Translations under genes and position numbers: made by a program | Notes under the pieces: generated by a model | The model's database searches: none | What the model was told of the DNA's origin: nothing | Seen by the model: only the letters and a program-made list of their open reading frames with translations | Part shown: in pieces, positions 1 through 64,000 of the stretch | Position numbering within the stretch: position 1 is the first letter of the stretch | How the letters are laid out: the number at the start of each line of letters is the position of its first letter | DNA from: Pacificibacter marinus | GTDB lineage: Bacteria > Pseudomonadota > Alphaproteobacteria > Rhodobacterales > Rhodobacteraceae | DNA length: 64,000 nucleotides | Direction: 5' to 3' | NCBI RefSeq assembly: GCF_018860505.1 | Contig: NZ_JAHKPU010000029.1 | Coordinates: 1 to 64,000, forward strand

Positions 1-915
1 CTGTGGGCCATTAAATGGCCCGTCACCAAGATTGGCCTCGGTCACAGGACAAAGACCCGCGACGGCTCCTGATTTGGCCATATTTACGGTCTCGGCCTCG
101 GTCATATGCGTTGCGTGAATTAGACACCAATCTGCGTTGACGTCCGCGTTGGTCAACAGCCAGTCCACAGGGCGGGCGTTCAGCCAAGCTTGCACATCGG
201 CGACCTCTTTGGGTTGTTCGGCGATGTGGATGTGCACTGGACCATCGGGTTTGGCGGACAAAACGGTTTTCAAATCCTCTGGCGATGTGGCGCGCAGCGA
301 ATGCGGGGCAATGCCCACGCGGCAATCCGCAGGCAGGTTTGACACGGCCACTTGCACCTGCCCCACCAAAGCGTTGAACCGATCCACGGAATTGCCAAAG
401 CGGGCTTGCCCTGCTGCAAGCGGCACTTTGCCCGCGCCGCCGTAGGTATATAAAACGGGTAAATGCGTCAGGCCAATGCCTGTTTCACTGGCCGCAGCCG
501 CGATGCGTGACGACAATTCGCCCAAGTTATCATAGGGCGTGCCGTTTGGTTGGTGGTGCAAATAATGAAACTCGCCAACGCTGGCATAGCCTGCTTCTTG
601 CATTTCCAAAAACACAAATCCGGCGATGGCCTCAACGTGTTCTGGCGTCAGATGTGCCGTGAACCGATACATCAAATCGCGCCATGTCCAAAAGCTGTCT
701 TTGCCTGCCATACGGAACTCGGTCATGCCTGACATCGCGCGTTGAAAACTGTGACTGTGTAGGTTTCCAAGCGCGGGCAGCAGTGTATCGACGATGGTGT
801 CATCTTGCGCGGGCGACTGGTTTTCCGCCACTGAAGTGATCTTACCATCGACAAGGATCAAGCGCACATTTGTGGCCCATCCGGATGAAAGCTTAGCTTG
901 TTTTGCAAAAATCAT
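1..915 (-). CDS. hutF: Formimidoylglutamate deiminase HutF (C-terminus cut by window edge)
   Basis: This is an amidohydrolase of the histidine pathway that turns N-formiminoglutamate into N-formylglutamate and ammonia in the cytoplasm. Reading the minus strand from the ATG at 915 gives 305 uninterrupted codons that run off the left edge, so the C-terminus is missing. Visible motifs are [13 protein letters not shown] (N-terminal metal-binding HxH), HIHIAEQ (metal ligand) and LIHATHM. A ribosome site GAGGAC lies just upstream of the start. It diverges from hutI across an 85-bp control region. Its presence with HutG indicates the five-step route that releases formate rather than formamide. HutF and atrazine-type deaminases are related, but the hut context settles the call. 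Confidence 0.9.
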
Positions 916-931
916 TTGGCTGTCCTCAATT

Positions 932-949
932 TTTATGTATAGACATAAA
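932..949. promoter_or_regulatory. Palindromic operator between hutF and hutI, probable HutC site
   Basis: The sequence TTTATGTATAGACATAAA has perfect 7-bp arms (TTTATGT/ACATAAA) around a 4-bp centre. It lies in the short divergent control region, where a single repressor site could control both hutF and hutIHGU. The half TAGACATAA recurs exactly at 7128-7136, in front of the ABC transporter. HutC-family repressors are known to bind such AT-rich palindromes, but the assignment to this HutC is inference. Confidence 0.6.
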
Positions 950-1000
950 GCACACTTACACATACTAGAAAAGTACAAATTCAACAGTGGTGGAGCCAAA

Positions 1001-2212
1001 ATGACCCAAGATACTCAGGTTTTTGTGAATTTAAACCTTACAACGATGGGCGAGTCGGATGCGGCTTATGGCTGGATCGAAGATGGCGCCATCGTGGTGA
1101 CAGGCGGTATGATCGACTGGCTTGGCCCTGTGGATGATCTGCCCAACACTTATAAAAACCTACCGAGCACCGATCTTGGGGGGCGCGTTGTGACCCCCGG
1201 CCTGATCGATTGTCACACTCATGTTGTTCACGGCGGTGACCGCGCGGTTGAGTTTGAGATGCGTCTGAATGGTGCGAGTTACGAAGAGGTTGCACGCGCA
1301 GGCGGCGGTATTATTTCGACCGTGAAAGCCACACGTGGTGCTTCAGAACAAGAGCTGCTCGCATCCGCGTTGCGCCGTGTAGATGTGTTCATTGCAGAAG
1401 GCGTGACCACCATCGAGGTGAAATCGGGCTATGGTTTGGATGTTGAGACAGAGCTGCGGATGCTGCGTGTCGCACGCGCCATCGCAGATCACCGCCCCAT
1501 TCGCGTGAAAACCACATTCCTTGGTGCCCATGCAACCCCTGCCGAATTTGCAGGCCGCGATGATGCCTATATCGATGAGATTTGCATCCCCACTTTGCGC
1601 GCCGCCCATGCTGAAGGTTTGGTTGATGCGGTGGACGGGTTTTGCGAAGGCATCGCGTTTCAACCCGCCCAAATCGCCCGCGTTTTCAATGTTGCACAGC
1701 AACTCGGCCTACCGGTCAAGCTGCACGCAGAGCAGTTGTCCAATATCGGTGGCGCGAAACTCGCGGCAAAATTTGGCGCACTGTCCGCAGATCATATCGA
1801 ATACTTGGATGAGGACGGCGTCAAAGCGATGGCGCAAGCAGGCACCGTCGCGGTGATCTTGCCCGGCGCGTTCTACACCCTGCGCGAAACCCAAGCGCCG
1901 CCCATTGATTTGTTGCGCAAACACGGTGTGCCGATGGCTTTGGCGACGGATCTTAACCCAGGGACAGCGCCGATCAATTCGCTGCTTTTGACCCTAAATA
2001 TGGGCTGCACTCTTTTCCGTATGACACCTGAAGAAGCCCTGCGCGGCGCGACCCAAAATGCGGCGCGCGCTCTTGGCCTAACGGATGTCGGGACATTGGC
2101 CGTTGGCAAGCGCGCTGACATGGCCGTTTGGGACATCAAGCACCCAGCCGAACTGGCGTATCGCATCGGCTTTAACCCACTTTATTCTCGCATTTTTGGA
2201 GGCACATCGTGA
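1001..2212 (+). CDS. hutI: Imidazolonepropionase HutI
   Basis: This amidohydrolase opens imidazolone-5-propionate to N-formiminoglutamate, the third step of histidine degradation. The ATG at 1001 follows GTGGAG and gives a normal 403-residue protein; an open frame extends upstream to 794 but would run through the operator and into hutF. The metal-binding motif CHTHVVHGG is at residues 71-79, with further metal-site motifs KLHAEQ and LATDLNPGT downstream. It is the first gene of hutIHGU, and its stop overlaps the GTG start of hutH (GTGA), indicating translational coupling. Confidence 0.95.
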
Positions 2213-3747
2213 CCACATTAACCCTCACTCCTGGCGCTGTTACGTTAGACGATCTTGCGACCATCTATTGGGATGAGGCCTCAGTGCGTCTTGACCCTAT
2301 TTGTCATCCTGACATCGAGCGTGCCCATGCGCGGATTTCAAAAGCGGTTGCTGGAACGGATGCCGTTTACGGTGTGAACACGGGCTTTGGTAAATTGGCC
2401 TCGGTCAAGATTGAATCCAAAGACACCACGACGCTGCAACGCAATTTGATTTTGTCGCATTGCTGCGGTGTTGGCCCTGCGATTTCGCGCCGTCATGCGC
2501 GTTTGTTGATGGCGCTTAAATTGCTCAGCTTGGGTCGTGGTGCATCTGGTGTGCGGCTTGAGGTTGTGACTTTGATCGAAGGCATGCTTGCCAAAGGCGT
2601 GACGCCTGTGATCCCCGCGCAGGGGTCTGTGGGGGCCTCAGGCGATTTGGCGCCCTTGGCCCATATGGCCGCCGCAATGATGGGGCATGGCGAGGCCGAA
2701 TTTGACGGACAAGTGATGTCTGGTGACAAAGCCCTGAAAGCTGCAGGCCTGACGCCTGTTGTGCTTGGCCCCAAAGAAGGCCTCGCGTTGATCAACGGCA
2801 CTCAGTTTTCGACCGCTTTTGCGCTTGCTGGATTGTTTGGTGCTTGGCGTGCGGCGCATTCCGCACTGGTCACATCGGCTTTGTCCACGGATGCCATCAT
2901 GGGGTCCACAGCGCCGCTGCAACCTGAAATTCATACCCTACGTGGCCATCTTGGACAGATTCAAGCGGGCGAAACCATGCGTGCGCTTTTGGATGGATCA
3001 GATATTCGTGAAAGTCATGTGGTTGATGATGCGCGGGTCCAAGACCCTTACTGCATCCGCTGTCAACCGCAGGTCACAGGCGCGGCTATGGATGTGTTGC
3101 GCATGGCCGCGCGCACGCTTGAGACCGAGGCCAATGCCGCAACAGACAATCCACTGGTGTTGATTGAGGCCGATGTCATCGTATCGGGCGGCAACTTCCA
3201 TGCCGAACCTGTTGGCTTTGCTGCTGATATGATCGCCTTGGCGATTGCCGAGATTGGCGCGATTGCGCAACGTCGTGTGGCTTTGATCGTTGATCCTGTG
3301 CTCAGCTTTAATTTGCCGCCCTTTTTGACCCATAATCCGGGCCTGAACAGTGGCTATATGATTGCCGAAGTCACCACTGCGGCGTTGATGAGTGAAAACA
3401 AACATCTGGCAAATCCTTGTGTGACAGACAGCACGCCGACATCAGCCAACCAAGAAGACCACGTATCTATGGCCGCTCACGGGGCGCGTCGCTTGGGGGC
3501 GATGAACGAAAACCTCGCGCGTATTTTGGGTGTTGAGTTGCTTTGCGCGGCTCAAGGCATCGATTTCCGCGCGCCTTTGGCGACCAGCGCCGCCTTGCAA
3601 CAGGTCGTGATGCGCGTGCGCCAAGAGGTCGAAACCATGGGCGAAGATCGTTACCTCGCCCCTGATCTAGAACGCGCAGCTGTGATGATCACGTCTGGTG
3701 ACATCGTGACTGCTGCAGGTATCGCCATGCCGGAGTTGAGCCTATGA
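2209..3747 (+). CDS. hutH: Histidine ammonia-lyase HutH
   Basis: HutH removes ammonia from L-histidine to give trans-urocanate, the entry step of the pathway. The protein has 512 residues, the usual family length. The Ala143-Ser144-Gly145 triad that cyclises to the MIO prosthetic group is present in [10 protein letters not shown], and the catalytic tyrosine region [14 protein letters not shown] is at residues 51-64. The start is GTG at 2209, behind a GGAGG at 2198-2202 and overlapping the hutI stop. Its own stop overlaps the hutG start (ATGA). Tyrosine or phenylalanine ammonia-lyase would be alternatives by family, but the operon makes histidine the substrate. Confidence 0.95.
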
Positions 3748-4544
3748 CCCCTGTAGAAATCACCCAAGGTGACAGCCCTATCGTTCTTGGATTGCCGCAC
3801 ACTGGGACCTTTGTTCCCGATGATGTTTTAGCTGACCTAAACGATCGCGGGCGTGGGCTGGATGATACCGACTGGCACATTCATCAGCTTTATGACGGTG
3901 TTTTAGATGGTGCGACAACCGTGCGCGCCACCTTCCACCGTTATGTCGTGGATGCCAATCGCGATCCTTCTGGCGTCTCGCTTTACCCTGGTCAAAACAC
4001 CACGGGACTTGTGCCTTTGACCGATTTCGACGGTCATGACATTTGGACTATAGCCCCAACAGAGGTCGCGATTGAAGCGCGTCGTCAGACCTATCACGCG
4101 GCTTATCATGCCGCGTTGCAGGCTGAATTGAATCGGGTGCGCGATATTCATGGCATCGCGATTTTGTATGATTGCCACTCGATCCGTTCAAACATTCCGT
4201 TTTTGTTTGAGGGCACATTGCCAGATTTTAACATCGGTACAAACCTCGGCGCGACATGTGCGCCTGAAATCGAAGCCCTCACGCAAGATATTTGCAGGGC
4301 CGCCGCTGGCTATACCTCGATCACAAATGGTCGTTTCAAGGGCGGCTGGACCACACGCCATTATGGCCGTCCAGCAGAGGGGGTCCACGCCATCCAAATG
4401 GAGTTGGCACAAAGCACGTATTTGCGGGATGAAGCTGCCCCTTGGACCTATGACGCTGATAAATCGGAACGCCTGCGCGTTCATCTTTCGTCTATTTTGA
4501 CACAATTGGCCGTATTGGCCCCGACTTTGAAAGGCACATCATGA
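3744..4544 (+). CDS. hutG: N-formylglutamate deformylase HutG
   Basis: HutG hydrolyses N-formylglutamate to glutamate and formate, the last step of the HutF-type route. The protein has 266 residues and carries N-formylglutamate amidohydrolase family signatures: [10 protein letters not shown] near the N-terminus and [10 protein letters not shown] around residue 140, both likely zinc-site regions, with [11 protein letters not shown] between them. It overlaps hutH and hutU by ATGA on each side. This is the deformylase family, not the agmatinase-like formiminoglutamase, which agrees with the presence of hutF at the left edge. Confidence 0.92.
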
Positions 4545-6208
4545 GCGATCCGCGCAAGAACACCCGTGATATTTATCCCGCAACAGGCACAGAACTTTCT
4601 GCCAAGAGCTGGCTAACTGAAGCGCCTTTGCGGATGTTGATGAACAACTTGCACCCCGATGTGGCGGAAAACCCGCATGAATTGGTGGTTTATGGCGGTA
4701 TCGGCCGCGCCGCGCGCACGTGGAAAGATTATGATTTGATCGTCGCAGCTTTGCGTGATCTGGAAGAAGATCAAACCTTGATGGTGCAATCAGGCAAGCC
4801 AGTTGGCGTGTTCCAGACCCACAAAGACGCACCACGCGTTTTGATAGCGAACTCCAACCTTGTGCCGCATTGGGCGACATGGGATCACTTCAACGAGCTC
4901 GATAAAAAAGGTCTGGCGATGTATGGCCAGATGACCGCTGGGTCTTGGATCTACATCGGCAGTCAAGGTATTGTGCAAGGCACTTATGAAACGTTTGTCG
5001 AGGCTGGCCGCCAGCATTACAACGGTGATTTGACGGGCAAATGGGTCTTGACTGGTGGTCTTGGCGGTATGGGCGGCGCGCAGCCTTTGGCGGCCGTGAT
5101 GGCGGGGGCTTGCTGTTTGGCGGTTGAATGCAACACCGACAGCATCGATTTCCGTCTGCGCACAAAATACGTGGACGAAAAAGCGTCATCGCTTGACGAA
5201 GCCTTGTCGATGATTGATCGCTGGACGAAAGCGGGAGAGGCGAAATCTGTTGGTCTTTTGGGCAACGCTGCCGACGTTTTTGCTGAAATCGCGGCGCGCG
5301 GCATTCGTCCTGATATGGTGACAGACCAAACCTCTGCCCACGATCCGATCAACGGTTATCTGCCCCAAGGCTGGACCATGGCAGAGTGGAAAGAAAAGCG
5401 CGAAAGTGACCCTAAAGCAGTGGAAGCAGCGGCACGCGCTTCGATGAAAGTACATGTGCAAGCGATGCTCGATTTGCAGAAAATGGGCGTTCCGACCTTT
5501 GATTACGGCAATAACATCCGTCAGGTGGCCTTGGACGAAGGGTTGAAAGATGCCTTTGATTTCCCTGGTTTTGTGCCAGCTTACATCCGCCCACTATTTT
5601 GTCGCGGCATCGGTCCGTTCCGTTGGGCGGCTTTGTCTGGCGACCCTGAGGACATCTATAAAACAGATGCTAAGGTGAAAGAAATTTTGGCCGAAGATAA
5701 ACATCTGCACAATTGGCTGGATATGGCGCGTGAGCGGATTGCTTTTCAAGGTCTGCCAGCGCGTATTTGTTGGGTCGGTCTGGGTGTGCGTCACAAGCTG
5801 GGTCTCGCGTTTAATGAGATGGTGCGTAACGGCGAATTGTCCGCGCCCATCGTAATCGGCCGTGACCATTTGGATTCAGGCTCTGTTGCCTCGCCAAACC
5901 GCGAAACGGAAAGCATGAAGGACGGCTCTGACGCAGTTTCTGATTGGCCGCTGTTGAACGCTTTACTGAACACGGCCTCAGGTGCCACATGGGTGTCATT
6001 GCATCACGGCGGCGGCGTTGGCATGGGGTTTTCCCAGCACTCTGGCATGGTGATCTGTTGTGATGGATCCGAAGACGCAGATCGCCGCATCGCACGTGTG
6101 TTATGGAACGATCCGGCCACAGGCGTGATGCGTCACGCAGACGCTGGCTATGACATTGCACTGGATTGCGCCCGTGAGAACGGTCTGAATCTGCCTGGTA
6201 TTTTGTAA
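4541..6208 (+). CDS. hutU: Urocanate hydratase HutU
   Basis: HutU adds water to urocanate, using tightly bound NAD+ as an electrophilic cofactor, to give imidazolonepropionate. The protein has 555 residues, typical of the family. The NAD-binding segment [17 protein letters not shown] and the conserved cysteine region [20 protein letters not shown] are both present and intact, followed by [15 protein letters not shown] near the C-terminus. It is the last gene of hutIHGU and ends 57 bp from the convergent hutC, with a hairpin in between. Confidence 0.96.
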
Positions 6209-6241
6209 AAACAGACCGCCGCAACCTTTCGGCTGCGGCGG
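6209..6241 (-). terminator. Hairpin between hutU and hutC, terminator for hutC
   Basis: Arms CCGCCGCA (6216-6223) and TGCGGCGG (6234-6241) form an 8-bp GC-rich stem, which can extend with two more C-G pairs past one mismatch. On the minus strand the stem is followed by TCTGTTTTT, the pattern of an intrinsic terminator for hutC. On the plus strand no T-run follows, so termination of hutU by the same hairpin is less certain. Confidence 0.65.
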
Positions 6242-6265
6242 TTCAACGATCTACGGTGCGAGAGG

Positions 6266-6955
6266 TCAAAAGCGCGTGGTTAATCGATGACCTGGGCGGT
6301 ATGAAAACCGCACATAGGTGACAGCATCGTTTTCCCACCATGTCGAACGTTCTATTGTGAACAAAGGATCACCCACAGAGCAGGACAAGTATTCCGACAG
6401 TTTTTCATCTGCCAATCCCGCGGACAAATTGATTTCGGCCTCTGAAAAGGGAATGGTCGCGATAAGCCATTCGCTTGGGCCGTTTTCGGAAAAATCTGCG
6501 GTTTCTGCCGCAGGTAGTGCGGTTAGGTTGATCCAGCGGTCTTCATGCTCGTATGGAGTGCCATCGGCATAGTGCATACAGACCAGATGCAAAACCATGC
6601 CGTCATCAGGCAATCTAAGCCGCGCGCGCAACCAATCGGGCGCGACCCGCACGCTGCGACGGGCCAAAGAGTATCGGTAGGACGCGCCTTTGTCTTCGAT
6701 CTCGTTACGTATAACCGGAATATCAAAACGGGCTTGCCGGATCGGCGATATGCGCACACGGGTTCCAGCTTTGCGGCGGCGTTCGATGATGCCATCGTCT
6801 GACAGCTCTCGCATCGCGCGATTGACTGTTGCTCGGGCACATTTATACGTCTCGGCAAGGTCCACTTCGTTTGGCACCAAATCACCGGGCGCCCAGTCGC
6901 CTTTGATGATCTTTGCCAAAATGTCAGACTTGACCTCTTTGTACGTGATTTTCAT
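6266..6955 (-). CDS. hutC: Histidine utilisation repressor HutC (GntR/UTRA family)
   Basis: This 229-residue transcription factor has an N-terminal GntR winged helix (YKEVKSDILAKIIKGDWAPGD, then ETYKCARATVNRAMREL and IIERRRKAGTRV) and a C-terminal UTRA ligand-binding domain ending PGHRLTTRF. HutC proteins repress hut genes and are released by urocanate. It converges on hutU and lies back to back with the ABC transporter, separated by about 200 bp. Its targets here are probably the palindrome at 932-949 and the related half-site at 7128-7136. Confidence 0.88.
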   Translation of the reverse strand: MKITYKEVKSDILAKIIKGDWAPGDLVPNEVDLAETYKCARATVNRAMRELSDDGIIERRRKAGTRVRISPIRQARFDIPVIRNEIEDKGASYRYSLARRSVRVAPDWLRARLRLPDDGMVLHLVCMHYADGTPYEHEDRWINLTALPAAETADFSENGPSEWLIATIPFSEAEINLSAGLADEKLSEYLSCSVGDPLFTIERSTWWENDAVTYVRFSYRPGHRLTTRF

Positions 6956-7121
6956 AAATGACCAATTCTTATGCTTTGCGTCTAGTAAAACAGCACAGAC
7001 CTATAAGTGCTAAAACAGTCTGAGCCAAGCATCCCCCTACCCACGTTGACCAAAAAGAAAATCTAAACGGTCATATAGCTAGACTGACTTGACGATACAG
7101 CCTGTTCGTCTCACCATCCTA

Positions 7122-7136
7122 TTAATCTAGACATAA
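7122..7136. promoter_or_regulatory. HutC-like half-site upstream of the ABC permease
   Basis: TAGACATAA at 7128-7136 is identical to the right half of the hut palindrome at 940-948. The opposite arm, TTAATCTA, is a degraded copy. The site ends 23 bp before the preferred ATG of the permease gene, which suggests that transporter expression is tied to the hut regulon. This rests on one 9-base match and is an inference. Confidence 0.4.
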
Positions 7137-7159
7137 TGCAATATATCCAGACAAAAGTA

Positions 7160-8122
7160 ATGAATATGAACTCAATCCAGTCGATCATCCTCAAACGTTT
7201 ATTCAGTGGCCTGCTAACGTTGTGGATTGTAACCGTCATCATTTTTGCTGCGATTGAGTTGCTGCCCGGTGATATTGCGACAGAAAAACTAGGACAAGCG
7301 GCAACCCCAGAAAGCTTAGCTGCCTTTCGTGAAAAATTTGATCTGAACCGTCCGGTGGTGGAACGATATATCTCTTGGCTTGGCGGGGCTGTGACGGGGG
7401 ATTTTGGCATCTCTTTATCCAACCAGCGTCCGATTTCAGAACTGATAGGCCAACGCACCGCCAACACATTTTTCCTTGCGGGATATGCGGCGTCCATCGC
7501 TGTGCCGATTGCGGTCATATCTGGCATGATGGCGGCTCTTTACAACGGGTCTGTGTTTGATCGCGTGCTGTCCGGCACAACTCTGGCGGCGATTTCGTTT
7601 CCTGAATTTTTTATCGCCTATATTCTGATCCTTGTGTTTTCTGTAGGTCTTGGCTGGTTCCCGAGTCTTGCCAATGTGGATGTGGACACCAGTTTGGGCG
7701 AACGGCTTTACAAAACCTTTTTACCCGCAATGACACTGACCTTGATCGTGCTGGCCTATATGATGCGCATGACGCGGGCTGCGATTTTGAACCTCTTGGC
7801 GCTGCCCTATATCGAAATGGCGCATCTGAAAGGGATCAAACGCTGGCGTGTGATCGCAGTCCATGCCTTGCCAAATGCGCTTGCGCCGATCATCAATGTT
7901 ATCGCGCTGAACCTTGCCTATCTGATCGTTGGAGTGGTTCTGGTCGAGGTGGTTTTTGTCTACCCTGGCCTTGGGCAAGTGCTTGTTGATGCCGTCTCGA
8001 ACCGAGACGTCACCGTTGTGCAAGCGGCCTGTTTGATCTTTGCCGCGACATATATTTTGCTCAATCTGTTGGCAGACATCCTGTCGATCATCGCAAATCC
8101 ACGCCTCCTACATCCGAGATAA
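7160..8122 (+). CDS. ABC transporter permease, DppB/OppB type
   Basis: This is an inner-membrane permease of a peptide/nickel-type ABC importer, about 320 residues. It has the hallmark N-terminal helix ILKRLFSGLLTLWIVTVIIF, the LPGDIA segment, the RFDLNRP-like loop (KFDLNRPVVERY), and the cytoplasmic coupling loop EMAHLKGIKRWRVIAVHALPNALAP. An in-frame ATG at 7136 overlaps the candidate operator, so the ATG at 7160 (or 7166) is preferred. It is followed after 3 bp by the second permease. The substrate is unknown; the position next to hutC suggests an imidazole compound or histidine-containing peptide. Confidence 0.85.
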   Translation: MNMNSIQSIILKRLFSGLLTLWIVTVIIFAAIELLPGDIATEKLGQAATPESLAAFREKFDLNRPVVERYISWLGGAVTGDFGISLSNQRPISELIGQRTANTFFLAGYAASIAVPIAVISGMMAALYNGSVFDRVLSGTTLAAISFPEFFIAYILILVFSVGLGWFPSLANVDVDTSLGERLYKTFLPAMTLTLIVLAYMMRMTRAAILNLLALPYIEMAHLKGIKRWRVIAVHALPNALAPIINVIALNLAYLIVGVVLVEVVFVYPGLGQVLVDAVSNRDVTVVQAACLIFAATYILLNLLADILSIIANPRLLHPR

Positions 8123-8125
8123 GAC

Positions 8126-8983
8126 ATGAACAATTTGATTTTTCATCTGCGCGATGCGCCTGTTTCCGCGTGGGTTGGCATTGTCATCGTCGCTTTTTAC
8201 GCCTTCCTTGCCATTTGCGCGCCTGTGCTGGCCCCTTACGCTGAAAGTGTTTCTGTTGGTGCGCAATATCAAACGTGGACTTCGGCACATTATCTGGGCA
8301 CTGACGCTTTGGGCCGTGATGTGATGTCTCGGCTCATCTATGGCGCACGCAATACGGTTGGTATCGCCCTTGCCACCACGTTCCTCGCCTTCACCCTTGG
8401 CGCGTCTTGGGGACTTTTGGCTGCGACTCTTGGCGGTTGGTTTGACACAATCAGTTCGCGCCTTATTGACGTCTTGATGGCGATTCCGCCCTTGATTTTT
8501 GCTCTGCTCATTTTGACAATCACGGGCACCTCAGTGGTGGCTTTGATCCTTGTTATCGCCATTTTAGACAGCACCCGTGTGTTCCGTTTGTCACGCGCCG
8601 TTGCCCAAGGCATCTTAACGATGGATTATATCGAGGTCGCGCGGATGCGCGGCGAAGGTATGTTCTGGTTGATCCGCAAAGAGGTTCTGCCCAATGCGGC
8701 AGCGCCTTTGATCGCTGAATTCGGATTGCGGTTTTGTTTTGTCTTTTTGTTCATCTCGGCTTTGTCGTTCCTCGGCTTGGGCATTCAACCCCCGACCGCA
8801 GATTGGGGCGGAATGGTGCGTGAAAGCGCCAAACTGATCGCATTTGCCAATTTCAGCTCATGGGAAAGCGCCACCTTTGGTCTGGCACCTTTGTTGCCAG
8901 CTGGTGCTATCGCGATTCTCACCATTGGGGTGAATCTTGTGGTGGATTGGGTTCTACATTTATCCTCCGGCCTGAAGGAATAA
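8126..8983 (+). CDS. ABC transporter permease, DppC/OppC type
   Basis: This second permease of the importer has 285 residues. It shows DppC-family features: the extracytoplasmic HYLGTDALGRDVMSRLIYGAR motif after the first helix, about six membrane segments, and the EAA-type coupling loop YIEVARMRGEGMFWLIRKEVLPNAAAPL. It sits between the first permease (3-bp gap) and the ATPase (3-bp gap), so the three genes form one transcript. It should pair with the DppB-like subunit and the double ATPase to move the ligand delivered by the binding protein encoded at 14186-15742. Confidence 0.87.
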   Translation: MNNLIFHLRDAPVSAWVGIVIVAFYAFLAICAPVLAPYAESVSVGAQYQTWTSAHYLGTDALGRDVMSRLIYGARNTVGIALATTFLAFTLGASWGLLAATLGGWFDTISSRLIDVLMAIPPLIFALLILTITGTSVVALILVIAILDSTRVFRLSRAVAQGILTMDYIEVARMRGEGMFWLIRKEVLPNAAAPLIAEFGLRFCFVFLFISALSFLGLGIQPPTADWGGMVRESAKLIAFANFSSWESATFGLAPLLPAGAIAILTIGVNLVVDWVLHLSSGLKE

Positions 8984-8986
8984 GCC

Positions 8987-10624
8987 ATGTCAGATACATT
9001 GCTTGATATGAAAAATGTCATGATCGAAGGCCGATCAGACAGACAGTGGAAACCAATCATCAAAGGCGTTGATCTGTCTCTAAAGCGTGGCGAAATCCTT
9101 GGGTTGATCGGGGAAAGCGGTGCGGGCAAATCAACTCTTGGGCTGGCTGCTATGGGCTATACCAAAGGCGGTTGTCGCATCAGCGGCGGCAGTATCAATT
9201 TTGATGGGATTGAACTGGCGGGGGCCTCAAACGAGGCGCTGCGCCAATTGCGTGGCAAACGGATCGCCTATGTTGCGCAATCGGCGGCTTCGGCCTTTAA
9301 TCCTGCGTTTAAATTGATCAACCAATTTGGTGAAGCACCGGTGCAACATGGCGTTTTATCCAAAGCCCAAGCGCAATCCGACGCGATTGAATTGTATCGC
9401 AAAATTCGCTTGCCCAATCCTGAAACCATCGGCTTTCGTTATCCGCACCAAGTGTCAGGCGGGCAGTTGCAGCGGGCAATGACGGCGATGGCGATGGCGT
9501 GTCGCCCCGATCTGATCATCTTTGACGAACCAACCACGGCTTTGGATGTGACCACTCAGATCGAAGTTTTAGCTGCGATCCGTGACATCGTGCGCGAATA
9601 CAACACGGCCGCGATCTATATTACCCATGATCTGGCTGTCGTGGCGCAGATGGCCGACCACATCAAAGTCTTGCTGCGCGGCGAAGAGGTCGAACAGGCC
9701 CCTGCCCGTGAGATGTTGTCCAATCCGCAAGAAGATTACACCAAATCTCTTTGGGCTGTGCGCGAGTTTCGCCGTGCGCCACGACCCCCTCGTGACGTGA
9801 ATGAGACGCCTTTGCTGGTCGTTGAAAATGTCTCAGCCGCTTACGGCCCCGTGAAAGTGTTGAATGATGTATCCGTGACCATCAAGCGTGGCAGCACTGT
9901 TGCTATCGTTGGTGAAAGCGGATCTGGAAAATCCACGCTTGCGCGGGTGATAATGGGTCTGTTGCCCCCGTCCAAGGGTGGTATTGTCTATGATGGCACA
10001 GCGTTGGAAGGCGTCGGTTCAAAACGCAAACGCGGGTTGAAACGCCACATCCAAATGATCCACCAGATGGCCGACACGGCACTGAATCCTAAGCAACGGA
10101 TTAAAGATATCATTGGTCGCCCTTTGGATTTCTTTATCGGGCTGAAAGGTGCCGCCAAGGACGCGCGTATCAGAGAGCTTTTGACCCTGATCGAGCTTGA
10201 CCCAGACGAGTTCATGCACCGTTATCCATCCGAGCTGTCCGGCGGGCAAAAACAACGTATCTGTATTGCGCGCGCTCTCGCGGCCGAGCCCACTTTTATT
10301 ATCTGCGACGAAGTGACATCAGCGCTGGATCAACTGGTGGCCGAAGGGATTTTGCGCCTGTTGGACCGGCTGCAACGCGAGTTGGATTTGACTTATATGT
10401 TCATCACTCATGACATCGCCACGGTGCGTTCAATCGCAGATGAAGTCGTCGTCATGCAACACGGTGTGATCGTTGAACAAGGCACAAATGATGACATTTT
10501 CACGCCCCCACACGCGCCCTATACTGAGTTGCTGCTGTCATCTGTTCCTGAGATGGACCCAGATTGGTTGAGCAATTTACTGGCAGAGCGCGCGGAGGAA
10601 TCTGCACAGGCAAGTTTGACCTGA
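8987..10624 (+). CDS. ABC transporter ATPase, fused DppD-DppF double domain
   Basis: This 545-residue protein contains two complete nucleotide-binding domains. The first has Walker [10 protein letters not shown] (about residue 43), signature [10 protein letters not shown] and Walker [10 protein letters not shown]. The second has Walker [10 protein letters not shown] (about residue 308), signature [10 protein letters not shown] and Walker [10 protein letters not shown]. Oligopeptide C-terminal-type extensions follow each domain. Fused ATPases of this kind energise dipeptide-type importers without a second subunit. It ends the transporter operon; about 180 bp of sequence with no convincing gene follows before the convergent reductase gene. 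Confidence 0.88.
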
Positions 10625-10804
10625 TCCAACCTCGGCTTCGCAGCGTTTACGCCGAAGGGGATGGATATGTCACCATTTTTGGCGCGCCGGCACAGGCTTA
10701 TATCGTTCATAAGAGACAAATTGCGCGAGGCCTGTTCGCTCTGACAAGAAGGCACGTCGTAGGATAACTGGCGAAAGCTGCATCCTTGTCAGGCGTTTAA
10801 GTTG

Positions 10805-11962
10805 TTAGATATCTAAAACCACTGTCCCTTTGGGGCGGGAACAACAGATCAAGACCTTGCCCTTTTCAGGCGCGATGAGAGGCTGTTCAAAATATTCGAC
10901 CTCGCCTGAAACCAAGGTGCATTTGCAAGCGTTGCAAATACCGGAACGACAGCTGAATTCAGGCTCTAAACCACAGTTTTCGGCCAGTTCCAGAAGCGAA
11001 TTGGCTGAGCCATCCCAATCGACAGAGGCATCTGATTTGCGAAAATTCACTTGGCCCTGTGATGCGGCTTGCACGGGCGCAGGCGTTTCATCTGCCACAG
11101 CCCAAGCATCAGGATCAGTCAAAAACGTCAACGCTTGAACCGTTGGGGCCGCTTTAGATGCAGCTTTGGTTGCTACCTTGACGGGAGCCGCTTTTGACAC
11201 CAATTGATCAAGCGATGCGGCCTTGCCAAAAAACTCATAAGCAATGCGTGCTTTGGGCACACCCAGCTCTTGCAGCAGGCCATACATGGCCATCATGAAT
11301 GGCACCGGACCACACAGATAAACGTCGTAATCGTCAATCGGCAGAGTGCTTTGCAGAAAAGCCTTGTCGATCATGCCCGATGCATCAAATTGATCGACAT
11401 CCTCTGGCATACGGTAGACAAACCGCGCTTGAATACGGTCACTGGTTTGCGCCATGACCTCATCGCGCAGGGCGTGAACGCGGCCATTTTCGCATGCATG
11501 TAAGAAATATACATCACGGGCACTGTGCTTGAGACAATGTAGCATCGACACCATCGGTGTTAGACCAACCCCGCCAGATAACAATACGACGGGGCGCGTG
11601 CTGTCTTCGTCAAGGCAAAAGACCCCGCGCGGGGCTGCGATGTCAATGGTATCGCCGATCGCGACCTGATCGTGCAACCAGCAAGACCCGACCCCATCAG
11701 GTACGCCATTAAAGCCCGCTTCACGCTTCACGGTGATGCGGTAATGGCTGGGGTCAGACGGATCACTTGAGACCGAATAGGTCTTGAGAACAGGATCGTT
11801 TGCGACAGGCACACGCAACGTGATGTACTGCCCTGGCTTTACAGTCCACAGAGGGCCAGCGTCCGTTGGTTCAAGATAAAACGACGTGATGATATCGCTT
11901 TCAACACGTTTTTTGGTAACGCGAAAGGCACGAAATCCATTCTCTGACTGGTGTTGTGCCAT
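10805..11962 (-). CDS. Rieske oxygenase reductase: FNR-type flavin/NAD(P)H domains fused to a plant-type ferredoxin
   Basis: This 385-residue electron-transfer protein has a ferredoxin-reductase-type FAD domain (PGQYITLRV, then TYSVSSDP), an NAD(P)H domain (LLSGGVGLTPMVSML, YLCGPVPFM), a long Ala/Lys/Thr-rich linker at about residues 250-320, and a C-terminal [2Fe-2S] domain with CRSGICNACKC and a fourth Cys in ICCSRP. This order, flavohaemoglobin-like reductase then ferredoxin, is used by demethylating Rieske systems such as glycine betaine demethylase. It follows the oxygenase gene by one base and should supply its electrons. The substrate is not evident. Confidence 0.85.
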   Translation of the reverse strand: MAQHQSENGFRAFRVTKKRVESDIITSFYLEPTDAGPLWTVKPGQYITLRVPVANDPVLKTYSVSSDPSDPSHYRITVKREAGFNGVPDGVGSCWLHDQVAIGDTIDIAAPRGVFCLDEDSTRPVVLLSGGVGLTPMVSMLHCLKHSARDVYFLHACENGRVHALRDEVMAQTSDRIQARFVYRMPEDVDQFDASGMIDKAFLQSTLPIDDYDVYLCGPVPFMMAMYGLLQELGVPKARIAYEFFGKAASLDQLVSKAAPVKVATKAASKAAPTVQALTFLTDPDAWAVADETPAPVQAASQGQVNFRKSDASVDWDGSANSLLELAENCGLEPEFSCRSGICNACKCTLVSGEVEYFEQPLIAPEKGKVLICCSRPKGTVVLDI

Positions 11963-11963
11963 G

Positions 11964-13004
11964 TTACAGGCTCATCTTTTCGTCAACCATCGCCTCTTCT
12001 GCGATCATGGCTTCCAGTTGACGACGGAACCGCAGCTGGCCTGCATCAATGCCAAGATCGATATGCGGCGACGTTTTCTCGTTCATGCCGATTTGAACGG
12101 CATCCAGAACAGCGCGATCTTCTTCAAAGGCGTGGCGCACATCTTCGCTCATCATTTTCGACAGATCTTCGTCGTCAGGGCGAATATTGCGCAGTTGGAA
12201 CCAATAGTACCGCGTTTCTTTGTCGGTTGTTGGTGTCATGAAGTTATAGCTGTCCATGACAAAGGTATTTTCGTGCAGCGGGCCATCAACGCCGCCGGTG
12301 CCAGCGGGTGTAAACACAGCACGGATCAAGGCATGACTTGGGTAGCGCACTTCGTAGTGCTGCAAACGGTCGCAATTGCCTTCAAATTCCACAACTTTTT
12401 TGTAGAACGGCGCAGGTTCGTGATCCATCATCCAACGGTGCACGATCACACCGGTATCGGTTTTGGTGACACGTAGCGGTGTGTCTTTGGTTGCGGCAGC
12501 AGCAAATGAGGATTCGTGCACCCATGCCACATGCGTCGGGTCCAAAAGGTTGTCGCACATCAACAGGTAGTTGCAGTTCAATTCCATCGCCGCACCTCGA
12601 TTTATGCCCCACTCAGGGCTATCGAAATTGGGAATATCGATGATATCGTCTACATCGGCGATGGCCGCGTTGCCCATCCAAATCCAAATCAACCCGTATT
12701 TTTCATGCACAGGGAAGGGCCGAACGCGTGCCGCCGATGGAATCCGCCCGCCGCCAGGGGACCAGACGCATTGGCCCGCACAATCGAAGGTCAGGCCGTG
12801 ATAGCCGCATTCCACGTTGTCGTCTTTGATTTTGCCCTTCGACAAAGGCAGTTTGCGATGTGGACAGGCGTCCTCCATCGCGATGACCTCGCCTTCAGAA
12901 TTACGGAACATGCAAATCTTTTCGCCGAGAACTTTGACCTGTTGCAATTCATTGACAATTTCATCGCTCCATGCAGCGACGTACCATGCGTTTTTGAGAA
13001 ACAT
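11964..13004 (-). CDS. Rieske non-haem iron oxygenase, VanA-like (probable O- or N-demethylase)
   Basis: This 346-residue protein begins MFLKNAWYVAAWSDEI, the typical opening of the vanillate demethylase VanA family. The Rieske cluster ligands are visible as ACPHR and, 17 residues on, CGYH. The mononuclear iron site is DNLLDPTHVAWVHE, with the two histidines four residues apart. Members of this family mostly remove methyl groups from oxygen or nitrogen, releasing formaldehyde. It is co-directional with the LysR gene upstream and the reductase downstream. Its position beside hut and an imidazole-type aminotransferase suggests a methylated imidazole or histidine derivative, but this is inference. 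Confidence 0.82.
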   Translation of the reverse strand: MFLKNAWYVAAWSDEIVNELQQVKVLGEKICMFRNSEGEVIAMEDACPHRKLPLSKGKIKDDNVECGYHGLTFDCAGQCVWSPGGGRIPSAARVRPFPVHEKYGLIWIWMGNAAIADVDDIIDIPNFDSPEWGINRGAAMELNCNYLLMCDNLLDPTHVAWVHESSFAAAATKDTPLRVTKTDTGVIVHRWMMDHEPAPFYKKVVEFEGNCDRLQHYEVRYPSHALIRAVFTPAGTGGVDGPLHENTFVMDSYNFMTPTTDKETRYYWFQLRNIRPDDEDLSKMMSEDVRHAFEEDRAVLDAVQIGMNEKTSPHIDLGIDAGQLRFRRQLEAMIAEEAMVDEKMSL

Positions 13005-13109
13005 ATAACTTCCTAGCTGAGGTTTTGTCTGGGATTAATCAGACGATACATCCGCATGGAGGGCAAAAAAACTCAGACTGCACAGCCCATTGTTTAGATT
13101 TTCTGAAAA

Positions 13110-14012
13110 CTAAATTCTAGCTTCAGCTAAGATCCAGTTTAAAAAGTCACGTGGCTTTTCTTGATCCAACATCATCGAGCCCCAACAGATATAGTAAGGC
13201 TCAGGCATTTTAACGGACTCTTGTGAAATGCGGATCAGACGCCCCAATCCCAAATCCACGGAGGCAAAGGACAGCTGCGCCAAGCCAATACCCTGCCCGC
13301 TAGCGACAGCTTCAAGCGCGGAACTGGACAACGAATGAACGGATGCGGGCTTGCGCGAGGGTGGTGGCAATCCTTGAGCTTCTAACCACGTCCCCAATTT
13401 GGGCACAGTTGTATAATGTGGTCCCCAATCGATATCCACCCATGGTAAATCAGACAGGTTTTCAGGCTCTAATGCTTCGGGATGTTTTTTTAAAAACTCA
13501 GGCGCGCACACCGGAAAGCACACATCTTGAAATAAAGGACGTGCATGTGGGAAAACATCCGAAGCATCGCCGTAAGTCAGCCGAAACATATGATCCAAAA
13601 ACGCTGGCTCTGGTTCGCCATGCGTGGCTTCTAACCGGATAGACACGCCTTCATTGTTCGCTTCAAAGCTATGCAAACGCGGTTGCAACCATTTTGACAA
13701 CAACGTGGGCAGGCCTGACACGTTTATGTCCAACTCGGAATTTTGCTGCGCCAGCAAAGTTTGCGCCTGTCGCAGCTTGTCGAAGCCATCCGCGATGACG
13801 GCGTGATAAGATCGTGCCTTAGGCACTAGCGTGGCGCGGCGCCCGTCTTTCATGATGAGTGGCATTTGCAAATGATCTTCGAGCAACTTGAGCTGTTGAC
13901 TGATGGCCCCCGGCGTAACGCCTAATTCTTGAGCAGCGGCGTTCACTGACGACAGCCTGCCGAAACTCTCAAAAGCTTGCAAAGCGCGTAAAGGCGGTAA
14001 ATTTGATCGCAT
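13110..14012 (-). CDS. LysR-family transcriptional regulator (GcvA-like)
   Basis: This 300-residue protein starts LPPLRALQAFESFGRLSSV and continues AAQELGVTPGAISQQLKLLEDHL, the helix-turn-helix of the GcvA/TrpI branch of LysR proteins. A periplasmic-binding-like effector domain follows. It lies 105 bp upstream of the Rieske oxygenase on the same strand and diverges from the binding-protein gene at 14186, so it probably controls one or both units in response to the transported substrate. No clear binding palindrome was identified in the 173-bp divergent region. Confidence 0.85.
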   Translation of the reverse strand: MRSNLPPLRALQAFESFGRLSSVNAAAQELGVTPGAISQQLKLLEDHLQMPLIMKDGRRATLVPKARSYHAVIADGFDKLRQAQTLLAQQNSELDINVSGLPTLLSKWLQPRLHSFEANNEGVSIRLEATHGEPEPAFLDHMFRLTYGDASDVFPHARPLFQDVCFPVCAPEFLKKHPEALEPENLSDLPWVDIDWGPHYTTVPKLGTWLEAQGLPPPSRKPASVHSLSSSALEAVASGQGIGLAQLSFASVDLGLGRLIRISQESVKMPEPYYICWGSMMLDQEKPRDFLNWILAEARI

Positions 14013-14185
14013 ATTTGGTCCGAATTACCCTGTTTCTGCCGTCACTTTAACAATGCTCAACAGTACCCTTCTAAAACTGATTTGTCACTCATAATGTAGC
14101 CCCATACCGTATTAAGTGCAGACATATTAATAATCAATACCACAAGGCGTTTGCCCATTGGTCAACACACAGCAGGAGATCACAC

Positions 14186-15742
14186 ATGACTTTTACAACG
14201 GACCGTCGCAGCTTATTGCTGGGCGCGAGTGCCCTTGGCGCCACGACCCTTCTTGGGCTTTCCGGTCAACCACTGCGAGCGGCTACACCCTCGCAAGGCG
14301 GCACACTTCGTCTTGGGATTGGCAGCTTCGATTCCGGTGAGACTTTGGACCCGCAAGCGTCTGAAACTAAATTCATGCAGAACCTGCAATGGCAACTACG
14401 CAACAACTTGATCGAAGTTGGTGCCGGTGGTGTTTTGATGCCTGAGCTTGCAACAAGCTGGGACTCCAACGACGATTTAACCGTCTGGACATTCCAGCTG
14501 CGTGAAGGCGTGCAGTTCCACAACGGCAAAACCATGGACGCGGATGATGTTGTCTTTTCGATCAACCTGCACCGCGGCGAAGCGTCTTACTCACAGGTCA
14601 AATCCCTCGTGTCTGTCATCAGCGATGTCCAAGCCACTGGACCAAATGAGGTCACAATCACTTTGGCCTCTGGCAATGCCGGCTTTCCTGCAGTGTTGTC
14701 GTTAACATGTATGTACATCGTTCCTGCGGATGACACCAATTTTGACGCAGGTATTGGCACAGGTCCTTACATGCTCGAGACCTACGAGCCAGGTGTGAAA
14801 TCTGTGGTGCGTAAAAACCCTAATTACTGGAAAACAGACAAAGGCCATTTCGATTCTGTCGAAATGTTCGCGATCCGCGATGTGAACGCGCGCACCACAG
14901 CGCTGCAAACTGGCGAAATTGATGCTATGAACGCGGTTGACCCAAGCACGGCCAACCTCTTGGGCCTCATGCCCGGCATTGATCTGATCCAAACGCAAGG
15001 CAAAGTACATTATGCCTTTAGCATGATGGTCACAGATCCGCTGTTTTCCGACAATCGTGTGCGTACAGCTATGAAACTGTCGGTCAACCGTCAGGATATG
15101 GTCGACAAAGTTCTTAATGGCTATGGGTCCATCGCGAATGATCAACCAATCTCGAATGCCTACGCCTATTATGACCCAGATCTTGTCCAGCACGAATACG
15201 ACCCTGATCAGGCAAAATCCTTGCTCAAAGCAGCAGGTGCCGAAGGGTTGACCGCCACGCTTCACGCCTCAAACACGCCGTTCACAGGCGCTGTCGACGC
15301 GGCCCAATTGTTCAGTGAACACGCAACAGCATCTGGTATCAATATCAACGTCTCGCGCGAACCCGAAGACGGCTATTGGTCTAACATTTGGGGCAAAAAA
15401 GCGTTCTTCGCCTCCCGTTGGTCCGGCCGTGCGAATGAAGATCTGATGCTGTCTCTTGCCTATTCGAAAGAATCCATTGGCGACTACAACGAAACCAGCT
15501 GGGACAATCCCGCATTCAACGCCGTTTTGGTCGCTGCACGGTCTGAAAAAGATGATGCAAAACGCAGGGCGCTCTACAACGAATGTCAGATGATCATCGC
15601 ACAAGAAGGTGGGATGATTGCGCCCGTTTGGGCCGATTTTCTTGACGCGAAATCCAGCAAGCTGTCCACGCCTGAAGCCATTTCTGGTGATTGGGATCTT
15701 GACGGCAATCGCTGTGCGGAACGCTGGTGGTTTAACGCGTAA
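14186..15742 (+). CDS. ABC transporter substrate-binding protein, family 5 (Tat-exported)
   Basis: This 518-residue periplasmic binding protein is of the dipeptide/nickel type (SBP_bac_5). The N-terminus DRRSLLLGASALGATTLLG is a twin-arginine signal, followed by cleavage near LRAATPS. Family features include TWTF-like ESWDSNDDLTVWTFQLREGVQFHNG and GTGPYMLETYEPG. A good ribosome site, AGGAG, precedes the ATG. It probably serves the permeases and ATPase at 7160-10624, the only such system in the window, though it is separated from them by the Rieske genes and LysR. A strong terminator directly follows it. Confidence 0.87.
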   Translation: MTFTTDRRSLLLGASALGATTLLGLSGQPLRAATPSQGGTLRLGIGSFDSGETLDPQASETKFMQNLQWQLRNNLIEVGAGGVLMPELATSWDSNDDLTVWTFQLREGVQFHNGKTMDADDVVFSINLHRGEASYSQVKSLVSVISDVQATGPNEVTITLASGNAGFPAVLSLTCMYIVPADDTNFDAGIGTGPYMLETYEPGVKSVVRKNPNYWKTDKGHFDSVEMFAIRDVNARTTALQTGEIDAMNAVDPSTANLLGLMPGIDLIQTQGKVHYAFSMMVTDPLFSDNRVRTAMKLSVNRQDMVDKVLNGYGSIANDQPISNAYAYYDPDLVQHEYDPDQAKSLLKAAGAEGLTATLHASNTPFTGAVDAAQLFSEHATASGININVSREPEDGYWSNIWGKKAFFASRWSGRANEDLMLSLAYSKESIGDYNETSWDNPAFNAVLVAARSEKDDAKRRALYNECQMIIAQEGGMIAPVWADFLDAKSSKLSTPEAISGDWDLDGNRCAERWWFNA

Positions 15743-15762
15743 TCACCCAAATTCTATCGAAG

Positions 15763-15790
15763 CGGGCCGCGGATTTGCGGCCCGTTTTTT
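15763..15790 (+). terminator. Intrinsic terminator after the binding-protein gene
   Basis: A perfect 8-bp stem CGGGCCGC (15763-15770) / GCGGCCCG (15777-15784) with a 6-base loop is followed by six T residues. It lies 20 bp after the stop and 28 bp before the next gene, so it probably limits read-through and keeps binding protein in excess over the downstream enzymes. Confidence 0.85.
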
Positions 15791-15817
15791 CTGAGGATCC
15801 AATAGAATTGACCGAAT

Positions 15818-17188
15818 ATGACTGACGCTCTGCCCCCCCTTTTTGATGTTCTAAAAGCTGAATTCGCGGATCGCTTTTTGACCTCTAATGCCGCGCGTGA
15901 ACATCACGGCAGCGGCGAAAGCCATTTGTCTGCCGCTTGGCCTGACGCGGTTGTCATGGTCCAATCCACACAAGAGGTCGCAACGGTTTTGCGCGCCTGC
16001 ACCGAACACCGCGTGCCTGTGATCCCCTTTGGTGCTGGCTCATCTTTGGAAGGGCAAATTCACGCCCCATTGGGCGGCATCAGCATCGACATGTCCGCAA
16101 TGAATGAAATCTTATCTGTGCGCGAAGACGACATGGATTGCACCGTGCAATGCGGCGTCACCCGCCAAGATTTGAACGCATATTTGCGGGCAACCGGATT
16201 GTTTTTTCCCGTCGATCTGGGGGCTCATGCAACGCTTGGCGGTATGGCCTCAACACGCGCTTCTGGCACCACAACTGTGCGCTTTGGCTCGATGCGCGAT
16301 CTGGTGCTAGGGCTGACAGTGGTGATGCCGGATGGCGAAATTATTCACACAGGCGGACGGGCCCGCAAATCATCTGCAGGCTATGATCTGACCCGTTTGA
16401 TGGTCGGTTCTGAGGGCACACTGGGCATCATCACCGAATTATCGCTGCGTTTGGCGGGCATTCCTGAAGCTTCGCAAACCGCGATGTGCAGCTTTGAGAC
16501 CATCGAAGATGCCACAGAAACCGTCGTGATGGCCTTGCAATGCGGCTTGTCGCTGAACCGGATTGAGCTGGCTGACAGGGTGCAAATGAACGCGATCAAT
16601 CGTTATTCAAAAACCGACCTGCCCGAATATCCGACCTTGTGGATCGAACTGACAGGGAACGCGGTCACGGTTGAAAACGATATGGATATTCTTCAAGGTC
16701 TGGCTGAAAGCGCGCGGAAATTCGAACGTGCGGCAACCACTGATGACGCGGCACGGATTTGGCGGATCAGGCATGACGCGCTTTATGCGTCACGGGCTTT
16801 ACGGCCTGGGATCAAGGGCATTTCTACGGATGTTTGCGTGCCGATCTCGCAGTTGCCTGCCTGTATCAGCCGAATCCAAGCCATCATTGCAACCACATCG
16901 ATCACTGCGCCTTTGATTGGGCATGTTGGGGACGGCAATTTTCACCTTGTCTTACTTTATGATCCTGAAAACGCCACGGAGGTGCGCGAGGCCCAGCACA
17001 TCAATAAAACGCTTGTGACTATGGCGATTGAGATGGGGGGCACCTGCACCGGCGAACATGGCGTTGGGCTGGGCAAGAAGGCCTATATGCAAGCCGAACA
17101 CGGATCGGCCCTTGGTGTTATGCGGCGCATCAAACGTGCCCTTGATCCTGATAACATCATGAACCCCAGCAAAATTTTTGATCTATAA
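15818..17188 (+). CDS. FAD-linked D-2-hydroxyacid dehydrogenase (GlcD/D-lactate dehydrogenase family)
   Basis: This 456-residue flavoprotein has a PCMH-type FAD-binding domain (VIPFGAGSSLEGQ at about residue 67, then the LGGMASTRASGTTTVRFG loop and VGSEGTLGIITE) and a C-terminal FAD-oxidase cap with HVGDGNFH and CTGEHGVGLGKK, which hold catalytic and metal-binding histidines. Relatives oxidise D-lactate, glycolate or other 2-hydroxy acids to 2-oxo acids. It is followed after 8 bp by a HisC-like aminotransferase, so a plausible reaction is the oxidation of a D-imidazolelactate-type acid to the matching pyruvate. The exact substrate is not shown by sequence. Confidence 0.8.
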   Translation: MTDALPPLFDVLKAEFADRFLTSNAAREHHGSGESHLSAAWPDAVVMVQSTQEVATVLRACTEHRVPVIPFGAGSSLEGQIHAPLGGISIDMSAMNEILSVREDDMDCTVQCGVTRQDLNAYLRATGLFFPVDLGAHATLGGMASTRASGTTTVRFGSMRDLVLGLTVVMPDGEIIHTGGRARKSSAGYDLTRLMVGSEGTLGIITELSLRLAGIPEASQTAMCSFETIEDATETVVMALQCGLSLNRIELADRVQMNAINRYSKTDLPEYPTLWIELTGNAVTVENDMDILQGLAESARKFERAATTDDAARIWRIRHDALYASRALRPGIKGISTDVCVPISQLPACISRIQAIIATTSITAPLIGHVGDGNFHLVLLYDPENATEVREAQHINKTLVTMAIEMGGTCTGEHGVGLGKKAYMQAEHGSALGVMRRIKRALDPDNIMNPSKIFDL

Positions 17189-17196
17189 CCCGAGGT

Positions 17197-18300
17197 ATGC
17201 CCATGTCTTCTACCCTACCCAAAGACCTTATTCGTCCAGAGGTTGAAAGTCTTCCGACTTATAACGCCGGTCTTGCTTTGGACCGTTTCAAAGATATCTA
17301 CGGCATCGACTGTTTGGCCAAACTGGACAGCAATGAGAGTCCATTGGGCCCGTCTCCCCGTGCGATTTTGGCCATGCAAAATGCTGCAAAAGGGGTCGGG
17401 CGCTATCCGGACGCTGCCAATATGGCCCTGCGCCAACAGGTGGCCAAAGCAACAAGCAGCACCGCAGACCACATTATTTTCGGCAATGGGTCTGAAGACC
17501 TGATCGGTGCTTTGTTTCGCACTGTGATCCGCCCGAATGACAAGGTCGTCACCATCTGTCCCAGCTTTGGTCTGCACGAATTTGGCGCGATGATGTTTGG
17601 TGCAACAGTGACCAAAGTGCCGTTCAACGACGATTGGTCGTTCCCCATCAAAGGCCTGTGCGCAGCGCTAAAAGACAAGCCCCGCGTTTTAATCTTTTCA
17701 TCGCCCAGCAACCCAGCAGGTCCCGTTATCTCGCAAGACGAATTTCGTCAGGTCATTGCAGCGACAGACCCCTCGACTTTGATTTGCTTTGACGAAGCTT
17801 ACGTGGAATTTATCGAACCCGATAAACAGTTCGACGCCATGGCGTTGTTGCAAAACAGTGGGCGCCCTTGGATTGTGTTGCGCACGTTTTCAAAGGCTTA
17901 CGGTCTTGCAGGGGTGCGTATCGGATATGGCATTGCAAGCGATGCCAAAATGATCACCGCCTTGATGAAAACCCGCAATCCTTTCGGCGTCAATGCCCTT
18001 GCCGCCAGTGCCGCGTCCGAGGCTATGGCCGATCACGCGCATTTGGCCAAAGTTGTAAAGCAAGCCACCGTCGAGCGCGAGCGCATCGCCGCCGCTTTGA
18101 CCGCCAAGGGGTTCACTTGCGCACCCAGCCAAGCCAATTTCGTGTTCTTTGATACAGGTGCTCCTGCGGATGTACTGGCCGAAAAGCTGCGCACAAAAGG
18201 CGTGCTGATCAAAGCATGGCTTGAGGCCCCCTATAAAACTTGGGCGCGGGTCACTATGGGATCACCTGCAGAGAATGATATCTTTTTGAATGCGCTCTAA
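17197..18300 (+). CDS. HisC-like class I/II aminotransferase
   Basis: This 367-residue PLP enzyme is of the histidinol-phosphate/aromatic aminotransferase family (COG0079). Visible motifs are KLDSNESPLGPSP at the N-terminus, FGNGSEDLI, FSSPSNPAGP, FDEAYVEF, and the Schiff-base lysine in RTFSKAYGLAGVRIGYG. No other histidine biosynthesis gene is nearby; it lies between a 2-hydroxyacid dehydrogenase and RidA in a catabolic region. A role in interconverting an imidazole or aromatic 2-oxo acid with its amino acid is more likely than biosynthesis. The start may be the second ATG at 17203. Confidence 0.8.
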   Translation: MPMSSTLPKDLIRPEVESLPTYNAGLALDRFKDIYGIDCLAKLDSNESPLGPSPRAILAMQNAAKGVGRYPDAANMALRQQVAKATSSTADHIIFGNGSEDLIGALFRTVIRPNDKVVTICPSFGLHEFGAMMFGATVTKVPFNDDWSFPIKGLCAALKDKPRVLIFSSPSNPAGPVISQDEFRQVIAATDPSTLICFDEAYVEFIEPDKQFDAMALLQNSGRPWIVLRTFSKAYGLAGVRIGYGIASDAKMITALMKTRNPFGVNALAASAASEAMADHAHLAKVVKQATVERERIAAALTAKGFTCAPSQANFVFFDTGAPADVLAEKLRTKGVLIKAWLEAPYKTWARVTMGSPAENDIFLNAL

Positions 18301-18359
18301 GCCGTGCCAAAACCAGCATCCCGTTTCAATCAGGCCGCTCTGAAAGGCGCAGATTTATT

Positions 18360-18842
18360 ATGTCTCCAGAACAAAAACTAGTCGCTCTTGGCCTTGTGCT
18401 GCCCGCGCCGACGAACACACCTGCAGGCCTGCATTTGCCCTTTGTGCCTGTCAATGTCAGGGGGGCGCAGGTGTTTATTTCGGGTCACCCCAAAACATCC
18501 CCACAGGGTGAAATCATCGGTCCCTATGGGCAGGTCGGGCGCGACCTGACAACCGAAGACGCGCAGCTGGCGGCCCGCGACATTGCTTTGACGGTGCTTG
18601 CCAATCTGAAAGCCGAAATCGGAGAGTTATCACGCGTCACGGGATGGGGGCGCGTTTATGGCATGGTGAATTCAGCACCAGCCTATTCCGAACAGCATTT
18701 GGTTTTGAACGGGTTCAGCGATCTGATTATCGAGGTCTTTGGTCACGAGATCGGTCGCCATGCGCGCTCTGCCGTTGGGATGCACGGGCTTCCTTTGAAC
18801 TTTGCGCTGGAAATCGAAGCTGAATTACAGATCATGCTGTAG
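18360..18842 (+). CDS. RidA/YjgF-family protein
   Basis: This 160-residue protein is of the larger RidA subgroup, with the opening MSPEQKLVALGLVLPAP and the core VFISGHPKTSP, GRVYGMVNSAPAYSEQHLVLNG and GRHARSAVGMHGLPLN. RidA proteins hydrolyse reactive enamine/imine intermediates produced by PLP enzymes. It follows the aminotransferase by 59 bp on the same strand, which fits that role. A relative is found at 34786-35283. It is convergent with the nucleotidyltransferase gene. Confidence 0.8.
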   Translation: MSPEQKLVALGLVLPAPTNTPAGLHLPFVPVNVRGAQVFISGHPKTSPQGEIIGPYGQVGRDLTTEDAQLAARDIALTVLANLKAEIGELSRVTGWGRVYGMVNSAPAYSEQHLVLNGFSDLIIEVFGHEIGRHARSAVGMHGLPLNFALEIEAELQIML

Positions 18843-18867
18843 CCCGCCACGCCAACACACATCCGCG

Positions 18868-19887
18868 TTACGCTAACCTTTCAAGCGTGGTGCGGATATG
18901 CGGCAGGCGGTCCAAAGTTGCATCAAGGCGTGTACACCATTTGGGGCCTATGTCGCGGGCCTCTTGGTAGGCTTCCCACAGCTCGTCTGGGCGATCTTCG
19001 GCCAAGACATTGATCAAGAAACTGGCCTGCAAACGATCCTTTTCGGCCTTTAATCTATCATCCCCTTTGCGCCGCCGATCCGCCACGATCAGCTTGTGTA
19101 TTGCAAAACGTTCAGGTCGCGGAATTTGCACCAAAACACCGCTGCGATAAACGACAACGGCTTTGATGGGATCGGCAATAAGATAATTCAAATGGTGCAA
19201 GGATTGCGCATCTACCCCCAGCGCAGCCAAGGGCCGAATGCCCTCATTCTCTTGAAAAGACGGGGTTAAAAATTCGACCATCAAATCATTCCGCGTCTGC
19301 CGCCAGCGCCAGATTTTGTTGCCTTGCAGGCTGGGGACCGGTGTAAATGAAAACTCTCCCAAAACCTGTTGCAATGGGGGCGCCACAACGTCGTCCAGCG
19401 CCAAAGACAGTTGTTCAAAGCTAGCGATATCGATGTCGCCGGTTTGGGCCATCTCGTCAAAGCGGTACTGAACTCCCAAGACCCCTTCATACAATCGAAA
19501 CGCATGGGTTCCGACAACTGTCCCGCCCAAACGAAACACGCCCGCGTTCGCCAATGCGGACAATAAACTGCCCGTGGCCGCGTCGACACCTTGAAACCCT
19601 TCTGCACGTAAAATGCGGATCAGTCGTGTGCGCTGTTTTCGCTGGTCATCGTTGTCTTGACGCAAGGATTTCAGCCGATCCAGACGATCTAACAACTCTG
19701 GTGTTTCTTCCCCGATATAGGTTTTACGCACATCGGTGCCGATCCGATAACTGTCGTACCAATAGGTTTTATGATTTCGAACAACCCGTGTTGGTGTGCC
19801 GCGCATGCTGGAAATAGAAGCGTCCAACAGCGATCTTTGAAGATCGTGGTAAGCTGCGTGTGCTGTTGTCGAATGTCGATTTATCAT
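18868..19887 (-). CDS. GSU2403-fold nucleotidyltransferase (NTP_transf_8-like), function unknown
   Basis: A 339-residue protein whose core, VFRLGGTVVGTHAFRLYEGV followed 21 residues later by DIDIASF, matches the GG...DxD arrangement of a polymerase-beta-type nucleotidyltransferase fold as seen in the GSU2403 family. A TTG at 19908 would extend the frame by seven codons but lies inside the operator repeats, so the ATG at 19887 is chosen. The gene stands alone on the minus strand, without a visible partner. Some minimal nucleotidyltransferases act as toxins or modify RNA or proteins, but nothing here proves that. Its strongest clue is the repeated operator in front. Confidence 0.65.
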   Translation of the reverse strand: MINRHSTTAHAAYHDLQRSLLDASISSMRGTPTRVVRNHKTYWYDSYRIGTDVRKTYIGEETPELLDRLDRLKSLRQDNDDQRKQRTRLIRILRAEGFQGVDAATGSLLSALANAGVFRLGGTVVGTHAFRLYEGVLGVQYRFDEMAQTGDIDIASFEQLSLALDDVVAPPLQQVLGEFSFTPVPSLQGNKIWRWRQTRNDLMVEFLTPSFQENEGIRPLAALGVDAQSLHHLNYLIADPIKAVVVYRSGVLVQIPRPERFAIHKLIVADRRRKGDDRLKAEKDRLQASFLINVLAEDRPDELWEAYQEARDIGPKWCTRLDATLDRLPHIRTTLERLA

Positions 19888-19898
19888 CGCGATACCTA

Positions 19899-19964
19899 TG
19901 TTCAACAAAAATATAGTTTGTTGAACATATATTCATGTTCAACAAAAAGCAAATGTGTTGAACA
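19899..19964. promoter_or_regulatory. Four-copy TGTTCAACA/TGTTGAACA operator array
   Basis: TGTTCAACA occurs at 19899-19907 and 19936-19944, and its reverse complement TGTTGAACA at 19919-19927 and 19956-19964. All four are exact. They form two identical inverted-repeat units, each with 20 bp between matching positions of the two arms, and the units are offset by 37 bp. The array sits immediately upstream of the nucleotidyltransferase start, where a bound protein would block its promoter. The binding protein is unknown. Confidence 0.75.
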
Positions 19965-19998
19965 CAGCGCTTTATCAGGCGTAAAGCATACGTGGGTT

Positions 19999-20928
19999 TT
20001 AAATGTCTTTTACAAAAATGGTACGCGGAAACGCGTCAACAAGTTCAGCGATGGACGAAATTCCGATAAACGGCGCACTGCGCAGGGATGGCACCAGCCC
20101 AATTGGGCCACGCAATCGCTCAAGCTGTGCGGGGTCTATTCCCATCGCTTTGAGAGTCTCCAAACGGATCGCATGAGTTTTGCGACTGCCCAAACTGCCG
20201 ATAAACCTCGCATCGGTTTTGACAGCTGCGGCCAGCAACATGGGCTCCCAATCGTGATCATGAAACAGGGTCAAGAACCCGCAATAAGAATCCATCTTTA
20301 AGTCTGGTGCAGCACTTGGACTGGTCAGCAAAATCGCCTCAACGCTTGGCACATCGGCCAAGGCCTCTAGGTCCTCTGCCTCTGGTGAATACAGTGCCAC
20401 CTCAAAGCCAGCTGTTGATGCAACCTGCGCTGTGGCCCGAAACACGGCCCCCCGCCCCGCCAAACACAGACGCGGTTTTGGGGTGTATTCAAAACAAATA
20501 GGCTCTGATCTATCTGGCACAGCAAAGCACAGGGTGCTGGCCATTCTGTTTTGCAAATCACGATAGGCCCGCTCAATCGCATCTATGTCGGGCGATGGAT
20601 CTAACAACAGCTCCAACGCACCACCACAGGGCAATTTTAGATCAAACGACGATGAACCTTCACCGTATCGCATAACCCGTGCGTGATCACTGCCAACCAT
20701 CTGCATCGCGCGCAATTGGATGTCGCGATCAATGCAGCCGTTGGACATATAACCAAACATTTCGCCGTTTGGATCAACCACAGCGATCGACCCAAGTTCG
20801 CGCGCGGCCCCCCCTTTAATATCAATGGAGGTGACCAGCACGAGACCTTTGCCAGCCGCATGCAGCCGAACCGCATGCGCCATGACATCAGCGGCGTGTT
20901 CCACATAGGTGATCCGCTCAGGCAGCAT
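19999..20928 (-). CDS. coxI: CoxI-like XdhC/CoxI family maturation protein
   Basis: A roughly 309-residue XdhC/CoxI-family protein, with an N-terminal XdhC half (VTSIDIKGGAARELGS, GYMSNGCIDRDIQ, PCGGALELLLDP) and a C-terminal Rossmann-type half (LCLAGRGAVFRATAQVA, FIGSLGSRKTHAIR, GPIGLVPSLRSAP). Proteins of this family handle or insert the molybdenum cofactor of xanthine-dehydrogenase-type enzymes. It is the last gene of the cox operon. The ATG at 20928, overlapping the coxG stop by 11 bp, is preferred over a TTG at 20943. CoxI is the expected name by operon position. Confidence 0.75.
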   Translation of the reverse strand: MLPERITYVEHAADVMAHAVRLHAAGKGLVLVTSIDIKGGAARELGSIAVVDPNGEMFGYMSNGCIDRDIQLRAMQMVGSDHARVMRYGEGSSSFDLKLPCGGALELLLDPSPDIDAIERAYRDLQNRMASTLCFAVPDRSEPICFEYTPKPRLCLAGRGAVFRATAQVASTAGFEVALYSPEAEDLEALADVPSVEAILLTSPSAAPDLKMDSYCGFLTLFHDHDWEPMLLAAAVKTDARFIGSLGSRKTHAIRLETLKAMGIDPAQLERLRGPIGLVPSLRSAPFIGISSIAELVDAFPRTIFVKDI

Positions 20929-21370
20929 GTTCTTGCGATACAATCTCAGCGAAGGATTTAAAGAACTTGGCCGCGAGTTTTTTAGCAGTGCTTTGGATCA
21001 AACGGCTGCCAAGCTGCGCAAGTTTGCCGCCAATTTCGGCCTTGGCATTATAGACCAAAATCGTCTCATCGCCGTCCGCAGTCAGCGTCACATCCGCGCC
21101 GCCTTTGGCATGACCAGCCGTCCCGCCATTGCCTTGCCCTGTTAATGAAAACGCCTCAGGCGCACCGGCCGTATCCAACGTCACGTTGCCGCCGAATTTT
21201 GCTTTGACCGGACCGACCTTCAGCACCACTTTGGCTTCCAGTTCCGTGTCTGAATGCTTGATCAACTCTTCACATCCGGGGATGCACTGTTTTAACACGT
21301 CCGGGTCGTTCAATGCGGCGTAGACCACATGTATTGGGGCGGCGATTCTAATTTCGTCGGCAAGTTCCAT
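20918..21370 (-). CDS. coxG: CoxG, SRPBCC-fold CO dehydrogenase accessory protein
   Basis: A 150-residue protein of the CoxG family, beginning MELADEIRIAAPIHVVYAALND, with CIPGCEEL and a glycine-rich centre (GQGNGGTAGHAKGGADVTL). CoxG is known from carboxidotrophs as a factor that helps attach CO dehydrogenase to the cytoplasmic membrane. The start at 21370 follows AAAGGAAAAACA; a longer open frame would begin in the upstream gene and lacks a ribosome site. It lies 14 bp after the small ORF. Confidence 0.85.
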   Translation of the reverse strand: MELADEIRIAAPIHVVYAALNDPDVLKQCIPGCEELIKHSDTELEAKVVLKVGPVKAKFGGNVTLDTAGAPEAFSLTGQGNGGTAGHAKGGADVTLTADGDETILVYNAKAEIGGKLAQLGSRLIQSTAKKLAAKFFKSFAEIVSQEHAA

Positions 21371-21384
21371 TGTTTTTCCTTTTA

Positions 21385-21477
21385 TTAACAACAGGGGAAT
21401 TTCATGCGAGCCAAAGCGTCGGCTTGCGCAGGTGTGAGGGTCAATCGTGCCTTGATCCACTTAGTGAGAGATTTCAT
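21385..21477 (-). CDS. Small 30-residue protein inside the cox operon
   Basis: The minus strand from 21477 encodes a 30-residue peptide beginning MKSLTKWIKARLTLTPAQAD and ending KFPCC. It has an excellent ribosome site, AAGGAG, six bases before its ATG, better than most genes in the operon. It overlaps the end of the MobA-like gene by 17 bp and stops 14 bp before coxG, so it fills what would otherwise be an unexplained gap. The basic N-terminal helix and terminal Cys-Cys suggest membrane or metal contact. Function is unknown and homology was not checked. Confidence 0.6.
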   Translation of the reverse strand: MKSLTKWIKARLTLTPAQADALARMKFPCC

Positions 21478-22069
21478 GGCGGTCTCCTTGATGATGGGCA
21501 TAGATTTCGGGCGTATCGATATCGGTGTAGAATCCCGCAGCGCTCAGGCTTTGCCGTTGCACAAAATCGGAATGCATCTGGATAAACCGCTTGCAGCCCG
21601 GCTGCGCACGATCTTCCAAAAGTCTCGGGCGCAAGGCGTTGGGCAACACAACGGGATTGCCGCGCTTGTCGCCATCAACGGGAATGGAAATTTTATGCGG
21701 ATCACTGCCAAAATGCAGGCTAAGCAGAGCGTGCAGATCGGCGGGTTCCAGCAAAGGCTGATCCCCCAACCCAATCAAGGTCGCATTCGCATCTGTTGAT
21801 TGGCGCAGGCCCGCCGCAACAGTGGTGTTCTGCCCCTGCTCAAACGCAGGATTGTGACACCAATGCAGCGGTAGATCGTTCAAGGCCTCTTGCACAAGAT
21901 CTGCTTCAAACCCCGTCACAATAGTGACTTGTGCGATGCCTGCATTCAAATAGGTCCGCACCACTTTACGGATGATCGGCACGCCGTCCCAATCCAAAAG
22001 CAACTTGTTTTGTGCGCCCATGCGACGCGACAACCCACCCGCTAGAATGATCGCATCGACGTTATTCAT
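21461..22069 (-). CDS. MobA-like molybdenum cofactor nucleotidyltransferase
   Basis: A roughly 202-residue NTP-transferase with the signature AIILAGGLSRRMGAQNKLLL at the N-terminus, followed by VVRTYLNAGIAQVTIVTG and LIGLGDQPLL, as in MocA/MobA proteins. MocA cytidylates molybdopterin to make the MCD cofactor used by CO dehydrogenases and xanthine-dehydrogenase-type enzymes. The ATG at 22069 overlaps the end of the preceding xdhC-like gene by 8 bp; a GTG at 22078 is possible. The position among cox accessory genes supports a role in making the CoxL cofactor. Confidence 0.82.
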   Translation of the reverse strand: MNNVDAIILAGGLSRRMGAQNKLLLDWDGVPIIRKVVRTYLNAGIAQVTIVTGFEADLVQEALNDLPLHWCHNPAFEQGQNTTVAAGLRQSTDANATLIGLGDQPLLEPADLHALLSLHFGSDPHKISIPVDGDKRGNPVVLPNALRPRLLEDRAQPGCKRFIQMHSDFVQRQSLSAAGFYTDIDTPEIYAHHQGDRHEISH

Positions 22070-22859
22070 CCCGCGCACCGTTTTGATTTCTATCTTTATC
22101 TGCGCGGCGCAACTGCGTGAGTTCTGCCATAACCGACAGTGCGATTTCTTCTGGCGTCACAGCGCCAATATTCAGGCCTGCGGGTGAGGAAACCTTGGCA
22201 ATTTGTGCCTCAGACAAGCCAGCGGTTTTAAGCTTTTCGGCTAGCACCGCGAATTTTTTGCCACTGCCGACAAAAGCCACGTGATCGGCGTCACTTTGCA
22301 CCGCGGCGCTCAAAGCATCGAAATCGCCTTGCCCTTGGGTGGCCACAACAATGGCACGAAAGCGCGGCGTGACTGGCAGCGCCTCACCGGCGCGGACAAC
22401 CGACCAATGCAATTGCGGGGCCAACCGCGCAAGCGCATCGGCAATCGGCAAAGCGCCATATAAAACCAGCTCTGGCATGGGCAAAATCGGCTCGATAAAA
22501 ATATCAATCGTGCCACGCGACGGGCAGCCATTGCGTGCATAAGTCACACCAGCAGTGACCTCGCCAGAAGCAACGCCGAGGTCTTTCAACGCCTCATCAG
22601 GGGCCACTGAAATCAACTGCGGCCTGCCGCTGTCAATTGCTTTAAGCGCTGCCCGTTTCACAGCACCTCGGGTACATCCACCGCCTAAAAACCCTTGCAC
22701 GATGGAACCATCAGAACCAATCAACGCTTTCGCGCCGGGCTTGGCCGCTGTTGTGCCGACCGTGCGCACGATGGTGGCAAAGGCAAAGGGTTCTTCCTTT
22801 GCCCGCAGATCATGCGCGGCGGAGGTCAGCTCAGTGGAAAGAATTTCTGTAAAACTCAT
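22062..22859 (-). CDS. coxF: CoxF-like XdhC-family protein
   Basis: A 265-residue XdhC-family protein with AFATIVRTVGTTAAKPGAKA, QGFLGGGCTRGAVKRAAL, and a C-terminal Rossmann half (FVGSGKKFAVLAEKL, KVSSPAGLNIGAVTPEEIALSVMAEL). In Oligotropha, CoxF with CoxD and CoxE is needed to complete the copper-sulfur-molybdenum centre of CoxL. The gene starts in an ATGA overlap with coxE. Two XdhC-type proteins in the operon (this and CoxI) is the normal arrangement for form I clusters. Confidence 0.82.
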   Translation of the reverse strand: MSFTEILSTELTSAAHDLRAKEEPFAFATIVRTVGTTAAKPGAKALIGSDGSIVQGFLGGGCTRGAVKRAALKAIDSGRPQLISVAPDEALKDLGVASGEVTAGVTYARNGCPSRGTIDIFIEPILPMPELVLYGALPIADALARLAPQLHWSVVRAGEALPVTPRFRAIVVATQGQGDFDALSAAVQSDADHVAFVGSGKKFAVLAEKLKTAGLSEAQIAKVSSPAGLNIGAVTPEEIALSVMAELTQLRRADKDRNQNGARDE

Positions 22860-24040
22860 AATCGAACAAGCTCCTTTTCCAAAGCGGCCAAATCAGACAA
22901 AGTATTGGCCGCGCTAAACAAATCGATATGCGGCAAGGCAGCGGCCATACCAGCGGCCACGGGTTCGTAGTCTTTCCAGCCTTTCAGCGGGTTGAGCCAA
23001 ATGATCCGACAGCCGCGTTTGCTTAACTTGCTCAGTGCCGCGTCGATATGGTCCGGCCCTGAGGTGTCAAACCCATCAGAGAAAATGATCACCACCGAGT
23101 GCCCATCCACAAAACGGCGTGCATAGGTGTCCGAGAACCGCCCAAGACATTCGCCGATTTTCGAGCCGCCCCCAAAGCCATCCGCCATCAGCGACATACG
23201 CCCAACGGCACGCATTGGGTCTTTGTCACGCAAGGCTTCGGTGATGCGCACCAGTCGCGTGTGAAACACGTAAGCGTCAGAGCCCGCATCAGCGCGCATC
23301 AGCCCCGCAAGGAACGCCAAAAACACCTGCGCATAGACAGTCATCGAGCCAGAGACATCACAGATCGCAACGATTTTGAGACTACGATCAGGGCGTTTTT
23401 TGCGGTACAGATGCAAAGGTTCACCGCCTGTCGATAAGGACCGCCGAATGATTTTGCGAAAATGCAAACGGTCGCCTTTGCGCGCAGCAATTCGGCGGCG
23501 TGAGCGACGATCCCGCAGGGCAGCGCCAAGACACCGCGCAACCTCTTCGGCGTCTTTCACCTCTTCGGGGCGCACCAAATCGCGCAGATCGCGGCGCGAC
23601 AGATTGCGCATCTCAACAGCGACCAATTTACCTTCGCCCTCGCGGGTCGCCTCGCCCTCACCGCCATCTGGGCTAGTGGCATCGCCTGCGCCCGAGCTGT
23701 CTTCGCCTTTGGCATCACGCGAGGAATGCATGTCGTCAGTCGGCTTGGCCGGATTGGGCGTCGAGATCACCTTTTGGCGCACGCGCCCCATGTCCATCCA
23801 ATAAGAATTGAACAAATCGTCAAACCGCTCGGCGTCCTCTTTGCAGCTGGCGCACACTGCCTTGAGCGCAGCACGCGCTTGCGCGGGCGTGATGTCGTCC
23901 AAACATGTCAAAGCTGCGAGTGCCGTTTGGGTTTCCCTCACCCCAAGGCGCAGACCGTTGTCGCGCAAATGAGCGATAAAGCCACCCATCCGAGCGGCAG
24001 GATTTGGGTCGCGGCCTGCAAATTTGGTGATCCGGCTCAT
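22856..24040 (-). CDS. coxE: CoxE, VWA-domain maturation protein
   Basis: A 394-residue protein whose C-terminal half is a von Willebrand A domain with a complete MIDAS signature DVSGSM, preceded by a charged central region rich in Asp, Glu and Arg. It acts with the MoxR-type ATPase CoxD in assembling the active site of CO dehydrogenase. Its ATG overlaps the coxD stop and its stop overlaps coxF (ATGA in both cases), so the three proteins are likely made together. Confidence 0.88.
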   Translation of the reverse strand: MSRITKFAGRDPNPAARMGGFIAHLRDNGLRLGVRETQTALAALTCLDDITPAQARAALKAVCASCKEDAERFDDLFNSYWMDMGRVRQKVISTPNPAKPTDDMHSSRDAKGEDSSGAGDATSPDGGEGEATREGEGKLVAVEMRNLSRRDLRDLVRPEEVKDAEEVARCLGAALRDRRSRRRIAARKGDRLHFRKIIRRSLSTGGEPLHLYRKKRPDRSLKIVAICDVSGSMTVYAQVFLAFLAGLMRADAGSDAYVFHTRLVRITEALRDKDPMRAVGRMSLMADGFGGGSKIGECLGRFSDTYARRFVDGHSVVIIFSDGFDTSGPDHIDAALSKLSKRGCRIIWLNPLKGWKDYEPVAAGMAAALPHIDLFSAANTLSDLAALEKELVRL

Positions 24041-24915
24041 GCGGCTTTGCCTGCAATGCGTTGCGCCACCTCTTGCGTAATATCTGCGCGGTCGCTTTGG
24101 GTTTTCAGCAAGGTGGTCAGGGTCGCGTGCAAAGCTTTAGGGTCGTGCGACAGATCAGCGATGCCAAGCCCCATCAGGGCGGCTGCAAAGTCGAGCATCT
24201 CGGCGATACCCGGTGTTTTTTCCAACTCTTGTTTACGCAGTTTTTGCACGAAACCGACGATCTGATCGGCCAAGCGCGCATCAACATCACCACAGCGGGT
24301 CTGCAAAATTGCCAGTTCTGTGTCACGATCTGGGTATTCGACATAGGCATACAAACACCGGCGGCGCAGAGCGTCCGACAGATCGCGCGTGCCGTTTGAG
24401 GTCAAAATCACAATCGGTTTTGTCGTCGCCGTGATGGTGCCAAGTTCCGGCACGGTGATCTGATTTTCCGCCAGCATTTCTAACAAAAAGGCTTCGAATT
24501 CTTCGTCAGCGCGGTCAATTTCATCGATCAACAGCACAGGCGGCGTGTCTTGAGTGATGGCCTGCAACAGCGGACGTTCCAGCAGGTAGTCGCGCGAAAA
24601 AATGCGTTGTTCGATCTCTTGTCCGTTCTCAGTGCCTGAGGTGGTGCCAGCACGGATCGCCAAAAGTTGACGTTGATAATTCCACTCGTAAATCGCTTGC
24701 GCGGCGTCCAAGCCCTCATAACATTGCAGACGGATCAGTTTGGTATCACGCGCCGCTGCGATGACGCGGGCCACCTCGGTTTTGCCAACGCCAGCAGCGC
24801 CCTCAAGCAGCATCGGCCGCTCAAGCGACAAAGCCAAATGAAGCGCCACAGCCAAATCATCTGAGGCAATATAATTCTGATCTGCCAGAGCAGTTTGAAG
24901 CGAAGTCCAAGTCAT
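24037..24915 (-). CDS. coxD: CoxD, MoxR-type AAA+ ATPase
   Basis: A 292-residue AAA+ ATPase with Walker A LLEGAAGVGKTEVARVIA (about residues 36-53), Walker B PVLLIDEIDRADEEFEAFL and sensor ILTSNGTRDLSDALRRRC. CoxD is the chaperone ATPase needed for sulfur and copper insertion at the CO dehydrogenase molybdenum site, and VWA partners such as CoxE are typical for this class. It lies 63 bp after coxL, with a stable hairpin in that gap. Confidence 0.9.
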   Translation of the reverse strand: MTWTSLQTALADQNYIASDDLAVALHLALSLERPMLLEGAAGVGKTEVARVIAAARDTKLIRLQCYEGLDAAQAIYEWNYQRQLLAIRAGTTSGTENGQEIEQRIFSRDYLLERPLLQAITQDTPPVLLIDEIDRADEEFEAFLLEMLAENQITVPELGTITATTKPIVILTSNGTRDLSDALRRRCLYAYVEYPDRDTELAILQTRCGDVDARLADQIVGFVQKLRKQELEKTPGIAEMLDFAAALMGLGIADLSHDPKALHATLTTLLKTQSDRADITQEVAQRIAGKAA

Positions 24916-24931
24916 GGGTCTGTCCTTGTTC

Positions 24932-24951
24932 GGGTGGGCCGAAGCCCACCC
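24932..24951 (-). repeat. UUCG-capped extragenic palindrome between coxL and coxD
   Basis: GGGTGGGC (24932-24939) and GCCCACCC (24944-24951) form a perfect 8-bp stem. On the transcribed minus strand the loop is TTCG closed by C-G, the exceptionally stable cUUCGg tetraloop, and the stem is preceded by TA. No T-run follows, so it looks more like a REP-type extragenic palindrome or RNA stabiliser than a terminator. It could separate high coxMSL from lower accessory-gene expression. Confidence 0.7.
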
Positions 24952-24978
24952 TACTTTTGGTTTAAGCGTGCAAGTGGT

Positions 24979-27393
24979 TTAGTCGTGCAAGCCAAGGGCG
25001 TTGGCCGTTTTCCAAATACGCCAGTGATCGTGTGGCATATCTGTGTGGGTCAACCCAAAGGACCGAAAGGCATCGTTCACCGCGTTAGAAAAACACGGCA
25101 CACCACCCACGTGCGGGCTTTCGCCAACACCTTTTGCACCGATCGGATGATGCGGACTTGGGGTGACGGTAAAATCGGTTTCATAGTTTGGCACTTCCCA
25201 TGCCGTTGGCAGGAAGAAGTCCATCAATGTACCGGTTTTTACGTTGCCTTGTTTGTCGTAGGCAATCTCTTGCCCCAAAGCCACGGCGAGCGCCTCGGTC
25301 AAGCCGCCGTGGATTTGACCATCGATGATCATCGGGTTGATGCGTGTGCCACAATCATCCAGCGCGTAAAAACGCCGAATATCTGTCACACCCGTATCCA
25401 CATCGACATCCATCACGCAGACATAGGCGCCAAAAGGATAGGTCATGTTGGGCGGATCGTAATAGCTGACCGCTTCCAAGCCTGGTTCCAGACCTGGAAT
25501 GGCTTGGTTATAGGCTGCATAGGCGATCTCTTTCATGGTTTTGAACTTTTCGGGCGCGCCTTTGACGGTGAAACGATCCACATCAAATTCGACATCACTG
25601 TCGTGCACTTCCAAAAGATAGGCCGCGATCATCTGCGCTTTGGCGCGAATTTTACGACCTGCAAGGGCCGTTGCCGCCCCCGCCACAGGAGTCGAACGTG
25701 ACCCATATGTGCCAAGACCATAAGGGGCCGTGTCTGTGTCACCTTCTTCGATGGTGATGCTATCCGCAGGCAGGCCAATTTCAGTGGCAAGGATCTGCGC
25801 GAATGTTGTCGCGTGACCTTGGCCTTGCGAGATCGTACCAAGACGCGCAATCGCAGAACCGGTTGGGTGAATACGGATTTCACAACTGTCGAACATGCCC
25901 ATCCCAAGGATGTCACAGTTTTTCACAGGACCAGCGCCCACGATTTCAGTAAAGAACGACAGTCCAACACCCATAAGCTTACGGGTTTTTCCAGCTTTGA
26001 AATCTTCCACACGTTGAGCTTGCTCGGCCCGCAAGCCATCATAATCGACGGCTTTCAACGCTTGATCCCAAGCTGTGTGATAGTCACCAGAGTCGTATTC
26101 CCAGCCCAAAGCGGCTTTATACGGGAACTGATCTTTGCGGATAAAGTTGATCCGGCGCAGTTCAGCTGAATCCATGTTCAACTTGATGGCCAGAACTTCA
26201 ATCATCCGCTCGATAAAATAGACAGCTTCGGTCACACGGAACGAACAGCGATAGGACACACCGCCCGGCGCTTTGTTGGTGTAGACACCATCAACCCCAA
26301 GATAAGCCACAGGAATATCGTAGGACCCTGTACAGATGTTCATGAACCCAGCAGGGAATTTGGTCGGATCAGCACAGGCATCAAAGGCACCGTGGTCGGC
26401 TGTCACATGACAATGCAGACCGGTGATTTTGCCGTCTTTGGTGGCCGAGATTTTACCCTTCATCCAATAGTCTCGCGCAAAGGCCGTGGACATCAGGTTT
26501 TCCATGCGATCCTCGACCCATTTGACAGGTTTGCCCGTCACGATAGAGGCCACGATGGAACAGATATAGCCGGGATAGACACCAACCTTATTGCCGAAAC
26601 CACCGCCAATATCAGGCGAGACAACGCGGATGTTATGCTCTTCGATACCAGACAGCATAGACGCAACTGTGCGCACCACATGCGGCGCTTGGAAGGTGCC
26701 CCACAGGGTCAGCTTGCCATTAACTTTGTCCATGGACGCAACAGAGCCACAGGTTTCAAGCGGGCACGGGTGCGTGCGGTGATAGTACATGGATTCTTCT
26801 GCCACGACTTCCGCGTCATCCATGACTTGGTTCGTCGCAGGCTCATCGCCCACTTCCCATGTGAAAATATGGTTGTGGTGTTTGCGTGGGCCATGCGCGC
26901 CGGGCACGTTCGTATCCAGATCCTCGCGCAGAACCACGTCAGATTGCAGCGCTTCATAAGGATCGGTGATGACAGGCAATTCTTCATATTGCACGTCGAG
27001 CACTTCAACAGCGTCGGCGGCAACATAGCGATCTTTGGCCACGATAAAGGCCACTTCTTGACCTTGGAACAGCACTTTGCCGTCCGCCAGAACCATCTGC
27101 TTGTCGCCCGCAAGCGTGGGCATCCAATGCAAGCCGAGTGGCGCCAAATCTTCGGCTGTTAGAACGGCAACAACCCCGTCGATGGCCAAAGCGGCCTCTT
27201 TGTTGATCGATGTGATCCGCGCATGTGCATAGGGAGAGCGCACAAAATCGCCAAACAGCATACCAGGCAATTTGATGTCATCGACATAGTTGCCCTTGCC
27301 TTGGGTGAAACGCGCATCTTCGACACGTTTGCGTTTACAGCCCATGCCGCCCAAAGCATCGACGCGATCTTCGCGGGTGATTTCGTCCTTCAT
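24979..27393 (-). CDS. coxL: CoxL, form I aerobic CO dehydrogenase large (molybdenum) subunit
   Basis: The 804-residue catalytic subunit of the [CuSMoO2] CO dehydrogenase, which oxidises CO to CO2 with electrons passed to the respiratory chain. The form I active-site loop reads S380-Y-R-C383-S-F-R, with Cys383 as the copper ligand; the usual text is AYRCSFR, so Ala is replaced by Ser here. [13 protein letters not shown] near the C-terminus holds the conserved glutamate. Length and start ([18 protein letters not shown]) are typical. It overlaps coxS by ATGA. Form II enzymes carry AYRGAGR instead, so this is a form I enzyme. Confidence 0.93.
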
Positions 27394-27884
27394 TCTGCCG
27401 CCTCCTTAGCTGCGTTCAGCTCGTCTGCCGTGGCGAAGATCGCTTTCACGATGTTTTGGTACCCCGTGCAGCGACACAAGTTGCCTGCCATTCCAAAGCG
27501 CACGTCTTCCTCAGTTGGGTTAGGGTTTTCTTCCAAAAATTTGGCGGCACGGGTGATCATACCGGGGGTACAAAACCCACATTGCAACCCGTGATGTTCT
27601 TTGAACGACGTTTGTAATGCGTGCAGATTGTCTGGATCGCCGATGCCCTCAATCGTTGTGATATCCGCGCCGTTGGCCTGTGCGACAAAAACCGTGCAAG
27701 ATTTCACAGATTTGCCATTCAACGTCACAGTACAGGCACCGCAATGCGTTGTTTCGCAACCGATATGTGGCCCCGTGATGTCCAACCGCTCGCGCAGGGT
27801 GTGGATCAGCAGCTCGCGTGGTTCGGCAAGAAATTCTTGTTCTTCGCCATTCACGGTCAGCTTGATGTGCATTTTATTTGACAT
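27390..27884 (-). CDS. coxS: CoxS, CO dehydrogenase small iron-sulfur subunit
   Basis: A 164-residue subunit with two [2Fe-2S] clusters. The N-terminal plant-type cluster motif is [16 protein letters not shown] with a later Cys, and the C-terminal helical cluster motif is CGFCTPGM followed by [13 protein letters not shown]. It passes electrons from the molybdenum centre in CoxL to FAD in CoxM. It lies 12 bp after coxM and overlaps coxL by four bases. Confidence 0.93.
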
Positions 27885-27896
27885 AATGTTCTCCCT

Positions 27897-28751
27897 TTAC
27901 GCCCGTGACCACGCCCGTGCGATCGCACGTCGTAAGATCAAGGATGCCACATGGCGTTTGAATTCGATCGGCCCACGGTTGTCTTCAGTCGGGTCAATAT
28001 CGCCGAGCATCGCCGCAACGGCGGCGTCCATCGCCGCATCATCCACAACTGTGCCAACCAAGGCCGCGCCGGCCTCTTCAGAATAAATCGGCGTGTCACT
28101 GAGGTTTGTCATCGCGATAGAGGCAGAGGTGCATTTGCCCCCCTCTTTCACGATTTGCACCGCAGCCGCGGCCGTCGCGTAATCACCGATTTTGCGCTTT
28201 TGTTTCTCGTAAGCGTAGCCACCCACCGGCTGGTCAAATGACACGGCGGTTAAAACTTCGTCGTCTTCGCGGTCAGTCATGTAAGCCGCTTCATAGAAAT
28301 CGCGCGCAGCAACATACCGAGGACCATCAGGTCCGATCAAATGAAAGGTCGCATCAAGACATTGCATCAACCCCGGCATGTCATTGCCCGGATCGCCATT
28401 GGCAACATTGCCCCCAATCGTGCCCATATAACGCACTTGCGGGTCAGCAATTTGCAAAGAGGCTTCGCGTAAAATAGGCGCGGCCTCGGTCAAAGCCACG
28501 CTGGCGATAATCTCTGATTGTGTGGTCATCGCGCCAAGGCGGATCGTGCCGCCCTCGACTGTTATGCCTGTAAGGCCGCTCACATCTTGCAGATCGATCA
28601 GATGCGGCACCTCAGCCATGCGCAGCTTCATCATTGGGATCAAGCTGTGCCCGCCCGCAAGAACACGAGCATCATCCCCATGCTCGGTCAGGATGGCTAA
28701 AACACCGTCCATATCTGTCGGGCGATAGTATTCAAACGCCGCTGGAATCAT
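27897..28751 (-). CDS. coxM: CoxM, CO dehydrogenase FAD subunit
   Basis: A 284-residue FAD-binding subunit with the family's two FAD motifs, AGGHSLIPMMKLRMA (about residue 32) and TIGGNVANGDPGNDMP (about residue 111). It receives electrons from CoxS and reduces the quinone or other acceptor. The ATG at 28751 has a strong ribosome site (GGGAGG). It is the first gene of the operon in the order M-S-L, the normal form I order. Confidence 0.93.
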   Translation of the reverse strand: MIPAAFEYYRPTDMDGVLAILTEHGDDARVLAGGHSLIPMMKLRMAEVPHLIDLQDVSGLTGITVEGGTIRLGAMTTQSEIIASVALTEAAPILREASLQIADPQVRYMGTIGGNVANGDPGNDMPGLMQCLDATFHLIGPDGPRYVAARDFYEAAYMTDREDDEVLTAVSFDQPVGGYAYEKQKRKIGDYATAAAAVQIVKEGGKCTSASIAMTNLSDTPIYSEEAGAALVGTVVDDAAMDAAVAAMLGDIDPTEDNRGPIEFKRHVASLILRRAIARAWSRA

Positions 28752-28861
28752 CGCTTTTCCTCCCTAAGCTTAATTTCTGGCTAGGGAGAGGCTGCACACC
28801 AATGCATGCAGACGCTTTTCAAAACGCTTAAATTCCGCGCATTTTGTACGAAATGCGCCGC
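28752..28861 (-). promoter_or_regulatory. Control region of coxMSL with inverted and direct repeats
   Basis: This 110-bp gap between the regulator gene and coxM contains an 8-bp inverted repeat GCGCATTT (28837-28844) / AAATGCGC (28851-28858) and a direct repeat ACGCTT at 28812-28817 and 28824-28829, 12 bp apart. LytTR-domain regulators are known to bind spaced direct repeats, so the ACGCTT pair is a candidate site for the adjacent MHYT-LytTR protein. The inverted repeat could instead be a weak terminator for that gene, though no T-run follows. Confidence 0.4.
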
Positions 28862-30013
28862 TCAGCGCACGAGTTGCGCCGCCGCGTCGCTGAAGGCGGC
28901 CTCGGCATCTTTCAATTGCGATCGGCTGACAGGCACAGGTGGCATTTTGTCAGCGGCAAAAAAGCACTGACCTTTGTCTTTACTCCGCTCGAACCGCGTG
29001 ACCTTGGACGGGTTCACCAAATAGCTGCGATGCACTTTGATAAATCCTGCAGGCACCAACCGTTTGGTCGCTTCGGTGATGGGCCAGACGCAAAAATACC
29101 GCGCGCTGGCGGTGTAGACTTGGCAGTAATGCCCATCGGCGCGCACGAAATTGATGTCATCGGGGGCGACAAAAACCTTACCGCCATCGCGCTCGCATGG
29201 AATGCGCCGCAAGGCGGCTTGGCGTTCACTCTCAGCCTGCGCGCTTGCGGCCCGCGCTGTGTCCACTGACGTGTTCTGCTTTGGGTCAAGTGCCGTTTCC
29301 GCCGGAATCAAAATCGTTGATCCGACCCACAAAAACGACCCCAAAATCACAAAGCTCGACAAGATCACGCCAATCGCCATGGTCTCATTGCTGATCAAAG
29401 GCCCGAACTCGCGGATCGACGGTAAAGCGATGAAATTGGTTTCGGACATTGCAATGAAGTGCACTGAAAACACCGCCAGCCCGAAACACAGCGTTCCGAT
29501 CAAAATCGTCCGATTGGACCGCTGCCGATACGCCACGCTAAACGCGACGATGCACAGACCGATTGCCAAGACGGACGAACTTAGCACCCCGTAAACCGTA
29601 TACACGGGCCGACACAACTGCATCCCCGCCATACCAACATAATGCATCGCCAAAATGCCCGCGCCAACAAGCGCCCCCGCGAACATGATGCTCAACTTGG
29701 TGCGCGGGGTGAAATGCAAGATCACCAAAGCCAAGGCCACGATTAAAATCGCCATCAAAGCCGAAACCAGAGTCAGCGCCGCGTCATAGTAAAACAAGAT
29801 CGGCATACTCAAACCCAGCATCGCAATGAAGTGCATCGACCAGATGCCACCCCCAAAGGCAATCGACGCAAGCGCTACCGCAAGTTTGCGCTGCGCAACC
29901 GATTTGCGCGACAAGTCTTTGGTCAAAGACAGACCTGCTGCACCACCGAATAAAGCCACGACAAATGAAATCGCAACCAGCCAAATGTTATGTCCGTATT
30001 CTAAAAATTCCAT
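28862..30013 (-). CDS. MHYT-LytTR regulator, CoxC/CoxH-like (probable membrane sensor of CO or O2)
   Basis: A protein of about 383 residues with seven predicted membrane segments carrying MHYT-type motifs (MHFIAMLG, MHYVGMAG, VHFIAMSE), followed by a short linker and a C-terminal LytTR DNA-binding domain (VAPDDINFVRADGHYCQVYT, FIKVHRSYLVNPSKVTRFER). MHYT motifs are proposed to bind copper and sense diatomic gases. CoxC and CoxH of Oligotropha have the same architecture, and this gene lies just upstream of coxM on the same strand. The ATG at 30013 is the best fit, although the ribosome site is weak; upstream starts up to 30064 remain possible. Confidence 0.8.
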   Translation of the reverse strand: MEFLEYGHNIWLVAISFVVALFGGAAGLSLTKDLSRKSVAQRKLAVALASIAFGGGIWSMHFIAMLGLSMPILFYYDAALTLVSALMAILIVALALVILHFTPRTKLSIMFAGALVGAGILAMHYVGMAGMQLCRPVYTVYGVLSSSVLAIGLCIVAFSVAYRQRSNRTILIGTLCFGLAVFSVHFIAMSETNFIALPSIREFGPLISNETMAIGVILSSFVILGSFLWVGSTILIPAETALDPKQNTSVDTARAASAQAESERQAALRRIPCERDGGKVFVAPDDINFVRADGHYCQVYTASARYFCVWPITEATKRLVPAGFIKVHRSYLVNPSKVTRFERSKDKGQCFFAADKMPPVPVSRSQLKDAEAAFSDAAAQLVR

Positions 30014-30411
30014 TCGCCAAAGATGTATGAGCATGCAATCAAATGCAATTGGGCAATGCACCAATTGCGCTCAACATAATGTGCCTTTGACCATTTTCCT
30101 GCGGGTCTGCACCATAGATATTTACCCGTCCAAGGCAGAACTGTGGCTCAACGTTTTCTGCGCATCGCCGTGCGAAGCAAACCACGACACCTAACCTATC
30201 GTTGGCTTTTGGGGATGCTATCTATGGTGAAAAACAGCCCGCTTCGATCAACAAAGTTGCCACCACGGCATTTTCATCGCCTGAAAGGCAATATTCACGC
30301 CAATGTGAGTACATTCGATAACTTTTTTCGACAGAAATTTCATACTGTCGCGTAACTATGCTTAAAGGCCGAAAACTATCTAAGGTCATAATCGGTTAAA
30401 GGAACTTTCGT
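30014..30411. other. Divergent intergenic region, no gene recognised
   Basis: About 400 bp between the MHYT-LytTR gene (leftward) and the RND adaptor (rightward). Short open frames here lack ribosome sites and family motifs. The region must hold both promoters. The right end contains AAAGGAACTTTCG immediately before the TTG start of the adaptor. No convincing operator palindrome or hairpin was found. Confidence 0.5.
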
Positions 30412-31533
30412 TTGAAGAAATTGTTGGTCGTTATTGCATCCGTCGCAGTCCTGTCTGGGGCATATGTTTATTCTTTTGGTCTGCCGCCTGCAATTGCAGC
30501 ACTGGTCAGCTCAGATGCGCCCAGTGATGCGGGTGCTGCCACAGTGGCGCGCGGCGGTGGGGGCCGACGTAATAGTGCCACCACCGTGGTTTTGGCTCCG
30601 CTAGAACAGCGAAGCTACGAACTGGTCTTGCGCACGATTGGCACCGCGACAGCCCAGCACAGTGTTGATGTTCTTGCCAGTGAAGCCGGCACCGTGGCCG
30701 AAATGCTGATGGCCGCAAACTCAAACGTCGAAGCCGGTGATGTTCTGCTAAAACTGGATGACCGCTCACAGCAGTTGGCCTTGGAAATTGCCGAAGCAGA
30801 ACGCGATCAGGCCCAAACCACCGTCAACCGCTATGAGGCACTGAAAGCCAGCGGCAATCTGACGGTAACAAATGTATCACTGACCGAAGCCGAAATTGCC
30901 CTTCGACTGGCTGAGGCCAACGTCGGATTGGCCAGAATTGCCCTTGAAGATCGTGTCATTCGTGCCCCCATCGCGGGGCAATTGGGTTTGAGCGACATTC
31001 AGGTGGGCGATTTCATTTCCATCAATACCCCCATCGTCAGCATCGATGATTCCAGCACAATTGTAGCGGAATTCGAAGTGCCCGAGCGCTCTGTGGATCT
31101 GTTGGAAATAGGCAAACCTGTTTTGATTGGCACACCAACCTACACTGGGCGCGTCTTTGAAGGGGCGGTCACTGGGTTTGATACGCAACTGGACGCCGTC
31201 ACACGCAGCGCCACGGGACGGGCTGAAATTGACAACACGCAAGGTCTGCTGTTGTCGGGCATGACGTTCAACGTGCGTATGGTCGACGAGACAGCCCCCT
31301 TGCCTGTCGTCCCCTCCACAGCGATCACATGGGATCGCACAGGCGCTGGCATTTGGGTTTCAGACGAGCGCCGCGCCACACGACACGCAGTCACCATCCG
31401 CTTCCGCGAAGGCGACTGGGTTTGGATCGAAACCGACGTGCCTTTGGGCAGTGAGGTTGTCGTTGAAGGGGCCGCCAAACTGCGCGATGGCGCAACTGTG
31501 ACCTCGGCCACTGATGCAAAGGGTCGGTCATGA
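30412..31533 (+). CDS. RND efflux periplasmic adaptor (membrane fusion protein)
   Basis: A 373-residue HlyD/AcrA-type adaptor with a single N-terminal membrane anchor (KKLLVVIASVAVLSGAYVY), a lipoyl/barrel-sandwich half (GTVAEMLMAANSNVEAGDVLLKLDD), a helical hairpin, and the beta-barrel half (IRAPIAGQLGLSDIQVGDFI). It links an inner-membrane RND pump to an outer-membrane channel. The start is TTG at 30412, supported by AAAGGA upstream and by the immediate signal anchor. It overlaps the pump gene by ATGA. No outer-membrane channel gene is nearby, so TolC would have to come from elsewhere. Confidence 0.88.
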   Translation: MKKLLVVIASVAVLSGAYVYSFGLPPAIAALVSSDAPSDAGAATVARGGGGRRNSATTVVLAPLEQRSYELVLRTIGTATAQHSVDVLASEAGTVAEMLMAANSNVEAGDVLLKLDDRSQQLALEIAEAERDQAQTTVNRYEALKASGNLTVTNVSLTEAEIALRLAEANVGLARIALEDRVIRAPIAGQLGLSDIQVGDFISINTPIVSIDDSSTIVAEFEVPERSVDLLEIGKPVLIGTPTYTGRVFEGAVTGFDTQLDAVTRSATGRAEIDNTQGLLLSGMTFNVRMVDETAPLPVVPSTAITWDRTGAGIWVSDERRATRHAVTIRFREGDWVWIETDVPLGSEVVVEGAAKLRDGATVTSATDAKGRS

Positions 31534-34500
31534 GCTTAGAGAAAAAACTGCATAAATCTGGGTTTGCCGACACTTTTGTCGCCCGACCGATCTTTGGGAT
31601 TGTTCTCAACCTTTTGGTGATTATCGCAGGCCTTGCCGCTTTAACCAGCGTCGATGTGCGCGAAATGCCAGATGTCGATCGCCCCGTTTTGTCGGTGCGT
31701 ACAACTTATGAAGGCGCTGTGCCTGCCACTGTAGATTCAGAAATCACCCAAGTGTTAGAGGACGCATTGAGCGCACTCGAAGGGCTGTCTTATATGGAAT
31801 CGTCCTCCAGCACAGGGTCAAGCCGGATCACGATTGACCTATCCGATAACACAGATGTTGATGTTGCGGCCAATGAAGCGCGTGAAATCGTATCCAGCAC
31901 AATGCGGCAACTGCCCGATGACGTGGATGATCCCACCGTTAGCAAAAGTGACACCAACTCTGATGCGATTATCAGGCTGGCCTTGCTTGGGGATGCATCG
32001 TTTGACACGCTGACCCAGCTTGCCGAAGGGCCTATATATGAGCGGCTGTCTACGATTGATGGCATCGCCGAAGTCACCGTACGGGGCAATCAATCCAACG
32101 AATTTCGCGTCACGGTCAATCTGACCTCCCTGCTCAGCCGCGGTTTGACAATTTTCGACGTCAGCACCGCCTTGCAAAACCTGCGCGATGACACGCCTTT
32201 GGGATCGATTGAAGCCCAAAACCAGACCCTTTCGTTGAGTGTCGCCAACAAAAATGTCACGGTCGATACAATCGCATCGCTCCAAATCAACAGCACAACC
32301 ACCGTCGCAGATGTCGCATTGGTGCAGCTTGTCCCCGAAGAAAGCTCAGTCTTTGCCCGCGTTAACGGTCAGACCGCGATTGGCATGGACATCACCCGTC
32401 AATCTATCGGCAACACGCTTGAGATTTCGCGCGCGGTGACCATTGCCGTAGACGAGCTGCAATCGCAATTGCCCGAAGGGGTCGAACTGATCATTGGCTC
32501 AGACGATGGAATCTTTATCGAAGGCTCGATCTCTGAGGTGGTGAAATCAATCATGCTGGCCACGGCCATTGTGGTTGCGGTGATCTTTGTGTTCCTGCGC
32601 TCGCCACGGGCCACTTTTATTCCGGCTGTGACCATTCCAGTGGCGCTGATCGGCACTTTGGCCGCGATTTGGATCACCGGATTTTCGGTCAACACCATCA
32701 GCTTGCTGGCGCTGGTTTTGGCGACGGGCATGGTTGTGGATGACGCGATTGTTGTGATCGAAAACATCGTACGCAAACGCAAAGAAGGTATGGGCGCTTT
32801 CGCGGCGGCCGCAGCAGGCACCAACGAGGTGTTCTTTGCCGTGATCTCGACCACGGCGACCTTGGCGGCTGTGTTTATTCCTATTTCATTCCTGCCCGGT
32901 CAGGCCGGTGGCGTCTTTGCCGAATTTGGGTTTGTGCTGGCCTTCGCTGTCACGCTTTCGTCTTTCACGGCGCTCACATTAACCCCTGTCTTGGCCGCCC
33001 TTTTGGACCCTGGAAAACGCGATGCCGAACGCCCGTCTGGAGCGACAAAACCAAGCGCGCTGGCCAGATACTTCGGCAAGGTCATGGATTTTGCGATCAG
33101 AACGCCGATCCTGATCCTCGCGATTGCGGGCGGCTTTGTGATGATCGCGATTGCTGCGGCGACCACTTTACCGTCAACAGTGACCCCCACCGAAGATCGG
33201 GGCTTCTTTTTGATCCAAGCACGCGGGGCTTCGGACACAACCGTGTCTTATCTCGACAGTCAGGTGGTGATGGTCGAAGACATTCTTCAGCCGTACTACG
33301 AGTCCGGTGAAATTCAGACCATACAAAGCATTATCGGCGTTGGTGGCGGAACAAGTGGCTTTATCATCGTGCGTCTGCCCGATTGGAATGAACGTGATTT
33401 TACCCAAGCGGAACTCATGTCCAAGATCAATGGCCAACTGTCTGCAATTCCAGGCGTACAAATCAGCGCAAGGTCGAGCAACAGCTTGAATATTCGTGGC
33501 GGTGGCAGCGGACTTGGGCTGGCAGTCACCGGCACAAATCTTGATGATATGACCGCTGCTGCGGAAACACTGATCGCGGCCATGGCCCAAGACGAGACCT
33601 TTGTGAACCCACAATTGTCGAGCGCCAGCGTGAATGCGCAATTGCAAGTGAACGTCAACGATGCCGCCGCCAGCGACATGGGGCTAACCAGTTCAGAAAT
33701 GACAGCCCTGATCAGCGCGATGGTGCAAGGCGATGTCGCCGTCAGCGTGTTTGAAAATGACACAGAAGTTGACGTTAACGTCGTGCCAGGAGGGCCGCCC
33801 ATTGATGATCCGTCAGACATCGCCTCTTTGTCAGTGCGTTTGGACAGCGGTGATTATGTGCCGGTTTCTGCCCTTGCCACGTTGGAAATGGCCGTATCTG
33901 AGGCGCAGATCGAACGCCAAGGCGGGGCTTTGACGATCGACTTGCAAGCCAACCTTGGCGAAGGTGTCAACCTGTCCACCGCTATGGCCCGTGCGCAAGA
34001 TCTTGCGGCTGAAGCCTTGCCCGAAGGTATGGGACTTATTTTCACCGGTGAGGCGGCAACGCTGAGCGATGGTGCAAATGCACTTTACGCCGTCTTCGGC
34101 GTGGCGATGCTTGTGGTTTTATTGGTGCTTGCTGCGCAGTTCGAAAGCTTTGCCAGCGCTGTCGTGATCATGATGACGGTGCCCTTTGGTTTGGCCGCTG
34201 CCCTTTTGGCGATCTCGCTGACGGGCGGATCATTGAACTATTACAGTCAAATCGGTTTGGTGATTTTGATTGGCGTTATGGCCAAAAACGGGATTTTGAT
34301 TGTCGAGTTTGCCAATCAGTTGCGTGAAAAAGGTCAAGACATCGACGCCGCAATCCGAAACGCTGTACAACTGCGTATTCGTCCAGTGATGATGACAATG
34401 ATCTCGACCATCTTTGGCGGTTTGCCCTTGATCTTTACCTCAGGTGCAGGTGCCGAGGCGCGGATTGCTGTGGGCTGGGTCATTGTGGGCGGCTTGGGTT

Positions 34501-34628
34501 TTGCCACCGTGTTTACGTTGTTTTTGACGCCGATCTTCTATCGCTGGATTGCCGTTTGGGGCACAGCGCCCGGTGCGGCTGCGGCGCGCTTGAAATCTGA
34601 GATCACAACATCTACAGCAAAAGCCTAA
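31530..34628 (+). CDS. RND-family multidrug-type efflux pump
   Basis: A 1032-residue inner-membrane transporter of the HAE1/AcrB type, with a first helix after FVARPIFGIVLNLLVIIAG, two large periplasmic domains, and 12 expected membrane segments. The TM4 proton-relay motif is visible in VLATGMVVDDAIVVIENI, and the second-half repeat in LIGVMAKNGILIVEFANQLREKG. It uses the proton gradient to expel hydrophobic or toxic compounds through the adaptor encoded upstream. No dedicated regulator adjoins it. A terminator follows. Confidence 0.9.
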   Translation: MSLEKKLHKSGFADTFVARPIFGIVLNLLVIIAGLAALTSVDVREMPDVDRPVLSVRTTYEGAVPATVDSEITQVLEDALSALEGLSYMESSSSTGSSRITIDLSDNTDVDVAANEAREIVSSTMRQLPDDVDDPTVSKSDTNSDAIIRLALLGDASFDTLTQLAEGPIYERLSTIDGIAEVTVRGNQSNEFRVTVNLTSLLSRGLTIFDVSTALQNLRDDTPLGSIEAQNQTLSLSVANKNVTVDTIASLQINSTTTVADVALVQLVPEESSVFARVNGQTAIGMDITRQSIGNTLEISRAVTIAVDELQSQLPEGVELIIGSDDGIFIEGSISEVVKSIMLATAIVVAVIFVFLRSPRATFIPAVTIPVALIGTLAAIWITGFSVNTISLLALVLATGMVVDDAIVVIENIVRKRKEGMGAFAAAAAGTNEVFFAVISTTATLAAVFIPISFLPGQAGGVFAEFGFVLAFAVTLSSFTALTLTPVLAALLDPGKRDAERPSGATKPSALARYFGKVMDFAIRTPILILAIAGGFVMIAIAAATTLPSTVTPTEDRGFFLIQARGASDTTVSYLDSQVVMVEDILQPYYESGEIQTIQSIIGVGGGTSGFIIVRLPDWNERDFTQAELMSKINGQLSAIPGVQISARSSNSLNIRGGGSGLGLAVTGTNLDDMTAAAETLIAAMAQDETFVNPQLSSASVNAQLQVNVNDAAASDMGLTSSEMTALISAMVQGDVAVSVFENDTEVDVNVVPGGPPIDDPSDIASLSVRLDSGDYVPVSALATLEMAVSEAQIERQGGALTIDLQANLGEGVNLSTAMARAQDLAAEALPEGMGLIFTGEAATLSDGANALYAVFGVAMLVVLLVLAAQFESFASAVVIMMTVPFGLAAALLAISLTGGSLNYYSQIGLVILIGVMAKNGILIVEFANQLREKGQDIDAAIRNAVQLRIRPVMMTMISTIFGGLPLIFTSGAGAEARIAVGWVIVGGLGFATVFTLFLTPIFYRWIAVWGTAPGAAAARLKSEITTSTAKA

Positions 34629-34644
34629 ATATAAAAATCTGCGG

Positions 34645-34672
34645 CCGGTGGTTTACATCACCGGTCGTTTTT
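34645..34672 (+). terminator. Terminator after the RND operon
   Basis: CCGGTG (34645-34650) pairs with CACCGG (34659-34664) around an 8-base loop, and the stem is followed by CGTTTTT. It lies about 16 bp after the pump's stop codon. Confidence 0.75.
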
Positions 34673-34785
34673 GACCCAAACCTGCGTTTGTTGCCGTTTC
34701 GGCAAAGCTCCCCTACCTGATACGTTCTTCCCGTGACCAATCCCAAAATCTAATGATGGATCTGTACCCATCGAGAGGATTGATC

Positions 34786-35283
34786 ATGACTGAGACCAAA
34801 GGCGTTATTGAACAAAAACTGGAAGCACTCGGGCTGGCCCTTCCCCCTGCCCCGCGCCCCATCGGAAACTACCTGCCAGCCGTTCAGGTTGGAAATATGC
34901 TTTACGTGTCAGGCACTTTGGGCACGATCCGTGATGAAAACGACCAAGACATCATGCCGATCAAAGGCAAACTCGGCGGCGAGTTGACGATTGCCCAAGG
35001 CTATGAATCTGCCAAACTGATGGCGCTGAACCACTTGGCTTTGATGAAGCTGGTTATCGGCGATTTGGACCGTATCGAACGCATCGTGAAAATGGTCGGT
35101 TACGTTAATTCCGCACCTGGTTTTACCGAAGCGCATCTGGTGATGAACGGCGCGTCTGACCTGTACCTTGAACTGCTCGGCCCAGAGCGCGGCAAACATG
35201 CTCGCGCCGCTTTGTTCCAAAACGAACTTGGTTTGGACGCGCCAGTTGAGGCCGAAATGACGGTTCTGTTGAAATCAGAATGA
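34786..35283 (+). CDS. RidA/YjgF-family protein (second copy)
   Basis: A 165-residue protein with the same architecture as the RidA-type protein at 18360: an N-terminal IEQKLEALGLALPPAP, then MLYVSGTLGT, IVKMVGYVNSAPGFTEAHLVMNGASDL and GKHARAALFQNELGLDAPVE. Such proteins clear imine or enamine intermediates. The ATG at 34786 follows GAGAGGA; an upstream in-frame ATG at 34753 lacks one. Its last 9 bp overlap the end of the convergent LysR gene. It probably belongs functionally with the amidase/TRAP genes across that regulator. Confidence 0.8.
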   Translation: MTETKGVIEQKLEALGLALPPAPRPIGNYLPAVQVGNMLYVSGTLGTIRDENDQDIMPIKGKLGGELTIAQGYESAKLMALNHLALMKLVIGDLDRIERIVKMVGYVNSAPGFTEAHLVMNGASDLYLELLGPERGKHARAALFQNELGLDAPVEAEMTVLLKSE

Positions 35284-36231
35284 AGATGGCGCCCAGCATA
35301 TCTGTTGGGCGTCTTTAAGTGCCGCTTCATCCAAAGCCTCCCAAAGCGGAAACCTGTCCTCGGCGAACTTTGCAAACAGCTCAGTTGCTGGGGACAAGGC
35401 CCGTTGACGCCGCCGCGCGATCGACAATCGTCGATGCGCAAAGGCCGCGCATTGCAGGTTCACCGGTGCCAAAGTCCCGTTGGTCACCTCACCATAAACC
35501 CCCTGCAACGGCACGAACATCACCGCTTGCGTGCGCAGTGCATAGTTGCGCAGAAAGTTCAAAAGGTTGCTGCGCGCACAGGGGGACACGTCGGCCTTTG
35601 CCTTTTTCGCCACCCGTTTGACCAGTTGCGAAATGCCAAAACTGTCATCTGGCAAGACATGGCGATACGTCAAAATATCGGCCAGTTCCACCGCACGCCC
35701 GTCACTGAGTGGGTGATCTGGCGGCACGAAAGCCATCAAGGGTTGGTGATAATGGGCTGTGGTTTCAATCGCGTGGTGGTTTGAGAAATCATAGACAAAG
35801 CCGATGTCTGCTTCATAGCGGTCCAACGCATTCACCGTTTCATCCAAGCTGGCTACCGTGATGTCAAAGGTCACATCGGGATAGCTTTCGTTGAATTCGG
35901 TCAGGATATCAGGCAAGAAATTTTCGGTGATCCCCTCAACTGTGGTGATGCGGATCACGCCGCGATGCAAGGCACGCAAATCATCGATATCGGAATGAAC
36001 CAATTGTAGCTGCGCCTCAATTTTCAACCCGTGTTTCCAAAGCCGCTCGCCCGCTTCTGTCAGGCTCACCCCGTCAGATCGCCGGTCCAGCAGCACGCAA
36101 TCCAATTCATGTTCCAGCGCAGAAATCTGGCGGCTGATGGCAGAGGCGGCAACATGTTGCCGCTCAGAAGCGCGTCGAATCGACTTACACTTTGCGACTT
36201 CCATAAAATACCTCAAACCGTTCAAATTCAT
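35275..36231 (-). CDS. LysR-family regulator of the TRAP/amidase unit
   Basis: A 318-residue LysR protein with N-terminal helix-turn-helix (LRYFMEVAKCKSIRRASERQHVAASAISRQISALEHEL) and an effector domain (IRITTVEGITENFLPDILTEF). It diverges from the TRAP binding-protein gene at 36496 across 264 bp, the usual arrangement for a regulator of the neighbouring transport genes. It converges on and overlaps the RidA gene by 9 bp. The effector is unknown. Confidence 0.85.
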   Translation of the reverse strand: MNLNGLRYFMEVAKCKSIRRASERQHVAASAISRQISALEHELDCVLLDRRSDGVSLTEAGERLWKHGLKIEAQLQLVHSDIDDLRALHRGVIRITTVEGITENFLPDILTEFNESYPDVTFDITVASLDETVNALDRYEADIGFVYDFSNHHAIETTAHYHQPLMAFVPPDHPLSDGRAVELADILTYRHVLPDDSFGISQLVKRVAKKAKADVSPCARSNLLNFLRNYALRTQAVMFVPLQGVYGEVTNGTLAPVNLQCAAFAHRRLSIARRRQRALSPATELFAKFAEDRFPLWEALDEAALKDAQQICWAPSSF

Positions 36232-36495
36232 AGCATTGCCCTATTTTTATGCACAAAAACCGATCAACTCCTGCGCGCACCTGTTGCCAATTTGGCAACG
36301 CCCACGTCGCAAGTTAATGCTACCTTCTTCAAAATTTGCAATGCCATAGTTGGTCAACGAACGGGGCGTTTGTGGACTTTGAGCCCTCTAACCCTTGTTT
36401 GTTTTGTATTTGTGAATCTTCTGAACCGGCCCAAATGGGTCGCAAAAAAAGAAGAACACCGCGCGTCATCATCCTGTCCAACAAAGGAAAACTCA

Positions 36496-37473
36496 ATGAA
36501 ACTGTTCTCCACCGCCTCCATCCTCGCGGCCTCAGTTCTGCTCACCACCGCCGCCAACGCCCAAGAGGTCACATTGCGCCTTGGTCACACAGGCGCCCCA
36601 ACGCACCACTATCAAACCATCTCAGAACTGTTTGCCGAAACCGTCAAAGAGCGTTCAAACGGCGAGATCCAGATCGACGTCTACCCTGCCGATCAACTGG
36701 GCAAGCAATTGGAAGCCGTCGAAGGCACGATGCTAGGCACGCAAGATATCTTCCTTGTCTCAGACACTGTATTGTCGAATTGGGTACCAGATATGGGCAT
36801 CTTGAATCTGCCGTTCATGTTCTCGTCGCTCGATGATGTGCACGAAGTTCTGGAAGGCCCAGTGGGAGATAAACTCGAAGCGAAAATGGCTGGCACCGGT
36901 GCAACTGTCATCGGCTGGTGGATGGGCGGTTTGCGCAACATCACCAACAACGAGCAACCCATCACCGATCCATCCCAGCTTGAGGGCGTGAAAATCCGTG
37001 TGCCCGAAGGCGAAGTTTTTGTTGAAACGTTCAAGGCTATGGGCGCGAATCCTGTGGTGATTTCATTTGGCGAGCTTTATTCCGCGTTGCAACTTGGCAC
37101 GGCTGACGCCCAAGAAAACCCACCTGCGCATATCTTGACGCAGAAATTCTATGAGGTTCAGGCCTATACCTCTAAAACCTCGCATATCTACCTTGGCTCG
37201 CCTTTGATCATGAACGAAGCACTGCTTGAGTCTTTGTCTGATGAACACCGAGCCATCATCTTAGACGCGGCCACAGAAATGGCTGGCGTGCATTTGAAAA
37301 TGGTGAATGATCTGGAAGACGCCCAATGGGCCGAATTGGCCGCTTTGGGCAATCAAATCAACGAAGTCGACCCCGCGCCGTTCCAAGCTGCGACAGCCCC
37401 TGTGATTGAAATGTTCAAGAAAACGCTGGACGCTGATATCATCGAAGAAATCCAAGCCACATTGGCCGATTAA
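36496..37473 (+). CDS. TRAP transporter substrate-binding protein (DctP family)
   Basis: A 325-residue periplasmic protein with a Sec signal peptide of about 22 residues (KLFSTASILAASVLLTTAANA) and DctP features: LRLGHTGAPTHHYQ, GEIQIDVYPADQLGKQLEAVEG, and the signature region GVKIRVPEGEVFVETFKAMGANPVVISFGELYSALQ. The start at 36496 follows AAAGGAAAACTCA; a longer open frame upstream is ruled out by the signal peptide. It is the first gene of a TRAP operon, divergent from a LysR gene. The ligand is probably an organic acid or amide, but sequence does not decide. Confidence 0.88.
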   Translation: MKLFSTASILAASVLLTTAANAQEVTLRLGHTGAPTHHYQTISELFAETVKERSNGEIQIDVYPADQLGKQLEAVEGTMLGTQDIFLVSDTVLSNWVPDMGILNLPFMFSSLDDVHEVLEGPVGDKLEAKMAGTGATVIGWWMGGLRNITNNEQPITDPSQLEGVKIRVPEGEVFVETFKAMGANPVVISFGELYSALQLGTADAQENPPAHILTQKFYEVQAYTSKTSHIYLGSPLIMNEALLESLSDEHRAIILDAATEMAGVHLKMVNDLEDAQWAELAALGNQINEVDPAPFQAATAPVIEMFKKTLDADIIEEIQATLAD

Positions 37474-37479
37474 CCCAAC

Positions 37480-37513
37480 TTGGCGCGCGAGGTATGATGC
37501 CCCCGCGCGCCAA
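37480..37513 (+). other. Intra-operon hairpin between dctP and dctQ
   Basis: TTGGCGCGCG (37480-37489) and CGCGCGCCAA (37504-37513) form a perfect 10-bp GC-rich stem with a 14-base loop. No T-run follows. In this position such a stem would protect the 3' end of the dctP message and reduce expression of the downstream membrane genes, giving excess binding protein. Confidence 0.75.
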
Positions 37514-37527
37514 CAGGAAGGCTGCTT

Positions 37528-38001
37528 ATGAAATTCTTTGATCATTTGGACACGGCTGTCAGGATCGTTGCGGGCCTGTGTCTGTTCGCCGTGTTTGTAT
37601 TGGTCACCGCACAGGTCGCCAGTCGGTTTTTGTTTAATTTCTCGCTTGCGGCCGCCAGTGAACTGTCGATCTACGCAATGATCTGGTCGGTGTTTTTAGG
37701 CGCAGCCGTCGCCTTTCGCTCAAACAGCCATATCGCGATGGATATCTTGAAAAACAAACTGCCCAAATCCGTTCAGGGCGTGGCCGATGTGGTGATCTTC
37801 ATCTTATTGGCAGGGTTTTTGTGCCTGATCGCCACCGAAGGCTATGACTTGGCCCTGCGCGCCATGCGCCAATCATCCCCTGCGGCCAAAATACCGGTTG
37901 GCTACATCACAATGGCGATCCCTGTTGGCTCGATCCTTGCGCTGATCTTTTTGACAGAACAAAAACTGCGCCCGTTTTTTAAGGACAAACGCCATGACTG
38001 A
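37528..38001 (+). CDS. TRAP transporter small permease (DctQ family)
   Basis: A 157-residue membrane protein with four hydrophobic segments, as expected for DctQ (RIVAGLCLFAVFVLVTAQVASRF, YAMIWSVFLGAAVAF, VADVVIFILLAGFLCLIA, ITMAIPVGSILALIFL). It pairs with DctM to form the sodium-driven TRAP channel. Its end overlaps the dctM start by 8 bp. Confidence 0.87.
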   Translation: MKFFDHLDTAVRIVAGLCLFAVFVLVTAQVASRFLFNFSLAAASELSIYAMIWSVFLGAAVAFRSNSHIAMDILKNKLPKSVQGVADVVIFILLAGFLCLIATEGYDLALRAMRQSSPAAKIPVGYITMAIPVGSILALIFLTEQKLRPFFKDKRHD

Positions 38002-39256
38002 AATCCTGTTTCTGGCCCTCTTTGCGCTTTTGCTGATGGGTGTGCCTGTCGCCTTTTCCCTTGGCATCGCCTCGGTCGCGGCCTTGTATTTTGGCAGCTC
38101 CATCCCGATGCTCATCGTGCCACAAAAGCTGTTCAATGGTCTCAATTCCTTTCCCTTTCTAGCGATCCCGCTGTTTTTGCTCGCGGGCAATATCATGGCC
38201 GCCGCACAGATATCCGAACGGCTGGTGAAACTTTCGGGCCTTGCTTTGGGCCGTTATCCTGGCGGGCTGGCGCAAATGTCCACTGGGGCATCTGCCTTTT
38301 TCGGCGCGATCTCTGGCTCGGCACCTGCAACCACCTCGGCCATTGGCTCAATTTTAATCCCGTCCATGGTCAAACGCGGCTATGCGCCCGCCTTTGCTGG
38401 CGCGGTTGTTGCCTCATCCGGCGCGTTGGGTTTGATCATTCCCCCCAGCCTGACCATGGTGATTTACGGCACCATCGCAGATGTCTCTATCGGTGATCTG
38501 TTTATCGCGGGCATTTTACCGGGGATCGTGATCGCCTGCGCCTTGGGCGTGGTGAATTACATTATGGCGAAACGCCTTGGACTGTCAGGCGAACCGGTCA
38601 GCCCCGATATGCGCCCCCGCAAAGTGATCGCTGAAAGCAGTCTGGCCTTGGTCATGCCGTTGATCATTCTGGGCGGCATTTACGGCGGTATCTTTACCCC
38701 CACGGAATCTGCCGCTGTCGCCTGTCTCTACGGGTTGATTGTGGGCATGTTCGTTTACCGGTCTATTTCGTTCAAATCGCTGGGGCCTATTTTTATCGAC
38801 ACAGCCATCAGTTCGGCGATTGTCATGTATCTGATGGGCACGGCCAACGCCTTTTCCTATATCATAACCGCCGAACAAGTGCCGCAGGCCTTGGCTGCAT
38901 CGATTTTAGAGTTCAGCTCGAACCCCACATTGATCATGGTGATGATCCTTGCATTGCTTTTGCTTGCTGGCACGTTTTTGGACAATGTCGCGGCGCTGGT
39001 GCTGTTGGTGCCAACTTTGGGCACCTTGATTTTGGCCGTGGGCATTGATCCGATTTATTTTGGTGTTTTCACCGTCATCGCCTTGGCTGTTGGCAATTTC
39101 ACCCCGCCTGTAGGGTTGAATCTGTTCATCGCCGCCCGCTTGTCGAAATCGCGCATGGAAGACATTTCCAAAAGCGCGCTGCCCTATATAGGCGCTTATC
39201 TGGTGGTGCTTATCCTGCTGATCCTTTTTCCCAAAGTCATCACGCTGTTTGTGTGA
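37994..39256 (+). CDS. TRAP transporter large permease (DctM family)
   Basis: A 420-residue membrane protein of the DctM family with repeated glycine-rich helices. Recognisable parts are LLMGVPVAFSLGIAS, FPFLAIPLFLLAGNIM, AFFGAISGSAPATTSAIGSILIPSM and IYGGIFTPTESAAVACLYGL. It is the ion-coupled translocation subunit serving the binding protein at 36496. The amidase gene follows after 24 bp, so transport and hydrolysis are probably linked. Confidence 0.9.
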   Translation: MTEILFLALFALLLMGVPVAFSLGIASVAALYFGSSIPMLIVPQKLFNGLNSFPFLAIPLFLLAGNIMAAAQISERLVKLSGLALGRYPGGLAQMSTGASAFFGAISGSAPATTSAIGSILIPSMVKRGYAPAFAGAVVASSGALGLIIPPSLTMVIYGTIADVSIGDLFIAGILPGIVIACALGVVNYIMAKRLGLSGEPVSPDMRPRKVIAESSLALVMPLIILGGIYGGIFTPTESAAVACLYGLIVGMFVYRSISFKSLGPIFIDTAISSAIVMYLMGTANAFSYIITAEQVPQALAASILEFSSNPTLIMVMILALLLLAGTFLDNVAALVLLVPTLGTLILAVGIDPIYFGVFTVIALAVGNFTPPVGLNLFIAARLSKSRMEDISKSALPYIGAYLVVLILLILFPKVITLFV

Positions 39257-39280
39257 CCTTTCAAATTCTCGGAGCCTAAA

Positions 39281-40639
39281 TTGAACACCGAACTCACATC
39301 TGTCAGCGCCACCACTTTGGCCGCACGCCTTGCGTCTGGCGAATTGACATCCCAAGCGCTGGTTGAAGCCTGCTTTGCCGCCATCAAAGCCCATAACGAT
39401 GACGCGGTTTTCATCACGCTCACAAAAGAATCCGCCATCAAAGCCGCCAAAGACAGTGATGCCCGCCGCAAGGCTGGCAAGCCGCTCAGCGAATGGGACG
39501 GTATTCCAGTGGCATGGAAAGATTTGGTCGACATCCCCGACACACCAACAACCGCCGCCAGCGCGGTTTACGAAAATGCGCCCGCCCCCACACAAGGCGC
39601 TGTTATCTATGACAATTGCACCAAAGCAGGGTTGATCTGCATCGGCAAAACCAACCTGTCGGAATTTGCCTACTCTGGCCTTGGGTTGAACCCGCATTTC
39701 GGAACACCCGTAAACCCGCATTCCACCGACACGCCCTTGGCCCCTGGGGGGTCTTCCGCTGGGTCTGCCGTGGCGGTTGCTGCCTCTTTGGTTCCGCTGG
39801 CCATTGGCACAGATACCGCTGGTTCCGTGCGGGTGCCCGCCTCTTTTTGCGGCATCACAGGGTTCAAATCCAGCCAAGCCCATTACGACAAAACGGGTAT
39901 TTTTCCATTGTCCGAAAGCCTGGATTCTGTTGGCAGTTTCGCGCATTGCGTGGACGATATCATCACCTTCGACGCCATTTTGCGCAGCGAGGCTCCGCAA
40001 GCCATGCCAGTCATCTCATCTGACAAACCAAACCTGATTGTGCCAACAGATGTTGTGCTAAACGGTTTGGACACAGAAGTTGCCGATTGCTTTGAAGCCG
40101 CGTTAGAGACGCTGTCACAAGCAGGCTATACCATCACACGGCAAGCCTTTCCGATTTTCACCGAAGTGGCAGAGCTGTTCGCCAAACACGGCACATTAAC
40201 AGTGGCTGAGGCCGCAACGGTGCACAAAGATTTGCTGGCAAGTCCTGATGCGGCCAAGATGGATCAGCGCGTGTTTGAGCGCATGAAAACCGCCGCGCAA
40301 TTCTCGGCCCAAGACTACATCCAACTGCAATGGGACCGCGCCCGTTTGGAAGCGGCTGTCACCCAGACCCTTGGTCACGATATATTGGTTTGTCCTAGTG
40401 TCGCGATCACCGCCCCTGCCATCGCAGAATTGGACGCCGACACAGATCACTTTGCACGTACAAATTTGCTGGCTTTGCGCAACACCATGTTGGGGAATTA
40501 TCTGGGCATGCCCGGCGTCAACATCCCCGCTGGGCACGCCCAAAACGGCGCGCCAATCGGTGTGCTGTTTTCTATGGCCACCTCTTTGGATATAGAATTG
40601 CTGCAACACTGCCGTGCGATTGAGACCACGTTGCGCTAA
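39281..40639 (+). CDS. Amidase-signature family hydrolase
   Basis: A 452-residue amidase with the complete Ser-cisSer-Lys triad region: the lysine in PVAWKDLVD (about residue 86), the glycine-serine stretch APGGSSAGSAVAVAA, and the nucleophile segment GTDTAGSVRVPASFCGI. The start is TTG at 39281 behind GGAG. It hydrolyses an amide, releasing ammonia or an amine. Following directly on the TRAP genes, it probably acts on the imported compound. It is not GatA, because no gatB or gatC gene is nearby. Confidence 0.85.
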   Translation: MNTELTSVSATTLAARLASGELTSQALVEACFAAIKAHNDDAVFITLTKESAIKAAKDSDARRKAGKPLSEWDGIPVAWKDLVDIPDTPTTAASAVYENAPAPTQGAVIYDNCTKAGLICIGKTNLSEFAYSGLGLNPHFGTPVNPHSTDTPLAPGGSSAGSAVAVAASLVPLAIGTDTAGSVRVPASFCGITGFKSSQAHYDKTGIFPLSESLDSVGSFAHCVDDIITFDAILRSEAPQAMPVISSDKPNLIVPTDVVLNGLDTEVADCFEAALETLSQAGYTITRQAFPIFTEVAELFAKHGTLTVAEAATVHKDLLASPDAAKMDQRVFERMKTAAQFSAQDYIQLQWDRARLEAAVTQTLGHDILVCPSVAITAPAIAELDADTDHFARTNLLALRNTMLGNYLGMPGVNIPAGHAQNGAPIGVLFSMATSLDIELLQHCRAIETTLR

Positions 40640-40678
40640 CAGTCAGACACTGCACGTTCAAAACTTTACCTCGACCCG

Positions 40679-40709
40679 AAACCGCTGCGTATCGCCACGC
40701 TGCGGTTTT
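40679..40709 (+). terminator. Hairpin after the amidase gene
   Basis: AAACCGC (40679-40685) pairs with GCGGTTT (40702-40708), and an inner GCGT/ACGC stem continues past one T-T mismatch around a 6-base loop. Four T residues end the structure. It marks the end of the TRAP-amidase transcript and begins about 40 bp after the stop. Confidence 0.7.
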
Positions 40710-40811
40710 GGCGTATAAGGACGCAGCTTGCAGTGATCACACGTTGCAAGACACCGCCAGTTCGTTCAACGATGCCCCAAACAGACGATCAACCTTTCAG
40801 GAGCCCCTGAC

Positions 40812-42200
40812 GTGACAACGCGTAAGTCGAAAAAAACCCCCTCTTACTGGACCAATGATCTATCAGATGCGTTCAAAGATTACCTAGACGGGCGCGGGCT
40901 TGATGAGGTCGAACTCATCATATCTGATATCGCGGGCACATCACGCGGCAAGGCCATGCCCGCCTATAAGTTCGAGCCAAGCGAGTCGTTCTATTTGCCG
41001 ATCTCTCTGTTTTATCAAACGATTTCTGGGGCCTATGTCGACATGGACATCGAAAACCAGTGGTTTGAACACGACGTGACCTTGGTCGCCGATATGTCCA
41101 CAGCCTGCGCGATCCCTTGGGGCGACGACGCCTCCGTGCAAGTGATCTGCGATATGAAAACCCGCGAAGGCACACCGCTATCCGTGGCTCCGCGCAACGT
41201 GCTGCGCCGCGTTTTGGACCTATATGATGCCGCGGGATGGACCCCCGTTGTCGCCCCTGAGCTTGAATTTTATCTCACAAAACCAAATGTGGACCCCACC
41301 GAAGCCATCGAGCCGCCCATCGGACGCACGGGGCGTCAATGCGTGGGCAGTCAGGTCTATTCGATGGCCGCCGTTGACGAATTTGGCCCTGTGATCGACA
41401 CGATTTATGACTTTGCCGAAGCTCAAGGCCTGCGCATCGACACCGTGATTCAAGAAGGCGGCGCGGGCCAAGTCGAGGTGAACTTGCTGCATGGCAATCC
41501 ACTTGAACTGGCCGATCAAGTGTTTTTTTTCAAACGCACCATCCGCGAGGCCGCGCTGAAAAACGGCATGTTCGCCACCTTCATGGCCAAACCCATGCGC
41601 GATGAACCGGGCAGCGCGATGCATCTGCATCAATCGATCATCGACAGTAAAACCGGTCAAAACATTTTCTCAGATGACGACGGCAATCCAACAGAGGCTT
41701 TCGAGCATTTCATCGGTGGGTCGCAAATTTACACCATGCAAGCCGTGCCGCTTTTGGCCCCCTATGTGAATTCCTATCGTCGGATCACGATCGGCGGGCA
41801 ATCCGCGCCCTCGAACCTTGAATGGGCGGCAGACAATCGCACCACGGGCCTGCGCGTGCCTCATTCCGGTCCTGCGGCGCGGCGGTTGGAAAACCGTGTG
41901 ATCGGCATGGATTGCAACCCCTATCTGGCCATCGCGGCCTCGCTGGCTTGTGGGTATCTGGGGCTTGTAAACAAGATCAAACCCCGCCCCGCCGCCACCA
42001 AAGAGGTCTGGGAAACAGAGCACCCCTTGCCGTACACCCTTGGGATGGCCTTGGATCTGTTTGAAGAGGCAGATGAGCTATGGCAGGTTCTCGGCCAAGA
42101 GTTCTGCCAGCTGTTCCTTGATCTAAAACGCGCAGAGAACGAAGAATATCAGCGCGAAATTTCCCCTTGGGAACGCCAACACCTTTTGCTGAACGTGTAG
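40812..42200 (+). CDS. Glutamine synthetase-like gamma-glutamylamine synthetase (PuuA-type), copy 1
   Basis: A 462-residue glutamine-synthetase-family ligase. Visible catalytic-domain motifs are APELEFYL, GGAGQVEVNLLHGNPLELAD, MAKPMRDEPGSAMHLHQS and RVPHSGPAARRLENRVIGMDCNPYL. Stand-alone relatives beside FAD oxidases join glutamate to an amine (for example putrescine, isopropylamine or ethanolamine) with ATP instead of making glutamine. It is followed 3 bp later by such an oxidase. The start is GTG at 40812. A second, clearly different copy is at 44304. Confidence 0.83.
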   Translation: MTTRKSKKTPSYWTNDLSDAFKDYLDGRGLDEVELIISDIAGTSRGKAMPAYKFEPSESFYLPISLFYQTISGAYVDMDIENQWFEHDVTLVADMSTACAIPWGDDASVQVICDMKTREGTPLSVAPRNVLRRVLDLYDAAGWTPVVAPELEFYLTKPNVDPTEAIEPPIGRTGRQCVGSQVYSMAAVDEFGPVIDTIYDFAEAQGLRIDTVIQEGGAGQVEVNLLHGNPLELADQVFFFKRTIREAALKNGMFATFMAKPMRDEPGSAMHLHQSIIDSKTGQNIFSDDDGNPTEAFEHFIGGSQIYTMQAVPLLAPYVNSYRRITIGGQSAPSNLEWAADNRTTGLRVPHSGPAARRLENRVIGMDCNPYLAIAASLACGYLGLVNKIKPRPAATKEVWETEHPLPYTLGMALDLFEEADELWQVLGQEFCQLFLDLKRAENEEYQREISPWERQHLLLNV

Positions 42201-42203
42201 CCC

Positions 42204-43508
42204 ATGAACCTGCTAACGATCAACGACACGGCGGGGGCCTATCCCCCGTCTTATTATGCACGCGACATCGACCCAATCCCCAATGCTGGGCCTGCCCAAG
42301 GGGATATTCACTGCGATGTCTGTGTGATCGGCGGCGGCTTCACCGGCCTGTCGACAGCACTGCATTTGGCAAAACGTGGCTACTCTGTGCACCTGATGGA
42401 AGCGCAGCGCATCGGATTTGGCGCGACGGGGCGCAATGGGGGGCAGGTCGGCCAAGGTCAACGGCTTGACCAAGACACGTTAGAACAAATGTTCGGCGGG
42501 ACGCGGGCAAAAGATCTTTGGACCATCGGCACCCATGCCTCGGATTTGGTGCGCAAACTGGCCCAATCCGATTTGGTACAGGCAGACTTTCACCCCGGTT
42601 TGTTGTACGTCAACCACCGCGAACGTTATGACGCCACATCCCGCGCTTATGTCGCTAAGATGAACGACACATATGGCTATAATCAAATGTCGTTTTTAGA
42701 CCGCGATCAAGTGCAAGATTTGGTCAAATCCTCGGCCTATTTTGGCGGCACCTATGACACAGGCGGCGGTCACATTGACCCACTGCAATTCGCCTTTGGC
42801 TTGGCCCGTATGGCGCAAGCAGCCGGCGCAATCCTGCATGAAAACAGTCAGGTGACAGAAATCAAACACGGGTCCAACGTGACCCTGCGCACCAAAGAGG
42901 CGCGCATCCGTGCGAAATATGTTGTGATGTGTTGCAACGGCTATATCGGAGATTTGCACGATGACGTATCGCGCCGTGTCATGCCGATCAACAATTACAT
43001 CGTCGCGACAGAACCTTTGTCAGACGCAGAGCGCGCAGCCGTTTTGCCCCAAAACATCGCCGTCGCCGACAGCAAGTTCGTCGTGAATTACTACCGTTTC
43101 AGCGATGACAACCGCATGTTGTTTGGCGGCACCGAAACCTATGGCTACCGCTTCCCCAAAGACATCGCCCGCCAAGTGCGCAAACCGATGCGCAAGATCT
43201 TTCCCCAACTCAAAGACGTCAAAATCGACTACGCTTGGGGCGGCACTTTGGGCATCACCATGAACCGGATGCCGCATTATGCCACCTACGGCACCGGCAA
43301 TATCCTAAGCCTATCTGGGTTTTCAGGATCAGGCGTGGCCATGGGCACCCTATCCGGTCAAATTGCCGCCGAGATGATATCAGGTCAGGCCGAGCGTTTC
43401 GATATTATGGCCAATCTGCCCAGCCCGCAGTTTCCAGGCGGGCCAAAAATGCGTCAACCGCTGCTTGTTCTTGCGATGCTTTGGTATGGGCTGCGCGACA
43501 GGCTTTAG
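42204..43508 (+). CDS. FAD-dependent amine oxidoreductase (PuuB-type), copy 1
   Basis: A 434-residue DAO-family flavoprotein with an N-terminal dinucleotide-binding fold CDVCVIGGGFTGLSTALHLA (about residues 36-55) and the GATGRNGGQVG signature typical of gamma-glutamylputrescine oxidases. A C-terminal segment, GNILSLSGFSGSGVAMGTLSGQ, contacts FAD. It would oxidise the gamma-glutamylated amine made by the preceding ligase to an aldehyde with peroxide or reduced carrier release. Its stop lies 6 bp from the convergent GntR gene. Confidence 0.83.
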   Translation: MNLLTINDTAGAYPPSYYARDIDPIPNAGPAQGDIHCDVCVIGGGFTGLSTALHLAKRGYSVHLMEAQRIGFGATGRNGGQVGQGQRLDQDTLEQMFGGTRAKDLWTIGTHASDLVRKLAQSDLVQADFHPGLLYVNHRERYDATSRAYVAKMNDTYGYNQMSFLDRDQVQDLVKSSAYFGGTYDTGGGHIDPLQFAFGLARMAQAAGAILHENSQVTEIKHGSNVTLRTKEARIRAKYVVMCCNGYIGDLHDDVSRRVMPINNYIVATEPLSDAERAAVLPQNIAVADSKFVVNYYRFSDDNRMLFGGTETYGYRFPKDIARQVRKPMRKIFPQLKDVKIDYAWGGTLGITMNRMPHYATYGTGNILSLSGFSGSGVAMGTLSGQIAAEMISGQAERFDIMANLPSPQFPGGPKMRQPLLVLAMLWYGLRDRL

Positions 43509-43514
43509 CGTGAT

Positions 43515-44198
43515 TTACCGCTGGGCGCGTCGTTCAATCAAAGCGCGTCCGGCAGACACCAAGCCATTCTGGATGTCATTCTCAATCGCCAAGGTCAAAG
43601 CCTCAGACGCGCGATCCATCAATGCTTCAAGGATGGCCTTGTGGTCATCCATCACATAAAATTCACCCACATCCGAGATCAATTCACGCTGGAACGGCCC
43701 AAGTTGCAGCCAGATGCTTTCGATCAGCGGCAAAGACGTCAAATCAGGGTTCGCGCCATATAATGCACGATGAAATTTGTGGTTCAGGCAGATCATCCGA
43801 TCATAATCCCGCCGAGAAATCGCCGCGTCCATTTCGTCGTCAATGACGCGCAACTCACCGATCACAATATCCGAAATATACGGCAAGGCCCGCAGCCCTG
43901 CATGACACTCCAAAACCAACCGTGTCGACACGAGATCTTCAAATCGACCTGCGCTCATTTCAGGAATCAGCATTCGACGATTGTCTTGGGCCTCGACTGC
44001 CTGTTCAGAATTTAATCGGCGCAAGGCCTCACGAATCGGGGTCGCGGAAAGGCCCATCACATCCGCCAAACCGCGCATTGTCAGCGATGCGCCCGTCGGA
44101 ATAGCCCCCACCATAATCGCATTGCGCAAGCGCATATACACATATTCTTGGCTGGTCAGCCCCTCGCCGCCTTCAAATTCTGGAACTTCAAAGCTCAT
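43515..44198 (-). CDS. GntR-family regulator (FadR/FCD subfamily)
   Basis: A roughly 227-residue regulator with an N-terminal winged helix (SQEYVYMRLRNAIMVGAIPTG, DVMGLSATPIREALRRLNSEQ) and an all-helical C-terminal FCD domain (RLVLECHAGLRALPYI, LNHKFHRALYGAN) with metal-binding histidines. The ATG at 44198 fits the domain start better than an upstream one at 44270. It lies between the two ligase/oxidase pairs, divergent from the second with about 105 bp between, and probably represses it. Confidence 0.83.
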   Translation of the reverse strand: MSFEVPEFEGGEGLTSQEYVYMRLRNAIMVGAIPTGASLTMRGLADVMGLSATPIREALRRLNSEQAVEAQDNRRMLIPEMSAGRFEDLVSTRLVLECHAGLRALPYISDIVIGELRVIDDEMDAAISRRDYDRMICLNHKFHRALYGANPDLTSLPLIESIWLQLGPFQRELISDVGEFYVMDDHKAILEALMDRASEALTLAIENDIQNGLVSAGRALIERRAQR

Positions 44199-44303
44199 AT
44201 ATCGACCTGATCCTTTTGTGCCTGTCGCCAGACTAGAATTGAGTTTGACATAAGTCAACAAAGGTGTCACAAAATATTAAATGCTATCACATTTTAATAA
44301 AGG

Positions 44304-45662
44304 ATGTGGCAATTGCCTCAACTCGATCCCGAAAACTGGCTGAAATCCAACCCAGATGCGACCTCAGCAACCATTGCGATCTGCGATATCAACGGGGTGT
44401 TTCGCGGCAAACGCGTGCCCGTTGAACAAATCGTCAAGATTTTCAAAGACGGTGTGCGTATGCCCACGTCCTCATGCACTGTTGATATTTGGGGCTGCGA
44501 TCTTGAAGACAGCGAATTGGTGTTTGACTCAGGGGATGCCGATGCCATCTGCACCGTCACAGACCGCGGTTTGGTAGAACGTCATATCGCGGGACAGATA
44601 TCGGCTTTCGTGCCAGTCACCATGTTTAACGAGGATGGAACCCCAGAGCCGACAGACCCAAGACAGGCTCTTGCCGCAATTGTTGATCGGTTCAAATCCC
44701 ACGGCTATAGGCCTGTTGTTGCGACCGAACTTGAATTTTATCTGACCTCAGGCCCCGCAGAAGAGGTGGAACCCGCGACCCTTCCGGGTGAGGCCGGACC
44801 ACTGGAACATCACAACGTTTTATCCGTGGCCGAGCTGGACCAATTGCAGCCGTTTCTGGACGATATTTATGCCGAAGCAACCCGCCAAGGCATCGTGCCA
44901 GATGCGATTATTTCTGAAAGCGGCACAGCCCAGTTTGAATTGAACCTAATGCACAGCGACGACGCCCTGCGCGCAGCCGATGACGCGGTTTTGTTCAAAA
45001 ACCTCGTGCGCAGCGTTGCCCGCGCCCATGGGTTTCGTGCGACCTTTATGGCCAAACCCTTTGGCGACAAGGCGGGCAACGGGTTGCATGTGCATTTCTC
45101 GGTGCTGGACGCGGCGGGACAGAATATTTTCGATAACGGCACTGACGACGGCTCAGATCTGATGCTGCACGCAGTTGCTGGGCTGGCGGCCATGATGACC
45201 GACAGCGCATTGATTTTCGCGCCGCATCAAAACAGCTACCGACGCATCCGGCCCAATGCCCATGCCCCCACGGCTGTGGCTTGGGGCTATGAAAACCGCA
45301 CCTGTGCCATTCGCATTCCAGGTGGTGCCAATGCTGCGCGACGCATCGAACACCGCGTTGCTGGCGGCGATGCCAACCCTTACTTGGTTTTGACGGCCAT
45401 TTTGGGGGCAGCGATTTATGGCATAGAAAACAAACTCACGCCCCCTGCCCCGACTGAGGGCAACGCCTATGAAACAGACGCGCCCTTGCTGCCGCTGCAT
45501 TGGCACGGGGCTATCGATGCCTTTGAGAAAAGCACTTTGCTGCCGCATATCATCGACCCCCAATTGATCCGGCTATTTGCACAGATCAAAACGCAGGAAC
45601 TTGATAAACTTCTCAGCATCGTCCCCGCCAGCGAATACAGCGCCTATTTGGAGACCGTGTGA
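44304..45662 (+). CDS. Glutamine synthetase-like gamma-glutamylamine synthetase (PuuA-type), copy 2
   Basis: A 452-residue glutamine-synthetase-family ligase with ATELEFYL, ESGTAQFELNLMHSDDALRAAD, MAKPFGDKAGNGLHVHFS and RIPGGANAARRIEHRVAGGDANPYL. It has the same layout as the enzyme at 40812 but differs at many residues in matching motifs, so it is a diverged paralogue and not a recent duplicate. It overlaps the following FAD oxidase by ATGA and is divergent from the GntR gene. Glutamate is the expected acceptor; the amine is unknown. Confidence 0.83.
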   Translation: MWQLPQLDPENWLKSNPDATSATIAICDINGVFRGKRVPVEQIVKIFKDGVRMPTSSCTVDIWGCDLEDSELVFDSGDADAICTVTDRGLVERHIAGQISAFVPVTMFNEDGTPEPTDPRQALAAIVDRFKSHGYRPVVATELEFYLTSGPAEEVEPATLPGEAGPLEHHNVLSVAELDQLQPFLDDIYAEATRQGIVPDAIISESGTAQFELNLMHSDDALRAADDAVLFKNLVRSVARAHGFRATFMAKPFGDKAGNGLHVHFSVLDAAGQNIFDNGTDDGSDLMLHAVAGLAAMMTDSALIFAPHQNSYRRIRPNAHAPTAVAWGYENRTCAIRIPGGANAARRIEHRVAGGDANPYLVLTAILGAAIYGIENKLTPPAPTEGNAYETDAPLLPLHWHGAIDAFEKSTLLPHIIDPQLIRLFAQIKTQELDKLLSIVPASEYSAYLETV

Positions 45663-46969
45663 TGACCCCGCCCCGTCCTTATGCTGGTAACGGCGATCAC
45701 ACCGACAGCTACTATGCCGCCTCTGCCAACACGCGAATTTTGCGCTCTGCACTAACCGGAGATCAAAGTTTTGACATTTGTGTTGTAGGCGCTGGATATT
45801 CTGGCCTGTCCACAGCGCTGCATCTGGCGGAAAAAGGCCATAACGTTGCCATCGTTGAGGGCGCGCGGATCGGCTGGGGCGCTTCTGGACGCAATGGCGG
45901 GCAAGTCGTCAACGGGCTGAACGCATCGTTGCAAACCATCGAACGCCGCTACGGCCCAGACACCGCGACATTCGTGTCTGGTCTGGTGATGGAAGGGGCC
46001 GAGATCATTCGCGAGCGGGTCAGAACCTATGACATCGATTGCGATTTGAAACCGACGAACCTGTTCACCGCCTACACTGATGCCCATATGCGCGAGCTTG
46101 AAGAACGACTTGCCTTGTGGCGCGGCTACGGTATTGAGACGCAAGAAATAGTGTCTAAAGCACAGATGCGAGACTATGTCGGTTCTGACGTTTACGCAGG
46201 CGGGATGATCGATCACGCAGGCGGCCATATGCATCCGCTCAATCTGGCTTTGGGCGAAGCGGCCGCCTTCGAGCAAAACGGCGGCACGATTTATGAGATG
46301 TCACGCGTGATTGACGTCCATTACGACCAGCCCAACCCTGTCGTGAAAACTGCGCAGGGCAGCATCACCTGCAAAAAAGTTGTGCTATGTGGCAACGCCT
46401 ATCTAGGCCACGTGGTGCCAAAATTGACGGCGCGGGTCATGCCTGTGTCAACGCAAATGATGGCCACGGAACCCCTGTCCCAAGACCAAGCCGAACGTTT
46501 GCTGCCCACAGACACTTGCGTCGAAGACATTCGATTTATCCTCGATTATTTCCGCCTGTCAGCCGACAATCGCCTGCTGTTTGGCGGCGGGACTGTTTAT
46601 GGCGGCGCAGACCCTAAAGACATCGAATCCAAGCTGCGCAAGAATATGCACAAGGTGTTTCCCGAACTGAAAGCCACAAAAATTGACTACGCTTGGAGCG
46701 GCAATTTCGCCCTGTCGTTCAGCCGTGTACCTCAATTGGGGCGTCTGAACGACAACACCTATTTCGCGCATGGCTATTCCGGCCACGGGGTCACAGGATC
46801 GCACACATTTGGTCGCATTCTCGCCGAAGCCATCGATGGCGACATGTCGCGCTTTGATGTCTTTGCAGGCTTGCCGTGGATTCCCTTTCCCGGTGGACGC
46901 CTGCTCCGCGTGCCCTATTCAATGATCGGCTCTTGGTATTACAGTTTCAAAGACAAGTTTGGAGTGTGA
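45659..46969 (+). CDS. FAD-dependent amine oxidoreductase (PuuB-type), copy 2
   Basis: A 436-residue DAO-family flavoprotein with FDICVVGAGYSGLSTALHLA (about residues 38-57), then GWGASGRNGGQVVNG and the C-terminal YFAHGYSGHGVTGSHTFG. It parallels the oxidase at 42204 and partners the second ligase by a 4-bp overlap. It likely oxidises a gamma-glutamylated amine. The start may be either of two adjacent ATG codons at 45659 and 45662. Confidence 0.83.
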   Translation: MMTPPRPYAGNGDHTDSYYAASANTRILRSALTGDQSFDICVVGAGYSGLSTALHLAEKGHNVAIVEGARIGWGASGRNGGQVVNGLNASLQTIERRYGPDTATFVSGLVMEGAEIIRERVRTYDIDCDLKPTNLFTAYTDAHMRELEERLALWRGYGIETQEIVSKAQMRDYVGSDVYAGGMIDHAGGHMHPLNLALGEAAAFEQNGGTIYEMSRVIDVHYDQPNPVVKTAQGSITCKKVVLCGNAYLGHVVPKLTARVMPVSTQMMATEPLSQDQAERLLPTDTCVEDIRFILDYFRLSADNRLLFGGGTVYGGADPKDIESKLRKNMHKVFPELKATKIDYAWSGNFALSFSRVPQLGRLNDNTYFAHGYSGHGVTGSHTFGRILAEAIDGDMSRFDVFAGLPWIPFPGGRLLRVPYSMIGSWYYSFKDKFGV

Positions 46970-46976
46970 AGACAGT

Positions 46977-47666
46977 ATGAAAATCGGTATCCTACAAACT
47001 GGGCGCGCCCCTGATGAAGCCTTGCCGGATTACGGCGATTACAACGATTTTTTCGTTCATTTCCTGAAAGACAGAGATTTTGAATTTCAAACCTACGCCG
47101 TCCTCGATGGCGACTTTCCCCAAAGCCCCGCAGAGGCCCAAGGCTGGTTGATCACAGGGTCAAAGTTCGGCGCCTATGAAAACCACATGTGGATTCCCCC
47201 ACTTGAGGCATTCTTACGCGCAGCCTTTGCCGCCGAAGTGCCTATTTTCGGGGTCTGTTTTGGTCATCAAATCCTTGCGCAGGCCTTAGGCGGCAAGGTC
47301 GCGAAATACGCGCAAGGCTGGTCCGTTGGTCCGCAAACCTACCAAAGTGATCTGTTTGGCGATCAAAAGATGATCGCGTGGCACCAAGACCAAGTCGTCA
47401 CTCGCCCGACTTCGGCCTCTGTCGCCGGATCCTCTGCTTTTTGCGAAAACGCGATTCTCACCTATGGCAATCGCGCGCTGACCATTCAGCCGCATCCTGA
47501 GTTTTCAGTATCGTTTTTCCACACGTTGCTAGAGCATCGCGGTGACGATTTGCCTGATGCTATTCGCAAGCAAGCAAGCGCTGCCAACAGCGATAATCTA
47601 TCATCATTGGCCTTTGCCAGTATCGTCGAAGACTTTTTTAAACGTCGCGGAAAATTTGCAGATTAA
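46977..47666 (+). CDS. Class I glutamine amidotransferase-like hydrolase
   Basis: A 229-residue class I amidotransferase-fold protein with the nucleophile elbow FGVCFGHQILAQALGGKV and the catalytic histidine in IQPHPEFS. Together with the preceding ligase and oxidase it could remove the gamma-glutamyl group at the end of the pathway, the job done by PuuD, although its sequence is closer to the GMP-synthase-like amidotransferase branch. The ATG at 46977 follows GGAGTGTGAA; a TTG at 46959 would overlap the oxidase. It is the last gene of this operon. Confidence 0.78.
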   Translation: MKIGILQTGRAPDEALPDYGDYNDFFVHFLKDRDFEFQTYAVLDGDFPQSPAEAQGWLITGSKFGAYENHMWIPPLEAFLRAAFAAEVPIFGVCFGHQILAQALGGKVAKYAQGWSVGPQTYQSDLFGDQKMIAWHQDQVVTRPTSASVAGSSAFCENAILTYGNRALTIQPHPEFSVSFFHTLLEHRGDDLPDAIRKQASAANSDNLSSLAFASIVEDFFKRRGKFAD

Positions 47667-47681
47667 GCACTCCAAAGCAGC

Positions 47682-48674
47682 TTAGCCCAGCATAAACGCC
47701 CCGATCAAAACAAAGCCTGCAAGGAAAATACTTTGCATCACCAACAGCCCGATCGCCGGCCCGCCGACCTGTAAAATACGCGGGATAGACGTCTTCATTC
47801 CGACCGCGGCGATGGCCGTCAAAAGCGCCCAACGAGACACCACAGAGGCCAAGTCGCGCACAAACTCTGGCAACACGTGAAACGAATTCAGGGCCGCGAT
47901 GATCAAAAACGCCAAGACAAACCTAGGTAGTAGCGGTGGGCGCGCTTCGCCGGGTTCAGCGTATTTGCGCAAAAACATCGAGGCAATCAGCACCACAGGT
48001 GCCAACATGGTGACGCGGATCAATTTGACCACCGTGGCCAGATCGCCTGTTTCTTCGGAAATCGAATATCCCGCGCCGACAACTTGGGCGACATCGTGAA
48101 TGGTTCCGCCCAAAAACACGCCGGATTGGCGCAAATTCAACCCTAAAATATCGGCTAAAATCGGATAAAAAATCATCGCGATGGTCGACAGAACAGTCAC
48201 GCTGACAACCGTGAACACCAGATCACGTTCACGGGTTTCGCCTTTGGGCAAAATCGAGGCAATGGCCATCGCAGCAGAAGCCCCACAAATGGCGACAGAA
48301 CCACCCGTGAGAAAAGCAAACATCATACCGCGCCCAAAAAACCGGCCAATCAACAGTGAAAACAGAATGGTCAAAATCACCGCGATGATGATCAACGCCA
48401 CCAACGCAGGCCCCAAGGCTTGCAGCATCTCGATGCTGATCCGTGCACCCAACAACGCCACGCCAAAGCGCAAAAGCCCCTTGGCAGCAAAGGCAACACC
48501 GGGTTCTGTGCGTGTCTCTTCTGACAAAAACTGCAAAGAGATGCCCAGCAGAATGGCCATCAACATCGCTGGCGCGCCGTAATGTTCTGACAAAAATTGC
48601 GCTGTCACCGCCACAAGGCCCGCGATCACAAGTCCGGGAAAAATCCGCTCTGTGGTGTGTTTCAGGTTTAGCAT
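47682..48674 (-). CDS. YeiH/TauZ-family putative sulfite/sulfate exporter
   Basis: A 330-residue membrane protein with about ten hydrophobic segments of the YeiH family (COG2855, PF03601): LMAILLGISLQFLSEE, GLLRFGVALLGARISIEML, FLTGGSVAICGASAAMAIAS and VFLGGTIHDVAQVVGAGYSIS. Members named TauZ or SuyZ accompany sulfonate-degrading enzymes and are proposed to export sulfite or sulfate. It lies on the same strand as, and at the end of, the monooxygenase/TRAP cluster, separated from it by a decayed gene. This supports a desulfonation function for the whole region. Confidence 0.8.
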   Translation of the reverse strand: MLNLKHTTERIFPGLVIAGLVAVTAQFLSEHYGAPAMLMAILLGISLQFLSEETRTEPGVAFAAKGLLRFGVALLGARISIEMLQALGPALVALIIIAVILTILFSLLIGRFFGRGMMFAFLTGGSVAICGASAAMAIASILPKGETRERDLVFTVVSVTVLSTIAMIFYPILADILGLNLRQSGVFLGGTIHDVAQVVGAGYSISEETGDLATVVKLIRVTMLAPVVLIASMFLRKYAEPGEARPPLLPRFVLAFLIIAALNSFHVLPEFVRDLASVVSRWALLTAIAAVGMKTSIPRILQVGGPAIGLLVMQSIFLAGFVLIGAFMLG

Positions 48675-48687
48675 TGATAAGTCCTAG

Positions 48688-48861
48688 TTTCGTTGTAAGT
48701 CACTGGGCCAGTATGACGGCGCATCAAAAGCGGCCATCGGCGGGGATCCTGATGCGGCGATTTCGTTGAAAGAGATTGTGAAGAAGATGACGCCAGAGCA
48801 GATCGATCAGGCGCATATTTTGGTGAATGATTACAAGGTTGGGATGTACCCGTTCAGTTGA
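48688..48861 (+). pseudogene. Remnant of a Sel1-repeat protein C-terminus
   Basis: The plus strand here reads YDGASKAAIGGDPDAAISL then KEIVKKMTPEQIDQAHILVN and ends PFS-stop. The GDPDAA...MTPEQI pattern is the usual C-terminal end of Sel1/TPR-like repeat proteins. It has no start codon in a sensible place, no ribosome site and no upstream repeats, so it is a fragment left by deletion. It sits between the exporter gene and the TRAP genes. Confidence 0.55.
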
Positions 48862-48926
48862 TCCGGTGACAGATGATCAGGTGGGGCGCGCGCTTACAAC
48901 ATACACACGCACGCCCCGGATTGTTT

Positions 48927-49985
48927 TTAGTTCAGGTCAGCATCACGGGCTGCGTTCACATCCGCTTCGGCAGCTGCAACAGCGACATTCAATGCGTCGA
49001 AAGCCGCTTCGCCGTTTGCAACATTGGCTTTGAACCAGTCGTACACAGGGGCTGCGGCGGCTTTGAAATCCGCTTTTTGCTCTGGTGATGGCACGTAAAG
49101 ATCACCGCCACCTGCGACGAATTCTTCATAGGCAGCGATGGATTTGCGCTTGGGTGAGGCGAAAGTCGCCTGTTGCAAAGCGTAGAAGCCATCAACCACA
49201 ACACGGCGCATATCTTCGGGCATGGACATGAATGTCTCGTTCGACATCCACCACAAAGCGCCCATGTAAGCATGGCCATCCAAGGTCACATATTGCAAAC
49301 CTGCGTCTGGGAATTTCATCCCCATAATGTCGGTGATGCCGTTTTTAGAGCCTTCAACAACGCCCGTTTGGAACGATGTGAACAGCTCAGGCCAAGGGAT
49401 CGGAGTCGGGGACGCGCCCATAGCTTTCACCAGCTCTTGCGGCAAGTCAGCCACAACAGTGCGGATTTTCAGGCCTTCCATGTCGGTAGGCTCGGCAATA
49501 CGGCGTTTCGTATTGGCAAAGTTGCGCCAACCGCCTGTGTTGCCAACAGTCATCAACCGGACAGTATCGCCTGAATCGGCCAAAGCCATATCGCGCAATG
49601 TACGCACAAAATCGCCAGACAGCACATGTTCCGCGATTCGGTCGTCGGCCATCAGATATGGCAGGTCAAGCACTTGCACATAGGGGAAAATGCCCGCAGC
49701 ACCACCTGAGGTCGAAATGTAAATATCGACGCTGCCGTCCGCCACGCCTTGCAAACATTCCGCGCCGTTTGAACACAGCTGCGTGCCGATGAACAATTCA
49801 ACCTCGATCGCGCCGTTAGACGCCGCTTCGACGTAGTTTTTGAACACCACAAGACCGTCATAGTCTTCGTCGTTTTCATTCGAATTCGCTGTCGCGCGCA
49901 GCTTGAAATCCGCCGCAGTGGCCGACAAAGCCGTCCCAGCCAAAAGCGCGGATAGCGCGAGTGTTTTAAGCGTGTTTTTGAGCAT
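48927..49985 (-). CDS. TRAP transporter substrate-binding protein of the sulfonate cluster
   Basis: A 352-residue DctP-family periplasmic protein with a Sec signal peptide of about 25 residues (LKTLALSALLAGTALSATAA) and the motifs FIGTQLCSNGAECLQGVADGSVD and MEGLKIRTVVADLPQELVKAMGA. An unusual pair of cysteines (LCSNGAEC) may form a disulfide. The ATG at 49985 has a strong ribosome site, GGGAGGA. It is the third TRAP gene in the unusual order Q-M-P. It probably delivers the sulfonated substrate processed by the enzymes upstream in the operon. Confidence 0.87.
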   Translation of the reverse strand: MLKNTLKTLALSALLAGTALSATAADFKLRATANSNENDEDYDGLVVFKNYVEAASNGAIEVELFIGTQLCSNGAECLQGVADGSVDIYISTSGGAAGIFPYVQVLDLPYLMADDRIAEHVLSGDFVRTLRDMALADSGDTVRLMTVGNTGGWRNFANTKRRIAEPTDMEGLKIRTVVADLPQELVKAMGASPTPIPWPELFTSFQTGVVEGSKNGITDIMGMKFPDAGLQYVTLDGHAYMGALWWMSNETFMSMPEDMRRVVVDGFYALQQATFASPKRKSIAAYEEFVAGGGDLYVPSPEQKADFKAAAAPVYDWFKANVANGEAAFDALNVAVAAAEADVNAARDADLN

Positions 49986-50010
49986 AGTAGTTCCTCCCTG
50001 ATACTCTATT

Positions 50011-51300
50011 TTAATTGGCAAATCCGGTGAGCCTTGGAATGGTCATCGAAATCGCCGGTACGTAAGTAATTAGAAAAATCACGATCACTTCCACGGCCAA
50101 GAATGGCAAAATCGCTTTGGAAATCGCTTCGACCTTTTCGCCTGACACGGCGGAGGCCACGAACAAGATCAACCCCATCGGCGGTGTCGCCAACCCAACG
50201 GTCAAGTTGACCGACATGATGATCGCAAAGTGGATCGGGTCCACACCAAGATTGATAAATATTGGCCCCAAAATAGGCCCCAAAATGATAATCGCAGGCC
50301 CCGCGTCCAAGAACATCCCAACCGCAAACAACAGCAGGTTGATCAAGAACAACAACACCAGTGGATTGTCGGACAGCGACAAAATAAAGCTCGCCATCTG
50401 TTCAGGCGCATGGCTCAGGCTCACCACCGTTTTAAACGCCATTGCCGCGCCAACCAGCAGCAAGACCACCGCTGATGTGGTGCCCGAGCGGATCAAAATG
50501 CCAGGCACTTCTGATATCGTCAGCGTGCGCAAGACAAAGAACCCTATGAACAACGCATAGGCCACCGCGACAGCCGCCGCTTCGGTGGGCGTAAATATCC
50601 CAACCAAGATACCGCCCAGAATGATCACAGGTGTCAGCAATGGCCAGAACGCTTTCAAAGACGCCTGCCCGCGCTCGCCCCATGTGTATTTGCGACTGGC
50701 AACCGGAAAGTCATATTTGTTGGCCATAAACTTGATCATCAACATCAAACCAATGCCAATCATCGCCCCTGGCACGATCCCCGCCAAGAACAGCGCAGCC
50801 ACGCTTTCGCCCATCACGTAAGCGTAAATGATCATGATCCCTGAGGGCGGAATAATCGGCCCAATAACAGACGACGCCGCCGTGATCGCAGCGGCAAATT
50901 TACGGGTGTAACCTTGCTTTTCCATAGCAGGGATCAACATCGATCCAAGCGCGGATGTGTCCGCCACAGCAGAGCCAGACAGACCGGCAAACAGCATCGA
51001 CGACAGCACATTCACATGTGCCAAGCCCCCGCGCAAATGTCCCATCAAGGCTTGAGCAAATTCAACAAGGCGCATCGTGATGCCGCCTTTGTTCATCAAT
51101 TCCCCCGCCAACATGAAAAACGGAATCGCCATCAAAGGAAAGCTGTCCATACCGTTGTAAACATTGCGGTACAAAAGCGTGATGTCTTTTTCTTGACCAT
51201 TGAGCCAAAGCAAAAGGCCAGGGGCAGCCAAAAGCCCAAAAAAGACCGGCAAACCGATCATCAAAAAGACAAGAAAAACAGGTAAAAACCAAACCAGCAT
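50011..51300 (-). CDS. TRAP transporter large permease (DctM family)
   Basis: A 429-residue DctM-type membrane protein: FPLMAIPFFMLAGELMN, NVLSSMLFAGLSGSAVADTSALGSMLIPAM, PPSGIMIIYAYVMGES and GIFTPTEAAAVAVAYALF. It begins in a TAATG overlap with dctQ and ends 25 bp before dctP. It forms the ion-driven channel for the cluster. Sequence differs clearly from the other DctM at 37994, so the two systems probably carry different substrates. Confidence 0.9.
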   Translation of the reverse strand: MLVWFLPVFLVFLMIGLPVFFGLLAAPGLLLWLNGQEKDITLLYRNVYNGMDSFPLMAIPFFMLAGELMNKGGITMRLVEFAQALMGHLRGGLAHVNVLSSMLFAGLSGSAVADTSALGSMLIPAMEKQGYTRKFAAAITAASSVIGPIIPPSGIMIIYAYVMGESVAALFLAGIVPGAMIGIGLMLMIKFMANKYDFPVASRKYTWGERGQASLKAFWPLLTPVIILGGILVGIFTPTEAAAVAVAYALFIGFFVLRTLTISEVPGILIRSGTTSAVVLLLVGAAMAFKTVVSLSHAPEQMASFILSLSDNPLVLLFLINLLLFAVGMFLDAGPAIIILGPILGPIFINLGVDPIHFAIIMSVNLTVGLATPPMGLILFVASAVSGEKVEAISKAILPFLAVEVIVIFLITYVPAISMTIPRLTGFAN

Positions 51301-51872
51301 TATTCTGCCCCCCCAGCATCAGCCACAACAATCGGCGTCAGGCGGTCTTCACCGCCCAAAATCGACACCAAAGCACGTAAAATCAATTCAATATTGACGC
51401 TGGTCAGCAAAATGACCCCGACCAAAAGCGAACTCATCATCCACGAGCGCGGCACCCGCAACAGCTCTGAAAAATCAAAAGACGTGGGCACATATAACGC
51501 AGCTGTGGCGAAGCGCCCGCCAAAGCCGGTGACTTCGCCCCAACCGATTTTCACAGCAACCACCAAGACCAAGAGTGACAAAAATAAAAGCAACAGGTTG
51601 ATCACCCCGCCAACAACACGCGGCAGCATCACCACCAACATGTCGATGGCGACGAAACCGCCTTGGCGAAACGCTGTCGGAGCCATCAAACCCGCCATCC
51701 ACAACATGCAAAAACGCGCGGCCTCATCGGGCCACGGCAACGCGTTGTTTAGAACGTAACGATAAAAGACCTGTATCAAGATGGCGATAACCATCAAGCC
51801 TACAGCCAATGCACCCACGCCGCGCGCCACACGTAAAACGTGATGGTTCACGGCCCCTAGCGGTGCAAGCAC
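51300..51872 (-). CDS. TRAP transporter small permease (DctQ family)
   Basis: A DctQ-type membrane protein of about 190 residues with four hydrophobic segments (GALAVGLMVIAILIQVFYRYV, FCMLWMAGLMAPTAF, GGVINLLLLFLSLLVLVVAV, SSLLVGVILLTSVNIELIL). The start is uncertain: a GTG at 51890 opens the frame, but the GTG at 51872 is preceded by GGGAGGA at good spacing and is preferred. It lies about 100 bp after the flavin reductase gene on the same strand and overlaps dctM by TAATG. Confidence 0.83.
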   Translation of the reverse strand: MLAPLGAVNHHVLRVARGVGALAVGLMVIAILIQVFYRYVLNNALPWPDEAARFCMLWMAGLMAPTAFRQGGFVAIDMLVVMLPRVVGGVINLLLLFLSLLVLVVAVKIGWGEVTGFGGRFATAALYVPTSFDFSELLRVPRSWMMSSLLVGVILLTSVNIELILRALVSILGGEDRLTPIVVADAGGAE

Positions 51873-51970
51873 CAGTAACAGTCCTCCCACAGACTTTCTC
51901 CTCCCATGATGACCCTTGTCAGGCCTTTTCCTCTTATATCAGTCGTCCCGAAATCCGCTCCTTTGCCGTT

Positions 51971-52486
51971 TTATGCCGCTTGAAAGACACCGTATTTGCC
52001 AGCAAAAAAACCAAGCGCATTGCCTTGATTGATTTCGGCCCGTGTGACTTGCCCCACCACGATCACATGATCGCCTCCAGGATGGGTCGCAACATGACGG
52101 CATTCAAGACGCGCCAAGCAATTGTTGATCAGTGGCACGCCCTGCGCGCTGGTGGTCATGTCCAAATTATCAAAGGCGTGCATGTTGCGCGCAAAGCCTT
52201 CGCAGACCTCAGCTTGGTCGTCCGCTAGAATATGGATGGCATAATGGGGGGCTGCCTCGAAATATTTGAACCGGCGCGATCCTTTGGCGGGTGACCACAG
52301 TACAAGCGCAGGGTCCAAAGACAATGATGAAAAGCTATTGGCGGTGATGCCCACAGGGCCATCGTCTGAGGCAGCTGTGATAACAGTCACCCCAGTTGCA
52401 AAACGCCCAAAGGCATCGCGTAGCAAGCGTGTGTTGTCAGCGTTGGGTTTAAAACATTCTGGCATCAATACGTTCCCCTGTCCCAT
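51971..52486 (-). CDS. Flavin reductase, partner of the LLM monooxygenase (SmoA-like)
   Basis: A 171-residue protein of the flavin reductase-like family with LRDAFGRFATGVTVITA at the N-terminus, NSFSSLSLDPALVLW and HVIVVGQVTRAE. It would supply reduced FMN to the monooxygenase encoded two genes upstream. It is coupled by a TAATG overlap to the aldo/keto reductase gene. In the known sulfoquinovose monooxygenase pathway the equivalent partner is SmoA; that naming is an inference from context. Confidence 0.85.
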   Translation of the reverse strand: MGQGNVLMPECFKPNADNTRLLRDAFGRFATGVTVITAASDDGPVGITANSFSSLSLDPALVLWSPAKGSRRFKYFEAAPHYAIHILADDQAEVCEGFARNMHAFDNLDMTTSAQGVPLINNCLARLECRHVATHPGGDHVIVVGQVTRAEINQGNALGFFAGKYGVFQAA

Positions 52487-53376
52487 TATGCGACCTCACG
52501 ACCCAAGGCTGCGGTGTAGAGTTTGTACCACGTTTGGCGGTCCATTTTGACTTTGAACGCGTCCGAAATCGCGGCAATACGCGTCAAATTGTTTGTGCCC
52601 ATAACGGGCAAAATCTTAGCGGGATGCGCCAAGACCCAAGCCACAGCAACTGCCGAGCGATCCACGCCGTTCTCGTTTGCAATGACGTCTAGCATACGCC
52701 CGATGTCGTCATCTGCGGTCATCAAAGCCCCGCCACCCAAAGGCGACCACGCCATGATCGGTTGTGCATTCTTTTGGTGGAACGCGATATCGCCATTGAC
52801 CAAACCCTCATGCGCGGACAGCGACACTTCAAGTTGGTTGGTGACAAGTGGGGCGTTCATACCCGCTTGCAGCAAGTCCCAATCCCAAGGTTTGAAATTT
52901 GACACGCCGATGTTGCCGACTTTGCCAGAGGCCACGAGCGCATCCAAAGCAGCACCCGTTTCATGGTGGTCCATCAAAGGATCAGGGCGATGCACCAACA
53001 AAAGATCGATGTGATCGATTGCCATGCTGGTCAAAGACGCCTCGACAGAAGCATTCAGATGCGCCGCAGAGGTGTCGTAATATTTGACTGGAACATCGCT
53101 GTATTTGCCACAAGGCGCCACGATATCGCATTTGGTCACGATCTGCATTTGGTCGCGCAAGGCGGACTGACCCCGCAGGGCTGTGCCCAAAACGGCCTCG
53201 GCGGTGTAATCGCCATAGATGTCGGCTTGGTCAAATGTTGTGATCCCCTGCGCAAGGCAAGCCTCGATTTTGGCAGTCACATGTTTGACCGACGTGTCAG
53301 CGTCATCAGCCACACGCCACATGCCGTAAACAATGCGGCTCATCTCTAGGGTATCAGAAAAACGAATACGTTCCAT
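52486..53376 (-). CDS. Aldo/keto reductase (SmoB-like)
   Basis: A 296-residue NAD(P)H-dependent aldo/keto reductase. The catalytic tetrad region is visible: FDQADIYGDYTAE (Asp and Tyr), IVTKCDI (Lys) and LLLVHRPDPLM (His), with IGVSNFKPWDWDLL and the cofactor segment ILPVMGTNNLTRI. In sulfoquinovose monooxygenase pathways an enzyme of this family, SmoB, reduces 6-dehydroglucose to glucose after desulfonation. The tight TAATG coupling to both the monooxygenase and the flavin reductase supports that role, but the substrate cannot be read from sequence. Confidence 0.83.
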   Translation of the reverse strand: MERIRFSDTLEMSRIVYGMWRVADDADTSVKHVTAKIEACLAQGITTFDQADIYGDYTAEAVLGTALRGQSALRDQMQIVTKCDIVAPCGKYSDVPVKYYDTSAAHLNASVEASLTSMAIDHIDLLLVHRPDPLMDHHETGAALDALVASGKVGNIGVSNFKPWDWDLLQAGMNAPLVTNQLEVSLSAHEGLVNGDIAFHQKNAQPIMAWSPLGGGALMTADDDIGRMLDVIANENGVDRSAVAVAWVLAHPAKILPVMGTNNLTRIAAISDAFKVKMDRQTWYKLYTAALGREVA

Positions 53377-54530
53377 TAACGGCGGTCTCCTGCGGCCAAA
53401 GGTGTTTGGGGGGCGCTGCTCGGCACGCGGCCATAGGCTTGCGGCATTGAGCAGGTTTTAAGATGTGGCAACACAAGGCGACCAAAGTGTTCGGCCTCAT
53501 CAATGTGCGGATAGCCCGAGAAAATAAACGCGCGTATGCCCATTTTTTGGTAGGCTTCGATCTTGGACAAAACCTGATCCGCAGAGCCAACAAGCGCCGC
53601 GCCACAGCCAGATCTTGCACGACCAACACCAGTCCAGAGGTTGGGCTCGATATAGCCATACTCGTCCGCAAGTTCACGGTTCGCCGCTTGGTGCGACACG
53701 CCCAAAGACCCCGCATCCAACGCCCGTTCACGGATCATCCGGCCATAGTCGTCATCCAGTTTCGACGTGATGTATTCTGCGTATTCCTGCGCTTCTTTTT
53801 CCGTATCGCGCACAATCATATGCACCCGCAGACCGTAATCCAGCGTGCGATCATATTTCTCTGCCACAGCGTTCACAGCACGCATCCGGCCAGCCAGCTC
53901 TTCTTGCTTTTCAGGCCACATCAAATATACGTCGCAATGCTGACCGCACAGCTCCAGCGCCATCGGAGAATAGCCGCCAAAGTACAACAACGGCCCGCCC
54001 GTTTGGTACGGCACGACAGGGTCCGTTGTCAGACCCTTAAAGTTGTAAATCTCGCCCTCGTAATTGATCTCGCGCTGCGTCCATGCCTGCTTCAAAATCT
54101 CCACGACCTCGCGCGATCGTTGATATCTATAGGCACTTTCTTCCTTCTGCCCGGGGAAATCAGAGCTGATGATATTAACCGTCAAGCGCCCTTCCAACAT
54201 GTGATCCAGCGTTGCCAAAGTCCGCGCCAACATGATCGGCTGCATCTCTCCGCAGCGCACTGCTGCCAGCAAATTTATGTCCGTGGTGATCGGCGCGCAG
54301 CCCGCCACAAACGACAACGTGTCTTGGCCAACTTGATACGAGGATGGGCACAAAATATTGCCAAACCCTTGCTTTTCCGCCGTTTTCACAATGTTAGAAC
54401 AATGCGCCCAACTGGAGCGCAAATCCCCGTCAGGCACGCCCAAAAACTGGTAATCGTCCGAACATAGGGCTGCGAACCATGATACTTCTGCGGCGTCTAA
54501 ATCTGGCGATGTGATAGGTACGATGGTCAT
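53376..54530 (-). CDS. LLM-class FMN-dependent monooxygenase (SsuD/SmoC-like desulfonase)
   Basis: A 384-residue luciferase-like monooxygenase related to alkanesulfonate monooxygenase SsuD. Visible parts include LAAVRCGEMQPIMLARTLATLDH, RLTVNIISSDFPGQ, YRYQRSREVVEILKQAW and YFGGYSPMALELC. Such enzymes use FMNH2 and oxygen to split a carbon-sulfur bond, giving sulfite and an aldehyde. The ATG at 54530 has a strong GGGAGGG site. It heads the operon with the reductases and TRAP genes and diverges from a GntR gene. Sulfoquinovose monooxygenase is the best guess; other sulfonates or non-sulfur substrates cannot be excluded. Confidence 0.83.
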   Translation of the reverse strand: MTIVPITSPDLDAAEVSWFAALCSDDYQFLGVPDGDLRSSWAHCSNIVKTAEKQGFGNILCPSSYQVGQDTLSFVAGCAPITTDINLLAAVRCGEMQPIMLARTLATLDHMLEGRLTVNIISSDFPGQKEESAYRYQRSREVVEILKQAWTQREINYEGEIYNFKGLTTDPVVPYQTGGPLLYFGGYSPMALELCGQHCDVYLMWPEKQEELAGRMRAVNAVAEKYDRTLDYGLRVHMIVRDTEKEAQEYAEYITSKLDDDYGRMIRERALDAGSLGVSHQAANRELADEYGYIEPNLWTGVGRARSGCGAALVGSADQVLSKIEAYQKMGIRAFIFSGYPHIDEAEHFGRLVLPHLKTCSMPQAYGRVPSSAPQTPLAAGDRR

Positions 54531-54581
54531 CGCTTCCCTCCCAAGAATGCGTCTCACTTTCCACTTGCCTAGCACTCAAAA

Positions 54582-54606
54582 TGATGTAGATCAATGGTGT
54601 ATCAAT
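54582..54606. promoter_or_regulatory. Candidate GntR operator in the divergent sulfonate-cluster promoter
   Basis: ATCAAT occurs at 54590-54595 and 54601-54606, 11 bp or one helical turn apart, and the first copy is part of the small palindrome TGATGTAGATCA (54582-54593). This lies in the 109-bp gap between the monooxygenase and regulator genes, where the GntR protein would be expected to bind. It is a weak, purely positional prediction. Confidence 0.3.
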
Positions 54607-54639
54607 TTTTTATCTCTGTTGCCTCTAAGGATCAAATCC

Positions 54640-55350
54640 ATGAAACCGAGCGGTGGAAATCCCAACGTTTTGCCAGCCTATGTTCAGATTTCTGAACTGC
54701 TGATCCGTGACATCAGCGCGGGCCGTTTAATGGATGGTGAACGCCTTCCGCCCGAACGTGAAATGGCTAAATCCCTGAAAACATCCGTGGGCACACTGCG
54801 TAAAGCGCTCGATATTCTCGTTGAAAAAAACCTGCTTGAGCGTATCCAAGGCTCTGGCAATTACATCCGCCATGGCGGTGACAGCAACAGCATCTATGCC
54901 ATGTTTCGCTTGGAACTTCTCGGCGGTGGCGGCTTGCCAATCGCGCAAATCCTTAGCATTGACGCGATGGAAAAACCGCACAGCCTGCCCCCCTTTGGCA
55001 CCAGCACACATGCCACCCGAATCCGTCGCCTGCGGTTTCTCAATGAAACAATTATTGCCGTAGAAGAAATCTGGCTCGATGCAGATGCAGGCCAAGTCCC
55101 TGAAGGGGCCATTTCTGATTCGCTTTACCACTTCTACAAAGAACAGCTTGGCTTTTGGATCACCCGTGCCGAAGACCGCGTGGGCATTGGCGCAGTCCCC
55201 GAATGGGCCCCTGAAAATTTCACCAAACCCAGCGGAACACTCACCGGATATATAGAACGCTTAAGTTGGGCAGACGCCCCTGAAGCTGTCGAATTTTCAC
55301 GCACATGGTTTGACACCGATCAAGCCCTCTACGTGCAACGCCTCAAATAA
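54640..55350 (+). CDS. GntR/UTRA-family regulator of the sulfonate cluster
   Basis: A 236-residue regulator with a GntR winged helix (AYVQISELLIRDISAGRLMDG, REMAKSLKTSVGTLRKALDIL, LLERIQGSGNYIRHG) and a C-terminal UTRA domain ending WFDTDQALYVQRL. UTRA domains often bind sugars or related small molecules, which agrees with a sulfosugar inducer. The ATG at 54640 follows AAGGA and fits the domain start; a longer frame from 54511 would overlap the monooxygenase gene. It is followed after 44 bp by the Gfo/Idh/MocA gene. Confidence 0.85.
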   Translation: MKPSGGNPNVLPAYVQISELLIRDISAGRLMDGERLPPEREMAKSLKTSVGTLRKALDILVEKNLLERIQGSGNYIRHGGDSNSIYAMFRLELLGGGGLPIAQILSIDAMEKPHSLPPFGTSTHATRIRRLRFLNETIIAVEEIWLDADAGQVPEGAISDSLYHFYKEQLGFWITRAEDRVGIGAVPEWAPENFTKPSGTLTGYIERLSWADAPEAVEFSRTWFDTDQALYVQRLK

Positions 55351-55394
55351 GGCCTGAAATAAGACCCTAAAACGGCCAGAAAAAAGGAAAGACT

Positions 55395-56504
55395 ATGACG
55401 ACCACACATTACGGCATCATCGGCTGTGGCATGATGGGACAAGAACACCTGCGCAACATCGCATTACTGCCCGATACAAAAGTCACCGCGATCTATGAGC
55501 CAGACCCAAACATGGCCGAAATCGCTGCTAGCTTTGCCCCAGATGCGCAATTTTGCGACAGTATAGACGCGCTTTTGGCAATCGAGGCTTTGGATTGCCT
55601 TGTCATCGTCAGCCCTAATTTTTGCCATATGGACCAACTGGAAAAAATCGCAGCTACGCGCCCCCTGCCCGTTCTTGTCGAAAAACCTTTGTTCACCGAT
55701 CCCGCAGATGTCACGCGCCTGAAAGCCTTCCAAGACAACTACCCCGCCCCTGTCTGGGTCGCGATGGAATATCGCTATATGCCCCCAGTGGCCGCTTTGC
55801 GGTCCGCCGTCGATGACGCCACAGGCGGCATCAAAATGTTGACCATCCGCGAACACCGCTTTCCATTCTTACCTAAAGTCGGCGACTGGAATCGCTTCAA
55901 TGAAAAATCAGGCGGCACATTTGTTGAAAAATGCTGCCACTTCTTTGACCTCATGCGCTTGCTGACAAAATCCGAACCCCTGCGGATCATGGCCAGTGCG
56001 GGCCAAAACGTGAATCATCTTGATGAGGTTTACGAAGGCAAACCATCTGACATTCTGGACAACGGCTATGTCATCGTAGACTTCGCAAACGGCATGCGCG
56101 CCATGTTGGAACTGTGCATGTTCGCCGAAGGGGCGCGCTACCAAGAAGAAATCAGTGCCGTTGGACCAAAAGGCAAAATCGAAGCGCTGGTTCCAGGTCC
56201 GGGTCGTTTTTGGCCAGCACATCTTGGCGATGCGCCGATTCCCCAACTTATCGTCAGCCCTCGTGATCCCAAAGGGCCCGAAGTGCGCGACATTCCCGTT
56301 GATCCGACACTATTGGAAGCGGGCGATCATAACGGCTCAACTTTTTATCAACACGAAGGTTTTCTGGCCTTGGTGCGTGGTGAGCGCGCCCTGCCCGATG
56401 TCAGTTTAAACGATGGTTGGAAAGCTGTTGCGATGGGAATGGCTGCGCAAAAAAGTGCCCTGACAGGTCAGGTTGTCACATTGGATGAATTCGCAGCACC
56501 GTAA
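55395..56504 (+). CDS. Gfo/Idh/MocA-family oxidoreductase, candidate NAD-dependent sulfoglycosidase
   Basis: A 369-residue protein with an N-terminal NAD-binding fold (YGIIGCGMMGQEHLRNIALL), the family's EKP motif in PVLVEKPLF (about residue 96), and the C-terminal substrate domain (FNEKSGGTFVEKCCHFFDLM). Most relatives are sugar dehydrogenases. A recently described branch (GH188) uses NAD transiently to cleave sulfoquinovosides and is found in sulfoquinovose clusters, so that is a plausible role here where no classical sulfoquinovosidase gene is seen. This remains inference. A strong hairpin terminator follows. Confidence 0.78.
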   Translation: MTTTHYGIIGCGMMGQEHLRNIALLPDTKVTAIYEPDPNMAEIAASFAPDAQFCDSIDALLAIEALDCLVIVSPNFCHMDQLEKIAATRPLPVLVEKPLFTDPADVTRLKAFQDNYPAPVWVAMEYRYMPPVAALRSAVDDATGGIKMLTIREHRFPFLPKVGDWNRFNEKSGGTFVEKCCHFFDLMRLLTKSEPLRIMASAGQNVNHLDEVYEGKPSDILDNGYVIVDFANGMRAMLELCMFAEGARYQEEISAVGPKGKIEALVPGPGRFWPAHLGDAPIPQLIVSPRDPKGPEVRDIPVDPTLLEAGDHNGSTFYQHEGFLALVRGERALPDVSLNDGWKAVAMGMAAQKSALTGQVVTLDEFAAP

Positions 56505-56549
56505 ACGCGCATGAGCCCTGCTTCATCTGCGATGTAGATGACTAATTTT

Positions 56550-56579
56550 AAGACCCTAACCGCGTGGTTAGGGTCTTTT
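56550..56579 (+). terminator. Terminator after the Gfo/Idh/MocA gene, containing GACCCTAA repeat
   Basis: AAGACCCTAACC (56550-56561) and GGTTAGGGTCTT (56566-56577) form a perfect 12-bp stem with a 4-base loop, ending in TTTT. It lies between the converging Gfo/Idh/MocA and parB genes. Its core, GACCCTAA...TTAGGGTC, recurs as an inverted repeat at 59420-59445 on the other side of parAB, so it may also be a partition or replication site. Confidence 0.8.
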
Positions 56580-56614
56580 AGTCTTTACAACAAATGCAAC
56601 TAAGGGGCGTCAAT

Positions 56615-57703
56615 TTAAGGCGCGTCTAAAAGACGTTCCAGCTCCGCCATAGCGATCTCAACCAACTCCTGATCCACGCGGTCGCCGTTGATCCGGATCA
56701 TCCACCCCTGCCCGTCTTGGCTGCTGGCCAGTCGAACGCCTGATTTCAACTGCCGCGCACTGTGCGGCGCTGCTGGGGCTTTCTTTGGCCGCCCCCCGCG
56801 TGCTGGGTCTTTTCGGACGACGGTCAATGCAGACAATGCGGTTTCAATCTGTTGAAGTTCTTGCTCAGGCGTCGTGGGCGTGGTGATGGCCAAAGCGTCC
56901 CGCAGCTTGGCCTCATGCCCTTCACGCAGGGCGGCGGCCAGTTTCAAACCATCGCGCTCTTTCAGCATGTCAGGGAAAACCAGCATATCGCCAAGTTCTT
57001 CAAAGATCAGTGCAAAGGATCGTATTTTAGATCTCTTGGCTTTTGACGCCATCGGGAACAGCCCATTCACAGCGGCTTCGGTATTTTCAAACGCGCCCTG
57101 CTGGGCGGCGATCACCGAAATACGTCCTCGTTCATAATGGCTTAACGCGGCGCGAATTTCGTTTTCTTCGATCATCGCCGCAAAGGTGCCACCCATGGCA
57201 TCAGGGTCGCGTACGATGGCTTTGATGGTATTGTACTTCGCATCTTTGGTCAGGTCTTTTAACGCTTGCACCGCGTGCAAGCGGCGGTAACCAGACAGCA
57301 GGCCGTAACGGCGCTCACCCTCAGGTTCAGACAGCTCAAACACCTCAATCGGCAATCGAAGCCCGCCTTTGGCGATCGACATTTGCAGTTCATTCATCTG
57401 CTCGGCGTCCAGAACAACGCGGTCACGCACCAAAGCGTCAGCGTGGATGGATTCCAAAAGTAATTCTTTTAGTATCAGACCCTTAGAGACAGAGTCACGT
57501 AAAATTTCGGCATCTGCGCTGTCTTTCGCAGATTTTTCGCGATCTGCCTGCGTCCGTGGATCAAATGCCCCAGCTGATTCGGCCGCCACCTGCGCAATAG
57601 GAACACTTAACGGCGCGCGCGCTGTGGTTTCGCCGCGAAACTCCTGTTCGATCTGATCCAGATCTGACGCGGATGGAGTCACCAGTTTTCTACGCTTCGC
57701 CAT
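56615..57703 (-). CDS. parB: ParB-family plasmid partition protein
   Basis: A 362-residue DNA-binding partition protein with a ParB/Srx-type N-terminal domain (LRLPIEVFELSEPEGERRYGLLSGYRRLHAVQ, then AAMIEENEIRAALSHYERG), a central helix-turn-helix region and a basic C-terminal part (DPARGGRPKKAP). It binds parS-like sites and works with ParA to segregate the replicon. It overlaps parA by 14 bp on the same strand. The gene order parA-parB diverging from rep is common on Rhodobacterales plasmids. Confidence 0.85.
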   Translation of the reverse strand: MAKRRKLVTPSASDLDQIEQEFRGETTARAPLSVPIAQVAAESAGAFDPRTQADREKSAKDSADAEILRDSVSKGLILKELLLESIHADALVRDRVVLDAEQMNELQMSIAKGGLRLPIEVFELSEPEGERRYGLLSGYRRLHAVQALKDLTKDAKYNTIKAIVRDPDAMGGTFAAMIEENEIRAALSHYERGRISVIAAQQGAFENTEAAVNGLFPMASKAKRSKIRSFALIFEELGDMLVFPDMLKERDGLKLAAALREGHEAKLRDALAITTPTTPEQELQQIETALSALTVVRKDPARGGRPKKAPAAPHSARQLKSGVRLASSQDGQGWMIRINGDRVDQELVEIAMAELERLLDAP

Positions 57704-59105
57704 CTGTATTTTCCTCTGTTTTCTCTGCTTCAGCCGCCTGCAAATCGCGCCACCATGTGCCTAAAATCACCCGTTTTACTTCGGCCCAGGTCTGATCAAA
57801 TGTCTCACGACCGCGCACATAGGTATCGCGATTAAAATCGCGGTAATCGGTCTCATAAATTCCCGACACTTGCTCACCCGCTTGCCCAACCATGGCCGTC
57901 ACATCTTGTCGATAGGTGGTCATGAAGTCACCGAAATAGGCCTGAATTACATTGGCCAAATCCGTTTGTTGAGCGGCGTCGAAACGGGTGATAAGCGCCA
58001 AAACGGCATCCCATTCAAATCGCATTTCAGGCAATCCATCGGCGCGCCGATTGCGGTTTTCGCCTTCTTCGATTGAGGCAAAAGTGGAATAGATCATATC
58101 AAAGAATCGGCCCGTTGAGTCGAATTCCAAAAACGACGCGCCAAGGGGAACCAGCATAATGTCAGCGGCAGCCAAGGCGTTGATCGTCAGGTATCCAAGT
58201 GCTGGCGGCGTATCGAGAAAGATCAAATCATAGTCGTCAAGCAAACCGCCATCTTCGAGCGCGTTGGACAGCGCATCCCATAGCGTCCATGAGCGCAACT
58301 GCATCCGCCAAACGGGCACTTGGAATTCCGCCCAATACAAATTTAGTTGGGCACCTATGAGATCGATATTGGGCCAATGCGTCTTTTGAACGAGGTTTCG
58401 CGGCGAAACTGTTAACGCTTCGGTAAGGGTTTCGTCGAACGGAAAAGGCGCTTGCCCTGCCGCTTCACGGACCTTGTTTTCACGCTGCAATGCCAAGGCA
58501 TAATCGCGGGCCAAAAGCGGGAAGGCTGTTTCCCATTCGTCGGCCACGGTCCCGCCCAATATCGATGTCATCGATCCCTGACTGTCCAAATCAATGACGA
58601 GAACCTTGTAGCCATCAAGAGCCGCTGACATCGCCAAATGAGCAGATGTGGAGGTCTTACCAACACCGCCTTTGAAATTTGCAACCGCAACGACTTTGGC
58701 TGGCAATCCCTCGGGCCGCCAAGCGGTGTATTCGCGGTTTGCGGCTCCTTCTTTACTGAAATGCTCGCGCAGTTTCTGCACATCTTCTAAGCTGAACCAC
58801 TTGGAATTGCCCTCACCTTCGCCCTGCGGCAATTCCAGATTGGCTTTCAAAACACGTCGCAAATGTGCAGGAGCTACAGGAATTAGATACTTGCATATCT
58901 CCCATGTCGAAAACTTGCGCAGACGTTTTTCCCCATCCGGCGCATAGCCGCGTTTTGCCAAATCATCACGACCTCGTCCTGCGAAAGCGGCGGCCTTTGC
59001 GAAGCGTGCCGTGTTGATCGGCGCTGCCAAACTTTCTGCTGCTGCTTTCGGGTCTATATTGAAATAAGGTGGGAGGGCCTCTTTGCCCTTATTGCCTGAT
59101 GTCAT
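57690..59105 (-). CDS. parA: ParA-family plasmid partition ATPase
   Basis: A 471-residue Walker-type ATPase. The deviant Walker A is FKGGVGKTSTSAH (about residue 148), with switch and Walker B segments VLVIDLDSQGSMTSIL and DLIFLDTPPALGYLTI. The long N-terminal region of about 140 residues, with KFSTWEICKYLIPVAPAHLRRVL, probably contains a DNA-binding helix-turn-helix as in type Ia plasmid ParA proteins, which autorepress their operon. It diverges from rep across the origin region. Confidence 0.88.
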   Translation of the reverse strand: MTSGNKGKEALPPYFNIDPKAAAESLAAPINTARFAKAAAFAGRGRDDLAKRGYAPDGEKRLRKFSTWEICKYLIPVAPAHLRRVLKANLELPQGEGEGNSKWFSLEDVQKLREHFSKEGAANREYTAWRPEGLPAKVVAVANFKGGVGKTSTSAHLAMSAALDGYKVLVIDLDSQGSMTSILGGTVADEWETAFPLLARDYALALQRENKVREAAGQAPFPFDETLTEALTVSPRNLVQKTHWPNIDLIGAQLNLYWAEFQVPVWRMQLRSWTLWDALSNALEDGGLLDDYDLIFLDTPPALGYLTINALAAADIMLVPLGASFLEFDSTGRFFDMIYSTFASIEEGENRNRRADGLPEMRFEWDAVLALITRFDAAQQTDLANVIQAYFGDFMTTYRQDVTAMVGQAGEQVSGIYETDYRDFNRDTYVRGRETFDQTWAEVKRVILGTWWRDLQAAEAEKTEENTDGEA

Positions 59106-59313
59106 GATTTAGCTGCCTCTGCATGTTCGCTACTTTATGCGATATCCGTTGAAGTATGGCACATGAACTAAGAAATGTGAATCAGTTTGAAGGCCTATCC
59201 AAATTGAAAATCAAATTTAAAAACAAAGACCCATCTGTTTAGTTATTTTTATAAGACTTTAGAATCTTTATGCTTAGAAAAAATTTTAAAAATCAATATC
59301 TTATGCCATTATA

Positions 59314-59401
59314 GGTTCCGCAATACAGGATGAAAGGCACCTAAATGCAGGATTATGGGTGCCAATATACAGGACTTGAGGTGCTGATTCTCGGGATTGT
59401 A
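59314..59401 (+). repeat. Four tandem 22-bp iterons
   Basis: Units begin at 59314, 59336, 59358 and 59380 and are each exactly 22 bp with no spacer. They start GGTTCC, GGCACC, GGTGCC and GGTGCT, and share a core resembling AATACAGGAT (AATACAGGAT, AATGCAGGAT, ATACAGGACT, TCTCGGGATT). The period of two helical turns places them on one DNA face, as expected for binding of a Rep_3-type initiator. Confidence 0.85.
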
Positions 59402-59419
59402 CAGCGATTTCCGACGTTA

Positions 59420-59445
59420 GACCCTAAAAGTACTGGTTTAGGGTC
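59420..59445. repeat. GACCCTAAA inverted repeat in the origin
   Basis: GACCCTAAA (59420-59428) and TTTAGGGTC (59437-59445) are perfect 9-bp arms with an 8-bp spacer. The same GACCCTAA/TTAGGGTC arms form the hairpin at 56550-56577, so parB and parA are bracketed by the element. It is a candidate ParB (parS) or regulator site. Confidence 0.6.
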
Positions 59446-59552
59446 ATTTGCAAACGAATCGGATATCCTGTGTGCGAATCTTCCTAACTGATTGTCCTGT
59501 ATTCGGGTTCCTTAATCAGACAATGGGCGCCTGAGGTGCCAAGTTACGGTAT

Positions 59553-59565
59553 CACCTTTAAGGTG
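59553..59565. promoter_or_regulatory. CACCTT-T-AAGGTG palindrome upstream of rep, possible autoregulatory site
   Basis: A 13-bp palindrome with perfect 6-bp arms lies 127 bp before the rep start. Its right arm leads into GGTGCC (59562-59567), which also occurs at 59535-59540 and starts iteron 3. Rep_3 initiators commonly repress their own promoter as dimers on inverted iteron halves, so this could be such an operator. Confidence 0.4.
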
Positions 59566-59691
59566 CCAATTGAATGCTTGAACGTGGGGACCTTATCGCA
59601 AATACTGAGGATATGAAGCACTGTGATACGAATCGCAAGAACGAGGTCAGAAAAATAGGCCCATAGGTGCGCATGAGCAAAGAGACAGGCA

Positions 59692-60885
59692 ATGGACGAT
59701 ATTGAAAAAGAGACCCTGACCGGATCATTGCGGCGTGGCGCGGTGAAAAAAAACGTGGCCGCGATTCATGTCTCGGGCAAGCTGACCCTGCTTCAGCGCA
59801 AGCTGTCCAACGTGCTGTTGCTCAATGCCTATGACACGTTGATGAGCCAACAAGTGCATCAGATTGATGCGCGCACCTTGTGCATGATGATCGGCTATAA
59901 TTCCAACGATATGGACACGCTCAAACAGTCGCTGCGTGGGCTGGCCGAAACTGTGGCCGAGTGGGACATGCTGGATGAGGAGGGGCGTCAAGAATGGGGC
60001 GTGTCGTCCTTGCTGAGTTATGCCAAGCTGAAAGGTGGGGTGTGTGAATACGCTTATTCACCCGCCTTGGCGCAAAAGCTGGATGACCCCAAAGTCTTTG
60101 CCTTGATCAATTTGAATATTCAGCGACGCTTTACCTCCGGGCATGCTTTGGCGCTGTATGAGAATTGCTATCGCTTTGTACGCACAGGGTCGACGGGCTG
60201 GTGGTCGCTCGACTTGTTTCGCCGCCTGATGGGGGTGTCCGAGAGTTCCTATTATGAAGTGTACAAGCATTTGAACGCCAAGATTATCAAACCGGCTGTT
60301 GCTGAGGTGAATAAGACCTCGAACATTGTTGTGACGCCTGAAACCAAAAAGATAGGTCGGTCGGTGTCTGAAATTCGGTTCAAGATTGCCGAAAATCCGC
60401 AGTTGTCGATTTTGGACTTGGATGATGGTGCGGGCTTGCGCAATTCAGACATTTACAAACGGATGCGTGCGCTTGGGGTGAGTGATCGTTTGGCGTTGCA
60501 ATGGATGAATGAGCACGACGAAGCCTATGTGCGCAAGCAGGTGGATTACGTGGCGGGGCAGGGCGGTGTTAAAAATCCGGTAAGTTATTTGACCGCAGCT
60601 CTTAAACAAGACTTTAGCGGCAGTACGGTTTCGCCGCGAAACCGGCAACAGCCCTTGAGCGAAAAAGGTTCTGAGCGGGCCAAGCGGCTTGAAATTTTGC
60701 AAAGGTTGGTCAGCGCCAGATCGCCGACGCAGCGCGATGCGGATAAGCGTTTGTTTATGTCGACACTTGATGGGGCGGCGCGGTTGGACTTTGAAAATTA
60801 TGGCTGGGTGTCATCGCTCAATCACGCACAGATTGTGATGTTTTGGCAAGACATCGTTCCTGGGGCCTTTGATGAGGTTGAATAA
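59692..60885 (+). CDS. Plasmid replication initiator, Rep_3 superfamily
   Basis: A 397-residue initiator whose N-terminal 230 residues show the two winged-helix domains of Rep_3 proteins (LTLLQRKLSNVLLLNAYDTL, YSPALAQKLDDPKVFALINL, HALALYENCYRFVRTGSTGW). Such proteins bind iterons and open the origin. The C-terminal part contains an additional helical region (RMRALGVSDRLALQWMNEH) of unknown role. The ATG at 59692 directly follows the 586-bp origin. The protein is not RepC or DnaA-like, so this is an RepB-type replicon in the Roseobacter scheme. Confidence 0.85.
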   Translation: MDDIEKETLTGSLRRGAVKKNVAAIHVSGKLTLLQRKLSNVLLLNAYDTLMSQQVHQIDARTLCMMIGYNSNDMDTLKQSLRGLAETVAEWDMLDEEGRQEWGVSSLLSYAKLKGGVCEYAYSPALAQKLDDPKVFALINLNIQRRFTSGHALALYENCYRFVRTGSTGWWSLDLFRRLMGVSESSYYEVYKHLNAKIIKPAVAEVNKTSNIVVTPETKKIGRSVSEIRFKIAENPQLSILDLDDGAGLRNSDIYKRMRALGVSDRLALQWMNEHDEAYVRKQVDYVAGQGGVKNPVSYLTAALKQDFSGSTVSPRNRQQPLSEKGSERAKRLEILQRLVSARSPTQRDADKRLFMSTLDGAARLDFENYGWVSSLNHAQIVMFWQDIVPGAFDEVE

Positions 60886-61111
60886 GTATTGAGGTGAGCG
60901 GGGCAGGGGGGGGCATCACGGGCGTGTCTTGGGAAACGGGATTGAGATGATGCCAGCCGTGTTGCGCGATCAATAGCACCCTGCGGCAACCGTTCTATGT
61001 TTGCGAGACTACAAAACGGGCGCAGATTCAACAACTTTGAGTTGATTTTTCTCGCGTTCACCTTTGAAATATGTTCAGAGATTGCATGAAACCAGATAGT
61101 GAATCCACCGC

Positions 61112-61798
61112 ATGATATTTCTTGATTACATTGATCTTTATTGTGAACGCACAGCGTCAGGGTTTTGGAATGAACCAATCAATGCGCTCAGCAATGCCGC
61201 CTTTTTGATCGCAGCGTTGATCGCTTGGCGCGCACTTCAGGCTTCGGATCGGCGCGGTATCATGGATTACATACTCATCTGTTTGGCGGCCTGTATTGGC
61301 GTGGGATCATTTCTGTTTCACACCTACGCCAATGGGCAAACCGAGCTGTTGGACGTGATTCCCATTTGGACGTTTGTAATATTGTACGTCGCCACAACGG
61401 TCTTCCGCATCAGTAATGGAAACCATCTGAAAACCTTACGGATCATGTTAATTGTCCTCGTTTGTGTTGGTGTTAGCCTTTGGGCGACAAGCGGAGATGT
61501 TTCGACGCAGGATGCCGACGAGCCAGCCCTTTTAAACGGGTCTTTGCAATATCTGCCAGCATTGGTGGCGCTGTGGGCCTTTTCTATCGCGACTGTGATA
61601 CGTCGCCATCCAGCCAGAATTTTGGTGATCTCGGCGGCAAGTTGTTTTACGGTTTCCTTGGGCTTTCGTACAGTCGACTTGATGACTTGTGGTGTCACTG
61701 GCGTGGGTACTCATTTCATGTGGCATGTTTTGAACGGTTCCATGGTGCTCGGGCTTTTGTTGGCGCTTATTCGGCATGTTCCTTCAGCTGGAAAATGA
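61112..61798 (+). CDS. Ceramidase-family (CREST) integral membrane protein
   Basis: A 228-residue protein with about seven membrane segments and the family's motifs: DLYCERTASGFWNEPINALSNAAFLIAA at the N-terminus, the first metal-site region GVGSFLFHTYANGQTELLDVIP, and the second, GVGTHFMWHVLNGSM. The conserved histidines and Asp/Glu residues suggest a zinc-dependent hydrolase related to alkaline ceramidases. Its bacterial substrate is unknown. It stands alone 226 bp after rep. Confidence 0.8.
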   Translation: MIFLDYIDLYCERTASGFWNEPINALSNAAFLIAALIAWRALQASDRRGIMDYILICLAACIGVGSFLFHTYANGQTELLDVIPIWTFVILYVATTVFRISNGNHLKTLRIMLIVLVCVGVSLWATSGDVSTQDADEPALLNGSLQYLPALVALWAFSIATVIRRHPARILVISAASCFTVSLGFRTVDLMTCGVTGVGTHFMWHVLNGSMVLGLLLALIRHVPSAGK

Positions 61799-62085
61799 AT
61801 CTGATGAAAAAAGCTTATGACGTTCCAGATAAGAAAGCGTGAAAAATGTTTTTACGCGTCAGATACACTACATAACACTGATTATACGCCAAAACCTCAG
61901 CGTGGGGCACATTCTAACGGATCAACGTCAAGCAGCCTCGTCAGAATGATCAACTTAGCGACACCAATTTGACGCTGGCCGCTTTTTATACAAGCGACCA
62001 TAGACTGGTGACGTGGTACCTGTCTTACCAGCCCTGATTGTTATGCGTGTGAAGGTTGCAAAAGTCTGTTTTGGGCGGAACGCCC

Positions 62086-62550
62086 TCAGAATGGTGTCAT
62101 CTCTTTATCAGGGAGCTCCAATGGCGCGATCCGTTCCATCAATTGTCCCTTATTGGCGGCGATGTCTGCAATGGTAAGATTATCCAGCACGGACATGAAG
62201 GCTGCGGTTGCCTCCTGCATTTTGCGTGACAGCACACATATGCCAATCAAAGAACAGGTGTTTTTTTCGGGGTTGAAGCATTCGACAACATCCATAGACC
62301 CTTCGTTAAGCCGGACGATTTCTCCAACGATAATGTCCTGTGCTGGGCGAGCCAGACGAAAACCGCCTCCCCGACCACGCACTGTCTCAAGATAGCCCGC
62401 CTTACCCAATTCATGCACGACCTTCATGATGTGCGGCCGCGATAGATTGTGAATGCGTGCGACATCATTGATGCGCACAAGCTCGGGCGATTTGAGCGCC
62501 GCGAGCTGCAAAGACCGCAGAGCAAAGTTTGTATAGCTGGTCAATTTCAT
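62086..62550 (-). CDS. Rrf2-family iron-sulfur transcriptional regulator (NsrR-like)
   Basis: A 154-residue Rrf2 regulator with a winged helix (MKLTSYTNFALRSLQLAA, IHNLSRPHIMKVVHELGKAGY, VRGRGGGFRLARP) and three cysteines, C91, C99 and C105, in the loop ECFNPEKNTCSLIGIC that would hold a [4Fe-4S] cluster. NsrR proteins sense nitric oxide; the iron regulator RirA has similar cysteine spacing. It diverges from a cytochrome bd gene, a typical NO-tolerant oxidase under NsrR-type control, which favours the NO-sensing role. Confidence 0.82.
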   Translation of the reverse strand: MKLTSYTNFALRSLQLAALKSPELVRINDVARIHNLSRPHIMKVVHELGKAGYLETVRGRGGGFRLARPAQDIIVGEIVRLNEGSMDVVECFNPEKNTCSLIGICVLSRKMQEATAAFMSVLDNLTIADIAANKGQLMERIAPLELPDKEMTPF

Positions 62551-62572
62551 TGGTGCATCCTATTGCCGCAGC

Positions 62573-62600
62573 AAAAGATATATCAAAAATATTGCTTTAG
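62573..62600. promoter_or_regulatory. Imperfect palindrome in the rrf2-cioA divergent promoter
   Basis: AAAGATATAT and ATATTGCTTT lie in inverted orientation around a short A-rich centre at 62574-62598. The spacing and AT content resemble NsrR-type sites (AAGATG...CATCTT), but the match is partial. It is centred about 35 bp upstream of the rrf2 start, where it could control both divergent genes. Confidence 0.3.
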
Positions 62601-62730
62601 TAAATCGATATGGTTAAGTCGCCGATGAACTATTTGTTTGTAATGTATGTTAGATTGGGGTGCTGCACATGGGAGGCAGCGCTGAGGTCAACAGATTACT
62701 GCACCCTAATCACAAACGTCGGAGACACCC

Positions 62731-64000
62731 ATGTTTGACAGTTTGACTGCTGAAACCCTCGCGCGGATGCAATTTGCGTTCACGGTGTCGTTTCATATCA
62801 TTTTTCCGGCATTTTCGATCGGTCTTGCCAGTTATCTGGCCGTATTGAACGCGCTGTGGTTACGCACCCGTGACGCAACATATCTGACGCTTTTCACCTA
62901 CTGGAAAAAGATTTTTGCAGTCGCGTTTGGGATGGGCGTCGTCTCTGGGATCGTGATGTCGTATCAGTTTGGCACGAATTGGTCTGTGTTCTCAGACAAG
63001 ACCGGTCCTGTGCTTGGCCCACTCATGGCCTATGAGGTGCTTTCGGCTTTCTTTCTTGAGGCCGGTTTTCTGGGCATCATGTTGTTTGGCCGCGAACGGG
63101 TGGGAGATAAACTACACATGTTCGCCACAGCAATGGTGGCTTTTGGCACGCTGATGTCGGCCACATGGATTTTGTCGGTGAACTCATGGATGCAGACGCC
63201 CACAGGTTACAGTATAAACGCGCTTGGACAGTTTGTGCCCGAAGACTGGTGGGCCATCGTTTTCAATCCATCCTTTCCTTATCGGTTGGTTCATATGGTT
63301 TTGGCGGCGTATCTTACAACAGCGCTTGTTGTCGGCGGCGTTGGCGGGTTGCATCTTTTGCGCAACCGGACCGATGCGCCGGCGCGCCGGATGTTTTCTA
63401 TGGCCATGTGGATGCTGATAATCGTTGCCCCGTTGCAGATACTGGCGGGCGACTTCCATGGCCTCAACACGTTAGAACACCAGCCGGCAAAGGTGATGGC
63501 GATGGAGGGGCACTATGACAGTCACCCACACGGCGCGCCATTGATATTATTCGGCATTCCAAACCCAGATGAAAAGCGGATCGATTACGCGATAGAAATT
63601 CCTCAGGTTTCCAGTCTTATCCTGAAACACAAATGGGGTGCGCCACTGAATGGGTTAGATACCATTCCAGACGCAGACGAACCGCCAGTCGCTATCGTAT
63701 TTTGGAGCTTTCGCGTGATGGTTGGTCTTGGAATGGCGATGCTGGGCTTTGGGGCATGGGCCGCTTGGCGGCGTTACCGTGGTCGTTTGTATGACACGCC
63801 CATGCTGCACCGCGCTGCAATTTTGATGGGGCCAATGGGGTTCGTCGCGGTGTTAGCGGGCTGGGTGACAACCGAGGTCGGGCGTCAGCCTTTCACCGTG
63901 TATGGGGTGCTGCGAACCAGCGACAGCCTTGCGCCAGTTGCTGCACCGGCCGTGGCGGCGTCTTTGCTTGCTTTTATTGTGGTGTATTTCTTTGTCTTCG
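62731..64000 (+). CDS. cydA: Cytochrome bd-type quinol oxidase subunit I, CioA/CydA (C-terminus cut by window edge)
   Basis: The plus strand from the ATG at 62731 (behind GGAG) is open for 423 codons to the right edge. Family landmarks are MQFAFTVSFHIIFPAFSIG with the haem ligand H22, the glutamate-bearing helix YEVLSAFFLEAGFLGIMLFG, RLVHMVLAAYL with a haem histidine, and GRQPFTVYGVLRT. The loop between the fifth and sixth conserved helices is short (no long Q-loop insertion), which places it with CIO/short-loop cyanide-insensitive oxidases. It reduces oxygen with quinol in the membrane. Subunit II is expected beyond the window. Confidence 0.9.
   Translation, partial: MFDSLTAETLARMQFAFTVSFHIIFPAFSIGLASYLAVLNALWLRTRDATYLTLFTYWKKIFAVAFGMGVVSGIVMSYQFGTNWSVFSDKTGPVLGPLMAYEVLSAFFLEAGFLGIMLFGRERVGDKLHMFATAMVAFGTLMSATWILSVNSWMQTPTGYSINALGQFVPEDWWAIVFNPSFPYRLVHMVLAAYLTTALVVGGVGGLHLLRNRTDAPARRMFSMAMWMLIIVAPLQILAGDFHGLNTLEHQPAKVMAMEGHYDSHPHGAPLILFGIPNPDEKRIDYAIEIPQVSSLILKHKWGAPLNGLDTIPDADEPPVAIVFWSFRVMVGLGMAMLGFGAWAAWRRYRGRLYDTPMLHRAAILMGPMGFVAVLAGWVTTEVGRQPFTVYGVLRTSDSLAPVAAPAVAASLLAFIVVYFFVF

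Follow-up and report, generated by a model that had tools for sequence, protein, structure and literature searches.

What is encoded at positions 47682-56504 of the 64,000-nucleotide stretch of Pacificibacter marinus DNA that we analyzed (the window), and by what route would its substrate enter the cell? From sequence comparisons, we read the locus, with a probability of roughly 0.87, as a sulfo-SMO operon, carried on a plasmid, whose substrates are sulfoquinovosyl glycerol (SQGro) and sulfoquinovose (SQ). The enzyme set is already known; the TRAP importer is the new part. SQ production is estimated at some 10 billion tons per year in the portion of PMC10755693 covered, and the corresponding portion of PMC13372026 places the Roseobacter clade among SQ degraders.

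Nine intact open reading frames occupy the locus just where the first-pass annotation had placed them, and the Pfam families (Cons_hypoth698/YeiH, DctP, DctM, DctQ, Flavin_Reduct, Aldo_ket_red, Bac_luciferase, GntR+UTRA, and GFO_IDH_MocA) agree with its label for each gene. The strand layout was also as described: the minus strand carries smoC-B-A, dctQ-M-P, and yeiH, and the plus strand the divergent gntR and Gfo/Idh/MocA genes. Two TAATG overlaps reported earlier, smoC/smoB (53376) and smoB/smoA (52486), are present, and a third joins dctQ to dctM (51300). Comparison of relatives, together with the ribosome-binding context, moved the likely starts from 54575 to 54530 for smoC, from 54511 to an ATG at 54640 for gntR, and from 50021 to an ATG at 49985 for dctP; with these corrections, the gntR-smoC intergenic region is 109 bp. 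The gntR-sqgA unit is followed by a terminator-like hairpin (56550-56577, plus strand; a 12-pair stem, then TTAGTCTTTA) that has more stem pairs than any other of the 24 sites in the terminator scan. Directly beyond the cluster lie the plasmid partition genes parB (56615-57703) and parA (57690-59105), which span 56615-59105 on the minus strand (PF02195 and PF13614), and a Rep3-type replication initiator (59692-60885, plus strand; PF01051, E = 7.2e-20). These genes lend good support to the plasmid-borne location proposed at first, and the cluster is most likely carried on a plasmid.

The smoC-like gene (53376-54530, minus strand) encodes a predicted FMNH2-dependent SQ monooxygenase of the LLM/SsuD-like type. 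By phmmer, its product matched PDB chains 7oh2 (E = 3e-202) and 7olf (7.6e-202), which we take to be SmoC, far better than SsuD-type chains (6.7e-52 to 2.1e-51). The smoB-like aldo/keto reductase (52486-53376, minus strand), a predicted 6-dehydroglucose reductase, was nearer to 7bby (E = 2.7e-122) and 7bbz (3.1e-122), presumably SmoB, than to YdhF, the next match (2.5e-57). Both proteins match far ahead of the next family, in keeping with the sulfo-SMO-type operon proposed in the earlier reading. Residues W205, R235, H237, Y340, and H342 of SmoC, which we assume to be its SQ contacts, are identical in 98 of 98 SmoC rows. The flavin reductase gene, predicted to supply FMNH2 (smoA-like; 51971-52486, minus strand; Flavin_Reduct PF01613, E = 9.5e-38), is placed at the family level only, its closest NCBIfam model being FerA at 210.7 bits versus a cut-off of 260. 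On our own assignment of the PDB chains, homologues of SmoB and SmoC are encoded together, the mark of sulfo-SMO in the part of PMC13372026 covered.

If the LLM enzyme were instead a general alkanesulfonate monooxygenase (SsuD type) used for sulfur scavenging, and no sulfosugar enzyme, one would understand why its best curated NCBIfam models are SsuD and why two PDB names among its closest chains are general sulfonate names (the closest SmoC and SmoB chains are named alkanesulfonate monooxygenase, methanesulfonate sulfonatase, and aryl-alcohol dehydrogenase). This possibility was rejected and is given next to no weight, because the protein scores 235.5 bits, far beneath the SsuD cut-off of 518.2, and the SsuD-type chains reach 6.7e-52 at best; moreover, the adjoining GH188 and SmoB-type reductase genes are not known to take part in SsuD scavenging.

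The Gfo/Idh/MocA gene (55395-56504, plus strand) had been thought to replace the glycosidase of the pathway. That view did not survive, since the predicted product is SqgA-like and falls in GH188, itself a family of NAD+-dependent sulfoquinovosidases (PMC10755693, in the part covered). The closest PDB chains were 8zn9 (E = 5.8e-167), 8qc3 (ArSqgA; 4.4e-112), and 8qc2 (FlSqgA; 1.4e-111), with inositol dehydrogenase as the next family (6e-22). Counting along the printed alignment paired Lys97, Tyr126, Arg155, Leu159, Lys161, Glu178, His182, and His312 with Lys107, Tyr136, Arg166, Leu170, Lys172, Glu189, His193, and His321 of ArSqgA. The catalytic residues are kept, as are the three sulfonate contacts (Arg166, Leu170, and Lys172 in ArSqgA numbering) and five further active-site residues; by the same count, Glu163 of ArSqgA (PMC10755693) falls one position off the conserved Glu153. 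Pfam shows general oxidoreductase domains only, which would suit an SQ dehydrogenase or similar oxidoreductase with no glycosidase role. We rejected that assignment as very unlikely in light of the strong matches to both GH188 structures and the retained catalytic and sulfonate-binding residues, and GH188 is near-universal in the sulfo-SMO clusters of marine Roseobacter-clade bacteria according to the portion of PMC10755693 covered. Taken with the SmoC and SmoB matches, a GH188 sulfoquinovosidase identifies these enzymes as the known Roseobacter sulfo-SMO set.

From the observed genes, families, active-site residues, gene order, promoter repeat, and linkage of the TRAP genes to two SQ pathways, we infer the following scheme. 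DctPQM would bring SQGro and/or SQ through the inner membrane, and in the cytoplasm SqgA, with its bound NAD+, would split SQGro into SQ and glycerol. SmoA would make the FMNH2 with which SmoC, using O2, would break the C-S bond to yield 6-dehydroglucose and sulfite; SmoB would then convert 6-dehydroglucose to glucose, and the YeiH-like protein would export the sulfite. The GntR/UTRA protein would sit on a tandem repeat over the smoC promoter until released by an SQ-derived ligand.

The gene order is far from chance, given its conservation across the 80 closest SmoC loci (L001-L080, the best 80 of at least 559): among these, a GntR relative lies within 8 kb of smoC in all 80 and a GH188 relative in 76. 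Same-strand TRAP permease genes occur within 6 kb of smoC in 60 of the same best 80, are absent from 19, and could not be scored in one locus that was too short. The TRAP genes here are dctQ (small permease; 51300-51890, minus strand; PF04290, E = 4.1e-24), which has the TAATG overlap with dctM (large permease; 50011-51300, minus strand; PF06808, E = 4.3e-122), and dctP (48927-49985, minus strand; PF03480, E = 5.8e-51), whose product is a predicted SQGro and/or SQ binding protein. They form the only candidate importer in the operon, in keeping with the earlier claim that TRAP takes the place of an ABC importer. A rare one-off variant of this plasmid was rejected, as the TRAP form is the commonest among the best 80 of at least 559 SmoC loci and is found also in Rhizobium sp. 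SL42.

The distribution of the importer was surveyed in 295 genomes, an even sample of a larger collection within one family. DctP relatives (E ≤ 1e-90; two of the 102 matches being only 47-50% identical) were present in 102 genomes, smoC (E ≤ 1e-100) in 124, and both in 76; in 72 of these 76 the two genes share a contig and strand and lie no more than 12 kb apart. GH188 was found in 97 of the 102 genomes with DctP versus 49 of the 193 others, with five DctP genomes lacking it at the cut-off used, and every DctP-GH188 pair on one contig fell within 15 kb (88/88); the Fisher tests of co-occurrence ignore relatedness, and contig ends hide neighbours. Among the 26 DctP genomes without smoC, 18 have two or more of three sulfo-EMP-like cluster genes (isomerase, kinase, and aldolase), and the other eight loci fit neither pathway. 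On a quick DctP tree, in a two-state count that omitted those eight loci, the smoC label needs five changes, at least four of them forced by well-supported branches, which argues that TRAP tracks the substrate and not a single pathway. The TRAP genes are thus tied to SQ catabolism independently of the route it takes. Because the two pathways have SQ or its glycoside in common, this compound is very probably what TRAP imports, and the sharing with a second SQ pathway is stronger evidence on substrate than the first-pass annotation had. The other binding protein of a TRAP system in the window (36496-37470), considered as a control, occurs in only 5 of the 295 genomes, too few for use; none of the five has GH188 within 15 kb, and in the window it lies about 19 kb from the GH188 gene.

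The P, Q, and M subunits are all encoded, and the binding arginine typical of DctP-type TRAP systems is conserved. Residues R156, R177, W200, and N217 of DctP (numbered from 49991, two residues ahead of the likely start) are invariant in 41 of 41 aligned relatives and align with Arg156, Arg177, Trp200, and Asn217 of IseP; Tyr153 of IseP, a sulfonate contact, is Gly in DctP. The Arg/Arg/Asn triad seen in DctP is general for TRAP ligands, which are typically carboxylates.

That habit of TRAP binding proteins could mean that the enzymes are indeed sulfo-SMO but that this TRAP imports another anion of the diet (e.g., a uronic or sugar acid, DHPS, or isethionate) and that SQ uses another transporter. 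In the published portions covered, TRAPs known or proposed for sulfonates take up small molecules such as isethionate, taurine, and sulfolactate, the nearest PDB relatives of DctP are distant (best, 4p47), and 48 of the 124 smoC genomes manage without a related TRAP, so the sulfo-SMO pathway does not require one. We nevertheless consider import of another anion unlikely: the TRAP genes come after smoCBA in the same orientation, they also stand beside the sulfo-EMP-like SQ pathway, 97 of 102 DctP genomes have GH188, and, of the genes compared, the two pathways share only GH188, the TRAP genes, and a Sel1/MauG-like pair. Two substrate-binding protein (SBP) queries were used to look for a single ABC importer at smoC loci that lack TRAP. 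Some of these loci have an ABC SBP gene no more than 6 kb from smoC (e.g., L032, L054, L056, L060, L070, and L110), and in Marinovum pMaD9 smoA is followed by sugar ABC genes. Since the search was not exhaustive, we claim no general TRAP-versus-ABC rule. Our literature search, with two key papers outside its range, found no link between TRAP transporters and SQ; among the matches listed, papers containing both "sulfoquinovose" and "trap" meant ion traps or complex trapping. Papers on gut sulfonate bacteria describe TRAPs for taurine, sulfolactate, and isethionate and contain SQ in their references only, and the published passages covered describe no SQ importer for the Roseobacter clade.

The predicted regulator of the operon is the GntR/UTRA protein (54640-55350, plus strand; PF00392 and PF07702). 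A conserved tandem 11-bp repeat, TTGATACACCATTGATCTACA (54585-54605, minus strand), overlies the presumed smoC -35 element and probably marks the GntR operator. Its core, TTGAT-N5-ATTGAT, was present in 88 of 92 gntR-smoC intergenic regions versus 1 of 18,400 shuffled regions, where the mononucleotide shuffles keep base composition only and the relatedness of the loci inflates conservation; with as many as three mismatches allowed, the repeat occurs nowhere else in the genome. The presumed promoter (54566-54594, minus strand) consists of TTGATC, 17 nt, and TAGGCA, the last directly preceded by TGC. It was not called by a sigma-70 consensus scan; of the 88 core-bearing regions, 74 have TGnTA at the same offset (21).

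The added exporter gene of the first-pass annotation (47682-48674, minus strand) was confirmed at the family level (PF03601, E = 4.4e-68). TIGR00698 scored 142.9 bits, beneath its cut-off of 232.6, and we call the predicted YeiH/TauZ-like membrane protein only YeiH-like; sulfite would be the exported ion. A relative is present in 15 of the 80 loci (L001-L080, the best 80 of at least 559). Between dctP and yeiH lies a 42-residue C-terminal remnant of a Sel1-repeat gene (48730-48855, plus strand; tblastn), 78.6% identical (E = 7e-18) to the Sel1 protein beside dctP in L123, the query on which the Sel1 counts are based. In most relatives, MauG-like and Sel1 genes accompany TRAP. We tentatively suggest, as a possibility still more doubtful than probable, that this TRAP clade is the first importer family of its type for sulfosugar (SQGro/SQ), serving sulfolytic and sulfoglycolytic pathways, and that in most carriers it works with a MauG-like di-haem enzyme in the periplasm and with a Sel1-repeat protein, the two of which process or protect the head group of the sulfolipid during import; the window lineage would have lost the pair, with the YeiH-like exporter in its place. 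Such head-group processing appears in no published scheme among the portions covered. A defined TRAP clade, with GH188 in 97 of 102 genomes carrying DctP, would provide a metagenome marker gene for uptake, allow binding to be tested directly, and offer an alternative to import by ABC systems; a MauG-like partner would add an unexplained step.

The sulfo-SMO layout of Agrobacterium includes an ABC importer and GH31. The present cluster differs in having TRAP for the former and GH188 for the latter, with no GH31 gene among its nine genes. As in the Agrobacterium and Novosphingobium systems, the flavin reductase, LLM monooxygenase, and oxidoreductase genes stand together, the combination that defines sulfo-SMO (sulfo-ASMO) in the parts of PMC13372026 and the review PMC12890257 covered. 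The clusters of the marine Roseobacter clade likewise have GH188 beside the sulfo-SMO genes, and the main-text portions of PMC10755693 covered describe no transporter for them. IseP, a TRAP binding protein for the sulfonate isethionate (PMC11668362, in part), resembles DctP in the kept equivalents of Arg156, Arg177, and Asn217, but its ligand is a C2 sulfonate and no sugar or glycoside, it is distant (E = 3.1e-32 with a profile), and its Tyr153 is not kept. Sulfo-EMP-type clusters (L082 and its kin) share related TRAP genes (DctP, 83% in L082), GH188, Sel1, and MauG-like genes; they have an isomerase, a PfkB kinase, a class I aldolase, and an aldehyde dehydrogenase instead of smoABC, and a DeoR regulator, the L082 isomerase matching the NCBIfam model "sulfoquinovose isomerase" at 1.5e-76, beneath its cut-off. 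The closest parallel in layout belongs to another order (Hyphomicrobiales): plasmid NZ_CP063398.1 of Rhizobium sp. SL42, annotated with general product names only, carries all nine genes, arranged and oriented as here, namely GH188, GntR, smoCBA, dctQMP, and a "putative sulfate exporter."

All nine genes of the cluster proposed at 47682-56504 by the first-pass annotation are present and intact, each encoding its expected domain in an ORF and Pfam reading of the window. TAATG overlaps join smoC, smoB and smoA and likewise dctQ and dctM, and the GntR/UTRA and Gfo/Idh/MocA genes are divergent from the smo/TRAP genes. Genes for ParB, ParA and a Rep3 initiator lie directly beyond the cluster, which is therefore very likely plasmid-borne, as had been claimed; within its assembly, the window corresponds to contig 28, bases 1-64000. 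Neighboring genes at 43515-47666 (FCD-type GntR regulator, glutamine synthetase-like protein, FAD oxidoreductase and glutamine amidotransferase) resemble a separate putrescine/polyamine-type catabolic unit; farther away are amidohydrolase and urocanase genes (794-6208), presumably a histidine utilization operon, and a gene for an RND-type efflux pump of the AcrB family (31530-34628). The LLM monooxygenase matched PDB entries 7oh2 (E = 3e-202) and 7olf (7.6e-202), versus 6.7e-52 to 2.1e-51 for SsuD-type chains, and its 235.5 bits fall far below the SsuD equivalog cut-off of 518.2. The aldo/keto reductase matched 7bby (2.7e-122), followed by YdhF (2.5e-57), and the flavin reductase was placed at family level only. 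We take 7oh2 and 7olf to be the SmoC, and 7bby the SmoB, described for the sulfo-SMO pathway; their PDB entries bear other names. Residues W205, R235, H237, Y340 and H342, presumably the sulfoquinovose (SQ) contacts of SmoC, are identical in 98 of 98 aligned SmoC rows.

The cluster is a genuine sulfo-SMO operon of a widespread kind, and its enzymes are unremarkable. Among named relatives of its SmoC, the closest (99%) belongs to Pacificibacter marinus F2R14. Of the best 80 SmoC loci among at least 559 relatives in genome_contigs, 60 had same-strand TRAP permease genes no more than 6 kb away (19 lacked them and 1 was too short), and GH188 and GntR relatives were found within 8 kb of smoC in 76 and 80, respectively. 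Eighteen plasmid records carried a SmoC relative at E ≤ 1e-100, 7 of them less than 60% identical; of three examined, that of Ruegeria sp. AD91A carries the TRAP version, in Marinovum pMaD9 smoA is followed by sugar ABC genes, and the Rhizobium sp. SL42 record shows the nine genes of the window in identical order, including the YeiH-like exporter. In the window, the YeiH-like gene lies ∼250 bp from dctP and its product scores below the TIGR00698 cut-off; relatives were found at 15 of the 80 loci. Elsewhere in the genome, contig 49 encodes a Mo-co dimer domain of the sulfite oxidase type, making sulfite oxidation an alternative or addition to the predicted export.

The Gfo/Idh/MocA protein is, judged by sequence, a GH188 glycosidase: it matched 8zn9 (5.8e-167) and the GH188 structures 8qc3 (4.4e-112) and 8qc2 (1.4e-111), the next family being inositol dehydrogenase (6e-22). 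Using the accession codes, mechanism and residues in excerpts of Kaur et al. 2023 (PMC10755693), we aligned ArSqgA Lys107, Tyr136, Arg166, Leu170, Lys172, Glu189, His193 and His321 with Lys97, Tyr126, Arg155, Leu159, Lys161, Glu178, His182 and His312 of the window protein; the counterpart of Glu163 was not matched with certainty. The loss of the glycosidase proposed by the first-pass annotation therefore amounts to a swap for a different glycosidase family. According to the same excerpts, marine Roseobacter-clade bacteria carry GH188 almost universally in their sulfo-SMO clusters; the enzyme set is therefore of a known kind. Because GH188 requires NAD+, its site of action is expected to be the cytoplasm, and the glycoside sulfoquinovosyl glycerol should then itself be imported and cleaved there. 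The points deserving attention are the importer prediction, the operator and an accessory Sel1/MauG-like pair.

Co-occurrence of the TRAP system (48927-51890, minus strand) was assessed in 295 family genomes, with thresholds of E ≤ 1e-100 for smoC, 1e-90 for the window DctP and 1e-70 for GH188. We detected smoC in 124, DctP in 102 and both in 76, the two lying no more than 12 kb apart on the same strand of a shared contig in 72 of these and on different contigs in 4. GH188, found in 146 genomes, accompanied DctP in 97 of 102 versus 49 of 193 without it, counts that ignore relatedness; all 88 DctP-GH188 pairs sharing a contig were within 15 kb. Every smoC genome without DctP (48/48) had GH188, as did 23 of the 26 DctP genomes without smoC, in 20 of which it lay within 15 kb of DctP. 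Eighteen of these 26 DctP loci encode at least two of an isomerase, a PfkB kinase and an aldolase, a sulfo-EMP-like (EMP) set, and 8 fit neither pathway. At L082, one of the loci compared, Pfam found aldehyde dehydrogenase, aldose epimerase, GFO_IDH_MocA (GH188 relative), DeoC/LacD aldolase, DeoR and PfkB domains, plus a fucose-isomerase-like protein that narrowly missed its cut-off; this isomerase matched the NCBIfam sulfoquinovose isomerase model at 1.5e-76, also under cut-off. A quick tree of 83 DctP rows (57 smoC including the window, 18 EMP, 8 other) gave 5 changes between smoC and the rest, at least 4 by starred branches, and a quick tree of 98 SmoC rows (63 TRAP, 34 none, 1 undecided) gave 13 changes of the TRAP label, at least 8 forced. 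Since two different pathways with a common substrate share it, the TRAP system most plausibly imports that substrate. The literature searched contained no link between SQ and a TRAP transporter; the two papers judged likeliest to mention one lay outside that search. Five TRAP loci (L096, L099, L091, L105 and L098) keep smoA and/or smoB (in the case of L098, gntR and GH188) and lack smoC, which was absent from their genomes at E ≤ 1e-15 (10 genomes searched, 0 matched); another C-S cleaving enzyme may serve there, or smoC may have been lost. A PhyH-type dioxygenase gene adjoins dctP at L100:8029-8793, in a genome without a smoC match (G201), and is a candidate alternative SQ oxygenase.

In most relatives, a Sel1-repeat gene (PF08238) and a di-heme CCP/MauG-like gene (PF03150, two CxxCH motifs) adjoin dctP, as at L123:13608-15365 and L082:7135-8952. 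Loci with both genes no farther than 5 kb away numbered 45 of 57 for smoC+TRAP, 15 of 18 for EMP+TRAP and 2 of 8 for the other TRAP loci; among 40 smoC loci without detected DctP, some on short contigs, Sel1 occurred in 0 and CCP in 1. A close MauG-like copy (at least 51% identity) was found in 81 of the 295 genomes, 76 with DctP (63 within 12 kb); 3 of the remaining 5 have it ∼3 kb from smoC. It is absent from 26 of the 102 DctP genomes, including that of the window, where the pair has decayed to a C-terminal Sel1 remnant of 42 residues (48730-48855, between dctP and yeiH) and the sole CCP match listed for the genome, on contig 20, is a relative at 45%. Since EMP clusters lack smoABC, our guess is that the pair is tied to the substrate or import step rather than to SmoA/SmoC peroxide. 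By title, the literature search returned no paper linking SQ and MauG.

We infer that GntR binds the tandem repeat TTGATACACCATTGATCTACA (54585-54605, minus strand) between gntR and smoC, which at up to three mismatches is a single site in the genome. TTGAT-N5-ATTGAT occurred in 88 of 92 gntR-smoC regions versus 1 of 18,400 mononucleotide-shuffled ones; three misses (L109, L111 and L114) are regions whose extraction begins inside the motif, and the fourth (L070) is a variant. TGnTA recurs at a single fixed spacing in 74 of the 88 motif-bearing regions, which gives the window TTGATC-17-TAGGCA, a site that a sigma-70 consensus scan did not call.

A second, different TRAP system lies upstream (36496-39256), its DctM-like ORF assigned by Pfam and its DctP- and DctQ-like ORFs by reading; its binding protein is rare (5/295 genomes). 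For the cluster DctP, the second-best match of its profile to solved structures was the isethionate-binding IseP (3.1e-32), which excerpts of its own paper (PMC11668362) call the first sulfonate-specific TRAP binding protein. By the residues given in those excerpts, IseP Tyr153 is replaced by Gly, whereas Arg156, Arg177 and Asn217, a triad that serves carboxylates too, correspond to residues invariant in 41 of 41 DctP relatives.
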